A stretch of DNA of 64,000 bases from Chrysophaeum taylorii (Eukaryota > Sar > Pelagophyceae > Pelagomonadales > Pelagomonadaceae): positions 1 through 64,000 of the forward strand of contig JAQMWT010000653.1 of assembly GCA_029834535.1 (NCBI GenBank), written 5' to 3'. The first letter of the stretch is position 1. Each line of letters begins with the position of its first letter. The translations under genes and the position numbers were made by a program. The notes under the pieces were generated by a model. It had not been told where the DNA came from, did no database searches, and saw only the letters and a program-made list of their open reading frames with translations. Of this stretch, positions 1 through 64,000 are shown one piece after another.

Positions 1-780
1 ACGTGCAACGAACGAAGCGGAGTTGTTCTTTGACACAAAGGTCGGCGGTGACCGGAGTGGCATAACCGTCGTAGTCCTTCATTACACTCCGGTGTTGGCA
101 GGGCAATGTAAAAACTGCCAGGTCGAATGTAGGGAGTCGTATTTTGCCGGTTTGGAGTGCGGCATTGAGTTTTCTGAGGTCCGCATAGTGCTTGGCATGC
201 GGAAAGAGGTGTTGCGCACGGGTGCGCAGGATATCGTTGATTTCACAGGTGACTACGACAGTTAGGTGTTTGTCGAATCGCTTGCGATAAGTGTATAAAC
301 CTTCCTGGTGAAGTCCACCTGCAATAATGGCTGTTTCGAGCAGAGGGGTTTGTGTTTGCACAGAGAGGTCGGCGGAGCCATTGAAGGCGTAGTGGACGAC
401 AGGAGATTGGATGTTGAGCAGTTCGGTAAGATACATGGAACAATTTTGTAACTTCGCGAAGTCAAGCGTGTGCGATTTTGAGCGTGTCTCTGCGACATGC
501 TGTGTGATGTGTGCAATCTCATCTTGGAGTGACATTCGTTTGCTTGTGTGAAAGCTGACCACAGTGGCGAATGTGTGCTTGGGGTGGGATGGCAGGGACA
601 ACAGGCCGTTAGGCTTGCGAGCGGCAAGTACGACGGCGGTCTTTCCTATAAGTGTTGCGTGATTGTGGGGGTCTGAGGTTGAGGACATTAAGAGCGCATA
701 AAGGTAGGGCTCGTGGGGCAGTGGCGGGTCTGTTGCTTGTACATGCAGAGCTTTGAGCTGTGATGTTGCAATAACTTAAA
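1..780 (-). pseudogene. Unrecognised domain downstream of E0 protease, partial
   Basis: One minus-strand frame stays open for about 260 codons from near 780 to the window edge. It contains segments such as IGKTAVVLAARKPNGLLSLP, FNGSADLSVQTQTPLLETA and GLHQEGLYTYRKRFDKHLTV. It is mixed alpha/beta in character, with no transmembrane segment and no motif I can name. It occupies the place after protease where copia elements normally carry integrase, or where C2 carries its methyltransferase. None of the methyltransferase motifs (I, PPC, QxRxR) is visible in it. Confidence 0.45.
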
Positions 781-1080
781 GACCTTGTCGGAATTGCGGG
801 ACTACCATAAATACGAGATATAATACGTAACCTGCTTTGTCTTTTGTATCCTTTGAAGAGTGACCTGTAGCCTGCAGATATAACGGTTTAACACCGATAA
901 AGTGACTGGTAAGAGTCCCTCGGCCCATATGAATGGTGTGTTCCGGAATTCGGCGTATGGTCTCGGGAACAAAATTTTGAATTGCGCGCGTAAAGCAAAA
1001 AGATGTGCCACCGTCAATCAATGAGATTTCAGTGCCGGGCTACTGCAGCCGTGCAAGGAGCTAGTCTTCTTTGAGGTCGT
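776..1080 (-). pseudogene. Retropepsin-like motif of E0
   Basis: A minus-strand stretch reads ...EISLIDGGTSFCF..., which fits the hydrophobic-hydrophobic-Asp-Gly-x-(S/T) flap and active-site pattern of aspartic proteases in LTR elements, here with DGG. A later Gly-Val-Lys-Pro-Leu-Tyr-Leu segment is consistent with the second half of the domain. In retroelements this enzyme cuts the Gag-Pol precursor. The assignment rests on one motif and on position after Gag, so it is moderate. Confidence 0.5.
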
Positions 1081-1217
1081 GTTTGGAGTGTAAGCTGCAC
1101 AATGAAAATCGGCGACTTGCGTGGAAATAGTGGATGAAGTCGGGAATTTCGTCATCTGGAGGTTTGGTGCCTGATGAAGTAAGGTGTGGTTATCGGCACA
1201 GGCGTCGTCGGCAACCA

Positions 1218-2099
1218 TCAGGGAGAAAGCCGGCTCTTGTGGAGAGCACGCATGTAGTCACGGGGACGTTTGGCGTTGGCTTCGGCGGAGTCTTCTTCTT
1301 CTTGGGTTTCGGGAATGGCGTCGTCGTAGAGGTCTAGCTGGCCTTTGTCGTCATAGAAGCCGATATGTCCTTTGTCGTCTTGTTCATCGGTTTCGGCTTC
1401 GTCCTCATCAGGTTGATCGTCTTGGGGATCGGACGTTAACATCTGGAGGAATTCGGCGACGTCAGTTGCGGCTTCGGAAAGAAGTATCTCGTCGGAGATG
1501 GTGGTGATGAGGTTGATGAGCTTGTTCATATGCTCGGAGCTGGACGTATGTTGGCGACCGGCTTGGCTAAGATTCCGTATGGTTTGGAGCTTGCGACGGA
1601 CTTCACGAAGGGGGACCTTGAAGCGTTGGTCTGGAGTAGACGGTTTGGGTGGATGAGGTTGTGTTGGGAAGGTGACCTTGAGAAGATGCGGGTGCTCTCG
1701 TTTGTCAGGGGTGACGGGAGGAGCGCGGGGCTTGTTCTTCGGTGGGGTGACAGGGGTGGCCTTGGGTTTAGGACTGTCATTGACGTCGTAGTAAGACGGG
1801 GAGCGAGGATTAGGAGGCTTTTTGCCTGGAGGGGGCTTTTTGACGTGTCGCGAAAATGTGTTGTTTCTTGCGGTAGGCGTGGAGTTGGTGAATAAGATCA
1901 TTGTCTTCCTCTTGATCGAGATTGGCCTCCGTGAGAAAGACGGCGACGGGGTCGGTGTCTTCAATGGGGTCCGGTGGGGTGTCGTCTTCAGAGGGAGAGG
2001 TGTCATCATCGTCTTCGGTGAGGTGGAGACCATGACGGCGGGAGCGAAAGCGGGGGTTGTCTTTGTCCTTTGTTGGCAGACGACCAAAGTCCGTAACAA
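1218..2099 (-). pseudogene. Proline-rich, acidic Gag-protease linker of E0
   Basis: This block is rich in Pro, Lys, Asp and Glu (for example PPxxKP runs, then DDQPDEDEAETDEQDDKG). It sits between the Gag-like globular part and the protease motif of E0. Composition suggests a disordered linker or nucleic-acid-binding tail. No domain is recognised. The opposite strand also has open frames, but the order Gag, linker, protease on the minus strand supports this reading. Confidence 0.45.
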
Positions 2100-3409
2100 A
2101 GCGCAAAGGCTTGAAGTTAAGAGTGGGGTGAGGCTTTAGGTGAGCCCAAAAGTTGCGCTCAAACGTCGAAATGACGGTGATGCGAGCGATGAGCTTAGGA
2201 AGGTGGTGGATGGCGTCCTTGTCTTCGTCGAGTAACAGCGAATCGTTGGGAGTGCGCAGACAGTTAGCAAGACGTGCAAAGCCCTTTATGTGTGTTGGGG
2301 CGCGGGAGTCAAGCAAGCTTGGGGGTACTTGAATCGAAGAATTTGGTGAATTTCTTCGAGGATCTTGTTGTCCGGGAGTTGGAGAGAGGTGTCCGTGGTG
2401 ATCTGGCGGAGTTGTTGCTGGACATGACGCATGTAGTCGATGTAGTGAGCTGGCTCATGGATTTCAGGGTTGACGGGCGTGTCCAGAAAGGCATTGTAAA
2501 CATAATGCGCATGATGGATGTGGCTCTGGCCCGTATGCTTATCGAATGCGAGGCGAACTTGAAGCACGAATTCGAGTCCTATCGGGCAGGAGGATCCAAG
2601 TGCATCGATTTCGTCGTATGTTGGGTGCTTGACTGAGTCGCCACCGGCATGTAGGAAAAGGCGAAAGATGGGGTGTACAGTCTCGCGGAGATATACGATG
2701 AAGTCGGCTTCTTTTCCTTGGAGATGTGGTTGAGTTATTGGATATAACTTGCCTTTTGTCATATCGGTTGGGTCCTTGTATTGATCTTTTAGTTCTTGGA
2801 GTTTTGGCTCGTAGACGTTGTCCAGGAAGTGCTTGCCGAACTTGCGGTAGACACCCTTGTAGTAGACGTAACGGCCTTGGAAATCTTGCGTGTTCCCGGC
2901 GGTAGAGTGGCTGTCGGGGTCCTTGTCGTATTCGTCGATACCGCGGCTTAGGAGAGCGTCAGCGAGATCGTTAGATCCGCGCAGGACGGATTCCCACGTG
3001 TAGAAGCCCTGTAGGAAGTACTGAGTTATACCTGTTTCATGCATCAGATGTTCGACAAACAATTGCATGACACGAAACGAGAGCATTTGGGTGTGACTTG
3101 CGCCGAGTCCATGGACTTGAGAACGGCACTTGGTGGGTCACTAAAGGTGTTGATCTTGGACTTGGGATCTTGTTGAGCCGGAGTGGGAGGCGGAGCCGCA
3201 GCAGCGACGGCAGGTGGTGGTGCTTGCGTTGCTTGCATCTGGTTCGGCATGGCGCGAAGGTCTTGAAGGTCTTGTTTTTGAGCTGCCATCTCCCTTCGAT
3301 GTCGAGCTTCGTACACTTGAGCTTGTTGTTGCATGTCTCTTTGGTACTTGGCTTCTAGGCGAGCTTCTTGTTCTCGCATATCCTTTTGGAGTTCTCGAGT
3401 GGTTGGCAT
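1810..3409 (-). pseudogene. Gag-like region of E0
   Basis: The first coding block after the LTR starts at an ATG near 3409. It opens with about 60 residues of charged, Gln/Glu/Arg-rich probable coiled coil and an Ala/Pro-rich linker. A globular, mainly alpha-looking stretch of about 260 residues follows (2286-3086; Tyr, Phe and His rich), then a block with a polar acidic tail. Position after the LTR and before a protease motif makes this Gag. I see no zinc knuckle and no recognisable sequence match to the gypsy or copia Gags elsewhere in the window. Confidence 0.55.
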
Positions 3410-3495
3410 TTTTGCTTGGGTTCAGGAACGTCAGTGAACTTGACTTGTCTGGAAATCCTGGGGCTCTGCTGATACCGGGACTGGTGCCCAATACC

Positions 3496-3690
3496 TAGAG
3501 AACAGTAATCACAACTGTGTTACCATTCAGCAGAGCGTGAGAACAGTGGTAGTCTGTTCTCGATTCTGTCTTTTAATCGAGGACAGCCGGTGTGAATAAC
3601 ACAGCGCGTTCTTAAATCAAAGGTGGCAAAGTTAAGCGAACTAACCCTAGAACAGGGGGTACTAACCCTAGTTCGGATTTTCTATCTCTA
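3496..3690 (-). repeat. 5' LTR of E0 (195 bp, TAGAG...CTCTA ends)
   Basis: On the minus strand the LTR opens TAGAGATAGAAAAT, followed by an AGGGTTAG block and a C-run, and closes TACTGTTCTCTA. The same start, middle and end occur in the paired LTRs of N1 (30280-30469 and 38364-38553) and in N3 (60632-60818). The ends are short inverted repeats, TAGAG/CTCTA, in place of the usual TG/CA. The bases just after it (GGTATTGGGCACCAGTCC) resemble the GGTTTGGACCCAGTCC after the N3 LTR and probably hold the primer-binding site. Confidence 0.8.
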
Positions 3691-5471
3691 AGTAGGTTAT
3701 GTAAGATTTGTGGGATGAGACTGCTCGATTGTATTTCATCGAGGTTATCTTCTATGAACTGCGGGATTGCGAAAGGATCTTGGAGAGACTCAGTTTGTTG
3801 CAAGGCTGGATGATGAGTCGTGCGGATTAACTCATTTCGGAGTTGAATGAGAGTATCATCCGGTATGCCAAACATTAAGTCGTGTTGGTCATTCAGAGCG
3901 AAAGTGAGTATGTTGAGTAACGCACACACCTTGAGTAGGGTTACCAGCAAAACATCGGTATTAGTAGTGGCTGGAAATAGTCGATTTTCCATGTCACGGA
4001 GGTTTGTGACAGCAGTGTTTAAGTCAGACCGTAGTGCAGCATTTTCGGTAGTTAAGGCGTGGAGGCGTTGATCCAGTTGCCCATATGACGTTTGGAGAGC
4101 CACAACCTGTTGAGGAAGTTGATTTACTCGAGAAGATAATGCCCCAAGTCCTGGAAAGGTTGTAGTAGTAGCTGGTGCTGGTGCCGGGGCAGTAGATGCC
4201 ATTGGCGGGTAGTTTAACGACGTTTCGGTCGCAGCGGTAAGTTCGTTATAGAGATCAGGGTAACGTAATGATAAGAGCTTAGCAAAATCTTTGCGATCGG
4301 CATCGTGGAAAGTAGTAGGTGATGATATTTCATCAAAGATAGACGGTGGTCGTTCATCATCAGTTAGAGTGTTGTACTCGGCAGTGTGATGTACGAGGGA
4401 GCGGCAGAGAGTGTGAACCAAGGGCTGATAAGCACTTGCCTTAATAATCGACTGCTTCTTTGTATGTGTGCGAACAATTGTCACAATAAGCGACAAGTGT
4501 TCCAGATGAAGCCGAGAAACAAACTTGAGGTTGAAGGGGTAGGCCACCATTTGTTGAGCATCTGTTTGGAGCGTGGGAGGCATAATTATATCAGCGGGTA
4601 GAGAATGTTCCTTGACTAGTTCTTGCAGCAGTGCGTGCAGATCCAGTGGGAGAAAATAAACACGGATGATGGTGGCACGGAGGTGACCAGCGGGTGATGA
4701 CTCACAAGGAAAAACGACCAGACGTGCGTTCCACGCGAAGAAAAGAAACGAGAAGATATTGTGGTCGGTTTTTCTACATGCACAACACATACCCATAACA
4801 GGAACAGAAACGGGCATGAAGGCGTTCCAAATGTGTGATTCGCTGGCGAGATGTTCTAAGACAGCGGCAGGTAGCTCATTTATCTTCCGTTTGTAATTGG
4901 AGGCACAGATTTGGAGCGGTTTGCCGTCCTTGTCAAAACACTGAAGACAGTGGAATGTGGATTGCTGCGTCACCTTCTTGGGACCTCGATAACAGAGTGT
5001 AGCATGCATTGCAGGTGCAGAGGGAAGAGGGAAGACGACTGGTGTCCTGACTGAACAAAAGTTCGACAATTCCATGAAGACCTGGTAGTCCAAGTGATCG
5101 CGAGACGCGTAGATAGAATCGAGTGCTTTGGGTAGCTCGGTATGTAGAAATGACGATAGTAAACTGGTGAAAGGAGGTTGGAATTTTTGATCTGGCAGGG
5201 TAGATAATCCTTGTTCCTGCTGAGAGACATTAAAAATCACAGAGTCGGCAAATGTTGCTGGAGAGTTGGAGTCAGGGCGGATCGCAGCGGCAGAAGACGA
5301 GAGCAACCGGGCAATGTCATCGCGAGTCGGCTTCCTGCGGTTCGGAGGAGTGTTGGTAGAAGACTCAGCGGGCGTAAGTGTGCGAAGCAGTTCGCGACGG
5401 GCGGGCGTGACTCCACGTGGGTGGCTGTTGCGCCAGTGATGCATTGGCGACGCACAAAAAGGTAGTGGCAA
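3612..5471 (-). CDS. ORF3 of C1, CxxC-paired protein after RNase H
   Basis: This is an open frame of about 620 codons downstream of RNase H, the place where envelope genes sit in some LTR elements. Seen in it: a Pro/Ser/Thr-rich N-terminus; a pair of CxxC motifs (CLQC near residue 185 and CCAC near 235) that could bind zinc; a mixed middle; a peptide TETSLNYPP near residue 420; then a heptad-like coiled coil (about 440-500) and a helical tail. No signal peptide or membrane segment is visible, so an envelope role is unlikely. The C2 element has the same protein. The last 25 or so codons are read from the E0 LTR. Confidence 0.7.
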   Translation of the reverse strand: MPLPFCASPMHHWRNSHPRGVTPARRELLRTLTPAESSTNTPPNRRKPTRDDIARLLSSSAAAIRPDSNSPATFADSVIFNVSQQEQGLSTLPDQKFQPPFTSLLSSFLHTELPKALDSIYASRDHLDYQVFMELSNFCSVRTPVVFPLPSAPAMHATLCYRGPKKVTQQSTFHCLQCFDKDGKPLQICASNYKRKINELPAAVLEHLASESHIWNAFMPVSVPVMGMCCACRKTDHNIFSFLFFAWNARLVVFPCESSPAGHLRATIIRVYFLPLDLHALLQELVKEHSLPADIIMPPTLQTDAQQMVAYPFNLKFVSRLHLEHLSLIVTIVRTHTKKQSIIKASAYQPLVHTLCRSLVHHTAEYNTLTDDERPPSIFDEISSPTTFHDADRKDFAKLLSLRYPDLYNELTAATETSLNYPPMASTAPAPAPATTTTFPGLGALSSRVNQLPQQVVALQTSYGQLDQRLHALTTENAALRSDLNTAVTNLRDMENRLFPATTNTDVLLVTLLKVCALLNILTFALNDQHDLMFGIPDDTLIQLRNELIRTTHHPALQQTESLQDPFAIPQFIEDNLDEIQSSSLIPQILHNLLRDRKSELGLVPPVLGLVRLTLPPLI

Positions 5472-5507
5472 AAGATAAGGGCTAGTTTAATGACATTGCC
5501 GTCAGGG

Positions 5508-6461
5508 CTAGAGGTTAGGTGTCTTCTTGGTCTGAGTCAGTAGCATGGTGCATACATAGAAGAGAACGAAACGTGGAAAGTCGGCTGCAAGAGGCTTTAT
5601 AAAGCCATCAGCTACATTTAACTTGCCAGGGACATGGTGAACACGAATCTTCTGTAATGTGACATATTCGCGAATTTTGAACCATCGAGTAGAAAGGGCT
5701 TTGCTGCGAGAAGAGCCGTCAGGATTATTGGAAGTGTGCACAGCTGCAGCATTATCAGACAAAAGAGGTGGGCTTCTGATGAAGCGCACATCCTCGGCAA
5801 TAGGATTGTCATCAGCGTCAAAATCGGAAGGAGGGTCAGTTTTCGTATTCATATAGAAGGTCGGATTAACAACAAACGAGAGCTCAAGAAGTAACTTACG
5901 GAGCCAGACTGCTTCGTCAGCGCAGATGCTGAGAGCAATAAGCTCAGCTTCGTGGGTAGAACACGAAACTATGGATTGTAGTTTGCTTTTCCAGGCGATG
6001 AGGCAGTTGAACAGGTAGAAAACAAAACCAGTAGTGGACTTCCTGTCTTCCTGTTCCAGTGAAGGAGCATTTCCAGCATCCACCATATCGACTAGAGGGC
6101 CGAACTTGCCAGTAGCAGTGTCTTTGTCCCGTTAGTCGACTATTGTTGACAGGCCAATTCTGTTGGAGGAAATGACGCGTAGATGATTTTCGATCGCGTT
6201 TCATTTAGGGTGAAACCAGAGACGAAGAGCTCGATTGGCAGGTTTGCTGAGGTACCTTAGGATGTGACAGAGCATTTGGACATGCACATATGTGGGAGAG
6301 TGCATACCTCGGGAGCAGCGTCCTAGCGCTTGGGATAAATCGGGGCGACAAGCAACTTGCATGAGGACCAATTTGCCAATTAGAGTAGCGAAGTGATCGT
6401 GGATATAAATTTCCACGTCGGTAGAAGGAGAGCCTTCTTTGTACGTGAAAGTGGACGACAT
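5508..6461 (-). pseudogene. Copia-type RNase H region of C1
   Basis: The region matches C2 RNase H. It shows the Asp-Arg-Lys-Ser-Thr-Thr-Gly-Phe block, CSTHEAELIALS with the catalytic Glu, and LSDNAAAVHTSNNP with the catalytic Asp, followed by the usual KIREY...HVPGKLNVADGFIKPL end of copia polyproteins. It would degrade the RNA strand of the RNA:DNA hybrid during reverse transcription. The stretch 6201-6461 carries the end of the RT connection (FMQVACRPDLSQALGRCSRG type). Confidence 0.85.
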
Positions 6462-6485
6462 GGGATACTTCAGTGGTGTGAGGTT

Positions 6486-7370
6486 TTAAAATATAGGATG
6501 ATCGTTGAATAGTGCTTCTAGTTTGGCTTGGACATCTAGCGATATGGATCCATCCGGCGTTCGGCAGACACGCATTCCCAGAAGAGTATGGACTGGCTCA
6601 AATTGTTCCACCGACAAGCGCTCATGTAACGCTTCTTGTAACTCTGTGCGGAGAGTGTCGTCATTTGACACAATAACAAAATCGTCCACCGATAAACTGC
6701 AGATGACGAAGCGAGCGTGCGTAGACGTACGAACATATAAAAAAGTATCCGCACGGAGTCGCTTGTATCCAAGACTCCGAAAGAAGCTGTCAATTTCTTT
6801 GTTCCAGAGAGAAGGAGATTGTCTGAGTCCATAGAGAGACTTCCGCACCTTGGGTACACGGCGGCCACGGTATTTGTCGTCTTGTGGGTCGAGTAGTTTG
6901 ATACCATCCGGGAGCTAGACGTGGACGTGTGCGTCAATGTCGGACTGGACGAACGTATTGGGCACGTCACTGTGGTAGACCGGTAGGTTCTTGTAAGCCG
7001 CAATAGCTAAGATGACACGTATAGCAGTCATAGTTGCCGTAGGGCTAAACGTCCCAAAGAAATCGGCGCCAAGCGAGGCTAGAAATCCACGCAAGACTAA
7101 TCTGGCCTCGTGCTTGATGTAATCGCCAGACGCATTCGTCTTGATCTTGAGGACTAGCCGGCTGTCAATTGGACGAGTCGAAGCATCAGACAGAGATAGT
7201 TTGGAGCATCCGAAGCGCTCTATATCATGCAGTTCCTTTGCGATTGCCTTGACATAGGCCTGTCTGTCTTCCGGATAAAGGGCTTGAAGACACTTGAGTT
7301 TGTACTCGTCAATGGATACGTCGGCCTCTTGGACCTTGTATTCGTCCGGACCTACGGTGGCTAGAGCCAT
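6486..7370 (-). pseudogene. Copia-type reverse transcriptase of C1
   Basis: The block shows the order of RVT_2 family motifs: EARLVLRGF, FGTFSPTATMTAIRVILAIAAY, the DVPNTFVQSDIDA element, LYGLRQSPSLWNKEI, and CSLSVDDFVIVSND, where SVDD stands for the usual YVDD. It converts element RNA into cDNA. Very similar blocks are in C2 (50440-51504). Its N-terminal part begins right after the conserved 21-nt boundary motif at 7370-7390. Confidence 0.88.
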
Positions 7371-7373
7371 AGT

Positions 7374-9823
7374 TCAACGACTTTTCGGTCGAAGCAGCGC
7401 AAAGGACTTCGGGATATGCGTGAGTGGCGCAAGTGGAAGGGGTAGAGTTGTCAGGTTCCAAGGCAACCACAAGGAGCGGTTCCTCATGGAGTACCTGGGT
7501 GATGTACTCGGTAGGGCGGAGAGGGCGGGTGATTCGAAATCGAGAAAGCGATGTTGAAGGTCCCAGCGGAAGTCAGCGAGTTTCCCACCAGCGGCTTTAT
7601 AGGCACCAACCGTAGAAGCTTGGAGCCGAGCATTGACAGAAGTCCTGGAGGAGGCTTTGCGCCGGTTGGGGCGCTTAGTCCCCGGGACAAGTTGAAGGTT
7701 GTCTTGAGAGAACAAGTCCTTGTAAGAAGGAAGAATTGGCGGTGGCGAAATGGTATCGTCGTCAGCAGGAGTATTGTCGTCGGCAGGAGGTGAAGCTGCT
7801 GCTGTAGGCGGAGGGGTATGGGGCGGAGTCGGCGACGGAGCAGGAGCGGGAGGGTGCCCCCTCTGAGTATGAATCCCCCTCTGCAACGCATCATCGGGGT
7901 CTTCATCTCGATGAGGGTTAATGTCGAAGGACACTGGCGTAGCATCAGGTGGAGCATGTTCAGGATCCAAGGTGGAGCGGCGAATCATGTATGTGAAGGT
8001 CAATTTGGAGGTGACGCGAAGCTGGCCATTTTCGGGATTAAGGGCAACATCAGCTTGATGGTCAACATGAGGAGAGACAAGTGGATTTTCGGAGTTGGCG
8101 CAGCACAGGTAGAGATTAGCGCTGCCGAGTGGGCTCATACTTGTGGTGTTCATGAGGCTCAAGGAGGAGGATGCACTCGCTGCCAAAGATCTGGAGGAGA
8201 TCATGTTGAGGTGTTGCTAGTTGATTATACAGAAACTGCGGAGGGCTGATGATGGCATGGTGAATGCGTTCGAGTGAGGCATTTGGGAGGATGTTGTATG
8301 ATTGAATGGTGTGGATCACAGCCCACGGGAAGCGGATTGCAGGTTCCACGATCTTGGCGGCACGGTAATGAGCACGGAGAAGGTTACGGAGGCGAGTTGA
8401 GGAGGAAGAAGCAATGAAGCCTATACTTTGTTCGACTTCATGGTTAAAATGGTGGGTAAGGCGGAAAAGCGACAAGGGTGATACTATGCTCGACCCTGTA
8501 GGGAGTGGTGATGTATTAGCTGAAGTACGGCCGGAACGCGTCGGAGTATACTGTGCGTAAATGCACATTGAATTGGGTCTTGCAGAAAGCATGCAGGTAA
8601 TCGAGTGCTTGCGTGAATTCGGTCGCGTTGGTGGTGCGAGTGAAGTAGGCTAGTATAAACTGCGATAGTAGTTCTTTGAAGACAATAATGTGGGTGAAGC
8701 CGCCCCATTCAGAAGGTATGGTTACGTTGCCATCATCGCAAGCCCAGGCTTCACCGGGCCGGTGGGTCTGTTCAAAATTGGGCTTGGTCTCGTTATTTTG
8801 GTCTTGACGGTGGCGTTTATTGTGGCAAATGCAGTCTATGCACATATCCCTGTATGGAATATCAGATGCTGAGAAGCCAGGGCGAGCAAGGACGTCTGGG
8901 GCTTTAGCAGCAGCGTTGTCAGGGCATTAGTGTACGTTGTGGAAGCGGTTGGCGCGTTCTTTGGCATTTTTGTATTCGACGGTGCCATGGGCGAGCGATT
9001 TGCGAGGAATTGCCTTGACCGGATGTGTTTCTTCCGACGGACATTGAATTCGAGTTCTGTGGATGCATCTAGCGATGGGGCATCAGGATCATCGCTGGTG
9101 TCCGCGTCATCGGCAGCGGGGGTTGTAGAGAGGGCTTCTTCCGGTGTGATTCCCGAGGAGCGGTAGTTTAACGACTCTTCGGTCCAGCTGCGGTTGGAAA
9201 CGCGGCTCATGAAAGCAGCCGCCTGAAAGATAGTATCTGAGCTGTGATTGGAAAGAAGCAGTTCACAAGGGAGGAAGGTATATACATAGGTCTTCTTCAA
9301 GGTAGCACTGTCATGTTGAAAGGAGGGGTCCAACATAAGTAATTTCATATCGACGACCACGCGACAGATGTGTGTGTATAGGGTGTGATGAGTGCCCGCA
9401 GGTAGGGCATTGCCGAGTAGGTCGCAGCATAAGTCATTCTTCAGTGAGAGTAAGAAGGACGTCTGGGAGCGGGTATGATTGTTGGCTTTGATAAGTTCGG
9501 ATCGAGTAGGGTAGCGAAGTTTGCCATTGCGAGGGTCCAACAAGATTATATTAGCATATCCCCGGATAGTTGGCAATGGAGCTAACATAGAGTGAATTTT
9601 GGATCCAAGCTTGCGGTCGCTGCCACGTAAGTAGCCGATATACCGGCTATGAGAAAGATGGTAATCTTCCAAGGGAAAATATCTGTCCTTGAAAGTGAAT
9701 TGATCGGAGGATTGGTTGTATGAGAGACAGTTGGGCATAACAAGAGAGCACTGTTGGAGTAAGTTGCGGATGGCAGGAACAGTGCTGTGGGCTGTGTTGA
9801 CAGGGGGGTAGGCTTGCACTAGC
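7374..9823 (-). pseudogene. Integrase region of C1
   Basis: On the minus strand from the G1 insertion point: a segment with HSRYIGYLRGSDRKLGSK and RGYANIILLDPRNGKLRYP, a CIDC/CxxC half of the N-terminal zinc site, then the catalytic core around WACDDGNVTIPSEWGGFTHI and VYSDAFRPYF, and a C-terminal region rich in Pro, Ala and Thr. This matches the C2 and C3 integrases closely. Integrase joins the cDNA ends to host DNA. The order integrase-then-RT places the element in Ty1/copia. Confidence 0.82.
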
Positions 9824-10161
9824 TGTGGCGGCAACTCCCGCCTCCTACGGCTTACCCCTCTTCTAGGGCCCCCCCTTATCAGGAGCACCCTACTCCGTTC
9901 TGATGATGTCAGTGTTCTCTATGACATCATCTTCCTTTTCCGTGACATGCGTCACCCTGAATTCTGATTTTCGATATATCCTTGATCATAAAGCAACAGC
10001 CGGTCCTCAAGTTGTGAGGACCAGGCACGGAAGTTGTTTGTGGTCGTGTGGCAGGAGAACGGCCATCCTCGTCCAGTGACCCCACCAAGGGCACGGACGC
10101 GAGCGGCGAGCCAGGATTCGAAGGCACGCCAGGTAGCCCCTAAAATTCTCCTTACGCCACA
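9824..10161 (+). repeat. 5' LTR of G1 (338 bp)
   Basis: It starts TGTGGCGGCAACTCC and ends TTACGCCACA, the usual TG...CA form. The matching 3' LTR is 20028-20364. It contains a TGATGTCA...TGACATCA short inverted pair near its start (about 9902-9929), which could be a binding site for a bZIP-type activator, though this is only inference from the palindrome. Confidence 0.93.
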
Positions 10162-10625
10162 GGTGGTGGAGGATATGAGATTCGAGCGACTATATCGGTC
10201 GCAACGAACTAGTGCATCTCGCATTCTCTACACGGTCCGGACAAGCCGCGCGCGCCCTGATCAAGCGCACCGACAATGAATTCCAGAAGGACCATTGCCG
10301 TGGGAAAGTTCCCCGGCCGGATACGTTAGTCGTCGGAAGTGACGACGCGCGATTCGGTGCTAACCGACGCGCAACCCGGGTACCGCTGCCGCAGGCGAGC
10401 GGAGTGAGATCGCAACGCACGGATAAGGCATTGTTTGCCGTGCAGAGACGAGTTCTGCCGCCCACCGGACTGATAGATTTGTCGGTGGAAGACGCACGCA
10501 ACGACGATATTACGCGTGTCGTGGACGGTTAGAAGTTCCAGAGTCGAAGGAGCTCGAGGACGACGACGACTCAACCATTTTGGACCCGCTCTGATCTCGG
10601 CCGACTAGAACGAGCCAGAGCCGAT
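10162..10625 (+). other. G1 primer-binding site and leader
   Basis: Two bases after the LTR comes TGGTGGAGGATATGAGAT (10164-10181). It begins with TGG, as expected for pairing with the CCA end of a tRNA. The same 18 bases follow the G3 LTR at 27583, so it is the conserved primer-binding site. The rest, up to the ATG at 10626, is a leader of about 440 bases with short open frames on both strands and no recognised coding content. Confidence 0.75.
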
Positions 10626-13600
10626 ATGGAAGACGATGATGCTGCCGTCGAGCAGCTACGATATGAAGAACCGCCAAGCCGTCAGGATGAGACGAACGAG
10701 CGGAATGACGATGATGATAATGATGACGATGAAGAAGAGCACGATACAGAAGTTGACGAGGAAGATGAGCTAGACTACAACGACGGCAAGCCCACGGAGA
10801 GACCGACGGGAGGACGATCGACAGCTCCGTCAACGCGTGCAGAACCCCCGGACGCAACGATAATGAATGAGTTCTATGAGGCTCACTTGCGGGCATTACG
10901 CGAAGAGAACGAACGCGCGCAAGAACGACTTTTAAAACAAATAGGGGAAGAGAACGAACGAAAAGAACGGCTACAACGGAAGGAGAAAGAAGAACTAATA
11001 GAGCGACTGCGTCGGGCCAACGACGAACGAAAAGAACTGCTACAACGGAAGGAGAAAGAAGAACTAATAGAGCAACTGCGTCGGGCCAACGCTCGAGCAG
11101 ACGCCTTCCAAGATCAAGTAAGCTCGTTGACCCGTGAAAGAGACGAGTTGCGTACGCCGAGTCGATCAAGGCGAGCGAGCAGCCCGGAGTCCCGAGCTGA
11201 GGAAGAGCCGCCGACTACACGATCACGCGCGAAAGCTAGGAAGCCGCGCTATGAAGACGATGATGAAGAAGAAAAGGAGGAGACGCGTGGCGCCGGAAGG
11301 ATCGACACCCAAGAGTTCTTGATGGGTTTTACGGATCGACTCGCCAGCGCGTTAGCTAAACACGATTGCAACAAGGAGCGGCGATCAGCCTCTGGATTAA
11401 AAACCGAAACTTTCAAACTGGCTCTCGATGGACGCGATCAGGACCAGTTCGAATTAGATGCGGGCGCGGTGATGAGTACGTTAGCCGAAGACCATTTCAG
11501 CTTGGAGAAACTCCGATATCTGCTTCCCGCGACCCTACGCGACACAGTCGCACCGATTTTTCGAGAACACTTAAAGAAGTATGAAGGCCTGTGTAAAGAC
11601 CTCGATCACCCAGCGTCTTTCTATTTACGTCGGGATATCGACGATGAGGAGTACGGTTCCGTGGTACGACGGATACGACGATTGAATGAGAAGTATTGCC
11701 TCAAGATTTTGAAATATTTCCGAGAGCGTTGTCCGCTGCCGGTGACGGCAGAGGAATCATTACGAAAGTTACAATGCACGACCCAAGCGACCGTTCCGAA
11801 ACGCTCTGGAGAACGTCACGTGCATACGTATTGCATTAAATTTCAGCAAGAAGGCATGGCGTACTGTTCCGTGGCCAACCGAGATCTCAACGATGTGGAG
11901 ATCATATCTTACCTGATACGCGGACTGGAGTCCAGCGAATTGACATCCCGCGTGCGAACGATGCGCAGCGGACACCCGACGACGTATAAGACGTTCACGT
12001 CTACGTTGTCGCTGATTACACGGCTCGAGAACGACTTCGCAACAGCCATGGCGGAGAAGAACAGCCGAAACTCAATGAACCCATCGAGCGGGAAGCCGCA
12101 GAAGCCACCGCCTGGACGCGGAGGACGAGCTCTCGTCTCGGGAACGAAAGATAAAACGACGAAATATGAAGCCTTACGCCTCGAAGAGAATCCGAAAAAG
12201 TGGTTCGAGAGGACGTGCAAGGACTGTGGGTTTTTCTTAGCGACCCACGACAAGGATGAACACGGGAACCGCGTCATTTGCAACCGCGAGCCCGACGACT
12301 ATTATGTAGCGATGTGCAAATACATCGAAGACGGCAGAAAGCCCATTTCGCGAGGACGATGGGAGAGCCGACAAAGGAAAGATAGTCACTCGCGTGACGA
12401 TGGCAGTTCTAATGCCACCCTCGGTTCGAGCGCTGCTCACGATATTCAGAGCAGACTCAATGATATGGGCACGCAGCTAACCACGGTTATGGATACCGTG
12501 AAGCACTTAACAGATGGACACGGCCGATCGTCTTCGACACGACCGGGCCGTCGAGATAGCCGGAGCCCCCGACGCCGCGACAAGAGCCGTAGTAGCTCGC
12601 GCCAGCGCCGACGGAAAGATAGTAGGAGCTCTAGCAGACATTCACGCCGCCGCCGGCGACGAAGATCTCGCGATCGCGATTCGGACGATGGTCGTTACCG
12701 GGAAGACTCGGGACAGTCGTCTACAACGTTCGCATTTACGACCCCTTGCGGTCAACAGTTACCATTAGGAGTGATGGTGTACCCGAACACGGACACCCGC
12801 ACCGACGACGCAGCCGACGCCCTTGCCGCGGCCGCATTCGAAGATCTTGCTCGCCCACCGATGGACGAGCCACCCAACGACGTGCTGACCAATCGTCGGT
12901 CTTTGGCACAGATTTATGAGCAGATGTCGAGCGATGAGCTCGAAGATTCGAGCGAGGAACTTGAAGCTCCACGATACTGGGAAGGCGATTCAGATTCGGA
13001 AGATGAAGAAGCTACACGTGAACCAGTGTCCGCGATAACGTTATTTGACGAGTCGTCCACGGACGACCCACCGTTTATTTTTGATGAGGAAGCCCTCGAT
13101 GCCATCGGCTTAGCTTTGGACCCTCCAGAGACGACCGCTGGCGACCGAACTGGCTGTGAGCCCGACATGGATTTCTGCAGTGATAGCTCGTGCGCGCATT
13201 CAACTGACGAGACGATGACCAGCGCGAGTAATGCAGACGACGATTTTACGATAGAGTTGACGTCGGGGACGACGCCATCTTTTCCTGCGGACCCCCCCGA
13301 AACGGTTTCGGTTATTACGGATCGAGACACGGATACGCCGCCGGAAGAAAAGGATAGATTTATGAAGAAGATTAGCAGCGTTCTCAGGTGGGACGAAGAC
13401 GAGCCGACGTGGAACCTGCAGGATTGGTGGACGAAAGCTCGGAATTTCTTGCTAAAGAAGCCACCAGAACAACCGCACAGCTGCAGACTCAATGCCGCAG
13501 CTGACACAGAACCGATCGCCGATGCTGATGAGGATCAGCAGGCGACGAATGAATTCACAGATGCATTCTGGGACGACGAAATGAATGATTTATGGGAGGG

Positions 13601-15134
13601 GTTGTTTGCTTCCAAGGATTACGAAGACCAGGATCCCCTACCAGCGTTTATTCCCTCGGAGATTGTCTTGGAGGAAGAGCGGAAGCCGCCAGATAAAGAG
13701 GCTGCCGCGAGCGTTATGGCGAAGACGCCAACAGATAATACGAAAGCTCAAGCCGCGGTATCGATGCCCAACCCCGGAGATGAGCGAATCAGAGCCCGAT
13801 GTGCTCACACTTCGTTGACGCCGCGAGACGGCAAGACGATAGAAGATGATTTGATTACCCTCCGTTGTTTAGATACGGGTACTCTAACGTTTATAGCCTG
13901 TCACATCTACAGGAATCGTGACGGACCGAAATTCTCGACGACAATCGGTGTCGATGGAATGGCAGATGTTTCTTATATTTGCCGAGAAATGGTCACAAAG
14001 TTGACCAAAGATCAGTTGATTTTCGATGAAGGCGAACTTCCGATGAAGCGCAAGCTGTACGGATCAGGGTTGAATACGACGACGATTTATCGTTGGATCG
14101 CCATTCGGGTCGCTTTCGCCGACGACTTCGCTGCCCCCATTGTCGCTATTGTAGCCGATACGAACTATCTGTTCCTGTTGGGAGGGCGCGATATACGAGT
14201 TTTAGGAGCCATCGTGGATTATCCCCACGATCGGATCTGTTTTTGTCGAACCCAAGTCGTCTACGGGCGCAAAAAGATTAAAGTTAAGGATGAACGAGTC
14301 GATGCACCAATCGTGACCTTTCGATCTATTTACGATCGAGATCCGATAACCGTACCGATTTACAATCATCAACACGATGCCTTTCGGCAGAGTCTCGACC
14401 TGGTCAAGACTCGAGTTTACGCTCGTTTGAGCACGATTAAAGATCTCCGAAGCCCGCCGCCGGAACGTAAGGTAGCCTTGGCTACGCGGGGACATGCTAC
14501 GACCAAATTCTCCCCAGCTCCGGGAGAAGACGCGCGAGAGCTAGCTTATGCTGCGCGCACGCTTCAAATCGAGCCCGGTCGAACTTACAATCTACCGGTT
14601 ATTTTGTCGAAACCTATGGAAATGGGACAGGTTTTCGTCGCTACGTTTGCTGAGAACGAGCAGTTGGGAGTTGTCGAAGGAATGTGTTCTTCTTGCGAAG
14701 AGCGCGACCGGTCCGCTGCTCGGGTGGCGGTTACTGCCACGGAAGAAGTGCCGACGGTCGTCACTCAAGGCGAAGTCCTTGCGATTGGCGATATCGTTAG
14801 GTACGAAGATGAGTTGAACGTCTCTACGATCAACGAACTTACGAAAGAATGTGAAGAAGGATACGACAAGGGGAACCTTTCTTTCACCGTTTCTGTCGCT
14901 AGTCACTTGACGCGATGCGACGAATCTCCCCCGCCGATGCTGCTGAGCACGGTGCAGAAGGACGCTACGACCGCTATGGCGGACAAGTCCACCCTCAAAC
15001 GACCTGAAGGCAGCGACGATTTCGCTCGAAGGTCGGAAGAAGATGAAAAGAAATGCCGCGAGATCACCGAAGCGGAGATCCGCCGCCGATATGAAAGGTT
15101 CAATGGCTTCCAATCACTTATCGCAAGGTGGTGA
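10626..15134 (+). CDS. Gag-protease polyprotein of G1
   Basis: An ATG opens a 1502-codon frame. In order: an Asp/Glu-rich N-terminus; a coiled coil (about residues 78-170) with a duplicated 23-residue unit; a capsid-like helical region (about 255-470, including EDHFSLEKLRYLLPATLRDTV); a CxxCGFF...THDxDEHGNRVxCNR zinc-finger-like motif (about 531-556); an Arg/Ser-rich tract (about 637-690); an acidic disordered linker; a retropepsin-like domain with VDGMADVSY near 1109 and LLGGRDIRVLGAIVD about 75 residues later; then a beta-rich segment of unknown role (about 1300-1420). Gag packages the RNA and protease cuts the precursor. G3 shares all these parts. Confidence 0.9.
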   Translation: MEDDDAAVEQLRYEEPPSRQDETNERNDDDDNDDDEEEHDTEVDEEDELDYNDGKPTERPTGGRSTAPSTRAEPPDATIMNEFYEAHLRALREENERAQERLLKQIGEENERKERLQRKEKEELIERLRRANDERKELLQRKEKEELIEQLRRANARADAFQDQVSSLTRERDELRTPSRSRRASSPESRAEEEPPTTRSRAKARKPRYEDDDEEEKEETRGAGRIDTQEFLMGFTDRLASALAKHDCNKERRSASGLKTETFKLALDGRDQDQFELDAGAVMSTLAEDHFSLEKLRYLLPATLRDTVAPIFREHLKKYEGLCKDLDHPASFYLRRDIDDEEYGSVVRRIRRLNEKYCLKILKYFRERCPLPVTAEESLRKLQCTTQATVPKRSGERHVHTYCIKFQQEGMAYCSVANRDLNDVEIISYLIRGLESSELTSRVRTMRSGHPTTYKTFTSTLSLITRLENDFATAMAEKNSRNSMNPSSGKPQKPPPGRGGRALVSGTKDKTTKYEALRLEENPKKWFERTCKDCGFFLATHDKDEHGNRVICNREPDDYYVAMCKYIEDGRKPISRGRWESRQRKDSHSRDDGSSNATLGSSAAHDIQSRLNDMGTQLTTVMDTVKHLTDGHGRSSSTRPGRRDSRSPRRRDKSRSSSRQRRRKDSRSSSRHSRRRRRRRSRDRDSDDGRYREDSGQSSTTFAFTTPCGQQLPLGVMVYPNTDTRTDDAADALAAAAFEDLARPPMDEPPNDVLTNRRSLAQIYEQMSSDELEDSSEELEAPRYWEGDSDSEDEEATREPVSAITLFDESSTDDPPFIFDEEALDAIGLALDPPETTAGDRTGCEPDMDFCSDSSCAHSTDETMTSASNADDDFTIELTSGTTPSFPADPPETVSVITDRDTDTPPEEKDRFMKKISSVLRWDEDEPTWNLQDWWTKARNFLLKKPPEQPHSCRLNAAADTEPIADADEDQQATNEFTDAFWDDEMNDLWEGLFASKDYEDQDPLPAFIPSEIVLEEERKPPDKEAAASVMAKTPTDNTKAQAAVSMPNPGDERIRARCAHTSLTPRDGKTIEDDLITLRCLDTGTLTFIACHIYRNRDGPKFSTTIGVDGMADVSYICREMVTKLTKDQLIFDEGELPMKRKLYGSGLNTTTIYRWIAIRVAFADDFAAPIVAIVADTNYLFLLGGRDIRVLGAIVDYPHDRICFCRTQVVYGRKKIKVKDERVDAPIVTFRSIYDRDPITVPIYNHQHDAFRQSLDLVKTRVYARLSTIKDLRSPPPERKVALATRGHATTKFSPAPGEDARELAYAARTLQIEPGRTYNLPVILSKPMEMGQVFVATFAENEQLGVVEGMCSSCEERDRSAARVAVTATEEVPTVVTQGEVLAIGDIVRYEDELNVSTINELTKECEEGYDKGNLSFTVSVASHLTRCDESPPPMLLSTVQKDATTAMADKSTLKRPEGSDDFARRSEEDEKKCREITEAEIRRRYERFNGFQSLIARW
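10956..11093 (+). repeat. 69-bp tandem duplication in G1 gag coiled coil
   Basis: Two nearly identical 69-bp units (10956-11024 and 11025-11093) encode RKEKEELIE(R/Q)LRRAN-type heptads. The period keeps the frame, so the coiled coil is lengthened by 23 residues. Confidence 0.9.
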
Positions 15135-15922
15135 TGCTGTTCAGTGGAGCCGGAGGCAGTACTTTAGGTCTCCAACGAGCCAACGAAACGTGTGGGACGT
15201 CGTTTCGAGTCGTGCTAGCACTCGATGCGTCGGACACCGCCAACCAGATCCACCACAAGAACTTTCCGAATATTCCTGTGGTGCAGCACACACTGTGTGG
15301 TCGCTATGTTACAACCTTACGGTTGATCGAATCTTTACCCTACGCGGAATGGTCGTCGTCGATGTGTGTCGCGTCGCCACCCTGCGTACACTCCGCTCTG
15401 TGCAACTTGACCTCCAGAGATGTTGGGAAAGGAGTTACCGCTACCCACTGGACGATGAAATTATGCAAGATGGCTGGTTTCTTCATGTGGTTGATAGAGC
15501 AGGAGGCTTCGATTATTTCTTACGTTGCACGTTTGCACCCTTACGTGTACGTCGTCAATTTTTACGACATAACTCCCAATTTGATGAGCTGTCGCGTGCG
15601 ATTGTTGGTTTCCAGCCATCCGCTCCATTTGCGCGCAGTTCCAAAGACTTGCAAGAATATGCAGCAAGAGTTCGCCGCAGCACTTGGCTACGCCGACGAA
15701 CGACATTTACTTCAGATGAACAATTTAGGATCATCACGAGCCGCGACAGACGCAGCTTACACCGTTACGCGTGTCCCGCTTCGCGTAGGACCGCACCGTT
15801 CCGATTACAGATCTCTGAATCTGAAAATGACTTCGGAGTTGCTGACGATGCCCCCTGATTTTGATTGGGCCGGCTTCTCCAGGACGACCTCGTTGAAACA
15901 CTGCGTCCGTCGTGCCACCTGA
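15128..15922 (+). CDS. Cytosine-5 DNA methyltransferase-like domain of G1
   Basis: About 260 codons lie between protease and RT. Seen: motif I-like MLFSGAGGSTLGLQRA; ALDASDTANQIHHKNFP in the place of motif II; the catalytic-type PPC at residues 84-86 (15377-15385) in MCVASPPCVHSA; an Ile-Glu-Gln-Glu in the place of the ENV Glu; a VVNFYDITPNLMSCRVRLL segment with RxR as in motif VIII; and LLTMPPDFDW near the end, like the 'FPDDF' region. This order fits the DNA_methylase family, which puts a methyl group on C5 of cytosine. The domain is short, with little room for a target-recognition region. G3 has the same domain, so it is a family trait. Confidence 0.85.
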   Translation: MVMLFSGAGGSTLGLQRANETCGTSFRVVLALDASDTANQIHHKNFPNIPVVQHTLCGRYVTTLRLIESLPYAEWSSSMCVASPPCVHSALCNLTSRDVGKGVTATHWTMKLCKMAGFFMWLIEQEASIISYVARLHPYVYVVNFYDITPNLMSCRVRLLVSSHPLHLRAVPKTCKNMQQEFAAALGYADERHLLQMNNLGSSRAATDAAYTVTRVPLRVGPHRSDYRSLNLKMTSELLTMPPDFDWAGFSRTTSLKHCVRRAT

Positions 15923-18900
15923 CACGATGGCCTTATTAGTGATCGATCTGCACAACTCTGTGACCAAGGAATTTCACCTGAGCGGCGAAGCTTTGCCGTC
16001 AGCGTTGAGTCCTGCAGACCGACCGTTTGATTATTATTTACAAATTGATGAAACCACCCTTCGTCACGTACAAGTTCCGCTGTTAAACACGCGCACACGT
16101 GTCGTAAGATGGGTGTCGACTGATGATCTCCAAGATCGCACCAAATGGAAACCTCCAGAGGTACCGTTGATTCCGCCTGCAACAGATGAGCCGGGGACGT
16201 CTCATGCTTCTTCTGCTGGGCCCCCCCGACAACCAAATTTAGACGTTCCGCCAGATCCTGAGCGAGATCGGGAACCGAAGATTAAGAGCGAGCCGAGTGT
16301 TCGTGTCAAAGGCGAGAGGATCAACAAAAGCCACCCGGAAGTGAAACTAAAATACGAGAAAAAGTTCGATGTGCCATGGAAAGATGCGCCGCGCGATGCT
16401 GAGGGTGCACCGCTGCCGCAGACTCCCGAGCATGTCAAGGACAACGAATCAATGAAAGTTAAAATTCCTACGAAGGAAGAAGTTGACAAGGTTGTGCAGG
16501 AGCTGGGAATTCCTGACAATCCGCACTTAGATGACGAGGCGAAACTGATGCTCCGTCACTGTGTGCAATATTCTTGGGCCTTTTTCGACCCGATTATGAG
16601 ACCTGTGGACTCGCCTCCTGTGTCTCTACGATTCAAAGACGCGAATCCGCGACCGACTAAGATGACGCCCTACCGATTGACGCCTGCGAAGCTCGATTGT
16701 CTCCGCAAGCAGATCAGCGAGTGGTGCCGGGATGGAGTCATTCGTCCGGCCAACTCACCTTGGGGCTTTCCTGTGTTGATGCTTCCGAAGAAAGGAGCTG
16801 AGCTTGGAACGTCAAACGCGTTCCGTGCTGCAGTTGACTTACGTCAGCTCAACGATCAATTGGTCAATGACAGCTGGCCGAACATTCGACAATATGATGC
16901 TTTAGCTTTTCTCGCCATGAGACGATGGCGGACGTGCATCGATATTAGATGGGGATGCCACAACCTTCGTTTGGATCCGGCAGCGCAAGACGCTGTCACG
17001 ATGGTTAGCCCACTTGGCGCTCATAGTTTCTTGCGATTGCCTCTAGGTGTGAAGACGGCCGGAGCTCTTTCCTGCAAGCAAATGGCGAGCGACCTTTCGA
17101 AATGGATGTATCAAGACTTGGTTGCGTTTGTTGACGATTTTATGATGGGATCCGACGATCTTCATCGACATTTACAAGTTTTGATCGAAGTGATGTGTCA
17201 TTTGACACAGAGATGGTACAGCGGTCGAACCGCGAAGTTCCACCTTCTCAAGGATGATATAGAATTTCTGGGACACATTCCTACCCCAGAAGGCTTGAAG
17301 CCGAATCCGAAGACGCTGGAAGCACTGCAGAAGATGCCGATTCCAGATACTTTACCGAATACGTCCCCGAAGACCCAGATACGCTCTTTCATCGGCATGA
17401 GTAATTACTGCCGGCGATATGTGAAGGGCTACTCGACGATCGTGGAACCGCTGAGACGATTATGCCTCGAAGGTGTAAAGTTCGAGTGGACGCCCGAGTG
17501 TCAGAAAGCTTGGGATACGATTATTGAAGCTTTGGTTGATTCCCGTGGAGTCTACCACGCCGATTATGATCTGCCTTTTCAGATCCGATCCGATGCTTCC
17601 AAGGATGGACTTGGAGCATATCTCTTCCAGATTGTCGAAGTTAAGGGCGATGCCGGAAGAGTGACTCGAGAAGAACGAGTGATTGAATATTGGAGCCGAG
17701 CTGTGCCGAAGGAGATGCGCAATTACGAGCCCCGTCGGCTAGAGCTGCTGGCAGTTATACTTTCTCTAGAGCATTTTCGAGCCTACATCGAAGGGCACCG
17801 TACTGTTTTGGAGACCGATCACCGAAATTTGACGTTTTTACGTAAGGCGACGCACTCGTCTGGGCAGCTTGCTCGTTGCGCGATGCGCCTCGCCAATTTT
17901 GACCCTGAACTTGGTTACAAGCCGGGAAAGTCACCGGGAATGAGTATCCCTGACTGTCTCTCCCGCAACCCGATAGATCATGTCATCGAGACTGACGAGT
18001 TTGGAGAACCTTTGAACCGCGCTTATTTGGTGTTCCAAGAGCTTCCCCGACCTGTTGATGACCGAGGAGTTCCCGCCTCCGGCTGCCACTTCATAATGTC
18101 GTTTATTACGACCGAACTTCCGGAAGACGAGGAAGAAGATCCTGAAAAGGATCCAATGAAATTGGCTACGTCTCACGCTACGAGACAACGTCGGAAGAAC
18201 CGTGCGCGCGATGAGCCACCGATCTTCAAGGACGCAGCCGCTTACAAAGATTATATCGATAAGATACCCGATAATATGACGCTCGCCGAGATCGCACGTG
18301 AGCAAGAATCTGATGCTACTTGCGAGGATATTCGCTACCGAATGGCCCAAGGTCAGACGCCGCGACGTTCCCGAGCGAAGGAACGATTCGAAGTCGTTAA
18401 AGACGTTCTTTACCGCATTTCTGCTGATTTGCACCCGATGATTGTTGCACCTGCTACGTTGCGCAAGCGCATTATTCGACTCTACCATGACACTCCGGTT
18501 AACGGTGGTCATATGGGACGTCACAGTACTGTCCAGGCTATCCAAGAACGATTTTGGTGGCCTCACATGTCGAATGAAGTTGGAGTCTTCATTGCTGAAT
18601 GTTTAGTTTGCCAGAAAGCTCGTACGCCTGAGCCGAAACGAGCTGGACTCTTGCAGCAGCCCGTCTACGATGGTGATGGTGCTGTTCTCTGCATGGATTT
18701 ATTTGGACCGTTGCCCAGCGCTGGTCCCGAGACGTATCTTCTAGTATTTTTTGATCCGTTCTCGCATTTCTTGATTCTGGATGTTTTGAACGACAAGACT
18801 GCTGAGTCTGTCCTCGAGTCTTTTGTCATTAACATCCTCCTCAAGGGCTACTTGCCCCAGATGATTCGTACCGACAACGGTAAAGAGTTCGTGAACAAGT

Positions 18901-19787
18901 TGATGCGCGAGTTTTGCCATCTCTTCAACACACGATACCAAACTACGATTCCTTATCATGCCCAGTCGAACCCGGCTGAGCGTGTCAACCGATTTATCAA
19001 GGCCTTCCTCCGTGCTTGCCTTCAAGGCCGGAACATCACGGATTGGCCCGACTTTGCTCATTATATTGCGTTTTGCTACAACCGCAAGTTTATTCCAGGC
19101 ACGCAGATTTCTCCCTTTATGCTGCGCCTGAACCGTCAGCCGATGCTACCGACTGACTACACGCTCATGGATTTTGATACACGATTATTGCCGAAGACTC
19201 GCTCTGATGCAGTCGCCGAGACTCGCGAACGATTGAAATATTATACAAAGATCGTCCGCGAGGCTCGTGATAAAGCTTTGAAGAAACAACGATTGGCTTA
19301 CAATGCTGATCATGTTGATGTTGAATACAAGGAAGGATCGCACGTTTTGCTCTACATTCCTTTCCTTCAGAACGAACTTCGACCGGAATGGCGAGGGCCG
19401 TTTATTATCAAGGAACGCCTTTTCCCGGTCACCTATAGGATTGAGTCTCTCGACTCTCCGCCCGAAGAACGACGTGTTCATGTTAGTCAGATCACGCCTG
19501 TGATGGTACCTCCGATCGTTGATCAAGCCATCCGCAAACCCGAAGAAAACTTCCGTGATGATTATCAGCACGGTAAGTTTGTTGTTTTCCGGATTCCCGA
19601 CCGGAAGCGCTCCGATTGGCGCAAGAAGATTTATGTTGCTGAAGTTTACGAGCCTTACGATTATCAGAATGATCGTGTTGCTCTAAATTTCTATTCCGAT
19701 TTGGGTCCGAACGATGATGTCGCTTATTTCAAGCCGACCTCTCACCTTTCGCACCGCAAGCTCAAGCCCGAGTTCAAGGACGTTTAA
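15912..19787 (+). CDS. RT-RNase H-integrase polyprotein of G1
   Basis: A frame of about 1290 codons. Seen: a linker rich in Pro and charged residues; gypsy RT (about 230-450) with CLRKQISEWCRDGVIRPANSPWGFPV, RAAVDLRQLN, a LPLGVKTAG element and AFVDDFMMGS; RNase H (about 555-660) with RSDASKDGLGAYLFQ, RRLELLAVILSLEHF and ETDHRNL; integrase with an HHCC zinc site (about 855-905), the core Asp in CMDLFGPLP, Asp in RTDNGKEF and Glu in NPAERVNRF; and a C-terminal barrel-like tail (about 1220-1290). The order RT-RH-IN is typical of Ty3/gypsy. Coding similarity to G2 continues past the frame to about 19987. Confidence 0.93.
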   Translation: MPPDTMALLVIDLHNSVTKEFHLSGEALPSALSPADRPFDYYLQIDETTLRHVQVPLLNTRTRVVRWVSTDDLQDRTKWKPPEVPLIPPATDEPGTSHASSAGPPRQPNLDVPPDPERDREPKIKSEPSVRVKGERINKSHPEVKLKYEKKFDVPWKDAPRDAEGAPLPQTPEHVKDNESMKVKIPTKEEVDKVVQELGIPDNPHLDDEAKLMLRHCVQYSWAFFDPIMRPVDSPPVSLRFKDANPRPTKMTPYRLTPAKLDCLRKQISEWCRDGVIRPANSPWGFPVLMLPKKGAELGTSNAFRAAVDLRQLNDQLVNDSWPNIRQYDALAFLAMRRWRTCIDIRWGCHNLRLDPAAQDAVTMVSPLGAHSFLRLPLGVKTAGALSCKQMASDLSKWMYQDLVAFVDDFMMGSDDLHRHLQVLIEVMCHLTQRWYSGRTAKFHLLKDDIEFLGHIPTPEGLKPNPKTLEALQKMPIPDTLPNTSPKTQIRSFIGMSNYCRRYVKGYSTIVEPLRRLCLEGVKFEWTPECQKAWDTIIEALVDSRGVYHADYDLPFQIRSDASKDGLGAYLFQIVEVKGDAGRVTREERVIEYWSRAVPKEMRNYEPRRLELLAVILSLEHFRAYIEGHRTVLETDHRNLTFLRKATHSSGQLARCAMRLANFDPELGYKPGKSPGMSIPDCLSRNPIDHVIETDEFGEPLNRAYLVFQELPRPVDDRGVPASGCHFIMSFITTELPEDEEEDPEKDPMKLATSHATRQRRKNRARDEPPIFKDAAAYKDYIDKIPDNMTLAEIAREQESDATCEDIRYRMAQGQTPRRSRAKERFEVVKDVLYRISADLHPMIVAPATLRKRIIRLYHDTPVNGGHMGRHSTVQAIQERFWWPHMSNEVGVFIAECLVCQKARTPEPKRAGLLQQPVYDGDGAVLCMDLFGPLPSAGPETYLLVFFDPFSHFLILDVLNDKTAESVLESFVINILLKGYLPQMIRTDNGKEFVNKLMREFCHLFNTRYQTTIPYHAQSNPAERVNRFIKAFLRACLQGRNITDWPDFAHYIAFCYNRKFIPGTQISPFMLRLNRQPMLPTDYTLMDFDTRLLPKTRSDAVAETRERLKYYTKIVREARDKALKKQRLAYNADHVDVEYKEGSHVLLYIPFLQNELRPEWRGPFIIKERLFPVTYRIESLDSPPEERRVHVSQITPVMVPPIVDQAIRKPEENFRDDYQHGKFVVFRIPDRKRSDWRKKIYVAEVYEPYDYQNDRVALNFYSDLGPNDDVAYFKPTSHLSHRKLKPEFKDV

Positions 19788-20027
19788 TGTCGAAGTTTCA
19801 CCGACAAGTCCCGAATTTCCTCCAACACAACTCCTTGTGTCACGGATTTCGCTCCGCGCGAGATTGATGTGTTGATACCCAAGTTTACTTTACGCAGTGG
19901 CCGAGTTCCTGAACCGGTCATCACCCGCGTTTACCAGAAGATTCGTTCACGAGATGCTCGTAAGGCGAAGCCGCGCTCCTCGCGCTAGCACCTCGCTGGG
20001 GCAGTCGAATTCTTACCAGGGGAGTCC

Positions 20028-20364
20028 TGTGGCGGCAACTCCCGCCTCCTACGGCTTACCCCTATTCTAGGGCCCTCCCTATCAGGGGCACCCTACTCCG
20101 TTCTGATGATGTCAGTGTTCTCTATGACATCATCTTCCTTTTCCGTGACATGCGTCACCCTGATTTATGATTTTCGATGTATCCTTGATCATAAAGCAAC
20201 AGCCGGTCCTCAAGTTGTGAGGACCAGGCACGGAAGTTGTTTGTGGTCGTGTGGCAGGAGAACGGCCATCCTCGTCCAGTGACCCCACCAAGGGCACGGA
20301 CGCGAGCGGCGAGCCAGGATTCGAAGGCACGCCAGGTAGCCCCTAAAATTCTCCTTACGCCACA
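20028..20364 (+). repeat. 3' LTR of G1 (337 bp)
   Basis: It is a near-copy of 9824-10161 with the same TG...CA ends. It is preceded by a purine-rich AGGGGAG tract at 20018-20024, a probable plus-strand primer site, and followed by the second CTAGC. Confidence 0.93.
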
Positions 20365-20497
20365 CTAGCCATAAATATCCCTGAAACGAATCGAGATGGA
20401 GCGTCTTATCGGTGGGGTTGTCGCTGGCGGTTAGGGTGTAAGTAGATCCATATGCGTCAATGGAAGCCTGATATTTGCTCGCCCTGTTCTCAACTAG
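20365..20497 (-). pseudogene. Distal piece of C1 beyond G1
   Basis: This 133-bp piece starts with the second copy of CTAGC and encodes, on minus, a GYLWLV-type segment and a DAYGSTYTLTAS segment. Both align with C2 (DAFGSTYTFTAS, MGYLWIILALPQVG) at the point where C1 stops at 9823. It proves that G1 landed in a pre-existing copia element. At about 20497 the copia match ends and a SINE-like copy begins. Confidence 0.85.
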
Positions 20498-20711
20498 GCC
20501 GGGGGGCGAAGACGGAGGGTTATCGACGAGTTGGTTGTCAGTCACATCGCGGTCTCCTCGTCGCATGGCGACAAGCTTGATGGTCACTCTCCGCCGACCG
20601 ACCTTTCGGCGCTCCTCGTCTACAGGCCCGTGATTGCGGACTTGCTCCTGTCGGTCCGGCCTGGCTGCCATGCTCGGGAGAGGTCTGAAGTTAGTATAGT
20701 TAGTTAACTAG
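20498..20711 (+). repeat. SINE-like retroposon copy S1, 5'-truncated
   Basis: The sequence from GGCCGGGGGGCGAAGACGG to a GTTAGTTA tail matches the 3' half of the full copies at 38721-39088 (inverted) and 55713-56096. Its 5' part is missing, as expected for a retroposon copied from its 3' end. It marks the place where copia C1 stops. Confidence 0.8.
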
Positions 20712-21121
20712 TAAGTTGCCCTGACCCTGCGATCGCTAACCGTTGGTTGCGATGGAGGACGGCGCCTAACACGCTTGCTCCCTGCGGCGGCCCCGGCCGT
20801 CCCGGAGTGAGACGGTGCCTGCTCGCCTCCCGGGCTGGCCGGTTAGCACCCGGAAAGTCCGCGCTGGGATGGGGTTCGCTTGGTTGGGCAGAACGCGACG
20901 GACAGGTCGATTGTTCGTGGACCAACACGTCCGCGGCCTGCGACGCCTTTGCACGACCTCGCACAAGACCGCGCGCAGTGGCGGTCCACCATCAACAAAT
21001 CCGCCCTCGTCCGTCGCCCTGTCCCGACTGCGTGATTTTCCTCTGTGATTCCGTACCGGCTCCTGCCGGTTCGGCCTGGCTCCCATGCTCGGGAGAGGTC
21101 TGAAGTTAGTTAGTTAGTTAG
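20712..21121 (+). repeat. SINE-like retroposon copy S2, divergent subfamily
   Basis: It begins with a TTGCCCTGACCCTG stretch resembling the 5' start of the full copies and ends with the shared GGCTCCCATGCTCGGGAGAG block and (TTAG)n tail. The middle differs strongly from S1, S4 and S5, so it represents another subfamily. It abuts the gypsy fragment G2. Confidence 0.7.
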
Positions 21122-21370
21122 CGATGGATGCTCGAGCAGGAACCACCAGTGATCCCTTTTGTGCATCACAAATTTTATGTGCCGCGCATTGTCGATTTTC
21201 ATAGTATTACACCAGAATTGCTGTGCTCGCGCACGCGCCTACTTGCTTGCAATGTTCGCTTGGAACTGCCGTTATTATCGCGTGTACCACCGAATTTACG
21301 GGGCCGTTTTGGGCCAGCGTTGGGATTTACAGGTGGTCACCCGCTCATTATAGTGAACAAGTGCAGGCCA
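21122..21370 (+). pseudogene. Methyltransferase-like domain of G2, first piece
   Basis: The frame reads LEQEPPVIPFV...RIVDFHSITPELLCSRTRLLACNVRLELP, which lines up with IEQEASIISYV...VVNFYDITPNLMSCRVRLLVSSHPLHLR of G1. This is the second half of the methyltransferase-like domain, including the RxR of the motif VIII-like part. The piece ends at the helicase-bearing insert. Confidence 0.8.
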
Positions 21371-21680
21371 GTAAGTTCACCTAGTCCCAATCTCTAACCC
21401 CAGTAAGTTCACCTAATCCCAGTAAGTTTCATATAAGTTCACCTAGTCAGTAAGTTCACCTAGCTCTAACCAACTCCTTTGAACTCGTCGCTCTCGCCTC
21501 CGCCAATCTAAGCTGCTTTGGTCCGCACGCGCCGCCAACCTTCGAGTTTACTCTAAAAACCCTTTACTCTGAAAACCCCAGTATGTTCACCTGGTCCCAG
21601 TTTCACCTGGTCACTCAGTCCACCTAGTCCCAATCTCAAACCCCAGTAAGTTCACGTGGTCCCAGTAAGTTCACCTATAG
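21366..21680 (+). repeat. Degenerate tandem repeats, CCCAGTAAGTTCACCTAGT type
   Basis: About eight to ten imperfect copies of a unit like CCAGTAAGTTCACCTAGTC lie in two clusters (about 21368-21465 and 21580-21680), separated by a unique stretch. They form the left edge of the insert that splits the G2 methyltransferase region. No flanking protein genes or regular spacers suggest a CRISPR. Confidence 0.8.
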
Positions 21681-21699
21681 TGCGCGTGTAGACGCCGGG

Positions 21700-22270
21700 A
21701 GGGGGCTTATCGGTATTGCGCAGCACGTGTGGGGTAGGGTGGAGTCGTCGACCCAGATGAGTATATCCTCGGGGATGCCGATCGACAGAGAGCCACGTAG
21801 AGCTGGACGTGGCAGAAGACGGGCTTGGGCAAGAGGACGCCGACCTCGCGGGGGGTCTGGCCCTGGCTCTTGTTGATCGTTTGGCGTAGGCGGGCCTTAA
21901 GGGATACAGGTTGGAGGAGCCTCGGTGACACGACGCGATCGATGATGTATTCGGTGCCGTTGCAGAGGCCGTGCGACGGGTCGAGGTTGCGAAGACTTTA
22001 ACCTCGCGATCAAAGTCAGCATGCCGTTGGTTGTCAGGGAGTTGAAAACTCGACTATAAAGAGCGAGGCGTCGTGTTCCGACCCAGCCTAGTCAGCCGAA
22101 AAGAACTCCGACGCCTCGTCTCCGGGAAAAAAAGGCCGCGGTCATGCGCGCGTTGTCAGCATCGACAACATCGTTTCGACGGGGGGTGAGAATGGCGCGC
22201 TGAAAGAGCCGCCGCGGGTCGTGGAAATAGTCTGCGAGGTCGCCGTAGACGGCTTGGAGGATCACTGTCT
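21700..22270 (-). pseudogene. Pif1/Helitron-type helicase C-terminal fragment
   Basis: On the minus strand, in order: RAILTP-type sequence (about 22180-22200), then LRNLDPSHGLCNGTEYIIDRVV (about 21930-22000), then INKSQGQT with VGVLLPKPVFCHVQLYVAL (about 21780-21880). These are signature segments of the C-terminal half of the SF1B helicases of the Pif1 family, as found in Helitron transposons. The N-terminal half with the Walker A motif and the Rep domain are absent. It lies inside an insert of about 1 kb in G2. I found no clear Helitron ends, so the carrier could also be a captured host Pif1 scrap. Confidence 0.72.
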
Positions 22271-22310
22271 GGCTCTCGCGCCTACCTGATCCTTACCCTA
22301 AATCGAGGGA

Positions 22311-22348
22311 CAGACAGACAGACAAACAAACAAACAAACAAACAAACA
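22311..22348. repeat. (CAGA)n/(CAAA)n microsatellite
   Basis: A run of CAGA units passes into CAAA units. It lies near the right edge of the helicase-bearing insert and could be the tail of another retroposon, which I cannot show. Confidence 0.85.
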
Positions 22349-22378
22349 TCTGTCGATTAGTAGTTAGGATAGTTTCTC

Positions 22379-23030
22379 ATCTACGCGCCCGGATATCGGC
22401 CCTGCCTTCACAGTGACGCGCAACAAATTGCAGATGGGGCCACACTTCTCGAACACCCGTCCACTCACGTTGCAGACGCACCAGAAAATTATGACCGTTC
22501 CTGCTACGTGGCAATGGGGTGAGAAAGTATCAGAGACAGCAGCTACGAAGATGCTTGGCAGTATGGTGCCACCCGCGACTATGACGCGGATCGCGCTAGC
22601 AGTGCACAATTCGTTTACCCTTCACTTCGAAATTTGGGTAAGTTGCGGAATATTGCGACGACGACGATAGCCCAACCCGATCACCATATTCTACGGTTTA
22701 CACCCTTTGCTGTCGAGTCGCGCATTCCAACGCTCGACCCTGCCACTCGAAGTGTGTCATGGAGCTCGCCCGATGAACTCTATTCTCCTGCGAGTCCTGC
22801 ACCATCAGCTGCTGCCGCCACCACCCCACCACCCCCTTCGGTTACATCGCCTGGGACGGCTCAATCTTTTGCAGGGGGCACCGTCGCCACTGCTGTTATG
22901 CAGAGCAACCAAGCCAACAACCAGCCTTCCACAACTGCTGAAGAAGAAGGCACCGCGAAGGAGCGACCTGCGTATTTTAATAAGTACGACGTTCCGTGGG
23001 CGGACGCGCCTCGCGACGAAAGGTGATGAT
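22379..23030 (+). pseudogene. End of methyltransferase-like domain and linker of G2
   Basis: After the insert the gypsy match resumes with AFTVTRNKLQMGPHFSNTRPLTLQ, aligned to YTVTRVPLRVGPHRSDYRSLNLK of G1, and a VPATWQW segment aligned to the MPPDFDW end. A Pro/Ala/Thr-rich linker follows, ending in FNKYDVPWADAPRDE, which matches the KFDVPWKDAPRDA that precedes RT in G1 and G3. Confidence 0.78.
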
Positions 23031-24846
23031 GAAGCATATAATCTCGTATTCGTGGGCATTTTTCGATGATGTGATGAGACCTGTTGATTCGCGTGAAGTG
23101 ACGCTCCGGTTCAAAGAAGAGAACCCGACTCCCGTCAAACTCTCGCCATATCGGCTGTCGAAAGAAAAGATTGAATGCTTGCGGATGCAGATTGAAGAAT
23201 GGACCCGAGACGGAGTTATTCGCCCCGCGAATTCTCCATGGGGCTTCCCTATTTTGATGTTGCCTAAGAAAGGTGCTGAGCCTGGCACTTCCAATGCTTA
23301 CAGGGCAGCTGTCGACCTACGGCGCCTCAATGCATTGCTCAAGGATGATATCTGGCCGAGTGTGAGCATGGCTGACGCGCCGATGTTTCTCATCGACAAG
23401 TTCTATCGTTCCAGTTTGGATATTCGTTGGGGCTATCACAATTTACGATTGTCGCTAGATGCACAAGATGTGGTAACCTTCACTAGTCCTCTGGGAGCGT
23501 ACAGCTACATGCGTCTACCTTTGGGAGTCAAACCGGCCGGAAGTTTGTTTTGTAAGCAGCTAAACACTGACTTGTCGAAATGGCTATATCGTGATCTCGT
23601 GGCATATATCTACGATATTCTCGCCGGTCACGCGGATACAAAGAATCACTTTCAATGCCTTGTGCAAGTTATTCCCCATCTCGCCTTGAAAGGGTACAGC
23701 GTCAAGATCAAGAAGATCCATTTCGTGCAATAAGTCATTGAGTTTTTGAGTCATTTATCCACCCCGAACGGACTTCTTCCATCACCGAGGTCTTTATAAG
23801 CCATCAGACACATGCCAATTCCTGGCACTTTGTCGGACGCTAACCCTAAGAAGCATGTGCGGTCTTTCCTTGGAATGGGGAGTTTTTGCCGGCGTTATGT
23901 AAGGAATTTTGCGAAGGTTGCAGAGCCATTAATTAAGACAACTGACGTTGCCGGACGTAAAATTCGAGTGGACGAAAGAGTGTCAGGGAGCTTGGGATGC
24001 CATCATCGAGGCTAATGTCACTTCGAAGGGTGTCTACCATCCTGACTACTCGTCGCCTTTCTACATTCGAACTGATGCTTCCGCGCATGGGTTGGGTGCT
24101 TACCTATTTCAAAAGGTACCAGTCGTTGACGACGATGGAAGAGAAAGAATAGAAGAGAGAGTTATTGAGTACAGGAGTCGAACCGTGCCTAAGTCGATGG
24201 GGAAGTATGATCCTCGGCGCTTGGAACTCCTCGCAGTACTCTCCGCTCTTGAAAATTTCCGATTTTATGTCATCAGACGAAATTAGAGACGGATCATCGT
24301 AATTTAACGTTTCTTCGGGATTCGAATCATACGTCTGGACAGTTAGCGCGATGGGCTATGCGGCTTGCTGCGTTCGACCGGGAGCTCGGATACAAGCCTG
24401 GAAATTCCCCTGGCATGCGTATCCCGGATTGTCTGTCGCGCAACCCTATCGACAAGTTGATCGAGAAAGACGAAGACGGGGAGCCGATCAATGAAGCTTC
24501 TTTGATTTTCCAAGAAACCCCCACCGATGTACCTGGCACAGCTTGTTTCACCTTCTCTTCGGTGACGATGCCTATACCGACCGACAGCGGACCCACCGCA
24601 GCTATGGCAGCAGTTAGTGCGCGACAGAATGTACAACCGCCTCAATTCTCGTACGAGTCTGAGCCAGTTGATTCCGTCGAACGTCTCCCTTTTGAGGATC
24701 AAGCTGAGGATGAGATCACTCTCGATGAGATAGCGAAAGAACAAGCTGAAGATGGCACATGCAAGCGAATCATACGAAATCTGGATTCTGAGTTGATAAC
24801 AACGTGCTGTATAAGGTCGATGATTCGGATTCTCAACGTCTTATAG
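22996..24846 (+). pseudogene. RT and RNase H regions of G2
   Basis: RT motifs are clear: DGVIRPANSPWGFPILMLPKKG, RAAVDLRRLN, DIRWGYHNLRL and LPLGVKPAG. RNase H follows with RTDASAHGLGAYLFQ, then RRLELLAVLSALENF and, near 24350-24450, the GYKPG...PDCLSRNPIDKLIE connection that precedes integrase in G1. The region is decayed. Confidence 0.85.
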
Positions 24847-26430
24847 TGGTCCCTCCGTCGATGCGAAAGCGTGTAATCGCTATGCATCACCGAGGATTGT
24901 TCGGATGCCATGTAGGACGAGACTCCACAGCGAATCAAATCTTAGAGCGGTATTGGTGGCCAAAAGTCTCATCGTCAGTTAAGGAGTTCATCAATGCTTG
25001 CATTATTTGCCAGAAGATTCGATCCACCATGCCTAAGCGTCATGGCTTGCTCTGTCAACCGAATCGCGTCGGAGATTGCTATGTCCTATGTATGGATCTG
25101 ATTGGACCTCTGCGAGGCGCTGACCTGTACACGTACATACTCGCGATGTACGATGCAGCGTCGCATTTCTTGAAATTGGCTCTGATCAACATCAAGCATG
25201 ATTATTCAATTTTGAACGCGTTTGTGGACAAGATTTTACTTGAGGGGTGTATCCCACGGTGCATAGTCACGGATAATGGAAATGAGTTTGCGAACAGGTT
25301 ATTTCGCACGTTTGTTCGTCAATTCAACGTACGTTATCGTACTACCCTTCCGTATCACCCTCAGAGCAACCACACTGAACGTAACTAACTAACTAACTTC
25401 AGACCTCTCCCGAGCATGGGAGCCAGGCCGGACAGGCTGAACGTGTCAACCGATTTATCAAAGCCTTCTTGCGAGCTGCGATCGATGAACAGCGACAGCC
25501 AGATTGGTCGAATTTCCTCCCATATGCTGCATTCATGTACAATAGGATGTACATTCCGGGAACGAAGATTTCACCGTTCATGATGCGTACCGGCAAGCAA
25601 CCCCTGTTACCACCCGATTACAATCTTTTGAGTGAACAGCATGATCTACCGCCATCGCGTCAGCAGATTTTGATGGACTTTAAGAACAAGTTTGAATTTT
25701 ATAGTCGACTCGTTACACGAGCTCACCAAAAAGCACAGGAGAGCCAAAAACTCTACTATGATGCCCACCAAACTGACATCCAGTTTTCCCCAGGTGATTA
25801 TGTTATGCGTTTCGTGCCTAAGACGCGCCACAAGCTACGGCCCATTTGGCGCGGGCCTTACATAGTTACCAGAAAGATCTCCCCCGTCGTTTACGAAATT
25901 CATAACGTCAACGACGATGATGCTGAGTCGGTTGTAGTATCTGTACAACAGATTGTGCCTTTGAAAGTGCCAACCATCTACACTTCTTCAGCTCCTCTGC
26001 ATTTACCTTCAGACCGCGACCGTTTCAAACATGGCAAGTTCGCGATTTTCAGGGTTAAAGGACGATCCATCGCGTGGAAGAAGCGTATCTATGTCGCCGA
26101 AGTCTATGAAGAATATGATCACGACAATGATACAGTTGCGCTTCATTACTATACCGATTGGGACCGCGCGATGATCCTCGTGTTTTTGATCCTACTAAGC
26201 CCCTGGCCGAGCGACGCTTAAGACCAGAATACAAGGACCCTGACGGAGGTAGCTTCACACGCCTACGACCAAACATGGAGGGCTGTGAACCCTGTGTGAC
26301 TGATTTTCGCCCGGATGAAATCGACGTCCTCGTCAGTAACTTCGGCCTCCACAGCAACAAAGTTCCTGCTGATGTAGCTGACCGAGCTTATCGTACCGTT
26401 CGTGAGCGTGACCTTCGTCGCCCTTGAAGT
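24804..26430 (+). pseudogene. Integrase region of G2, split by a SINE stub
   Basis: The zinc site (HHRGLFGCHVGRDST...CIICQKI), the core Asp in CMDLIGPLRG and Asp in VTDNGNEF precede the 54-bp SINE stub. The Glu region ERVNRFIKAFLRA, the C-terminal domain and a barrel-like tail (KFAIFRVKGRSIAWKKRIYVAEVYEEYD) follow it. The tail is also in G1, so it is conserved in the lineage. Confidence 0.87.
25383..25436 (-). repeat. SINE-like stub S3 with 8-bp target duplication
   Basis: Only the last 54 bases of the retroposon are present, inverted: AACTAACTAAC tail then CCGAGCATGGGAGCCAGG. CTGAACGT is present at 25375-25382 and 25437-25444. Removing one copy restores the integrase reading seen in G1. This proves insertion with 5' truncation. 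Confidence 0.92.
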
Positions 26431-26462
26431 CGAGGACGACTTCATCTCAAGTAGGGGGCTCC

Positions 26463-26866
26463 TGTGGCAGTAACGCCCATCCCCCCCCCACTTGCTTGCC
26501 TGCCACCCGACTTACCCTGGTTGTTGCCCTGGTACTGACCTTGCAATTATGGGGGGGGTGTCATCTTGACATCCTCACCTGCGCTTCCACTGAACCCAAT
26601 GTACCAGGCATTTGTATTGCTTTCTTGCTGTCTTCTTGCTATTACCCTCATTTGATTGTCCGATTTTCGTGATGGCGTGAGTGTTACGCTGAGATCGGGC
26701 GTGTGGTGGTTTCACCCGCGGTTCGGGTTGGGAGAAAGGGTTGTTGAGGCCTCTGGTCCGGCCAAGAGGGGGCGGGTGTCTGAGAAAACCACTACAGGGC
26801 TTCTGATTTCAAAATATCCGCACCAGTTACTGCCTTGGGTGCGGCTCTTGCTGCTCGTTCCGCCAT
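26463..26866 (+). repeat. 3' LTR of G2 (about 404 bp)
   Basis: It follows a GTAGGGGGCTCC tract, the counterpart of CAGGGGAGTCC before the G1 3' LTR, and starts TGTGGCAGTAACGCCC. The end near TTCCGCCA is set by similarity to the ends of the G1 (TACGCCACA) and G3 (TGCCGCCATA) LTRs. There is no second LTR of G2 in the window to confirm it. Confidence 0.65.
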
Positions 26867-27258
26867 GAAGACGGTGACGTGAACCTATAGTTCAGTCATA
26901 GAGCAGTTGACAGAGTTAGACATTATAAGGGGGTATGTCTAGCGGTGTCTATGTACACTCGTCAGGTAAACAATGGAGGCGCCTATATGGCAACTGTGCA
27001 AACTGTGGTCCCTGTCAGTGTAAAAGGGTATGCACTGAACAGGCAGTTGTATAAGGTGGTGCTCGGAGAGCGGTAGGTTTGTACTATCGTGGAGTGTCCT
27101 AGTGGACATACCCGAAATATTCCAAGCGCGCGTGCAATCAATACAAGACTAGTACAGACCACACACACACCGACACTGTCACGACAATACGATACTATAA
27201 ACAAGCACACAGGGGCACGCAGTCTTTAACGTGTGCGGTGTAGCTATGTACAACCCAT
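26867..27258. other. Unassigned spacer between G2 and G3
   Basis: There are 392 bases with no long frame, no RNA gene and no clear match to other parts of the window. It has a short (CA)n run near 27160. It could be host sequence or the remains of another element's LTR. Confidence 0.5.
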
Positions 27259-27580
27259 TGTGGCGGCAACTCCTGACCGCTAAGGCTTACCCTCCCTCTC
27301 TCGAGGCTCGATACCCGTTAAACGGGGCGCCTTTCCCTATCTTCCTAGTGACATCACACCTCTCTCTTGTGAGAAGCATTCTTGCAGTATTCTTGTAGCA
27401 TTCTTGCTATCATATACCATCTCTCCATCTTGTTGATAGGCTTGGTGAGCGTGAGCAAGGTGTGTGGCGAGCATATCCGACTCCGAGTCCGTGTTTTCTC
27501 GTTCAGTGAGGTCTAGGACGAGTCGGTGAGTACCCCCTTTGTCACCCGGGGGTCGGGAGTGGTTTTTCAGTGCCGCCATA
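27259..27580 (+). repeat. 5' LTR of G3 (about 322 bp)
   Basis: It starts TGTGGCGGCAACTCCTGACC like the G1 LTR and ends near GCCGCCATA, two bases before the shared primer-binding site TGGTGGAGGATATGAGAT (27583-27600). The body differs from the G1 LTR, so the two belong to different subfamilies. Confidence 0.8.
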
Positions 27581-28128
27581 CGTGGTGGAGGATATGAGAT
27601 CGTGCGACTACATCGGTCGCCGACGAGCGAGTGCTGCCGTACGTATTGTATTACGTTGTCCGGATTTGTACGTGCGCCCTGATCAAGCACACGGAGTTCC
27701 AGTGGACCGGTTTGCGTTGAGAATATACGCGAACGTTGTTTGTGTTCGTGTGATCAGAGTGACGACGAACACGCGTGCGAGTTGGAAATCGCAGCACATT
27801 CTCCCAGGAATTGATTTTGGTATAGCTGAACGGCGGAAGCTGTTTGGCGACTGGGATCGCTACCCATGGGCATTTTTGAATTGCCAGCGGATTGGAATTC
27901 CGCGAGTGCTGTTTTTACAGCGAAAGATAGCGTTGTTGGAATCAACGTGCATTACTTCGAGTGATCGGATCCGGACGTGTTTCGAGATTCTTGGTCGATA
28001 TTTTGATACAGATGGATGTAAACGCAGACGTGCGTGAGGAATAATCTCCTCCAGTTCTTCCCGCCGCCCCTGAGATAGGCCGCGAGGAAGGTGAATTAAG
28101 AGAGGCCGAGGCAGTCGTCGTTGCGGAC
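27581..28128 (+). other. Primer-binding site and leader of G3
   Basis: After the primer-binding site there are about 530 bases with no assignable coding content before Gag similarity begins. The first 40 bases resemble the G1 leader. Confidence 0.6.
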
Positions 28129-30279
28129 GTGCCCCCTGACGTGCCCCCGGATACTGCCATTTTGTCGCCATTGAGTCCAACGACCCCGGACCGTGGCGAG
28201 CGTGTTACTATTGAGCGCGGATCTACAGCCCGAAGTCGACTTCGTGAAGACCTCGAGCGGAGACGTCGCGAAAATGAACGATTAGCGGAGCTTTTTGCTC
28301 GTGAAAGGGCTGAAGCGAAAGAGGAAGCGGCTCGACGAGAAGTTGATATACTCAATGATGCTTTACAGCAAGAGATTGAGACCTCGAAGACCCTACGTGA
28401 AGAGGCTGAACGATTTTGCCGTGAACGAGATGAATTGTTAGCCGAACGTACGCGTCGGGAGAGTAGCCGCGAACGACCCGTGAGTCGACCCGAACCGGAA
28501 ACGCCCGTGAGGCCGTCTGAACCGGAAAGGAACACTGAAACGGGGAATGAACCTCCGCCCCGAGTCGATACGGAGACTGAGGGTAGGGCGGACGTCGAGA
28601 ATGAAGGTACGAAAATTTTACGGGGATTATCGCGGGGAATATCGCAGACGGCTGCGGACGCCTTCGAAAAGGGCAACATGAGCCGATCCCGTCGACCCAC
28701 CTCCAGTTTGAAGCCTGACAACTTCAAACTCGTCATCGACGGCCGAGACCAACGGCAATTCAATTTGGATTCGGCGGCGATGATGCATACTTTAGCAGAT
28801 GACCATTACTCGGTCGAGAAATTACGTTACCTACTACCTGTGCATCTACGGGACACCGTTGCACCAATTTTTGAGGAACACTTGCAGAAATACGAGGAGC
28901 TCTGTGATGAGCTACCGCACGGTCCGTCGTTTTACTTTAAATTGGATACTGACGATGAAGAGCATGGAGCCTCGGTTCGTCGCATCCGTCGTCTTAACAA
29001 GACGTATTGCGATAAGATTTTGGATTATTTTAGATCGACTTGCCGACCTCCGCGCACGCAGCAGGAGCTGCTCGACAAGCTGCGGAAGGTCCCCCAGGCT
29101 TCAGTTCCGACGAAGTATGGGGGGCGGCACGTCCAGACGTATTGTACCAGATTCCAATCGGAGGCCTAGGAGTTTTGTTCCGTGTCCAGCCGCACGATGG
29201 ACGATGTCGATATCCTCGACCAGCTTATCAGTGGATTGACATCCAAGGAGTTGAGGACCCGAGTGCGGACTATGAGGAGCGGACATCCTGATAGCTACGT
29301 GACTTTTAAGTCGATGGTAGCGCTTATCACGCGACTCGAGAACGACTTACGAAAGTTGATGGAGGAAGAGAAGGACCAAGGCCCTCCTAATCCGAAATCG
29401 AATAAACCGCCGCGAGGGCGGGGGGGTCGAGCTATGGCCTCCGATCAACAAGCCAAGCAAGATGCAGATAAACCGTCTGGGAATACGGATCCGCTGATCT
29501 TACGAGATCCTTTTTTTGTGGGGCAAGAGGACATGCCCGCACTGTGGGTTCTTCTGGACCACCCATGATGAAGATGAACACGGAAATCGCGTGGTTTGCA
29601 ACCGCGATCCGGATCGTTACTACTGTGCGATGTGGAAGCGTATTCGTAAGCAGAAGAAGCAACCCATATCGCGCTCCGATTGGGCGAAGCGTGATGATGC
29701 ATCTCATGCGAACGCCACGCGCGGATCGGAGCCTTCTAATGAAATTCAAACAGCCCTCATCGATCTTGGAACCACAATGGCGACCATGGTGAGCGAGGTC
29801 AGAGGCATCAAGGATACTACGTCGTTTTCTCCACGAGAGCGAGACGGACGATCACCTTATAGACGATCGTCGCAACGACGTCGAAGCCAGAGCCCTGATC
29901 GAAAAGCCAATACTCCTCAAAGCAGCCCGAGTCCTCGCCGTCACCGGAGCTCTAGTCGCAATTCGCGCCGGCGCCGACGTCATCGACATTACGATGACGA
30001 GTATGACGGAAGCAGATACCAGGATAGTTCGGGACATTCGAGCGCAACTTTCGCGTTCCAATCTTTATGCGACGCGCCGCCATTGTCGGGGGTTGTCTTT
30101 TACCCGACAGCGCGCCCCGCCCGAGTCTCCGATGATGTTGCCGATGTCGCTGTGACGAGCAGCCATCGTTTGCAACAGGAGCAAAATACCATCAACGCTC
30201 GGATCGTTCGGTGGCCTTCTACATCGTATGTGGAAGCAATGTCAGATGCTACTTGGGATTCTCCGCACTACTGGGAAGA
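28129..30279 (+). pseudogene. Gag region of G3, first part
   Basis: It shows the same order as G1 Gag: a charged coiled coil (28220-28460), the capsid-like part with FKLVIDGRDQRQFNLDS and DDHYSVEKLRYLLPVHLRDTV (about 28710-28870), the CPHCGFF...THDEDEHGNRVVCNRD zinc-finger-like motif (about 29530-29610) and an Arg/Ser-rich tract (about 29830-29990). It stops at the N1 insertion, in the region matching APRYWEGDSDSE of G1. Confidence 0.85.
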
Positions 30280-30469
30280 TAGAGATAGAAAATTCCATTT
30301 AGGGTTAGGAACCCCCCCTCCCCCTTAACCACACCTTCACACCTACAACCACTGAATCGCCGTGTCGCACACCGTGCTGCTCTTTGTGTCTTTAGAGGAC
30401 AGGACGAAAGGCAGCACTACCACTGCCACCATTCTCCACCAGAGGCACCGAGATTTTTACTGTTCTCTA
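30280..30469 (+). repeat. 5' LTR of N1 (190 bp)
   Basis: TAGAGATAGAAAATTCC to TACTGTTCTCTA. It differs from the 3' LTR at roughly eight positions by eye. It is followed by GCTAAGGACCCAGTCCGG, a probable primer-binding region. Confidence 0.9.
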
Positions 30470-30681
30470 GCTAAGGACCCAGTCCGGTACTGGTAGAGAA
30501 ACGTCCTCCGAAAGACATCGATCTCGATCGACGTCTCGGACAAAGGCTCAGGATTTCCAGAAAAGAGCAATCTCCTGAAGTTCCTGAAAGTTTTGAAAGA
30601 CCGTAGTCGAGTTTCATCGCTTGCTACTGGTGAAAAGTGTGAAAGGCAACCAACAACGCGCAAAACGCAACCCCGAAAACG

Positions 30682-31377
30682 ATGGCGACTCACGACGAAC
30701 AAGTCCCGAGTCTGGAAGTAGCGACGCAATTCGCCACACAACAAGCTCTCATTCAACAGTTCAAAGCCGATATCTCTGCTCAGTTCGCCGCTGATTGCCT
30801 ACAGCTCAAAGCTAATTTCTTAGATCAACTCGCCGCTGATCAAGCTATTCTCAAAGCCAGAATCGCCGCTGATTACGCTGATCTCAGAGCCAAAATCACT
30901 GCCGCAATCGAAGCTCGAGACGAGCAACTTGATCAAGACGTGCAACTCGATCAAGACGAGCAATTTGAACAAGCTCCCCAACCAGCTGTTCATAAGGCAA
31001 CTCCCCTCAAGCACAAGCAAACTTCTCACGAAGTCGCGACCCAAGACCCGATCATCTCGATGGCCACCCCCCCTCATGCCGACAACTCCACCGGATGTCA
31101 AACACCCCACGGCAAAGTCTCAGACCCCACTGCCTTCCCTCCGGACCCAGGCATAGCCAAGGTTACTCCGAAACCTGGCACACCCCACATTCACGAGGAC
31201 ACTCCACATTGTTCAAATATCGCACCAGCAATGTTGAACACACCACCACCAATAAGCTTTACTCCCTTCACTCCACCAACCCCACCGGAGCCTCCACCTC
31301 CTTCACTGGAGCCTAACTCCCCACTATCGGCGACTCCCGCTACACCACATATACATGTTCCCCAACATCCTCGTTAA
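30682..31377 (+). CDS. N1 ORF1, helical and proline-rich protein
   Basis: An ATG opens 231 codons. The first 110 residues are Ala/Gln/Asp-rich and probably helical, with repeated short units (LIQQFKAD, LKANFLDQLAADQAILKARIAADYADLRAKI, then EQLDQDVQLDQDEQ). The rest is Pro/Thr-rich and probably disordered. N3 has a closely related protein at 61040. Position right after the leader is that of a Gag, but no capsid or zinc-knuckle signature is seen. Function unknown. Confidence 0.6.
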   Translation: MATHDEQVPSLEVATQFATQQALIQQFKADISAQFAADCLQLKANFLDQLAADQAILKARIAADYADLRAKITAAIEARDEQLDQDVQLDQDEQFEQAPQPAVHKATPLKHKQTSHEVATQDPIISMATPPHADNSTGCQTPHGKVSDPTAFPPDPGIAKVTPKPGTPHIHEDTPHCSNIAPAMLNTPPPISFTPFTPPTPPEPPPPSLEPNSPLSATPATPHIHVPQHPR

Positions 31378-34300
31378 CCCTCTCACCGCACCACTCATCT
31401 TCTTGATGATCATGCCACATACGGCCATGACGGACCCGGCACCTTCATCCCTGACCAAGCCCCCGCCGCGGCTCAAGCTCATGCCGTCCCACTGTCGGAT
31501 TCCCTTGTCCGATACCCATCATCTTCCGCAAGTCACTCTCCTCAGGACTTTCCTCTCCATCCACAAGACCATGCCACCTACGGCCACGACGGCCCCGGCA
31601 CTTCCATTTCTACCACAGCTCCTTCCGCGGCTCAAGTTCCTGCCGCCCCACCATCGGACCCTCCTGACAGACCTTCCTCACCTTTCGAAAGTCGCTGTTC
31701 CCCCGATTTGCACCTCCACCCGCGTGACTATGCATTCGACGACTACGACCATTCCTCCGTCCCCACTCGAGTCCCCATTCAAGCAACACTCCACCTCCGT
31801 TCTCAAAGTTCCAATGCACCTCCGTCTGCGCTCCAACGCGAGTTGGCCGCCACCACGGCTGCATTCGGCTCCCAAACCGCTGAATTGGCCGCAACCAAGG
31901 CCATGCTCATTCGCAAGGATGACGCTTTGTCCTCCACAGCCAACAAACTCACCACCACCGACGCCGCCCTGGCTTTCGCCACTGCCCAGCTCGCCATCCA
32001 AGCCGACGAATTGGTCTCCACCTAAGCCGAACACCATCTCACCCACACCCAGCTCAATGCGCTCGAAACTGCCCACGCTGACATCCGCAGCTCCCACCTT
32101 GAAACCAACGCCGTCCTCCAAACCATTCTTACCTCATTGTATGCCACCCACCCCATCCAAGATGCTGCATCGCATCTTTCACCTCCTTTCCCCATCCACA
32201 ACCAACCCTCATCCCCTTCCGAACCAACCTCCCATGCCTCTCCCCCGATTCTCCCCGAGTATCATCACCACCTCCACGGATGCCCCGGACCAGGTTCTCC
32301 TGGTTCACCACCCACTCCGTCTCTCTGTTCTCAACCCCCCGCCATCTCTGGCCCCTCCTCCTCAGCCAAATCACTCTTCGCCTCTTTGGCACCCCCTGAG
32401 CCCCCTTGCACCCACTCGCCGTATCAGCTACCTGGTTCATTCCAACTCGACCACATTCCCGCGTCCGAGTTGCGAGGGCGCACATTCAACACCGGCGACC
32501 GTACCCCTACCACCAGCGACGATCACCACGTGCAAAGTCCCACCAAGAATCAAGACCACCCACATCAAGAGTGACAAGTTCCGAACTATCAAAAGACAGC
32601 TCTTTGCCAGATGGTCATGCTCACCATCATGCTGCCAAGACATGCATAAGGGCTTCTTCTCTCTTCGGGCACAACGACCCAGGAAGCAATCTTGTCGAAG
32701 AAACACCAAGCCATCTCGTTCCCACTTTCGACAAGTCAAAGACCAAGACACCTCGATGTTCCCGAGTATTATGCCTACATCGACTATGGCAACCACACCC
32801 AAGAACCTAAGGCTCCGCCGTATTCCATGCACCGGGCACAAGAGCCGCAGGCCACTGACAACATCCCCTCCGATTCAGTCCCCTGGTATGATGCATACAG
32901 CGAAGTAGCAAGACCCACTTCACAACTCTCGAAGATGGTCTCCTCGACCATTCCAGATCAGCCGCCTGATCCAAGCACCACCAATGACCCCGCAATGCCG
33001 AATCCACAAGGACAAGACACGCTGTCGACGGCCCCACGGTCAACATACTCGCAGGCACTCACCGCACCTGCAGGTATCAGCTCCGATTCAAAAAGGCATT
33101 CCCGCCTTACTCGATATCTCTCGATCAGCAGCTCCCGATCACTTCGAAGCTGGTTCCGCCTCGCCGCCTCGCCGCCTCCCCCTCCTCGAAGACGGGCGCG
33201 CACTGCCGCTCACCGGCGCTTGCTGCTGCACCCACCATCCACCTTCTCGGTTGGATGCACTGGATGACACTGATCAGCAGGTTGCATGGACCCATCTGCG
33301 ACCACCGTGTAACGATTTGATGGATGTCTTCGCACGAGCACCAGTCGCAACACCGAATCACCCGCTCCCCAACTCTCAGTCAGAGGACGCACTCCTTTTG
33401 ACTGCCGATCCTTGTGTCTCACCGCGACCAAGCCTCTGGAAACCTTTCCCCATGGCCGCAGTAACAGACACAGATTTCGAGAGTTCTGAACGACCCGATC
33501 AGCCGCAAACAATGCACGATTCCATTGCGACCACTTCGGTACTGTATGTCCCCTTGCATAGCTCTCTTCTGGACGCCACACGCTTGCGCTGCCTCCGAAA
33601 AATCGACGTTGAGCTCTCGGGAAACATTCCCCGCGAACTGTGCACAGACTCGCTCCAACTGAACCACTTCTGTAAGCATTTTCGCATCACTGGAATGCAC
33701 GACAAACGTTCCACGCCAGCTGCTTCGCATCACTGGAATGCACGACAAACGTTCCACGCCAGCTGCCGGCTCCACCACAAACATGCACCCAAGTCACGTA
33801 CGTTGCCTCCCTCAAAAGCGTCTTATCGCTCAGCACGTCACTCCTCATTGGAGGACGCATGTCACATGCCCGCACCTTCGAATGCTCTACACGCCGAAGG
33901 GCAACCCTGGTCACTACGGCACTCACTGCTCTGGTCCCAGCATCTCCGCTATTGAGGATGCACCCAGCAGGACTGACCCTTACACCGCCCTTGGTTCTAC
34001 TGCACTCTCCTTCGGCGACCCCTCTTTTCGAATTCCCGCACTGGACCCCAAGCATTTCAGGCCGGATACTCTCCACCACGGGATCTAAGCTCACGCGCCC
34101 ATCTGCCCTACCTTGCAGACAGGTCAGCCGCGAGCCACACTCCATTTGGCACTGACTTCGGACCACCCGCATCACGCGCTTTTGCTCTTGGAGCATGACA
34201 CGCTTTTCGATGCTCTCCGCGTCACCGCCTCTAACACCACGACACTCGTCATTTTCACCGACACTCCGCGCCGCAACGTATCTCACGACCTTCAGATCAC

Positions 34301-34872
34301 CAACATAAGTCGCTCGCGCCCGCACCACGACGCGCACGCCTTACGAGGACGTATTTCAATTGGTGACCTCACACGTCTTTCGATGCATTTTCCGACGTCC
34401 GACTTTGAACTTACGAGTTACTTTATGGCAATCCCCAATGCAAAGGCGTATGAAACTGCGCAGTCATGTCTCTGGAACTCCAAAGCAACAGAAACTGCCA
34501 GACAAGAGAGCACTCAGCTCTCAACAGCTGCTCAACAGCTACTTAAAGTCTCGCACACAGCACCGAGTACTATCTCGCAGTCTCTATTGGACGACAAGAC
34601 GAAAGATAAGACCACAACGGCCAGCTACACCAGCCAGCTCATTGATGTAGCAGACAAGACAACGAAAACCAACTGCACACCACGGTTCCATGCTATGCAG
34701 ACGATGCTCAGGTCCAACGCTCAATTACTCGACCACGCAAACGTTCTGTCACCTGACCTTGCACTGCTACTGGCTCCTGTCTCATTCATGGCTGATGCAC
34801 CCCATCCGATGGACCAATCCTTAAGATAAGTCCCGCTCGCAGAAGCACCACCACAGGACACAAAGGTACATC
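31378..34872 (+). pseudogene. N1 middle region, Pro/Ser/Thr-rich decayed coding
   Basis: The stretch holds overlapping frames that match the same stretch of N3. Recognisable parts are the repeated DHATYGHDGPGT-type motif (about 31405 and 31570), an Ala/Thr-rich coiled-coil-like block (about 31830-32020: ELAATKAMLIRKDDALSSTANKL) and long Pro/Ser-rich tracts. A short tandem duplication near 33683-33770 repeats a GAATGCACGACAAACG unit. No enzyme is recognised. Confidence 0.55.
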
Positions 34873-37521
34873 ATGAAGACACAGGTAAGCGCACCACGAT
34901 CGTGCGCACAAGCTCATTGCGCCTATCCGATCACGACGAGAACGATCATGCGCACAAGCTCATTGCGCCTATCCGATCACGACGAGACGAAGATACAGCT
35001 TTGCTTGACCCCTTCGCCTCTGGAAGACAAAGGCCGCCTCTCAGCCCCCCAGGCACCTGACCCTTCCATGTCGCTGCAATCCGTATTAGCGCAGACGATC
35101 TCGCCTCTCTGCACGACTGCAGATCAGGCACAGGCCAATGTCAGCACTCTGCAGAGTTATGCGCACCCGCTGGAATCTTACCAGCACGGCTACCTCCGCC
35201 AGTCAGGTCACTGCACCACCTCGGTCTCCCCTGACTCCAGGTCGACGTATCGCTCATTCGCGACCACCTCAAGTCATCTAATGGACGACTATGATCTCGA
35301 GCATGAACACATTGAAACGCTTGAGTCATACCCAAGAAGGAATCCTACTTCGAAGTCACCTCAACCACTCCCACAGGAACTTTGGCCACCAGACGCCACC
35401 CACGCGCTCGTGGTTTCTTCATTGGTTTCCTCCAAAGCATTTGACTGCAGCAGAGACAAAATGAAACCTCCCCATGCGACTATAACCGCATTCTCGTTAG
35501 GGACACCAGCATTTACTTCATGTCATTTGTTTACGCCCATAGTACCGCGACACACGGCAACCAAGATAGACGTGGACTGCGCTCCACCCTCATCTCTGAG
35601 CGCCACCCCCGACATGCTGCTCCCGGCACTACTAGCCAGTCCCATCACGTCTGATTCAGCTCCCATCGTTTTATATGACGTCATATGTCATATTCCGATT
35701 GAAGCCCAGACACCGCACTGGCTACTATGCACTCGCGACGGCACGCTCACCGCCCCTCTCGGTCTAGACTACGAACATTGCGCCATACCCATGGTACACC
35801 CACAGTCAACTGAGACGCACGCTCGCTTGTCGCACAGTACGATGCCCGAACACCTTTTGATTCATGATACGCAGAACACTGTCGTCTCAGCCACCGCTGA
35901 AGCGCCTCCCCTGACGGCCGCGCGGCTCCGCGCTCGTTTCGCAATCATGGTCTCTCGGTCTCGCCGGCAATTCGAAGATTCCACCCAGTTCGAATTACGA
36001 GGGCGCATTAGTATTCCACCGACGACAAGATTCGTTTCGATTCGTATCAGTCATGCCTCCTACGGCTACTCTGGCTACATCGGAACTCAATTCAAGGCAC
36101 GTACCGAAGTCCCTCTTTCTAAGGACCTCTGTCACACGCCAAGACCTGATGAGTATTCGTCGTTCCTCCCCGCTTCGACGCGACTCCCGACGACCAAATC
36201 CCCGACGATTTGTGATGATACTAAGTTCCGTCATCAATGCAATTCAGAGCCTCCCACGCTCCTCCGTCAGTCTCTCGCAGGTCACACCTCTCAAGTTTCA
36301 GCGTTCCACCCTCGCTCGATTTTACCCAGCATGCTGCCATATACAAACGAAGTTCAGTCACGCGAACGCCACACGTCGCAGTTATCGCTAGTCTCGCGCA
36401 ATAAATGCCCGCCACCAAATGATAGCCGCACGCAGAGTCCTTTGCTCACCTCTTTTCACGTCCCTCCCAGCACTATGCTTGACGTTGAAGCTCTGCACCA
36501 CTATGGTTCGGTTACAACACAACTTCACGCGAAATCCTCGTCCAGTTCTGATCATATCTCGCATCTGTCGACATTGTTATCGGAATCATGCTTCGGACAC
36601 AGCTCAGACAGCACTAGCGTATTACGCTCTTATGACGCACTCGGTTCGCTCCTCTCCGTTCGCACTGCAGGTTCCATCTTGCAGAACTCTGAGCCCAACA
36701 GCCGCCATTGCGATTCGCACCCAGCCGACGCTTTCCGTAGCACCCGCGAGGATAACTCCCAATCTCCACAGGTTGGACACGCGCTCTGCTCTAAGCATTC
36801 CACCAAATGTCACTGCCGCACACCGCTAGCCCCACCCAGTTGTGTTACGAATCAAGGGAAGTTAACTGCCATGCCTACCTACTTCTTCATTCCCACACAC
36901 TCGCTGCTAGCCACAGTTTCACATAACTCATTGCCGGACAGTTCTCGCATTATGGACAGGACCTCACATCATGTTCATTCTTCGGACATCCCCCGTCCAC
37001 AGATCAATCCTCTCTTGAAACATACGCTCCCTACGCGTTGTATACTGTACCGCTCTCGCATATCGACAACACCCTTCTGTCGAATGTCTCCCCTTTCAGT
37101 CACTGCACGATTCACCAGGGATGCACCACGCTCCCTCGCGCTTGTACATCAAGGGAAGTTTGATTCTGGTGAAAACGTTTCGTTTGATTCTGATGCCAAC
37201 GACTCCGGACGTGAAATGAATGGATCAGTCGATTGTCACAGTTCAGGATCACTTTGCAACATAGAACACGAAAGATGCGACTTTGACCATACCTTCGAAG
37301 TCAACTCCCCCCCTGGCACGGACACTATCTTCAAGCAGTCCATCGCCTTCAGGCACTTTCTTCTGTTGCCCCACTCTTCTGCATTTTCGGCACAGGGCAC
37401 CGACTCGTCAGCACAGGACACACGCCTGTATCCACCATCATACGTGATACACTCGCAAACCTCAGTCTCCGCCCAATCATCTTTCGATGATAGTCTCTGG
37501 CGACGACGCACACGAGACTAA
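34873..37521 (+). CDS. N1 ORF2, 882-codon Ser/Thr/His-rich protein
   Basis: An ATG-started frame of 882 codons, unusually long for a non-autonomous element. Composition is Ser, Thr, Pro, His and Leu rich. There is a 14-residue near-perfect tandem repeat at its start (CAYPITTRT / LRLSDHDE region, about 34905-34990) and an FELRGRISI-type segment that recurs elsewhere in N1. No transmembrane span, signal peptide or catalytic motif is seen. It may be a protein or simply a stop-poor frame in C-rich DNA. It is not a host gene, because it lies between the paired LTRs. Confidence 0.45.
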   Translation: MKTQVSAPRSCAQAHCAYPITTRTIMRTSSLRLSDHDETKIQLCLTPSPLEDKGRLSAPQAPDPSMSLQSVLAQTISPLCTTADQAQANVSTLQSYAHPLESYQHGYLRQSGHCTTSVSPDSRSTYRSFATTSSHLMDDYDLEHEHIETLESYPRRNPTSKSPQPLPQELWPPDATHALVVSSLVSSKAFDCSRDKMKPPHATITAFSLGTPAFTSCHLFTPIVPRHTATKIDVDCAPPSSLSATPDMLLPALLASPITSDSAPIVLYDVICHIPIEAQTPHWLLCTRDGTLTAPLGLDYEHCAIPMVHPQSTETHARLSHSTMPEHLLIHDTQNTVVSATAEAPPLTAARLRARFAIMVSRSRRQFEDSTQFELRGRISIPPTTRFVSIRISHASYGYSGYIGTQFKARTEVPLSKDLCHTPRPDEYSSFLPASTRLPTTKSPTICDDTKFRHQCNSEPPTLLRQSLAGHTSQVSAFHPRSILPSMLPYTNEVQSRERHTSQLSLVSRNKCPPPNDSRTQSPLLTSFHVPPSTMLDVEALHHYGSVTTQLHAKSSSSSDHISHLSTLLSESCFGHSSDSTSVLRSYDALGSLLSVRTAGSILQNSEPNSRHCDSHPADAFRSTREDNSQSPQVGHALCSKHSTKCHCRTPLAPPSCVTNQGKLTAMPTYFFIPTHSLLATVSHNSLPDSSRIMDRTSHHVHSSDIPRPQINPLLKHTLPTRCILYRSRISTTPFCRMSPLSVTARFTRDAPRSLALVHQGKFDSGENVSFDSDANDSGREMNGSVDCHSSGSLCNIEHERCDFDHTFEVNSPPGTDTIFKQSIAFRHFLLLPHSSAFSAQGTDSSAQDTRLYPPSYVIHSQTSVSAQSSFDDSLWRRRTRD

Positions 37522-38363
37522 GAACCCCAAACTACAGCAAATTTATAGTTTTCATATTTATGGCCACCTCCAGACAAGTTTATCCCGATATCCTCATCGC
37601 GCTACGATTATCCGCATATTATTTTAGACGCTCATAGCCTAGCTTCAGCTGTCCCACGCCACACGCGGGACGACAGCTTTGACACGTATGTGACAGGCAA
37701 TTCTGGTTCCCTCATCTTCCAGAAACAGCTCCGCCTTACTCGCTCTCATTACGACGATTACCTTACTATGTCGAAACCGATTTGGTTAAATGGTCATATC
37801 TCTTCATGGGATCACGCTGGCGCTCCGCCACATCGTCAAATCTCTACTATCCCAACATTAGCCACAATAGAATCTCATCCCTACGACCACGTTCACTATT
37901 CGCCTTCCGATCAACCATTGGTCTGCTGCACAATTCCCGACTGCCTGACCCATGATCCCTCCTGTTATTATTCGTTGGACCCCCCGCTCTACTCAGGTGC
38001 TCCCCCAGCCGCTGAGGATTTATCCACCGGTACGCACCGTCCCCTATATCATTAGCCACCGAGCAAGATGACGATCTGATATCTCGCACAACATTCGCCA
38101 TACTTCATCGTTATCATACTTAGTATATTCCTCCACTTTTCTTCTTACTCACGATCGATGCTTTTTCCTTTCTTTGATCATCCGCTCCTTCTCCTTTCTC
38201 ACTTCACACACTACCTGCGTTTCATTTTCCTCCATCTCTTTCATGCACTTCGCACACTTTCTTTCAACGCCTCCTCGCGACTCGACATGCATTTGTCCTT
38301 TGCCAGACATTTGTTTTGTTTGTCCCAGATTTCGCTCATCCCCGAGTTCAATCTGCGAGGGCG
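37522..38363 (+). other. N1 3' region before the LTR
   Basis: It contains a 121-codon frame (37690-38055) without recognised features and a pyrimidine-rich tract (38120-38240). It ends CCCGAGTTCAATCTGCGAGGGCG just before the 3' LTR. A very similar end, CCCGAGTTCGCTCTG then GAGGGCG, precedes the 3' LTR of N2, so GAGGGCG is the likely shared plus-strand primer site. Confidence 0.6.
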
Positions 38364-38553
38364 TAGAGATAGAAAATTCCATTTAGGGTTAGGAACCCCC
38401 CCTCCCCCTTAACCACACCTTCACACCTACAACCACTAAATCGCTGTGTCGCACACCGTGCTGCTCTTTGTGTCGTTAGAGGACAGGACGAAAGGCAGCA
38501 CTACCACAGCCACCATTCTCTACCAGAGGCGCAGTGATTTTTACTGTTCTCTA
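38364..38553 (+). repeat. 3' LTR of N1 (190 bp)
   Basis: Same ends and body as 30280-30469. The gypsy G3 reading resumes right after it with DSDSE-type codons. Confidence 0.9.
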
Positions 38554-39464
38554 TAAGACTCAGATTCGGAGACCGACGAACCCATGCCGCAGGTTCTAGT
38601 GTCCCCCCATTCGTCAATGTGCATGTCTTGCAGGGCAGTTCGCGATGATGACGTTAGACCTTTTGAGTTGACGTCGGGGACGACGTCTTCTTTTCCTACG
38701 GGCCCCCCCGAGCCCGTTTTAACTAACTAACTAACTCAGACCTCTCCCGAGCATGGGAGCCAGGCCGGACCGACAGGTGCCAGTCCGGAACCACCGGCCT
38801 GTAGACGAGGAGCGCCGAAAGGTCGGTCGGCGGAGAGTGACCGTCAAGCTTGTCGCCATGCGACGAGGAGACCGCGATGTGACTGACAACCAACTCGTCG
38901 ATAACCTTCCGTCTTCGCCCCCCGGCCATACCCCGTCCCACTGCGAACGTTCCGGCTGCCAACCGGCCCGCCCGGGAGGCGAATAGGTGCCAACCTACGC
39001 CGGGAGGGCGGATGCCCTCGCAAGGCTCAGAATTCATGAGGCACCGTCCTCCATCGCAACGGCACTCGGCGATCAGGGTAAGGGTGTTCGTTTTGGCCGA
39101 TGTTTTAACCGATGTTTTAGCCGATACAGTTTTGGTCGCAGCAGAGCAGACCACAGGGGCGCCGATGGAGGAGAAGTTGACGGGAATGTCCGGTTTGATG
39201 GACGAGAAACGACGATTGCCAGAAGGGATAAAGGAGGAGGTATATGTGCCTCCGATTGAGAAGTGTCAGAATTTGTTGTCAGCGAAACTGGGGAATGAGG
39301 AAGCAGCCGAAGCGGCGAGCGCCAATATAGATTCAGCGGCGAGATGTGGAACGCCAGATATGGCAGCGGTGACGATGCAGATGCCGGGCGATGCGAAACC
39401 GGAGATACGATGCCATCACACTGCACTGTCGCCGAGTGATGGGGAAAAGATCGAGCAAGACCTC
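38554..39464 (+). pseudogene. Gag-protease linker of G3, split by a SINE
   Basis: Pieces 38554-38720 and 39089-39464 match the acidic linker of the G1 polyprotein (LTSGTTPSFPADPPE is LTSGTTSSFPTGPPE here). The second piece ends in HHTALSPSDGEKIEQDL, which matches AHTSLTPRDGKTIEDDL of G1 and is cut by N2. Confidence 0.8.
38721..39088 (-). repeat. SINE-like retroposon copy S4, full length (368 bp)
   Basis: Inverted relative to the window. It runs from the AACTAACTAAC complement of its tail to an end whose complement starts AACACCCTTACCCTGATCGCC, the same start as S5. CGTTTT flanks both sides (38715-38720, 39089-39094). No clear Pol III A or B box is seen, so the promoter type is unknown. Confidence 0.88.
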
Positions 39465-39688
39465 TAGAGGTAGAAAATTTCATTTTCGCCATGACCCCCC
39501 CCCCACACCACCCCCCCCCCTTCCCTCTCTCTCGCTAAAACACATTACGTGCACGCTCGAGAAAAGCCCGTCACCTGACACTGTCAAGTGCTGTCCCTGC
39601 GTCAAAGGAGACATTACGCACAGAGGACAAGCACTTCTACCACTGCAACAAGGACTTTGCCCAGGCGACAACTAATTTTCTGTCTCTA
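39465..39688 (+). repeat. 5' LTR of N2 (224 bp)
   Basis: TAGAGGTAGAAAATTTC to TTTCTGTCTCTA, with a C-run near 39492-39520 of different length from that of the 3' LTR. Confidence 0.88.
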
Positions 39689-39861
39689 GGTTTGGGCCCT
39701 CGTCACAGTCGCGGAGTCCTTTAACCTCGCGTCACTCGGAGACAATCGCTCGCTCGACGTCCCGACCTCGACAGGCTATCGAAGTTCACTTCGACGCCAA
39801 CCCCCCCAACTCAAGTCAAGACCCACAGACCCCAACCACGTCCCGCGACTCGCAGCACAAG

Positions 39862-41090
39862 ATGTCGCGCAAGCAAGACCAAGACCAAGACCCGCACCAA
39901 GCGATCGCACCACTAGACGACGATTTCGCCGCCGACCATGCCGCCGACGACGCAGATCTCGACGACGACGACGAAGCAGATCTCGACGACGATCAACTCG
40001 ACGCACTCGACGCGACTTACGCCGCCCACCGTGCCCGAGTAGACGCCCACCTCGATCTGTCTCGGCAGCTGTACAAGCAGCTACATACCCCACTGCAGTT
40101 CGACGCTGCCCTAGCCGCCAACCAAGCCATGCTTCAGCACATGCACCAGCAGCGGGACAAACAGATCGCCGCCATTTACAAAAGAACCTCCCATCCAGCC
40201 GCCGCAGCTCCTCCCGCTATAGCCGCCGCTGCTGCACAACACCCCTGACCACTCCAGTCCCACCACCCACAGCCACACCCACTCCGGTCACAACACCACA
40301 AGCCCCGACGACCCCTGTCACCGCACCGACCGTCCCGCAAGCTCCTCCAACTATAGCCGCCGCAGCTCCTCCCGATGTTGCCGCCGCTCCCGCAACAACA
40401 CCACAAGCCCCGACCACTCCGGTCACAACACCACGAGCCCCGACTACTCCGGTCACAACACCACACGCCCCGACCACTCCGGTCACAACACCACAAGCCC
40501 CGACGACCCCGGTCACCGCACCGACCGTCCCGCTAGCTCCTCCAACTCTAGCCGCCGCTTCTGCACCACCACCACCACCCCTGACCACTCCAGTCACACC
40601 ACCCAAAGCCACGACCACCCCGGTCACCACACCGACCGTCCCGATCGTCCCACCGACCATCCCGGTCGTCACCCCCACCACAATCCCACCTTCCTTTGCC
40701 TCTCAAGGCACCACCCCATCACCTTGTTCGCTTTCATCGAACACACCACTACCACTCCACACTCAAGTCCCTATCTCCGACACCACTGCCATTATTACCC
40801 CGGTACATGGCACACTCCTCTCCGAAGACAAACGCCTCCACCCGCGCAACTACGCCACCTATGGATGTGACGGCCCTGGCCACTTCTCCGACAACATCAC
40901 CCTTCCTCCCTCCTCTATGCACCCCGAAGTTCTATACAACGCATTGATCGCAACTCAAACCGCACTCGCCCGCGCCAACGCCCGCCTCGACGCCGAAGCC
41001 CGCGCCCACGACGAAACCAAATCTGATCTCGCCCCAGAAAAAGCTCATCTTTCCGCCCAATAAGCATCCTTCGCGATCCTCCACGACACC
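39862..41090 (+). pseudogene. N2 protein region, acidic then Pro/Thr repeats
   Basis: An ATG at 39862 opens a 128-codon frame that is Asp/Ala-rich (DDDEADLDDDQLDALDATY) followed by a helical stretch. Past it comes a Thr/Pro repeat and a YATYGCDGPGHF segment near 40850, matching the DHATYGHDGPGT motif of N1 and N3, then an Ala-rich coiled-coil-like block (TQTALARANARLDAEARAHD). The same order (helical, proline-rich, YATYG motif, coil) in N1 suggests common descent. Confidence 0.6.
40257..40660 (+). repeat. Minisatellite, about 30-bp unit, in N2
   Basis: The repeated unit is like ACAACACCACAAGCCCCGAC followed by CACTCCGGTC, with at least five good copies (40380-40510) and degenerate ones around. 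It encodes Thr-Pro-Val-Thr-Thr-Pro-type repeats. Confidence 0.82.
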
Positions 41091-41874
41091 CAACGAGCTC
41101 AAGACGCTGTCCTTGAGCACATCCTCAACTCCCTTCCACCGCCTATCCACCCAGATGCTCCTCGTATCACCCCCCACACCTACTCCATCTACGGCAACGA
41201 CCCTGGTACACCCCCATGCACCGACACCATATCCCCACCAGCACCACACCCGCAAGTTCTCCCTTCACCGCCGACCCCTTTCGCTCCAACACCCACGTTC
41301 GCTCCACCACCCGCTGTCGCTCCGACTCTCCATTCAGACCCACGTTCATCTTCTGAGGGTGTAAACCCGCTCAACCTCTCTCACGACCCACCCCGCTTCC
41401 ACTTCCCCGGACCCGGCACCCCGGACTCCTCACACCATCTCATTTCTCCCGCACACGACACTCCTTTCCCAAATGCCCCTCCCGACCGCATTCCTTCGCC
41501 TCCACCATGTGCCCAACCTCCATCTTACGCCGACTCCCCACTCAAACACACCCTCTTCCCACACAACGGACCCGGTCCCCGTACCACCTACACCCCTCCA
41601 GGCCTTCTTCTAGCCGAATCCACCCTCCAACACCTCACGACCCGCCTCACCTACTCCCCATGATTCACACATTCGGCCTCATACAAACTCTACGACGAAG
41701 ACCACACCGACTACCACGCACCTTCCCCGACCCTCCCCCTGATTCCATGGACGACTCCGTCGCCCGCCACCAAACTCACGACCACACCTTTTCTGCTACT
41801 TCCCCGCCATCCGCTATTTTCCTTTTTCGACCTTTCTTTCGGTCCAGAGCTCCCGAGTTCGCTCTGTGAGGGCG

Positions 41875-42109
41875 TAGAGGTAGAAAATTTCATTTTCGCC
41901 ATGACCCCCCCCCACCACCACACCACACACCCCCCCCCCCCTTCTTTCCCTCTCTCGCTAAAACACATTACGTACACGCTCAAGAAGCCCGTCACCTGAC
42001 ACTGTCAAGTGCTGTCCCTGCGTCGAAGGAGACAGGACGCACAGAGGACAAGCACTTCTACCACTGCAACAAGGACTCCGCCAAGGTGACAACTAATTTT
42101 CTGTCTCTA
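41875..42109 (+). repeat. 3' LTR of N2 (235 bp)
   Basis: Near-copy of the 5' LTR with about nine substitutions by eye plus length changes in the C-runs. Confidence 0.88.
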
Positions 42110-42114
42110 ACCTC

Positions 42115-43384
42115 ATCACCATCGGTTGCCTGGACCCTGGTACACTTACGTTTATAGTTGGTCATATTTATAGACGACGAGACGGGCCGAAGTTCGCAAC
42201 GACTTTAGGCGTGGATGGAATGGCGGATGTCTCTTATATTGGTCGTGGGATGGTCGAAAAACTGGAAAAGGATAGCATCATCCTTGACCGGGGTGATCTT
42301 CTAGTCGAGCGCACCCTGTACGGGTCAGGATTGAACAAGACGACTATCCACAAATGGGTCGCATTGCGGATTGCGCTTGCGGACGACGTGGCCGTTCCAG
42401 TTGTTGCTATTGTGGCCGATACTAATCAGCTATTTTCGCTGGGAGCGCGCGATATTCGATTGTTGGGAGCCATAGTGGACTACCCGCGAAATCGCATTGC
42501 GTTTCTACGCACACAAGTCGCTTACGGGCGCAAGAAGTTCGAGGTGCAGGATCGACGAGTAGATTCTCCGATTTTGACGTTCTGAACAACTTATGACGAG
42601 CGCAATCCCGTGGTAGTTCAGGTTTATAGGCAGCAGCACCATGCGATGCAACAGAGCCTGAGCACAGTTGAGAACCGAGTCTACGCTCGCTTGTACAAGA
42701 TTGAAGACCTCCAGCATCCACCGCCGAAGCGAGCGGGAGCTTCGACGACTTGGGGAGTCCCTCCAGTTACGCCTTCTCGAATTTCGAACAGCGATGCCTA
42801 TGAAGTGATAGCATATGCTGCGCGCACGATGAAGGCCGAGCCTGGGCGCACCTACTGCGTGCCAGTCGCTCTTTCAGAGCCCATGGAAACCGGGCAAGTT
42901 TTCGTTGCTACGTCCTCTGGGTACGAGCAACTCGGGGTAGTCGATGGAATGTGTTCTTCCCCTGAGGATCATGATAAGCTCGCAGCTCGAGTGGCGATAT
43001 CCTCTACCCAGGATGTGCCGACCGTGATTACTCAAGGTGAAGTCCTTGCTTTGGGCGATATTGTTCGTTTTGATGACGAGCTGAATGCTGAGACGGTCGA
43101 CGATTTAACGAAGGATGGTGAAGCTGAATCTAACAAGGCCAACTTATCATTCACTGTTTCGGTCGCCAGCCATCTGACTCATGGCGATGCGGCTCCCGAG
43201 CCGATGCTTTTGAGCTCGGTGCAGAAGGCGTCTCCTTCTGCCGATAAGAAGAAGAATTCTCGTCAAGAATCGCTCGGTAACGACGATTTCGACCGACGAA
43301 CTGACGAGGAGGAAAAGAAATGCCGAGAAGTTACAGAAGGCGAGGTTCGCCGAAGGTTTGAAAAGGTCCACTGGGTGCCGATCA
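42115..43384 (+). pseudogene. Retropepsin-like domain and following beta-rich segment of G3
   Basis: Right after N2 the reading resumes with the protease. VDGMADVSYIGRGM carries the same DGM as G1, and LFSLGARDIRLLGAIVDYP is the second half. After it come segments shared with G1 (EPGRTYCVPVALSEPMETGQVFVAT, QDVPTVITQGEVLALGDIVR) that look beta-rich. Their role is unknown; position suggests part of the protease-pol connector. They lead directly into the methyltransferase-like domain. Confidence 0.82.
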
Positions 43385-44170
43385 CGTATCGCAAGGTTGT
43401 GATGCTCTTTAGCGGCGCCGGAGGAAGTACATTAGGACTGCAACGAGCGAACGAGTTGTGCGGGACGTCGTTTCGAATCGTCCTTGCTCTTGACTCTTCA
43501 ATAGCTGCCAACAAGGTTCATCAGAAGAATTTTCCGAAGATACCTGTGGTTCAGCACACGCTCTGCGGACGATATGACTCGACCCTCCGGTTGATCAAGG
43601 CTTATTTACCTGAAGCGGAATGGTCATCGTCGATGTGTATAGCGTCTCCACCCTGCGTTCATTCATCACTCTGCAACTTGACTTCCAGTGATGTTGGCAG
43701 GGGACTTACGGCCACTAACTGGACGATGAAGCTGTGCAAAATGGCTGGCTTCATGATGTGGCCGATTGAACAAGAGGCGTCCATTATTTCTTATATAGCG
43801 CGTTTGCACCCTTACGTGTACGTCGTCAATTTTCATGATACCACGCCCACTTTAATGAGCTCTCGCGTGCGATTGTTGGTTTCCAGTCACCCACTGCACT
43901 TGCGAGAGGCTCCGAAGACATGTGCGAATATGTAACAAACGTTTGCTGCAGCTTTAGGTTACGTTCATGAACGCCACCTGCTCCAGCTGAATAATCTCGG
44001 CTCGTCCCGAGAAGCAACAGATACGGCTTGCACCGTTACGCGAGTTCCTCTTCGTTTGGGACCGCATCGCTCGGACACTCGGCCTTTGACTCTCGAGATG
44101 ACGGCCGAGTTGCTCACGACGCCGCTGGACCATGATTGGGCTAGCTTGTCCAAGACAGATTCGTTCGAGC
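43385..44170 (+). pseudogene. Cytosine-5 DNA methyltransferase-like domain of G3
   Basis: It reads VVMLFSGAGGSTLGLQRANE (motif I-like), VLALDSSIAANKVHQKNFPK (motif II-like), IASPPCVHSSLCN with the PPC at 43648-43656, WPIEQEASIISY, VVNFHDTTPTLMSSRVRLL (RxR) and an AELLTTPLDHDW end. It agrees with the G1 domain residue by residue over most of its length, which shows the domain is an inherited part of this gypsy lineage. In this copy the connection to the preceding protease segment is direct. Confidence 0.86.
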
Positions 44171-47100
44171 ATTTAGCGCCTGTCGTCCCTCCAGACACTC
44201 TTGCGATTTTAGCAGTCGATCTGCACAACTCCGTGACCAGAGGTTTCCGCCAAAGTGGCGAAGTCCTGCCGACCGCGTTGAGCCCGACAGATCGATCCTT
44301 TGAGCAGCATTTGCGAATCTCCGACACCACCTTTCGTCACGCACAGACTCCGCTGTTAAATGCGCGTACTCGTGTCGTTAAGTGGGTGTCAAAAGATGAT
44401 CTCCAGGATCCCACTAAATGGGAACCGCCAGGAGTTCCTATGCTTCCGCTTCCAACAGATGCGCCGGGGACGGCTTATGCTTTTTCTGCTGCCCCCCCCC
44501 GACAATCAACCCGACAATCAAAAGTGGACGTTCCGCCGGATCCTGAACCTGAACAGGAGCCGAAAGTAAGGAGCGAGCCGAATGTGCGCGTCAAAGGTGA
44601 AAAGATCAATAAGAGCCACCCTGAGGTGAGGTTCAAATACAAAGAAAAGTTCGATGTGCCATGGAAGGATGCGCCGCGCGATGCGGACGGTGTACCGTTA
44701 CCGCAGACTCCCGAGCACGTCAAGGACAATGATGCGATGAAAGTCGTAATTCCGACGAAGGAAGAAGTCGAAAAGGTTGTTCGAGATCTGGGAATTCCCG
44801 ACAACCCGCATCTGGATGATGATGCGAAGATGATGTTGAGCCACTGCGTGCAATACGCGTGGGCTTTCTTTGATCCGATTATGAGACCCGTGGACTCGCC
44901 ACCGGTTTCTCTACGATTTAAAGACGCAAACCCACGACCGATCAATATGTCGCCTTATACGTTGACGCCAGCAAAGCTCGAGTGTCTCAGAAAGCAGATC
45001 ACTGAGTGGTGTCGCGATGGAGTCATCCGACCGGCGAACTCTCCGTGGGGATTCCCTGTACTGATGCTGCCTAAGAAGGGAGCAGAGGCCGGGACGTCGA
45101 ATGCTTTTCGTGCTGCAGTTGACTTGCGTCGGCTCAATGATCAGCTGGTCAATGACAGTTGGCCGAATATTCGTCAAGATGATGCTTTGGCTTTTCTTGC
45201 CATGCGCCGTTGACGGACGTGCATTGATATTCGATGGGGTTATCATAACCTACGTTTGGACGCCGCTGCTCAGGACGCTGTTACTATGGTTAGTCCACTT
45301 GGAGCCCGTAGTTTCTTGCGCTTGCCTCTAGGAGTAAAAACAGCAGGAGCTCTCTTTTGTAAGCAGATGGCTAGCGATTTGTCCACATGGATGTATAAGG
45401 ACTTGGTCGCGTTTGTCGACGATATTATGATGGGATCGGATGAACTCCATCGACATTTACAAGTTTTGATTGAAGTGTTGTGCCATTTGGCACAGCGAGG
45501 ATATAGTGGACGAACTTCGAAGTTCCACCTCCTCAAGGATGAAATCGGGTTTTTGGGACATATTCCGACTCCGGGAGGCTTGACGCCGAATCCCAAGACG
45601 TTAGAAGCGTTGCAGCAGATGCCGATTCCCGGTACGTTGCCCAATACGTCCCCGAAGACCCAGATTCGATCTTTCATTGGCATGAGCAACTATTGCCGCC
45701 GATATGTGAAGAATTATTCGAAGATTGTGGAGCCGCTTCGGCGATTGTGTCTTGAAGGCGTTAAGTTTGAGTGGACGCCTGCGTGCCAAAAGCCATGGGA
45801 CACGATCATCGAAGCTTTGGTGGACTCTCGCGGACTTTATCATCCTGATTACGATCTTCCTTTTCAGATTCGCTCGGATGCTCCCAATGATGGTCTGGGT
45901 GCGTATCTTTTTCAGCTCGTGGAAGTCAAGGACGAAACCGGCAAGGTGACACGAGAGGAACGAGTAATTGAGTATTGGAGCCGAGCTGTGCCGAAAGAGA
46001 TGCGGAACTATGAGCCTCGTCGGCTAGAGCTACTGGCATTTATTCTTGCTCTAGAGCATTTCCGCTCTGATATCGAAGGTCACAAGACGATCCTTGAAAC
46101 AGATCATCGCAACATGACGTTTTTACAAAAGGCGAAGCACTCGTCTGGCCAGTTGGCTCGATGGGCGATGCGGCTCGCCAACTTTGATCCTGAATTGGGT
46201 TACAAGCCAAGGAAGTCGCCGGGAATGAGTATCCCTGACTGTCTCTCTCGCAATCCTATATATCATGTCATCGAGACGGACGAGTTTGGTGAACCCTTGA
46301 ACCACGCGTATCTAGTGTGCCAAGAACTCCCTCGCCCTGTCGATGATGAAGGAGTACCTTTACCTGGGTGCCATGTCATTCTGTCGTTTGTTGCGACTGA
46401 GTTGCCTGTGGAGAAACAGGAAGAAGACCTCGATGATCCGATGCAATTGGTCACGTCTCATGCTACGAAACAACGTCAGAAGCAACGTCTGCAGACCCAG
46501 CCTAGTATTTTCCGTGATGCCGATGATTACCAAGAGTACATCGACAAGATTCCGGATAATTTGACTTTGGAAGAGACAGCCAAAGAGCAGATCACTGATG
46601 CTACTTGCGAGGACATTCGTTATCGCATGGCTCAGGGCCATTCTCTTCGTCGGTACGGAGCCAATTATCGCTATCAAGTGGTGAACGGAGTTCTCTACCG
46701 TGCCGCACCCGACTTGCACCCGATGATAGTCGCACCCCGAACTTCACGGACGCGCATCATCCGATTGTACCATGACACACCTCTCAATGGTGGTCATATG
46801 GGTCGTCAAAGTACAGTGCAGTCGATACTTGAACGTTTTTGGTGGCCCCACATGTCTAATGAGGCGGGCGCTTACATTTCTGGTTGTATAGTGTGCAAGA
46901 AAGCTCGTACGCCAGAACCAAAGAGAGCAGGTCTGCTTCAGCAACCAGTGTGTGATGGTGATTGCGTCGTCCTTTGTATGGATTTGTTTGGACCTTTGCC
47001 CAGTGCTGGTCCAGAGACATATCTGATCATCTTTCTTGATCCATTTTCTCATTTCTGGATTCTCGACGTACTACACCATAATACTGCTGAGTCAATCCTC

Positions 47101-47190
47101 GAGTCTTTTGTCGCGAATATATTGCTCAAAGGCTATCTACCTCAGAGGATTCGTACCGACAATGGGAAAGAGTTCGTCGACAATGCAGAG
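44171..47190 (+). pseudogene. RT, RNase H and partial integrase of G3
   Basis: Linker with KEKFDVPWKDAPRDADG, then RT (about 44800-45540) with DGVIRPANSPWGFPV, RAAVDLRRLN, LPLGVKTAG and AFVDDIMMGSDE. RNase H (about 45850-46140) has RSDAPNDGLGAYLFQ, RRLELLAFILALEHF and ETDHRNM. The integrase zinc site (about 46760-46920) has HMGRQST and CIVCKKA, and the core has CMDLFGPLP and RTDNGKEFVD, where gypsy similarity ends. It is very similar to G1. Confidence 0.9.
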
Positions 47191-47650
47191 CAATTAGCGT
47201 GCAGTGGTAAGTCACCTGGGAAACCATCCCGTCTCATCATGAACGTCTGGAAGTATTTAATTCGGGGAATGAAAGGTATGTTCCCTATATCCTCAGAACA
47301 CGACAGACGGCATATAGAACTACACGAGAAAGGTTAAGTGTATGGTGCTACATACCTCGGGACGCGCTAGACCATGATGATGAGCTTGAGCACAAATCAG
47401 AGGACTAATTGACTGTGTATAAAGGAAGAAGAAGGGTAAGGAAGAGACCACGTTCTCAACGGACGGATAAGGGTAAGAGGCAGCAGATTTCTCTGCACCC
47501 CCTCGAGATGTCTTGAGCGCAAGGTGCGACTATAGAACACCTATAGAGAAAGAAGATGATGAAGGAAAGAAAAAAAAAAGGAGACTACAGTCTTGATGGT
47601 CGCAGAGGTCACATACGAAGCATCAAGAGTATAGCAGGGTGTCTTCGGGC
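47191..47650. other. Junction region between G3 and C2
   Basis: About 460 bases after the end of gypsy similarity and before the end of C2 ORF3 (minus). No coding match. There is a purine run at 47555-47584 on the plus strand. It may hold the 3' untranslated part or LTR of C2, but no second copy exists in the window to prove an LTR. Confidence 0.5.
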
Positions 47651-49640
47651 TTAGGGCTTGGACTTGGTGGAGCTGAGAGTCGACTTGACGCTTTTGAACA
47701 GAGCATTACGAGACACAGGTACGACAGACAGTGTGTTAAGGCTATCTGAGGTGGTGGACATCGTTACTGGTTCGAGAGTATCGGTATCGTCTTCGTCAGC
47801 TCCTGCTGTCCGGTGGTGAACACCAGTAGCAGAATGGTGTGGTACCATACGAAACGTGAGTGCAAGTAAAGCATTCAGTATGGATGGCACCAGCGAGTCA
47901 AGTTGTAGGGTGTCCAGTTGGTTTTCCAAGAAGTTGGACTCAGCGAACGGATCCGATCCGAGAAGATAGAAGAGTCGTCCGATTCACATGCCAAGGGAAT
48001 GCTTTGAATACACGAGAGCAGCTTATCACGCGGATGATGGAGGTGATCGTCCGGGGAGGAGTAGTTGGCGGCATATTGGTCATCAGCTGTAGGAGTTAAG
48101 CGAGACAGCAGCTCTGTGATCTTGTACAGTGTTATGAGTAACACGTGTGCATTGGCTGTAGGAGGAAAGAGCCGGTTCTCCAGGGAGGTGATTGAAGCAA
48201 TGGCAGCCTGCAGATCTGTGCGCAGAGATAGATTCTCAGCGCTGAGGGTGTTGACCTTGCGGATATGTAGGCGAAGAGTTTCCTGGTGTTGCTCGACTTG
48301 TTGACGCAAGGCATCGACATCAGCAGGCGAGGCAGAAGGAGCAGGGTGTGTCAATGGCGAAGACATTTCCAGAGTAGGCTCTGATGTGGAGAGTGAGTAG
48401 TTTAACGACGTTTCGGTCAACACATGCTGTGCAAGTAACGGGTGTTTCGCGTTTATAAAGCGCAGAAAGTCTTGATGTTCTGCCTGAGTATAAGTGGGGC
48501 CGAACATCACATCCAGGAGTGACGGCGGTTTTGTATCATCTGAAGATGATACGTAGTCGTCAAGATGTTGTACCCACGATTGGGCAACGGTAGTAACCAC
48601 ATGATGGAATTTGGAGGGCGTGAACATAGCCTGAGCTTTGCGACTCTGTGTTCGAACAAGAGTTACAAGGAAGTTAAGATGCTCAAGGTGCATCTGTGTT
48701 ATAAGCCGAAGATCCAGTGCGAATGGCCATTGTGTAGTAGGATCTGTTGAGGACTGAGCGGATACAGATAAGACTAAATTGACAAGTGACGTGTGTTGTG
48801 TTAGTATGCTTGTCAAAAGAGTATATAACTCCTTTGGCAAATGATAGATGCGTATGAGGGTAGCGCGTATATGACCAGCTGAGTGCGCATCACAAGGGAA
48901 TTGGAGGGAAGTATCATTGCGAGCACATACGGTAGGTTGTATAGGCACTTGATCAGTATTGTGACAAGCACCGCAAATTCCCATAGTGATAGTAGAGATG
49001 GGGATGTGATCATTCTTCTTATGGTCGTCCGTGTTGAGGTGACTCCGCACTTCGGTGGGGAGTTCACGAGGTGTTTGTGCCTTGGAACTGTACGTGGTCG
49101 AGACAAGGAAAGTCGGTTGTCCAAGATCATTGAGGCACTGCGTACAAAAAGACGGCAAAATGAAGCGCTCACGTTTGGTTCCTCTGTAGCAGCCAATAGA
49201 AGCAATAGCAGGAGCAGCATCCCAAGGTATAGTAATGGGTAGGCGCATTGATATGAATGTTGCAGTTCCACAAACAATGAAAAGTCAGTAGACTCATAGA
49301 TAGAGTTGAGGGCATTGGTGAGTTCCACTCGCATAAAAGAAGAGAGAAATGAGGTGACAGGGACACGGAAGTTCTAAAGGAGAGAGATCCCCCGTTCGAA
49401 CAGAGCATAATCTATGCTGAGGCCGTCCTGGAGAGTTAGCGATCGAGGTAAGGTATGTTCGGCTGGTGTCGGTGCAACAGCAGCAGCCTGTGAGGTAGCA
49501 GTAACAGCGGTCATGGGTTGTCGATTTTGCGACAACCTGGGACAAGGTTCGACCGTGGAGAGCGAGCGTGGGACTGTCCTTCGAACGACTGGGGAGATGC
49601 CGCGGCCACGGGAGTGCCAAGAAAAATACTTGAGCGACAC
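47651..49640 (-). pseudogene. ORF3 of C2, CxxC-paired protein after RNase H
   Basis: It matches C1 ORF3: the CTQC and CGAC pairs around FILPSFCTQCLNDLG and TMGICGACHNTDQV, LEHLNFLVTLVRTQSRK, TETSLNYSLST, a coiled coil (DALRQQVEQHQETLRLHIRKVNTLSAENLSLRTDLQAAI) and a VPSILNALLALTF tail that continues to about 47651, ending beyond where C1 is cut by E0. Sequence conservation between two diverged elements suggests a real product. No membrane segment or signal peptide, so not a typical envelope. Confidence 0.72.
48398..48418 (-). promoter_or_regulatory. Repeated boundary motif of copia elements (example copy)
   Basis: One of ten copies of a motif that on the plus strand reads TTTAACGACNTTTCGGTC, preceded by TAG. 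Others: 4210-4230, 5483-5503, 7370-7390, 9164-9184 (C1); 49688-49708, 51596-51616, 53758-53778, 57149-57169 (C2); 59277-59297 (C3, opposite strand). Read in the element's sense it encodes T-(E/A)-x-S-L-N-Y. The copies lie at or near module borders. Function unproved. Confidence 0.75.
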
Positions 49641-49725
49641 TCACACGCGTACAACAAATTTGTGGAAAAAGAAGGTAGGGCCAGGGCTAGTTTAACGATG
49701 TTGCGGTCACTAGGGTTAGGCATCT

Positions 49726-50367
49726 TCAATCTCGTAAAGGCTTGTCGTCAGAGGCATGATGCATGCCGAGTAGAGAACGAAAAGTGGAGAACTCAGCAGC
49801 AAGTGGCTTTGTAAAACCATCAGCCACGTTCAGCTTGCAGGGAACATGATGGACTCGAATTTTCTGTAGCGAGATGTACTCGCGGATCTTAAACCATCTG
49901 GTCGACAGTGCCTTGGATCGAGAAGATCCATCTGGGTTATTAGAGGTGTGAACGGCGGCGGCATTGTCAGATAAGAGAGGTAGGCTTATGACGAAGCGCA
50001 TATCTTCAGCAATTGGGTTGTCATTGTCATCGAAATCAACAGGATCCGCGGTGTTCTCACCATTAGCATTGTCGACGTAGAAGGTGGGGTTGACGACAAA
50101 GGAGAGTTCCAATCGCAGCTTGCGTAGCCAAACAGCTTCATCAGCACAAATACTGAGAGCAATCAACTCAGCTTCGTGAGTTGAGCAGGAGATAATCGGT
50201 TGAAGCTTGCTTCTCCAACCTATAAGGCAGTTGAAAAGATAGAAGACAAACCCGGTGGTAGATTTCCTATCTTCCTGTGCTAAGGAAGGGGCGTTGTCAG
50301 CGTCAACCATGGCAACTAAGGGATCAAACTGTCCAGTGGATACACCCTGCTGTTGGTAGTCGACCAC
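49726..50367 (-). pseudogene. Copia-type RNase H of C2
   Basis: EDRKSTTGFVFYLFNCLIGW, SCSTHEAELIALSICADEAVWLRK (catalytic Glu), LLSDNAAAVHTSNNPDG (catalytic Asp) and HHVPCKLNVADGFTKPLA are typical of Ty1/copia RNase H. An insertion of about 35 residues rich in Asp and Asn separates the Glu and Asp motifs, and C1 has the same insertion. Confidence 0.88.
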
Positions 50368-50439
50368 AGTGGAGAGATCAATTCGATTAGCGGAGACAGT
50401 GCGAAGGTGAGCTTCAATAGCATTACCTTTAGGATGGAA

Positions 50440-51504
50440 CTAGAGGCGAAGTGAACGGTTTTCCGGCTTCTTTAGGTAGCGGAGCAGGTGCTCTAGCATT
50501 TGGACGTGAACATACGTGGGTGCATGCATACCACGCGAACATCTGCCCAGGGCTTGCGAGAAGTCAGGTCTGCAGGCCACTTGCATGAACACCAGCTTGC
50601 CAAGGAGGGTGGCAAAGTGCGAATTGATGTACAACTCTGTTTCAGAGCTGGGAGTGCCATCTTTATACTTGAAGGACGATGACATAGGATATTTAAGCGG
50701 GGTCAGTTGCTGCAAGACAAGGTGATCAGCGAAGAGTTCATCAAGCTTGGCTTGCACATCCAGAGGAATGGATCCATCAGATGTGCGACACACACGCATG
50801 CCTAGGAGGGTATGGACAGGTTCAAACTGCTCTACAGCATACCGTTTGTGGTGGGCATCCTGTAACTCAGTACGAAGAGTGTCATCATTGGACACAATAA
50901 CAATGTCGTCTACAGACAGACTGCATACGACGAACTTAGCATGTGCGGATACTCGAGCATATAGGCAAGAGTCCGAATGCAGGCGCTTGTAGCCAAGGCT
51001 ACGGAAGAAGCCGTCTATCTCTTTGTTCCAAAGAGATGGTGATTGCCGAAGTCCATAAAGTGACTTCAGCAGTTTCGGTAGGCGTCGGCCCTTGTACTTA
51101 GCGTCATCGGGGTCGATAAGCTCGACGCCGTATGGTAACGGAACATAGACGTCGGCATCAATGTCAGACTGAACGAAGGCGTTCGGGACGTCTGCGTGGT
51201 GGACAGGCAACTGCTTGTATGCTGCAATAGCCAGTAGTACCCGGATTGCGGTCATTGTGGCCATTGGGCTGAAGGTGCCAAAGAAATCGGCGCCAAGAGA
51301 TGCTAGGAAGCCACGTAGCACGAGGCGAGCCTTGTGCTTAACGAATTTGCCTGCAGAGTCTGTTTTAATCTTCAGCACCATCCTGCTGTCAATAGGGCGA
51401 GAGACACCGTCGGGTAAAGAAAGTTTGAAGCAGCCAAACCGGATAATGTCGTGGAGTTCCTTGGCGATGGCCTTGACGTAGGCGTGCCTGTCTTCAGGCG
51501 ACAT
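50440..51504 (-). CDS. Copia-type reverse transcriptase of C2
   Basis: About 355 codons with HKARLVLRGFLASLGADFFG, FSPMATMTAIRVLLAIAAY, DVPNAFVQSDIDADVYVPLP, KSLYGLRQSPSLWNKEIDGF, CSLSVDDIVIVSNDD and ACRPDFSQALGRCSRGMH in the RVT_2 order. It makes cDNA from element RNA. The sequence just upstream (TVGPDEYKAQ) follows the boundary motif at 51596-51616. Confidence 0.9.
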   Translation of the reverse strand: MSPEDRHAYVKAIAKELHDIIRFGCFKLSLPDGVSRPIDSRMVLKIKTDSAGKFVKHKARLVLRGFLASLGADFFGTFSPMATMTAIRVLLAIAAYKQLPVHHADVPNAFVQSDIDADVYVPLPYGVELIDPDDAKYKGRRLPKLLKSLYGLRQSPSLWNKEIDGFFRSLGYKRLHSDSCLYARVSAHAKFVVCSLSVDDIVIVSNDDTLRTELQDAHHKRYAVEQFEPVHTLLGMRVCRTSDGSIPLDVQAKLDELFADHLVLQQLTPLKYPMSSSFKYKDGTPSSETELYINSHFATLLGKLVFMQVACRPDFSQALGRCSRGMHAPTYVHVQMLEHLLRYLKKPENRSLRL

Positions 51505-51549
51505 ACCGTGGAGCCACTCGAGTTTGTATTCATCGATGGAAACGTCCGC

Positions 51550-53325
51550 TTATTGGGCCTTATATTCGTCAGGACCAACAGTGGCTGGTGAACTATAGTT
51601 TAACGACGTTGCGGTCGAGGCAGTGTGCGTGACTTCGGGATAAGCGGAAACAGCGTCAGTAGGAGTAGGAGAGGCAGATTCCAGTTGAATATGGATAGTA
51701 GGGTCGGCATGTAAGACCTGGGTGATATACTCTGTAGAGACCAGAAGGTATTCCTCCAAGTCAGCCAGAGATGCAGAATTAGCGCCAAACTCGGAGGAGT
51801 TGTGATCGATAAAGCTGGTCGGCGCCAGATACATAAGTGCATACTGTAAGGAAGAGATGCCAAAGGCAGCAGCGTGCTCAGTGAACGCAGCTAAAAGAGG
51901 CTGAGGAATGGGGCACGTAGGTGAGCCATCAGCAGTTAGAAAGGTTGCAACTGGGATGCTGGATGCGCACTTGGTGTGGGCGAAGTAACCATCGACGTGC
52001 GGGTAGCGGGCAAGTAAGTCAGTGCGCAACGGGAGAAGAAGACGAGCTAACAACGCATGTTCCCCCTCTGAGCAGATAGCAGACCAGAGGATACCACCAT
52101 TGATATGAAGGGCGGAGAGGGCGGGAGACTTGAACGTAAGAAAGTGGTGGCGAAGATCCCAGCGGAAATCGGCGAGTTTGCCACCAACGGCTTTGTAAGC
52201 ACCAATAGTAGACGCTTGCAGCCGGGCTTGGATATTTTCCATGGAGGTTGCCTTGCGGGTGTTAGGTTGTTTGGAACCTGGGACAAGAATGAGGTCATCT
52301 TGTGCAAAAAGGTCTTTGTAAGAAGGAAGCAAGGGCGGCGGTGGCATAGAGCCAGAATCGTCGGCTGCGTCGGAAGAGGGGGAAGAAGCAGGAGCAGGGG
52401 ACGAAGAAGGAGCTGAAGGAGGTGGAGAATGCCCCCTCTGAGGATGAAGTGTCCGTGTCCCCCTCTGAATGACATGATATTGGATAGCGGCGTGGGGTGT
52501 GAGCGAGAAAGGCGCGGGAGGAGCGTGAGGCGGAGGAGCAAGTTCAGGATCAGGAGTAGGATGCTGGAGCATGTAGAGGAATTGCAGCTTGGACGAAACA
52601 CGAATTTGTCCGTTTTCAGGGTTGAGGACGACGTCGGCGATATGGTCAACACGTGGGGAGACGAGCGGGTTTTGCGCGTTGGCGCAACATAGATATAAGT
52701 ATTTGCGGCGGCACGTTTCCCACTTGTGGTGCTCGTGGGATTCCAACAGAAGGTAGCATTCAGCGCCGGAGATCTTGAGCATGTCATGCTGGGGGGTGCT
52801 TAGTTGGTTGTAGAGCAGCTGTTGCGGACATAGGATGGCATGGTGAATGGGCTCGAGCGTGGCGTTCGGAAGGAGGTTGTAGCTTTGTATGGTGCGTATT
52901 ACCGCCCAGGGGAACATGATGGCTCGTTCCACGATCTTTGAGCCACGATAATGAGCATCAAGGAGAGAACGAAGGCGAGTCGAGGAGGCGGAGGCGATGA
53001 AGCCGATGGCTGACCCAACTTCAAAGTCAAAGTGGTGCATGTACGGCGGGAAAGCGATGAGCCGAATGCCTTTATCGACGCGGCACGGGGCGGTAATGTG
53101 CTGGCTAAAATAGGGTTTGAAGGCATCAGAGAAGAGGGTGCGCACGTGCACGTTGAGTTGTGTACGACAAAAGTCATACACAAAATCCAGGGCTTGAGTG
53201 AACTCCGTGGCGTTGGTGGTGCGTGTCAAGTACACAACAGAAACTTCGAGATAAGCTCTTTGAACACAATAATATGTGTGAAGCCTCCCCATTCTGACGG
53301 AATTGTCACATAGCCGCCGTCGCAC
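51550..53325 (-). CDS. Integrase core and C-terminal region of C2
   Basis: The frame (591 codons) begins in the integrase core: LTRTTNATEFTQALDFVYDFC, TLFSDAFKPYFSQH (second catalytic Asp), FPPYMHHFDFEVGSAIG (probable catalytic Glu), then the SGAECYLLLESHEHHKWETCRRKYLYLCC block that matches the typical copia 'fGc.aYv' region. A long Pro/Ser-rich linker (SPPPSAPSSSPAPASSPSSDA) and a conserved segment up to TATSLNYSSPATVGPDEYKAQ follow. It acts at the cDNA ends in integration. Confidence 0.85.
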   Translation of the reverse strand: MRRRLCDNSVRMGRLHTYYCVQRAYLEVSVVYLTRTTNATEFTQALDFVYDFCRTQLNVHVRTLFSDAFKPYFSQHITAPCRVDKGIRLIAFPPYMHHFDFEVGSAIGFIASASSTRLRSLLDAHYRGSKIVERAIMFPWAVIRTIQSYNLLPNATLEPIHHAILCPQQLLYNQLSTPQHDMLKISGAECYLLLESHEHHKWETCRRKYLYLCCANAQNPLVSPRVDHIADVVLNPENGQIRVSSKLQFLYMLQHPTPDPELAPPPHAPPAPFSLTPHAAIQYHVIQRGTRTLHPQRGHSPPPSAPSSSPAPASSPSSDAADDSGSMPPPPLLPSYKDLFAQDDLILVPGSKQPNTRKATSMENIQARLQASTIGAYKAVGGKLADFRWDLRHHFLTFKSPALSALHINGGILWSAICSEGEHALLARLLLPLRTDLLARYPHVDGYFAHTKCASSIPVATFLTADGSPTCPIPQPLLAAFTEHAAAFGISSLQYALMYLAPTSFIDHNSSEFGANSASLADLEEYLLVSTEYITQVLHADPTIHIQLESASPTPTDAVSAYPEVTHTASTATSLNYSSPATVGPDEYKAQ

Positions 53326-54416
53326 GCCCAGACTTCGCCGGCTTTGTGAGTTTGCTCAAAAGAGGGCTTGGTCGGATTGAAGTGCTTGTGCGGGTGGCGC
53401 TTGTTGTGTACGATGCAGTCGGTGCATAAGTCGCGAGACGGTAGGTCAGAGGCAGAGAAGCCAGGGCGAGCCAGTACGTTGGGGGCCTTGGCAGCGACGT
53501 TGTCGGGGCAGTGGTGCACCCGGTGGAAGCGATTGGCACGTTCTTTGGCGTTGAGGTATTCGGCAGATCCGTGTGCCAAGGACTTGCGAGGAATGGGATG
53601 AGCGGGAATATGACGTTTGCGCCGAACATCGAACTTGAGTTCGGTGTCCAAGGCAGGGGGAGGCGGTGCGTCGTCATCCTGGTGCGCAGCAGGGTCACTT
53701 GGAGGTGCATCCTCATCATCACGAGTAGCGAGAGTATCTTCGTAGGACGAAGATATATAGTTTAACGACATTTCGGTCAAGCAGTTGCTGGAAATAGACG
53801 TCATAAAGGCTTGTGCCAAAGACAAGGTATCTGTGCTGCACGTGGTGGAGGCCTGACCAAAGGTCATAAAGTTGGATACATAGGATTTCTTCGTCACGGC
53901 AGCAGTATGTTGGAAGGTAGGGTCCAACATAAGAGATTTAATATCGGCAACGAGGAGCGAAAGGTGCTTGTACAGTGTACTGTACGTACCTGCAGGCAGA
54001 GCATTGCTGAGCATGTCGCAGCAAGGGTCGTGGCGAAGAGACAAGAGGAAAGACTCCTGTTGTTTGGTGTGGTTGTTAGCACGAATCAACTCCAGTCGAG
54101 TGGCGTAGCATAATTTCCCGTTGCGAGGGTCGAGTAAAATAATGTTGGCATACCCTCGGACGGTGGGCAATGGAGCAAGCATGGAGTGCATTTTAGAGCC
54201 AAGTTTGCGGTCACTTCCACGAAGATACCCTATATAGCGACTATGAGATAAGTGGTGATCTTCCAGAGCAAAATGAGATTCTTTGTAGTCGAAAGAGCTG
54301 TCGGTGGCCTTGTAAGGCAGCCAGGCATTACAAGAGAGCATCTGGACAAGAGCTTTTGTATGGCGGTGCCATAGGTGGCAGCGGAGCCAACTTGAGGAAG
54401 GGCTAGGATTATCCAC
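53226..54416 (-). CDS. Pre-integrase region and integrase zinc site of C2
   Basis: About 395 codons. Seen: HLSHSRYIGYLRGSDRKLGSK and RGYANIILLDPRNGKLCY (also in C1 and C3), TEMSLNYISSS at the boundary motif (53758-53778), a basic RRKRHIPAHPIPRK segment, the zinc site RFHRVHHCPDN...LCTDCIVHNKRH, and the start of the core with WACDGGYVTIPSEWGGF (first catalytic Asp). The first 150 residues have no named domain; they lie between methyltransferase and integrase. Confidence 0.82.
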   Translation of the reverse strand: MDNPSPSSSWLRCHLWHRHTKALVQMLSCNAWLPYKATDSSFDYKESHFALEDHHLSHSRYIGYLRGSDRKLGSKMHSMLAPLPTVRGYANIILLDPRNGKLCYATRLELIRANNHTKQQESFLLSLRHDPCCDMLSNALPAGTYSTLYKHLSLLVADIKSLMLDPTFQHTAAVTKKSYVSNFMTFGQASTTCSTDTLSLAQAFMTSISSNCLTEMSLNYISSSYEDTLATRDDEDAPPSDPAAHQDDDAPPPPALDTELKFDVRRKRHIPAHPIPRKSLAHGSAEYLNAKERANRFHRVHHCPDNVAAKAPNVLARPGFSASDLPSRDLCTDCIVHNKRHPHKHFNPTKPSFEQTHKAGEVWACDGGYVTIPSEWGGFTHIIVFKELISKFLLCT

Positions 54417-55678
54417 AAGTAACCCATAAACGGCTCCAAATATATAGATCTGTCCCTGTCGCGGGGGACGTTGGAGGCAGTAAACGTATACGTGCTTCCA
54501 AACGCGTCAATGGAAGCATGATATTTGGCGGCGGCGTTCTCTATGGTGAGGTTGCCGTCAGAATGGTGGCCACCGGTTAGGAAGTAGATATTGTGCGATG
54601 TTGATGAGGTTGCAAGTAGCAACCTATGTGACGGTTGGTCAGTTTCGAAAACAGTTATGTAATAGGACACAGGAGTGGGTGAGTTAGTGTGTAAGCTGGC
54701 AAACAAGTTATAGAGGATTGTAAAAACCTTGACGTGTATAGGATGTGTTGCATTGGGTAATGGCTCCATAGAGGAGCGTTTAAAGTACAACTGGTGATAA
54801 GTACACTCGGATTGAACAGAGTGAGTACGTTGCTCGTGAGCCTGTTGTGAGTGAAGGCGAAGCAGTAACATATTGAGGGATTCAAGGTCAGCCATAGTAA
54901 GCTGAGCAGAACCTGTGCGAGAGTAAGGTGCAAACGTTTTAGGAACGGGTATATATGGAGGATCGGGGAACACCCGGATCCAGTCTTTGGATATGTGGTT
55001 AGGCAGCCAAAGGCGCGTGGGAATAGCTTGTAGATCATCCACGATCTTTAGGAAGGGGCGTGGATGGAGGATAGGCCACGACAATGCTTTAATTGGTCCA
55101 GTAGAATACATGCGTGCGATGCATATCCATCTTTCTCTAGATTGGTAGTCGCCACAGAGGTAGGTCGGGAGCCTATCAACAACATCGACACAGTAATCAA
55201 GTGTAGTATGGATGAGGTTGGCCACTGTGATGTGGTCTTGATGACAGTACTTATGCGGAGGCGTCATCTCAGCCAGTAGCACCAAGGGTTGGAGTAACTT
55301 GATGACAGACAGCATGCTGTCGAAAAGAGAATCGTCCAGCAGGCTGTGTAAGTCTTCTGTCTTATGCTGTTTTAGTAGACTCCTGTTCGTGCAGGGAGGA
55401 GTGATCTCAATTATATCACAATAGAATGTGCGTCTTTCCTCTGGTGAAATTAGGCGAAGATGGTTAATAAAGGCGGGGGGAGATTCAAATAATAGTACAG
55501 TAGGAAAACGGTGGCGTGACATACGAACAAGCGTATCATCAGACTCAACAACAACTTTTACATTGATATTTAAGCCTAAGTCATTAGTGGCTTGAGACAG
55601 GAACGCCGGATTTGACAAACCAGAACAAAGTAACATGACAGAGGGTTTGCGGAGATTGGACTCTTGCGAGAGAAACAC
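54230..55678 (-). CDS. Cytosine-5 DNA methyltransferase-like domain of C2
   Basis: Within a frame of about 480 codons the first 260 residues show, in order: VMLLCSGLSNPAFLSQA (motif I place), VVVESDDTLVRMSRHRFP (motif II), DIIEITPPCTNRSLL (motif IV with PPC at 55391-55399), LFDSMLSVIKLLQPLVLLAEM (motif VI place, Glu kept), and TYLCGDYQSRERWICIA (motif VIII, a perfect QxRxR at about 55127-55150). This is the order and spacing of bacterial-type and eukaryotic C5 methyltransferases such as M.HhaI. The glycine-rich motif I is atypical, so activity is uncertain. The later 220 residues continue into the segment shared with C1 and C3. The domain is not closely similar to that of G1/G3. Confidence 0.82.
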   Translation of the reverse strand: MFLSQESNLRKPSVMLLCSGLSNPAFLSQATNDLGLNINVKVVVESDDTLVRMSRHRFPTVLLFESPPAFINHLRLISPEERRTFYCDIIEITPPCTNRSLLKQHKTEDLHSLLDDSLFDSMLSVIKLLQPLVLLAEMTPPHKYCHQDHITVANLIHTTLDYCVDVVDRLPTYLCGDYQSRERWICIARMYSTGPIKALSWPILHPRPFLKIVDDLQAIPTRLWLPNHISKDWIRVFPDPPYIPVPKTFAPYSRTGSAQLTMADLESLNMLLLRLHSQQAHEQRTHSVQSECTYHQLYFKRSSMEPLPNATHPIHVKVFTILYNLFASLHTNSPTPVSYYITVFETDQPSHRLLLATSSTSHNIYFLTGGHHSDGNLTIENAAAKYHASIDAFGSTYTFTASNVPRDRDRSIYLEPFMGYLWIILALPQVGSAATYGTAIQKLLSRCSLVMPGCLTRPPTALSTTKNLILLWKITTYLIVAI

Positions 55679-55712
55679 TGGGCGTGAAAGTAGTCAAGTT
55701 AATGGCTGCGTA

Positions 55713-56096
55713 AATACCCTTACCCTGATCGCCGACTGCGGTTGCGATGGAGGACGGTGCCTCATGAATCCTGAGCCTTGCGAGGGCATCCGCCCTCCCG
55801 GCGTAGGTTGGCACCTATTCGCCTCCCGGGCGGGCCGGTTGGCAGCCGGAACGTTCGCAGTGGGACGGGGTATGGCCGGGGGGCGAAGACGGAAGGTTAT
55901 CGACGAGTTGGTTGTCAGTCACATCGCGGTCTCCTCGTCGCATGGCGACAAGCTGATGGTCGACAAGCTTGAAGGTCACTCTCCGCCGACCGACCTTTCG
56001 GCGCTCCTCGTCTACTGGCCCGTGATTCCGGACTGGCTCCTGTCGGTCCGGCCTGGCTCCCATGCTCGGGAGAGGTCTGAAGTTAGTTAGTTAGTT
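55713..56096 (+). repeat. SINE-like retroposon copy S5, full length (384 bp)
   Basis: It starts AATACCCTTACCCTGATCGCC and ends GGTCTGAAGTTAGTTAGTTAGTT. AATGGCTGCGTA (55701-55712) and AATGCCTGCGTA (56097-56108) flank it, a 12-bp target duplication with one difference. It splits C2 between protease and methyltransferase. It is the best reference copy of this retroposon in the window. Confidence 0.9.
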
Positions 56097-56773
56097 AATG
56101 CCTGCGTATTTTGCTGAACAAACTTGTTCTGTTTCCGAAGATTGAGAACCAAAGGGCGAATCCACGGGCGATCTGGTAAAACTCTTAGGAGTAGGTAGTT
56201 GTAGTATGCCAGTAGATCCCTGTTTTCATGGTATCGTTCGAGGGGAAATGCGAGGGAACGATGTTCGAGTTGCTTGTCGCGAGCGATGTTGTAAGTGAGA
56301 CAAGGGAGAGCAGGTAAATTAGCTGCTATGTAGTGTATGGGAACACGCACATATTTGTCTATGCGGCTCGTGACAGCGCTGAGCTTTGGCTCAGCTCGAT
56401 CATTGAACACAGTGGTCAGGCTCGACTGGTTCCACTCGAGCATGCTCAGGATAGCGAGATGTCGGTCGTGCACTGGCTGAAGACATAAAGCGAAGTCGAT
56501 CTTAACGTAGCCAATTTGTGGATGATCTGGTAGGGGAACAACAATGTTGCGTGTTAACATCATGTGTGAGGCACGTTGTTGTCCAGTGGCTGTTTGAATA
56601 ACAATCGGCGCATATTTGGAGTCCAGTGGAATAAAGTGATTAGGTATTGCAAAATCATAAGTGGACATCAATGAGATGGTAGCACAAGAGTCAAATATAA
56701 AAAGGAACAATGTGGAGGGACACTGTTTACCTTCATGTAGTTGGTGAGGAAGGCGTTTACCGAATGTGTGCAA
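56097..56773 (-). pseudogene. Retropepsin-like protease of C2
   Basis: The frame has LFIFDSCATISLMSTY, an Asp-Ser-Cys-Ala in the place of the usual Asp-Thr/Ser-Gly-Ala, then VIQTATGQQRASHMM (flap-like) and HLAILSMLEWNQ (in place of the ILG-x-D/N-x-L half). The order and spacing fit a retropepsin that cuts the polyprotein. The remainder (RIDKYVRVPIHYIAANLPAL...) is unassigned and leads to the SINE. Confidence 0.65.
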
Positions 56774-57579
56774 GTGGTGGAGAGGCTGGCTGTGAAGAAG
56801 TTCTCCAGCAATAGCAGATTCGTTAGAATGATAATCGGTTGAACAGGTGGTGATGGTTCGTCAACCTCATCAGCCATGCCGTGCTTTTCATCAAATGACG
56901 ATAGCGAAGTATGATCGGCATCCCTTTTGGTTTCGGCTTGTGGTGGTAAGTTGAGGGCAGATTGGACCTGTGAAGATAGCGAGGACAGTAACGCTGGTGG
57001 TAAAGCCGAGATGGCGTAAGCAGTAAAGAGGTTAGGCACAATATTGGAGGGATTACCCTGTGTGTTGGGGGCAATCTTCGTGTCTGTAGTAGGAGGAGTT
57101 GCCTTTGGGGTGGGAGCAGTAACAACAGTATGGTGTTGTGGCTCCACGTAGTTTAACGACTTTTCGGTCGAGGATAGATGAACGTCTACATCATAAATGA
57201 TATCTTCGGCACACATGAGTTGTTCGTTTAGACGAAGTAAATTGCGGTTGTCCTCCGTAGATGTCGTTGACAGAATGTCAGCTGATTGTAATAGAGTCTC
57301 AAATAACTTGTTGATATTCTGTTGTAGCTGAGCCGTGGTATCGTTATCTGTCACATGCTTCGTAAGTTCACTACACTGTTCTCGCAGGGTGTTTAAGGTG
57401 TGATTTGTTCGATCTATTAATTTCATGTTAGATCGAGAGGACCTGTCAAAAGTGCGGGGGTAAATTGGACGGTCATGGGACTGTCCAGCAGTTTTCTTGG
57501 TGACGTAAGAATCACCAGAACGAAAATACGATAAGTCGCTGCGAGAGAAAGGCTGGCGAGCATCATTAGAGTTACGCAA
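56668..57579 (-). pseudogene. Coiled-coil and linker region of C2 Gag
   Basis: A basic N-terminal part (SRSDLSYFRSGDSYVTKKTAG), then a helical region (DRTNHTLNTLREQCSELTKHV...LQQNINKLFETLLQSADIL), TEKSLNYVEP at the boundary motif (57149-57169) and a Thr/Pro-rich linker before the protease. It probably forms the Gag C-terminal part. No zinc knuckle is visible. Confidence 0.6.
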
Positions 57580-58337
57580 GCGTCTAGCATTAACGTGGAA
57601 GATGTACCAGGTTGAGACGCAGTGATGAGGGCGAGTGTGTTAGCAGTTTGAGTCAGACTTTTGTCTGCTAAATCCAGCGTGTTTATAAGTAGTAACTTTG
57701 GCTTTGGTTGAGATGACAAACCTTCGACATAGGGTTGCCAAGAAACGGGGCGTTCTAAGCGTCTTTTGTTCGACCCATTTGATACTACATTGTATAAGTC
57801 TAATGCATATTCTAAAATGTAGCTAGGGTTGGTAGGGTGACACAATCGTTCAGCTTCTGGCACAGGCCGAGATGAAGATCGGGTTTCATACATATAACAC
57901 CAATCTACCCAACCACGATCGTAACGATTGTTGCTGGTATTATCGTCACAATGGCTATGTATCTCTTCATAGATTTTTATACAAAGAGTACCAAAGTCGA
58001 ATTGAAGGTCAGTCTCTTCCTGGTTAAGTTGGTAAGAGATTTGCCTGAATGCTAGGACAGCTTCGATAACTACATGGACATACCAGTTAGGATTATTAAC
58101 AACAGAGTTAAATTGCTGTTTCAAATAGGACACATCAGTAGTCGCAACAGACTCGTAGTGACTAAAAGCGATGAGCATAATGGCTCGAGCCTTGTTGGTT
58201 AAATAACTTTTGTTATATACCTCTTTGATGGCGGGCCTGGCCGCAAGTGCTGGTTTTCCAACACTTTCCAGATTGAAGTAAGTATGCAAGAATGTAGCAT
58301 ACGTGTTCTGATAAGTGTGCCAGTCAGCAGCAGCCAT
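57423..58337 (-). pseudogene. Gag-like N-terminal region of C2
   Basis: An ATG at 58337 opens about 300 codons, starting MAAADWHTYQNTYATFLHTYF. The sequence is helical and aromatic-rich (ARAIMLIAFSHYESVATTDVSYLKQQFNSVV; GWVDWCYMYETRSSS), as expected for a capsid. The ATG lies directly on the junction with C3, so part of the 5' end may be missing. Identity as Gag rests on position. Confidence 0.55.
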
Positions 58338-60631
58338 CCTCTATAATGTGTTTGCCAGATTGCACACTAACTCACCCACACATGTGTCCTATTACATAAC
58401 CGTTTTCGAAACTGACCAACCGTGACATAGGTTACTACTTACAACCTCATCAACATCACACAATACCTGCTTCCTAACCGGCGGCCACCATTCTGACGGC
58501 AACCTCACCATATAAAACGCCGCCGCCAAACATCATGCTTCCATTTACGCGTTTGAAAGCACGTATACGTTTACTGCCTCCAACGTCCCCCGCGACAGAG
58601 ACAGATCTATATATTTGGAGCCGTTTATGGGTTACTTGTGGATAATCCAAGCCCTTCCTCAAGTTGGCTCCGCTGCCACCTATGGCACCGCCATACTAAA
58701 GCTCTTGTCCAGATGCTCCCTTGTGATGCCTGGCTGCCTTACCTACAAGGCCACCGACAACTCTTTCGACTACAAAGAATCTCATTTTGCTCTGGAAGAT
58801 CACCACTTATCTCACAGTCGCTATATAGGGCATCTTCGTGGAAGTGACCGCAAACTCGGCTCTAAAATTCACTCCATGCTTGCTCCATTGCCCACCGTCC
58901 GAGGGTATGCAAACATTATCTTACTCGACCCTCGCAACGGGAAACTACGCTATCCTATTCGACCGGAATTGATTCGTGCTAAGCACACCAAACAACATGA
59001 ATATTTCCTCTTGTCTCTTCGCCACGATCTTTGCTGCGACATGCTCAGCAATGCTCTGCCTGCCGGTACGTACAGCACACTGTACAAGCACCTTTCGCTC
59101 CTCGTTGCCGATATTAAATCTCTTAGGTAGGACCCTACCTTCCAACATACTGCTGCCGTGATGAAGAAATCGTATATATCCAACTTCATGACCTTTGATC
59201 CGGCCTCCACCACGTGCAGCACAGATACCTTGTCTTTGGCACAAGCCTTCATGGCGTCTATCTCCAGCAACTGCTTGACCGAAATGTCGTTAAACTATAT
59301 ATATTCGTCCTACGAAGATACTCTCGCTACTCGTGCTGATGAGGATGCACCTCAAAGTGACCCTGCTGCGCACCATGATGACGACGCACCACCTCCTCCT
59401 GCCTTGGACACCGAACTCAAGTTCGATGTTCGGCGCAAACGTCATATCCCCGCTCACTCCATTCCTCGCAAATCCTTCGCACACGGATCTGCTGAATACC
59501 TCAACGCCAAAGAACGTGCCAATCGCTTCCACCGGGTGCACCACTGCCCCGACAACGTTGCAGCCAAGGCCCCCAACGTACTGGCTCGCCCTGGCTTCTC
59601 TGCCTCAGACCTACCGTATCGCGACTTATGCACCGACTGCATCGCACATAACAAGCGCCACCCGCACAAGTACTTCAATCCGACCTAGCCCTCTTTCGAG
59701 CAAACTCACAAAGCCGGCGAAGTCTGGGCGTGCGACGGCGGCTATGTGACAATTCCATCAGAATGGGGAGGCTTCACACATATCATTGTGTTCAAAGAGC
59801 TTATCTCGAAGTTTCTCTGGGTGTACTTTACAAGCACCACCAACGCCACGGAGTTCACTCAAGCTCTGGACTTTGTGTATGACTTTCGTCGTACACAACT
59901 CAACGCGCACATGCGCACCCTCTCCTCTGATGCCTTCAAGCCCTATTTTAGCCAGCACAATACCGCCCCGTACCGCGTCGATAAGGGCATTCAGCTCATC
60001 GCTTTCCCGCCGTACATGCACCACTTTAACTTTGAAGTCGAGTCAGCCATCGGCTTCATCGCCTCCGCCTCCTCAACTCGCCTTCGCTCTCTCCTTAATG
60101 CTCATTATCCTGGCTCCAAGATCGTTGATCCAGCCATCATGTTTCCCTGGGCGGTGATACACACCATCCGAAGCTACAACCTTCTCCCGAACGCCACGCT
60201 CGAGTGCATTCACCATACTATCCAGAGTCCGCAACCGCTACTCTACAATCAACTGAGCACCCCCCAGCATGACATGCTCAAGATCTTCGGCGCTGAATGC
60301 TACCTTCTATTGGAACCCCACGAGCACCACAAGTGGGAACCGTGCCGCCGCAAATACTTATATCTATGTTGCGCCAACGCACAACACCCGCTCGTCTCCC
60401 CACGTGTTGACCATATTGCCGACGTCGTCCTCAACCCTGAAAACGGACCAGTCCGTGTTTCGTCCAAGCTGCAATTCCTCTACATGCTCCAGCATCCTAC
60501 TCCTGATCCTGAACTTGCTCCTCCGCCTCACGCTCCTCCCGCGCCATTCTCGCTAACACCCCACGCTGCTATCCAAGACCATTCCATTCAGAGGGGGACA
60601 CGGGCACTTCATCCTCAGAGTGGGCACTCTC
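58338..60631 (+). mobile_element. Ty1/copia-like fragment C3, head-to-head with C2
   Basis: It starts at ATCCTCTATAA, corresponding to C2 near 54720, and runs through the pre-integrase segment, TEMSLNY motif (59277-59297), zinc site (HHCPDN...CTDCIAHNKRH, about 59540-59660) and integrase core (WACDGGYVTIPSEWGGFTH, about 59725-59780) to the VRVSSKLQFLYMLQH region, where N3 cuts in. It is very close to C2. It lacks the parts upstream (Gag to methyltransferase) and has a few breaks. Confidence 0.87.
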
Positions 60632-60818
60632 TAGAGATAGAAAATTCCATTTAGGGTTAGGAACCCCCCTCCCCATTAACCTCACACTCACTTACAACCA
60701 CTAAATCGCTGTGTCGCACACCGTGCTGCTCTTTGTGTCGTTAGAGGACAGGACGAAAGGCAGCACTACCACTGCCACCATTCTCTACCAGAGGCACAGT
60801 GATTTTTACTGTTCTCTA
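60632..60818 (+). repeat. 5' LTR of N3 (187 bp)
   Basis: TAGAGATAGAAAATTCC to TACTGTTCTCTA. Same family as 30280-30469, with a shorter C-run and a few substitutions near 60675-60700. Confidence 0.9.
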
Positions 60819-61039
60819 GGTTTGGACCCAGTCCGGTACTGGTAGAGAAACGTCCTCCGAAAGATATCGATATCGATCGACGTCTCGGACAAAGGCGCAG
60901 GATTTCCAGAAAAGAGCAATCTCCTGAAGTTCCTGAAAGTTTTAAGACCGTAGTCAAGTTTCGTCGCTTGCTACTGGTGGAAAAGTGTGAAAACGTGTGA
61001 AGGGCAACCAACAACGCGCAAAACGCAACCCCGAAAACG

Positions 61040-62017
61040 ATGGCGACTCAAGACCCACAAGTCCCGAGTCTGGAAGTAGCGACGCAATTCGCTACACGGA
61101 ACGCTCCCATGCAACAGTTCAAAGCCGATTTGGCTGATTGCCAACGGCTCCAAGCTAATCTCCTAGATCAACACGCCGCTGATAATGCTGCCTTGCAAGC
61201 CAAAATCGCTGCTGGTTACGCTGATCTCAGAGCCAAAATCACTGCCGCAATCGAAGCTCAGGACGAGCAACTCGATCAAGACGTGCAACTCGATCAAGAC
61301 GAGCAATTTGAACAAGCTCCCCAACCAGCTGTTCATAAGGCAACTCCCCTCAAGCACAAGCAAACTTCTCACGAAGTCGCGACCCAAGACCCGATCATCT
61401 CGATGGTCACCCCCCCTCATGTCGACAACACCACCGGACGTCAAACACCCCACGGCAAAGTCTCAGACCCCACTGCCTTCCCTCCGGACCCAGGCATAGC
61501 CAAGGTTACTCCACAACCTGGCACACCACACATTCACGAGGACACTCCACCTTGTTCGAATATCGCACCAGCAATATTGAACACTCCACCACCACCACCA
61601 CTAAACACTACTCCCTTCACTCCGCCAACCCCACCGGAGCCTCCACCTCCTTCACTGGAGCCTAACTCCCCACTATCGGCGACTCCCGCTACACCACCTA
61701 TCCAAGTTCCCCAACATCCTCGTCAACCCCCTCGCCACACCACTCATCTCCTTGATGATCATGCCATATACGGCCATGGCGGCCCCGGCACCTTCATCCC
61801 TGAACCAAGCCCCCACCGCGGCTCAGGCTCATGCCGCTCCACTGTCGGATTCCCTTGTCCGATACCTATCATCTTCCGCAAGTCACTCTCCTCCGGAGTT
61901 TCCTCTCCATCCACAAGACCATGCCACCTACGGCCACGACGGCCCCGGCACTTCCATTTCTACCACAGCTCCTTCCGCGGCTCAAGTTCCTGCCGCCCCA
62001 CCATCGGACCCTCCTGA
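61040..62017 (+). CDS. N3 ORF1, helical and proline-rich protein
   Basis: An ATG-started frame of 325 codons, the counterpart of N1 ORF1. The N-terminal 110 residues are helical and Asp/Gln/Ala-rich; the rest is Pro/Thr-rich and reaches further than in N1. The region from the EQLDQDV repeat to the TPPHVDNTTGRQTPHGKVSDPTAF segment is almost identical in the two. Function unknown; Gag-like by position. Confidence 0.6.
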   Translation: MATQDPQVPSLEVATQFATRNAPMQQFKADLADCQRLQANLLDQHAADNAALQAKIAAGYADLRAKITAAIEAQDEQLDQDVQLDQDEQFEQAPQPAVHKATPLKHKQTSHEVATQDPIISMVTPPHVDNTTGRQTPHGKVSDPTAFPPDPGIAKVTPQPGTPHIHEDTPPCSNIAPAILNTPPPPPLNTTPFTPPTPPEPPPPSLEPNSPLSATPATPPIQVPQHPRQPPRHTTHLLDDHAIYGHGGPGTFIPEPSPHRGSGSCRSTVGFPCPIPIIFRKSLSSGVSSPSTRPCHLRPRRPRHFHFYHSSFRGSSSCRPTIGPS

Positions 62018-64000
62018 CTGACCTTCCTCACTTTTCGAAAGTCGCTGTTCCCCCGATTTTCCCCTCCACCCGCATGACTATGCATTTCACGACTACGACC
62101 ATTCCGTCCCCATTCACGCAACACTCCACCTCCTTTCTCCAAGTTCAAATGCACCTCCGTCTGAGCTCCAACGCGAGTTGGCCACAACTACGGCTGCATT
62201 CCGCTCCCAAACCGCTGAATTGGCCGCAACTAAGGCCATGCTCATTCGCAAGGATGACGCTTTGTCCTCCACAGCCAATAAACTCACCACCGCCGACGCC
62301 GCCCTGGCTTTCGCCACTGCCCAGCTCGCCATCCTAGCCGACGAACTGGCCTCCACCCGAGCCGAACTCCATCTCACCCATACCCAGCTCAAGGCACTCG
62401 AAACTGCCCACGCTGACATCCGCAGCTCCCACCTTGAAACCAACGCCGTCCTCCAAACCATTATTACCTCGTTGGATGCCACCCACCCCGCCCAAGATGC
62501 TGCATCGCATCTTTTACCTCCTTTCCCCATCCACACCCAACCTTCATCCCCTTCCGAACCAACCTCCAATGCCTCTCCCCAGATTCTCCCCGAGTATCAT
62601 CACAACTCCACGGATGCCCCGGACCTGGTTCTCCTGGTTCACCACCCACTCCGTCTCTCTGTTCTCCACATCCCGCCATCTCTGGCCCCTCCTCCTCTGC
62701 CAAATCACTCTTCGCCTCTTTGGCACCCCCTGAACCCCTTTGCACCCGCTCGCCTTGTCAGCTACCTGGTTCATTCCAACTCGACCACATCCCCGCGTCC
62801 GAGTTGCGAGGGCGCACATTCCACACCGGCGACCGTACCCCTACCACCAGCGACGATCACCACGTGCAAAGTCCCACCAAGAATCAAGACCACCCACATC
62901 AAGAGTCGACAAGTTCCGAACTATCAAAAGACAGCTCTTTGCCAAATGGTCATGCTCACCATCACGCTGCCGAGACATGCATAAGGGCCTCTTCTCTCTT
63001 CGGGCACAACGGCCCAGGAAGCAATCTTGTCGAAGAAACACCAAGCCAACTCGTTCCCACCTTCGACAAGTCAAAGACCAAGACACCTCGAGATGTTCCC
63101 GAGTAGTATGCCTACATCGATTATGGCAACCACACCCAATAATCTAAGGCTCCGCCGTATTCCATGCACCGGGCGCAAGAGCCGCAGGCCACTGACAACA
63201 TCCCCTCTTATTCAGTCCCCTGGTATGATGCATATAGCGAAGAAACAAGACCCATTTCACTAGTCTCGAAGATGGTCTCCTCGACCATTCCAGATCAGCC
63301 GCCTGATCCGAGCACCACCAATAACCCCGCAATGCCGAATCCACAAGGACAAGACACGCTGTCGACGGTCCCACGGTCACCATACTCGCAGGCACTCACC
63401 GCACCTGCAGGTATCAGCTCAGATTCAGCAGGCACTCCCGCCTTGTTCGATATCTCTCGATCAGCAGCCCCCGATCACTTCGAAGCTGGTTCCGCCTCGC
63501 CGCATCCCCTCCTCGAAGACAGGCGCGCACTGCCGCTCACCGGCGCTTGCTGCTGCACCCACCATCCACCTTCTCGGTCGGATGCACTGGATGCCACTGC
63601 TCAGCAGGTTGCATGGACCCATCTGCGACCACCGTGTAACGATTTGATGGATGTCTTCGCACGAGCACCAGTCGCAGCACCTGATCACCCGCTCCCTAAC
63701 TTTCAGTCAGAGGACGCACTCCTTTTGACTGCCGATCATTATGTCTCACCGCGACCAAGCCTCTGGAAAGCTTTCCCCATGGCCGCAGTAACAGACACAG
63801 ATTTCGAGAGTTCTGAACGACCCGATCAGCCGCAAACAATGCACGATTCCATTGCGACCACTTCGGTACTGTATGTCCCCTTGCATAGCTCTCTTCTGGA
63901 CGCCACACGCTTGCGCTGCCTCCGAAAAATCGACGTTGCGCTCTCAGGAAACATTCCCCGCAAACTGTGCACAGACTCGCTCCAACTGAACCACTTCTGT
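62018..64000 (+). pseudogene. N3 middle region, decayed Pro/Ser/Thr-rich coding
   Basis: The stretch corresponds to about 31690-33680 of N1. It holds an Ala/Thr-rich helical block (AELAATKAMLIRKDDALSSTANKLTTADAALAFATAQLAI) and long proline-rich stretches. Overlapping frames on both strands are a by-product of composition. No enzyme is seen. Confidence 0.5.

Follow-up and report, generated by a model that had tools for sequence, protein, structure and literature searches.

A Ty1/copia retrotransposon, here called C2, carries at the start of its Pol region a domain that almost certainly has the C5-methyltransferase fold and forms an integral part of the element. C2 lies on the minus strand of the window (the whole stretch of 64,000 nucleotides that was analyzed), where a 482-aa open reading frame at 54230-55678 begins with the C5-methyltransferase motifs in the correct order. 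The first-pass annotation had described such an ordered set between protease and integrase, with a kept Glu in LLAEM and a QxRxR; its peptides were present in the window, in that order, and the strand is minus, the plus frame being rich in stops. The limits that it had proposed, 54830..55678, held at the upper end, and the lower limit was set too high, as the domain probably continues to ∼54698 with a low-confidence motif X-like helix. We place the domain at 54698..55678 (minus), from motif I to the motif X-like helix, on the basis of the open reading frame, its homologues, AlphaFold2 models, Foldseek/VIA alignments and pN/pS.

A query with the C2 domain retrieved five proteins from other sources (25-42% identical), and each motif was followed across these six aligned sequences and across 30 copies of C2. 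All motifs are on the minus strand. In motif I, the cofactor loop (VMLLCSGLS; 55613..55639), C18 and S19 are invariant in the six sequences, and the C, G and S are kept in 29, 28 and 30 of the copies, respectively; the loop reads CSGLS, with a Cys in place of the canonical Phe of FxGxG that M.HhaI has, and its position matches strand 1 of the model. The acidic E45 of motif II (VVVESD; 55538..55555) is present in 6/6 sequences and 30/30 copies. Motif IV (TPPC; 55391..55402), with the presumed catalytic Cys96, is kept in 30/30 copies and was aligned with the PC of 3g7u. Motif VI (LLAEM; 55265..55279), with Glu137, is likewise kept in 30/30 copies; it has AEM in all six sequences and was aligned with the AEN of 8yf3. 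The ENV of this motif reads AEM in C2, MEM in C3 and ENV in family A, two further copia lineages described below. Motif VIII (QSRER; 55130..55144) retains its Gln, R181 and R183 in 30/30 copies, and both Arg are found in all five aligned sequences that reach the site, including that of the window (P0003 stops short, and P0005 lacks the Gln). Further downstream, a motif IX-like stretch (RTGSAQLTMADLESLNML; 54866..54919) was recognized by eye against SLTIRE of P0004 and RLTVTE of C3, and a motif X-like stretch (HPIHVKVFTILYNLFA; 54698..54745) was aligned with family A. Both are low-confidence helices in the model, and the motif X assignment is unsure because VIA places residues up to ∼222 on the C-terminus of solved enzymes.

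The spacing of the motifs had been likened to that of M.HhaI, and the comparison stood: 44 residues separate the Glu from the first Arg (E137-R181), the same as between E119 and R163 of M.HhaI (numbers taken from PDB titles), and the distance from Cys to Glu is 41 residues in C2 versus 38 in M.HhaI, whose catalytic Cys is C81. Since five outside homologues were found and P95, C96 and E137 are identical in all six aligned sequences, the motif set is more than a chance resemblance.

By Pfam, the C2 copy in the window scored 12.7 bits against PF00145, under the curated cut-off of 22 bits. Outside relatives P0001 (20.2) and P0003 (17.7) also fell below it, P0002 (23.0), P0004 (24.3), P0005 (23.8) and family A (32.1) lay above it, and the Pfam search gave no match for the C3 domain. 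AlphaFold2 models of the C2 domain reached mean pLDDT values of 53.7 and 50.9. In the first model, residues 41-90, 121-140 and 151-160 formed blocks with mean pLDDT of 71-90; the Cys96 loop (residues 91-110) and residues 171-180 were poor in the models, as was everything after residue 190 in the first. In the longer model, the target-recognition region and motifs IX-X had a confidence below 50. Foldseek/VIA placed the predicted core in the class-I methyltransferase fold, nearest to the C5 enzymes, with structural alignments to solved C5 methyltransferases at 12-22% identity. The first-pass annotation had proposed HMM and structure prediction as a check, with the lack of a fold match as grounds for dropping its reading; a C5-methyltransferase fold match was obtained. 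Against PDB, the two copia profiles (A2 and A3) both scored best with 8yf3, a cytosine C5-carboxymethyltransferase, at E values of 0.0066 and 0.023, too weak to suggest the cofactor.

That motifs I and VI depart from the consensus and that Pfam barely detects the window copy would be in keeping with a domain that no longer catalyzes and instead has a structural or DNA-binding function in the particle or the integrase complex. However, the Cys, the Glu and both Arg are unchanged in 30/30 copies and in those outside relatives whose sequence includes the sites, and family A, with canonical LPCQ and VENVPP motifs, keeps PCQ and ENV in 18/18 loci examined. We consider such a non-catalytic role very unlikely and regard the copia methyltransferase domain as likely to be catalytically active.

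The order of C2, read 5' to 3' on the minus strand, is Gag-like, protease-like, methyltransferase, a long extension, integrase, RVT_2 reverse transcriptase and RNase H-like. Two overlapping Gag-like frames (56671..58337, minus) were assigned by position, with the same order in L061, a better-kept copy, and had no Pfam match over the cut-off. The protease-like stretch (56090..56773, minus) was recognized by eye in its open reading frame from DSCATISLMS; no Pfam match at E ≤ 1 was found for it in the window or for the same stretch of L061. Gag and protease of the copia elements were thus assigned from their order and, by eye, from DSCA/DGGAS motifs, Pfam giving no match. The extension and integrase region occupies two frames in the window copy (51553..54416, minus; order as in L061), followed by the Ty1/copia reverse transcriptase (50443..51504, minus; RVT_2, E 5.5e-43) and an RNase H-like frame (49729..50367, minus) assigned by position and by eye, for which Pfam gave no match. 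In L061, methyltransferase, extension, integrase and reverse transcriptase lie within a single frame of 1691 aa, with rve at 784-866 (E 0.0076, under its cut-off) and RVT_2 at 1431-1651 (E 7.7e-42). Because the integrase precedes the reverse transcriptase, which is of the RVT_2 type, C2 is a Ty1/copia element.

The window copy is damaged: its integrase region is split between two frames, and a 381-bp SINE-like insert, read by eye (55712..56092, plus), sits just upstream of the methyltransferase, between it and the protease tail. The insert is flanked by 15-bp repeats (14/15 alike) at 55697-55711 and 56093-56107, and part of it (55713-55954) is found again at 38847-39088 with 98% identity. An Rfam search of the window gave no match over the gathering scores.

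Several other features of C2-type elements were seen in the window. A second C2 copy (58336-60631, plus), in head-to-head orientation to the first, begins just past the motif X-like helix, and so is without a methyltransferase. An additional open reading frame 3' of RNase H (47875-49334 and 3612-5471, minus) contains an SLNY motif. A 20-base motif, ACCGNNNNGTCGTTAAACTA, which reads T-x-x-S-L-N-Y in frame, recurs near the polyprotein borders of C2 (Gag/PR, MTase/IN and IN/RT), with window sites at 57159, 53768, 51606, 49698, 48408, 9174 and 4220 (minus) and at 59287 (plus). In one case, at 49698 after RNase H, it reads SLN-stop, and it is also present within the 3' frames. The genome holds 1183 exact matches to it versus none to a reversed control. 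Its peptide resembles a protease site, SLNY|x, but its synonymous codons are fixed as well, and GUUAAAC could also act as a slip site.

The domain is repeated throughout its own genome (70.8 Mb, 697 contigs), where at least 137 stretches match it at 70-100% identity, 33 of the 137 with internal stops. What is counted here is matched stretches, and duplicate contigs may raise the numbers: C10/C297, C6/C268 and C25/C521 give nearly identical rows, which suggests uncollapsed haplotypes. We paired 136 of the 137 C2 rows (a 26-aa row was omitted) and 55 of 57 PF00145 rows (the two host-type genes were omitted) with RVT_2 matches, of which 150 were scored among 1670 candidates. Of the 150, 40 had a listed C2 methyltransferase on the same strand no more than 7 kb upstream, at a distance of 3187 to 6289 nt (median 4262; 19/40 between 4253 and 4278), and none of the 150 had one downstream within 7 kb. 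No listed family A methyltransferase lay within 7 kb upstream of these 150 matches. Copia elements without a listed methyltransferase nearby were not taken to be devoid of one, as the one other-type element that was opened (on contig C483) has a divergent methyltransferase.

Pooled pN/pS of the C2 domain over 30 copies was 0.19, and that of the 300 codons from motif I onward was 0.20; these 30 are the best matches to the window, so that pN is biased down. The protease tail gave 0.30 (n=21) and the extension 0.32 (n=8). When the domain was shifted one base out of frame, pN/pS rose to 0.99 (29 copies), compared with 0.24 in the true frame of the same copies. These values support purifying selection on the C2 domain inside copia pol. 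A chance likeness of short peptides, with which the weak single-sequence Pfam score would agree, is refuted by homology, fold and selection together, leaving it a vanishingly small probability.

Directly before the methyltransferase domain, an in-frame TGA-CTA (55691..55696, minus) is a candidate readthrough stop. The protease tail of C2 (KFVQQNTQPLT), the stop and the methyltransferase domain are all in frame. The stop is TGA in 26/30 copies and TGACTA in 25/30; one of the remaining copies has TAA in another frame, and in three the 40 codons read contain no stop. Exact matching placed the protease tail in frame before the TGA in 20 copies, and inspection by eye added four; in the window copy and in L014, tail and TGA are separated by other sequence. 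C3 has TGA-CGC before its domain, and in family A the protease and methyltransferase share a single frame. UGA CUA is described as a high-readthrough consensus in human cells (PMC4359377). The conserved stop context makes C2 a candidate for Gag-PR/Pol expression by readthrough, in which the methyltransferase would be the leading domain of Pol.

At least three copia lineages in this genome carry a methyltransferase-like domain: C2, C3 and family A. The genome-wide search that the first-pass annotation had suggested thus yielded both the ≥137 C2-type stretches and further carriers. A PF00145 search of the genome gave 57 matches among 123 scored of 474 candidates, and of the 30 of the 57 that were read, 28 belong to family A and the other two are a DNMT2-like and a DNMT5-like gene. 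A frame of 1952 aa in the family A copy L062 encodes, in Ty1/copia order, a DGGAS protease motif (by eye), a PF00145 domain (E 1.1e-7), rve (E 0.0061, under its cut-off) and RVT_2 (E 1.6e-38); the copy is bounded by a direct repeat of ∼200 nt, 89% identical, which represents candidate LTRs. A family A methyltransferase fragment, cut by the window edge, lies at 2..376 (minus; 89% identical to L062 over 125 aa). Beyond this genome, no relative of family A was found at E ≤ 0.1 among 7996 candidate proteins scored. C3 (contig C483) came to light in an RVT_2 element with a different profile type; C2 and C3 share 49% identity in the domain, and no phage relatives of the C3 domain were found.

Profile comparison showed the domains of C2, C3 and family A to be homologous: C2 matched C3 at E 1.1e-57 and family A at E 7.7e-16 over 300 columns. 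The host DNMT5-like gene (E 1.5e-4, prob 52), the closer of the two host-type genes tested, came far behind these copia relatives, and the DNMT2-like gene gave E 1.4e-3; the ranking is a guide only, because profile depths differ. The methyltransferase domain diverges about as fast as its Pol neighbors, with C2 and C3 49% identical in the domain and 47% in the extension/integrase, and C2 and family A 22% identical in the domain, 26% in the integrase and 37% in the reverse transcriptase. Parallel divergence of this kind is expected if the domain was acquired once, long ago, and then inherited vertically, and a single acquisition for the three lineages is, in our judgment, probable. We put it no higher because the tree and plain BLASTP were less clear than the profiles. 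BLASTP of C2 against family A gave E 0.042, weaker than C2 against the gypsy domain (E 0.002). The tree (15 rows) has long branches and leaves 8 of its 12 inner branches open; the best tree splits the copia domains (2 changes). Topology tests did not reject a single clade of copia domains and outside relatives (p 0.18), nor family A with the host DNMT5 (p 0.388) or with DNMT2 (p 0.084).

The window also contains a gypsy element with a methyltransferase domain of its own (15128..15922, plus; PF00145 E 1e-5), so that, as had been claimed, both superfamilies of one genome carry such a domain. It has at least 145 matching stretches in the genome, two of them in open frames of more than 3000 aa, and on its 3' side reverse transcriptase, RNase H, H2C2 and rve follow in the Ty3/gypsy order. 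Read by eye, the gypsy domain retains FSGAGG and PPC, and its motif VI position is occupied by EQEAS. A third gypsy methyltransferase, more divergent (32-37% identical to the 15-kb one), is left as split remnants at 21125-21361 and 22383-22520 (plus).

The first-pass annotation had called the copia domain very different from the gypsy one, differently placed in pol and hence independently captured. The difference in sequence holds insofar as the profiles find no relation, and it overlooks that the nearest profile relatives of C2 are other copia elements of the same genome. The difference in place is half right: in both superfamilies the methyltransferase is the next recognizable domain after a protease-like stretch that was recognized by eye, and the domains that follow it differ because the superfamilies do. 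Independent capture is not thereby established. A single capture, passed between elements by recombination and followed by divergence, would agree with this shared slot, with the BLASTP match of C2 to gypsy (21% over 90 aa, E 0.002) and with the clade of C2, C3, their relatives and gypsy, which the tree test did not reject (p 0.118). Against it, hhalign gave probabilities of 0.2 and 1.2 for copia against gypsy (C2 against gypsy, E 0.3), compared with 98-100 among the copia families, where the family A profile is equally shallow; the gypsy profile matched the host DNMT2-like gene (prob 11) better than it did the copia domains, all of these matches being weak; and family A with gypsy was weakly rejected (p 0.044). 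In the proposed phylogeny with gypsy and host DNMTs included, the best tree pairs gypsy with the host DNMT2 (98/98, long branches). We consider a common capture unlikely, and independent capture of the copia and gypsy domains into a similar slot is the likelier reading.

We propose that a Ty1/copia ancestor acquired a C5-cytosine-methyltransferase domain long ago and that C2, C3 and family A would have inherited it as the next recognizable domain after the protease. In C2, the methyltransferase would open the part of Pol behind the in-frame UGA-CUA, so that Gag-PR would be the more abundant product and Gag-PR-MTase-IN-RT-RH would arise by readthrough; as part of this longer product, the methyltransferase would be packaged with reverse transcriptase and integrase. 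Most likely, it would then act on the double-stranded cDNA of its own element, methylating cytosines there before integration or at that step, and the copy would enter the genome already marked. Such premarking of cDNA was proposed for DIRS elements by de Mendoza et al. 2018 (PMC5890265). Taken as a whole, this sequence of old copia acquisition, readthrough, packaging and cDNA methylation is our favored and somewhat probable explanation; element cDNA as the main substrate is a more tentative part of it.

The mutation data bear on the substrate. CpG transitions relative to CpH were 1.13x in C2 (n=28), 1.08x in gypsy (n=12) and 1.01x in family A (n=25); the highest trinucleotide contexts of C-to-T change were 1.58x the mean (GCT, C2) and 1.40x (ACT, A). 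Across the three element groups, no clear excess of C-to-T was found in CpG or another context, none exceeding 1.6x the mean, and dense CG methylation of the elements is not clearly indicated. The missing footprint would suit an RNA m5C methyltransferase, with a DNMT2- or DNMT6-like role, whose target would be the genomic RNA of the element or the tRNA that primes it. The core fold is also shared with DNMT2, chains of which were among the structural matches, and RNA was raised as a substrate for the LINE enzyme by de Mendoza et al. (PMC5890265). The host-type gene closer by profile is nevertheless the DNMT5-like and not the DNMT2-like one, both matches being weak, and we regard an RNA substrate as unlikely.

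The host itself is photosynthetic and the genome algal, as indicated by 84 LHC matches (PF00504); some share a contig with a C2 copy (C390) or with the DNMT2-like gene (C634). On contigs C88 and C539, LHC genes form tandem arrays. An origin in a dinoflagellate or Perkinsus was considered and dropped; the dinoflagellate spliced-leader pattern gave 0 exact matches, a result that by itself rules out nothing. The DNMT5-like gene (L032; C621, 23.6 kb) matches 7r76 at E 3e-143 and the DNMT2-like gene (L031; C634) matches human DNMT2 at E 4e-39; GC at these genes is 61-63%. Contamination is an unlikely source of the DNMT2-like gene, given the LHC matches on the same contig (8.1-8.6 kb and 40.7 kb). 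Of the 57 PF00145 matches, the 30 read included no DNMT1- or DNMT3-like gene, and one could be hidden among the other 27.

With host-type genes that are DNMT5-like and DNMT2-like and none that is DNMT1/DNMT3-like among those read, the domain might instead act in trans, the retroelement enzymes adding new CG methylation to the host genome and the host DNMT5 maintaining it. CpG observed/expected is in line with this, being lower in element stretches (0.91 in L061, 1.03 in L062 and 1.03 in the window) than at two host loci (1.26 and 1.46). However, the survey of host genes covers 30/57 matches from 123/474 candidates scored, introns can hide exons, and CpG transitions are not in excess among the copies; we consider such action quite unlikely. 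Bolder still, and very improbable, is that the de novo enzymes of the alga are encoded by two superfamilies of LTR retrotransposons, which would each have captured a methyltransferase of their own behind the protease, the host keeping only the maintenance DNMT5. If so, parasites would write methylation and the host would copy it on.

The presence of such domains in copia and gypsy elements suggests that these parasites mark DNA (or RNA) chemically during their life cycle. A methyltransferase on a transposon is a paradox, because many hosts silence transposons by cytosine methylation. Copia lineages still share the domain at only ∼22% identity, and gypsy elements of the same genome carry another one in a similar slot, so the domain would have been useful to LTR elements more than once, and many natural copies are available for testing its role in them.

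Retrotransposon-borne DNMTs are known; here, the carrier is Ty1/copia. In de Mendoza et al. 2018 (PMC5890265), the elements described with DNMTs are LINE, DIRS and Gypsy, and the LTR Copia superfamily of Symbiodinium is reported to be without any DNMT domain. To these carriers, one sentence of a 2025 paper (PMC12344493) adds "LTR Copia" with DNMT3, citing the 2018 paper; it is alike in naming a Copia carrier and differs in that its section leaves the copia element undescribed and the cited 2018 passages report Gypsy. Among the titles and abstract openings searched, a scope that most subscription papers and preprints fall outside, none named a described copia carrier of a DNMT. SymbioDIRS-Dnmt3 and SymbioLINE-Dnmt of Symbiodinium are, as presented in PMC5890265, similar in having many retroelement copies with DNMT domains, but they belong to other element classes; two DIRS enzymes are reported there to methylate CG de novo in yeast. 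Sola1-1_Ec32 of Ectocarpus, according to PMC12477816, also is an algal transposon bringing a DNA methyltransferase, but it is a DNA transposon, and its predicted N4C/N6A methyltransferase is of another enzyme class.

KnitGypsy-Dnmt3 of Klebsormidium nitens shares with C2, from its account in PMC5890265, a DNMT domain in an LTR Pol polyprotein, kept key residues and purifying selection (Ka/Ks < 0.2); it was inactive in a yeast assay, a result that its authors call inconclusive. It is a Ty3/gypsy element of a charophyte with a DNMT3-related domain, whereas the carriers here are Ty1/copia elements of several lineages with a divergent methyltransferase assigned to no DNMT class. Compared with the solved C5 enzymes, C2 resembles M.HhaI, M.HaeIII, DNMT1, DNMT2, DIM2 and DNMT5 in its predicted core fold, motif order and Glu-Arg spacing, and is set apart from them by CSGLS in place of FxGxG, AEM in place of ENV and its fusion into a copia polyprotein.
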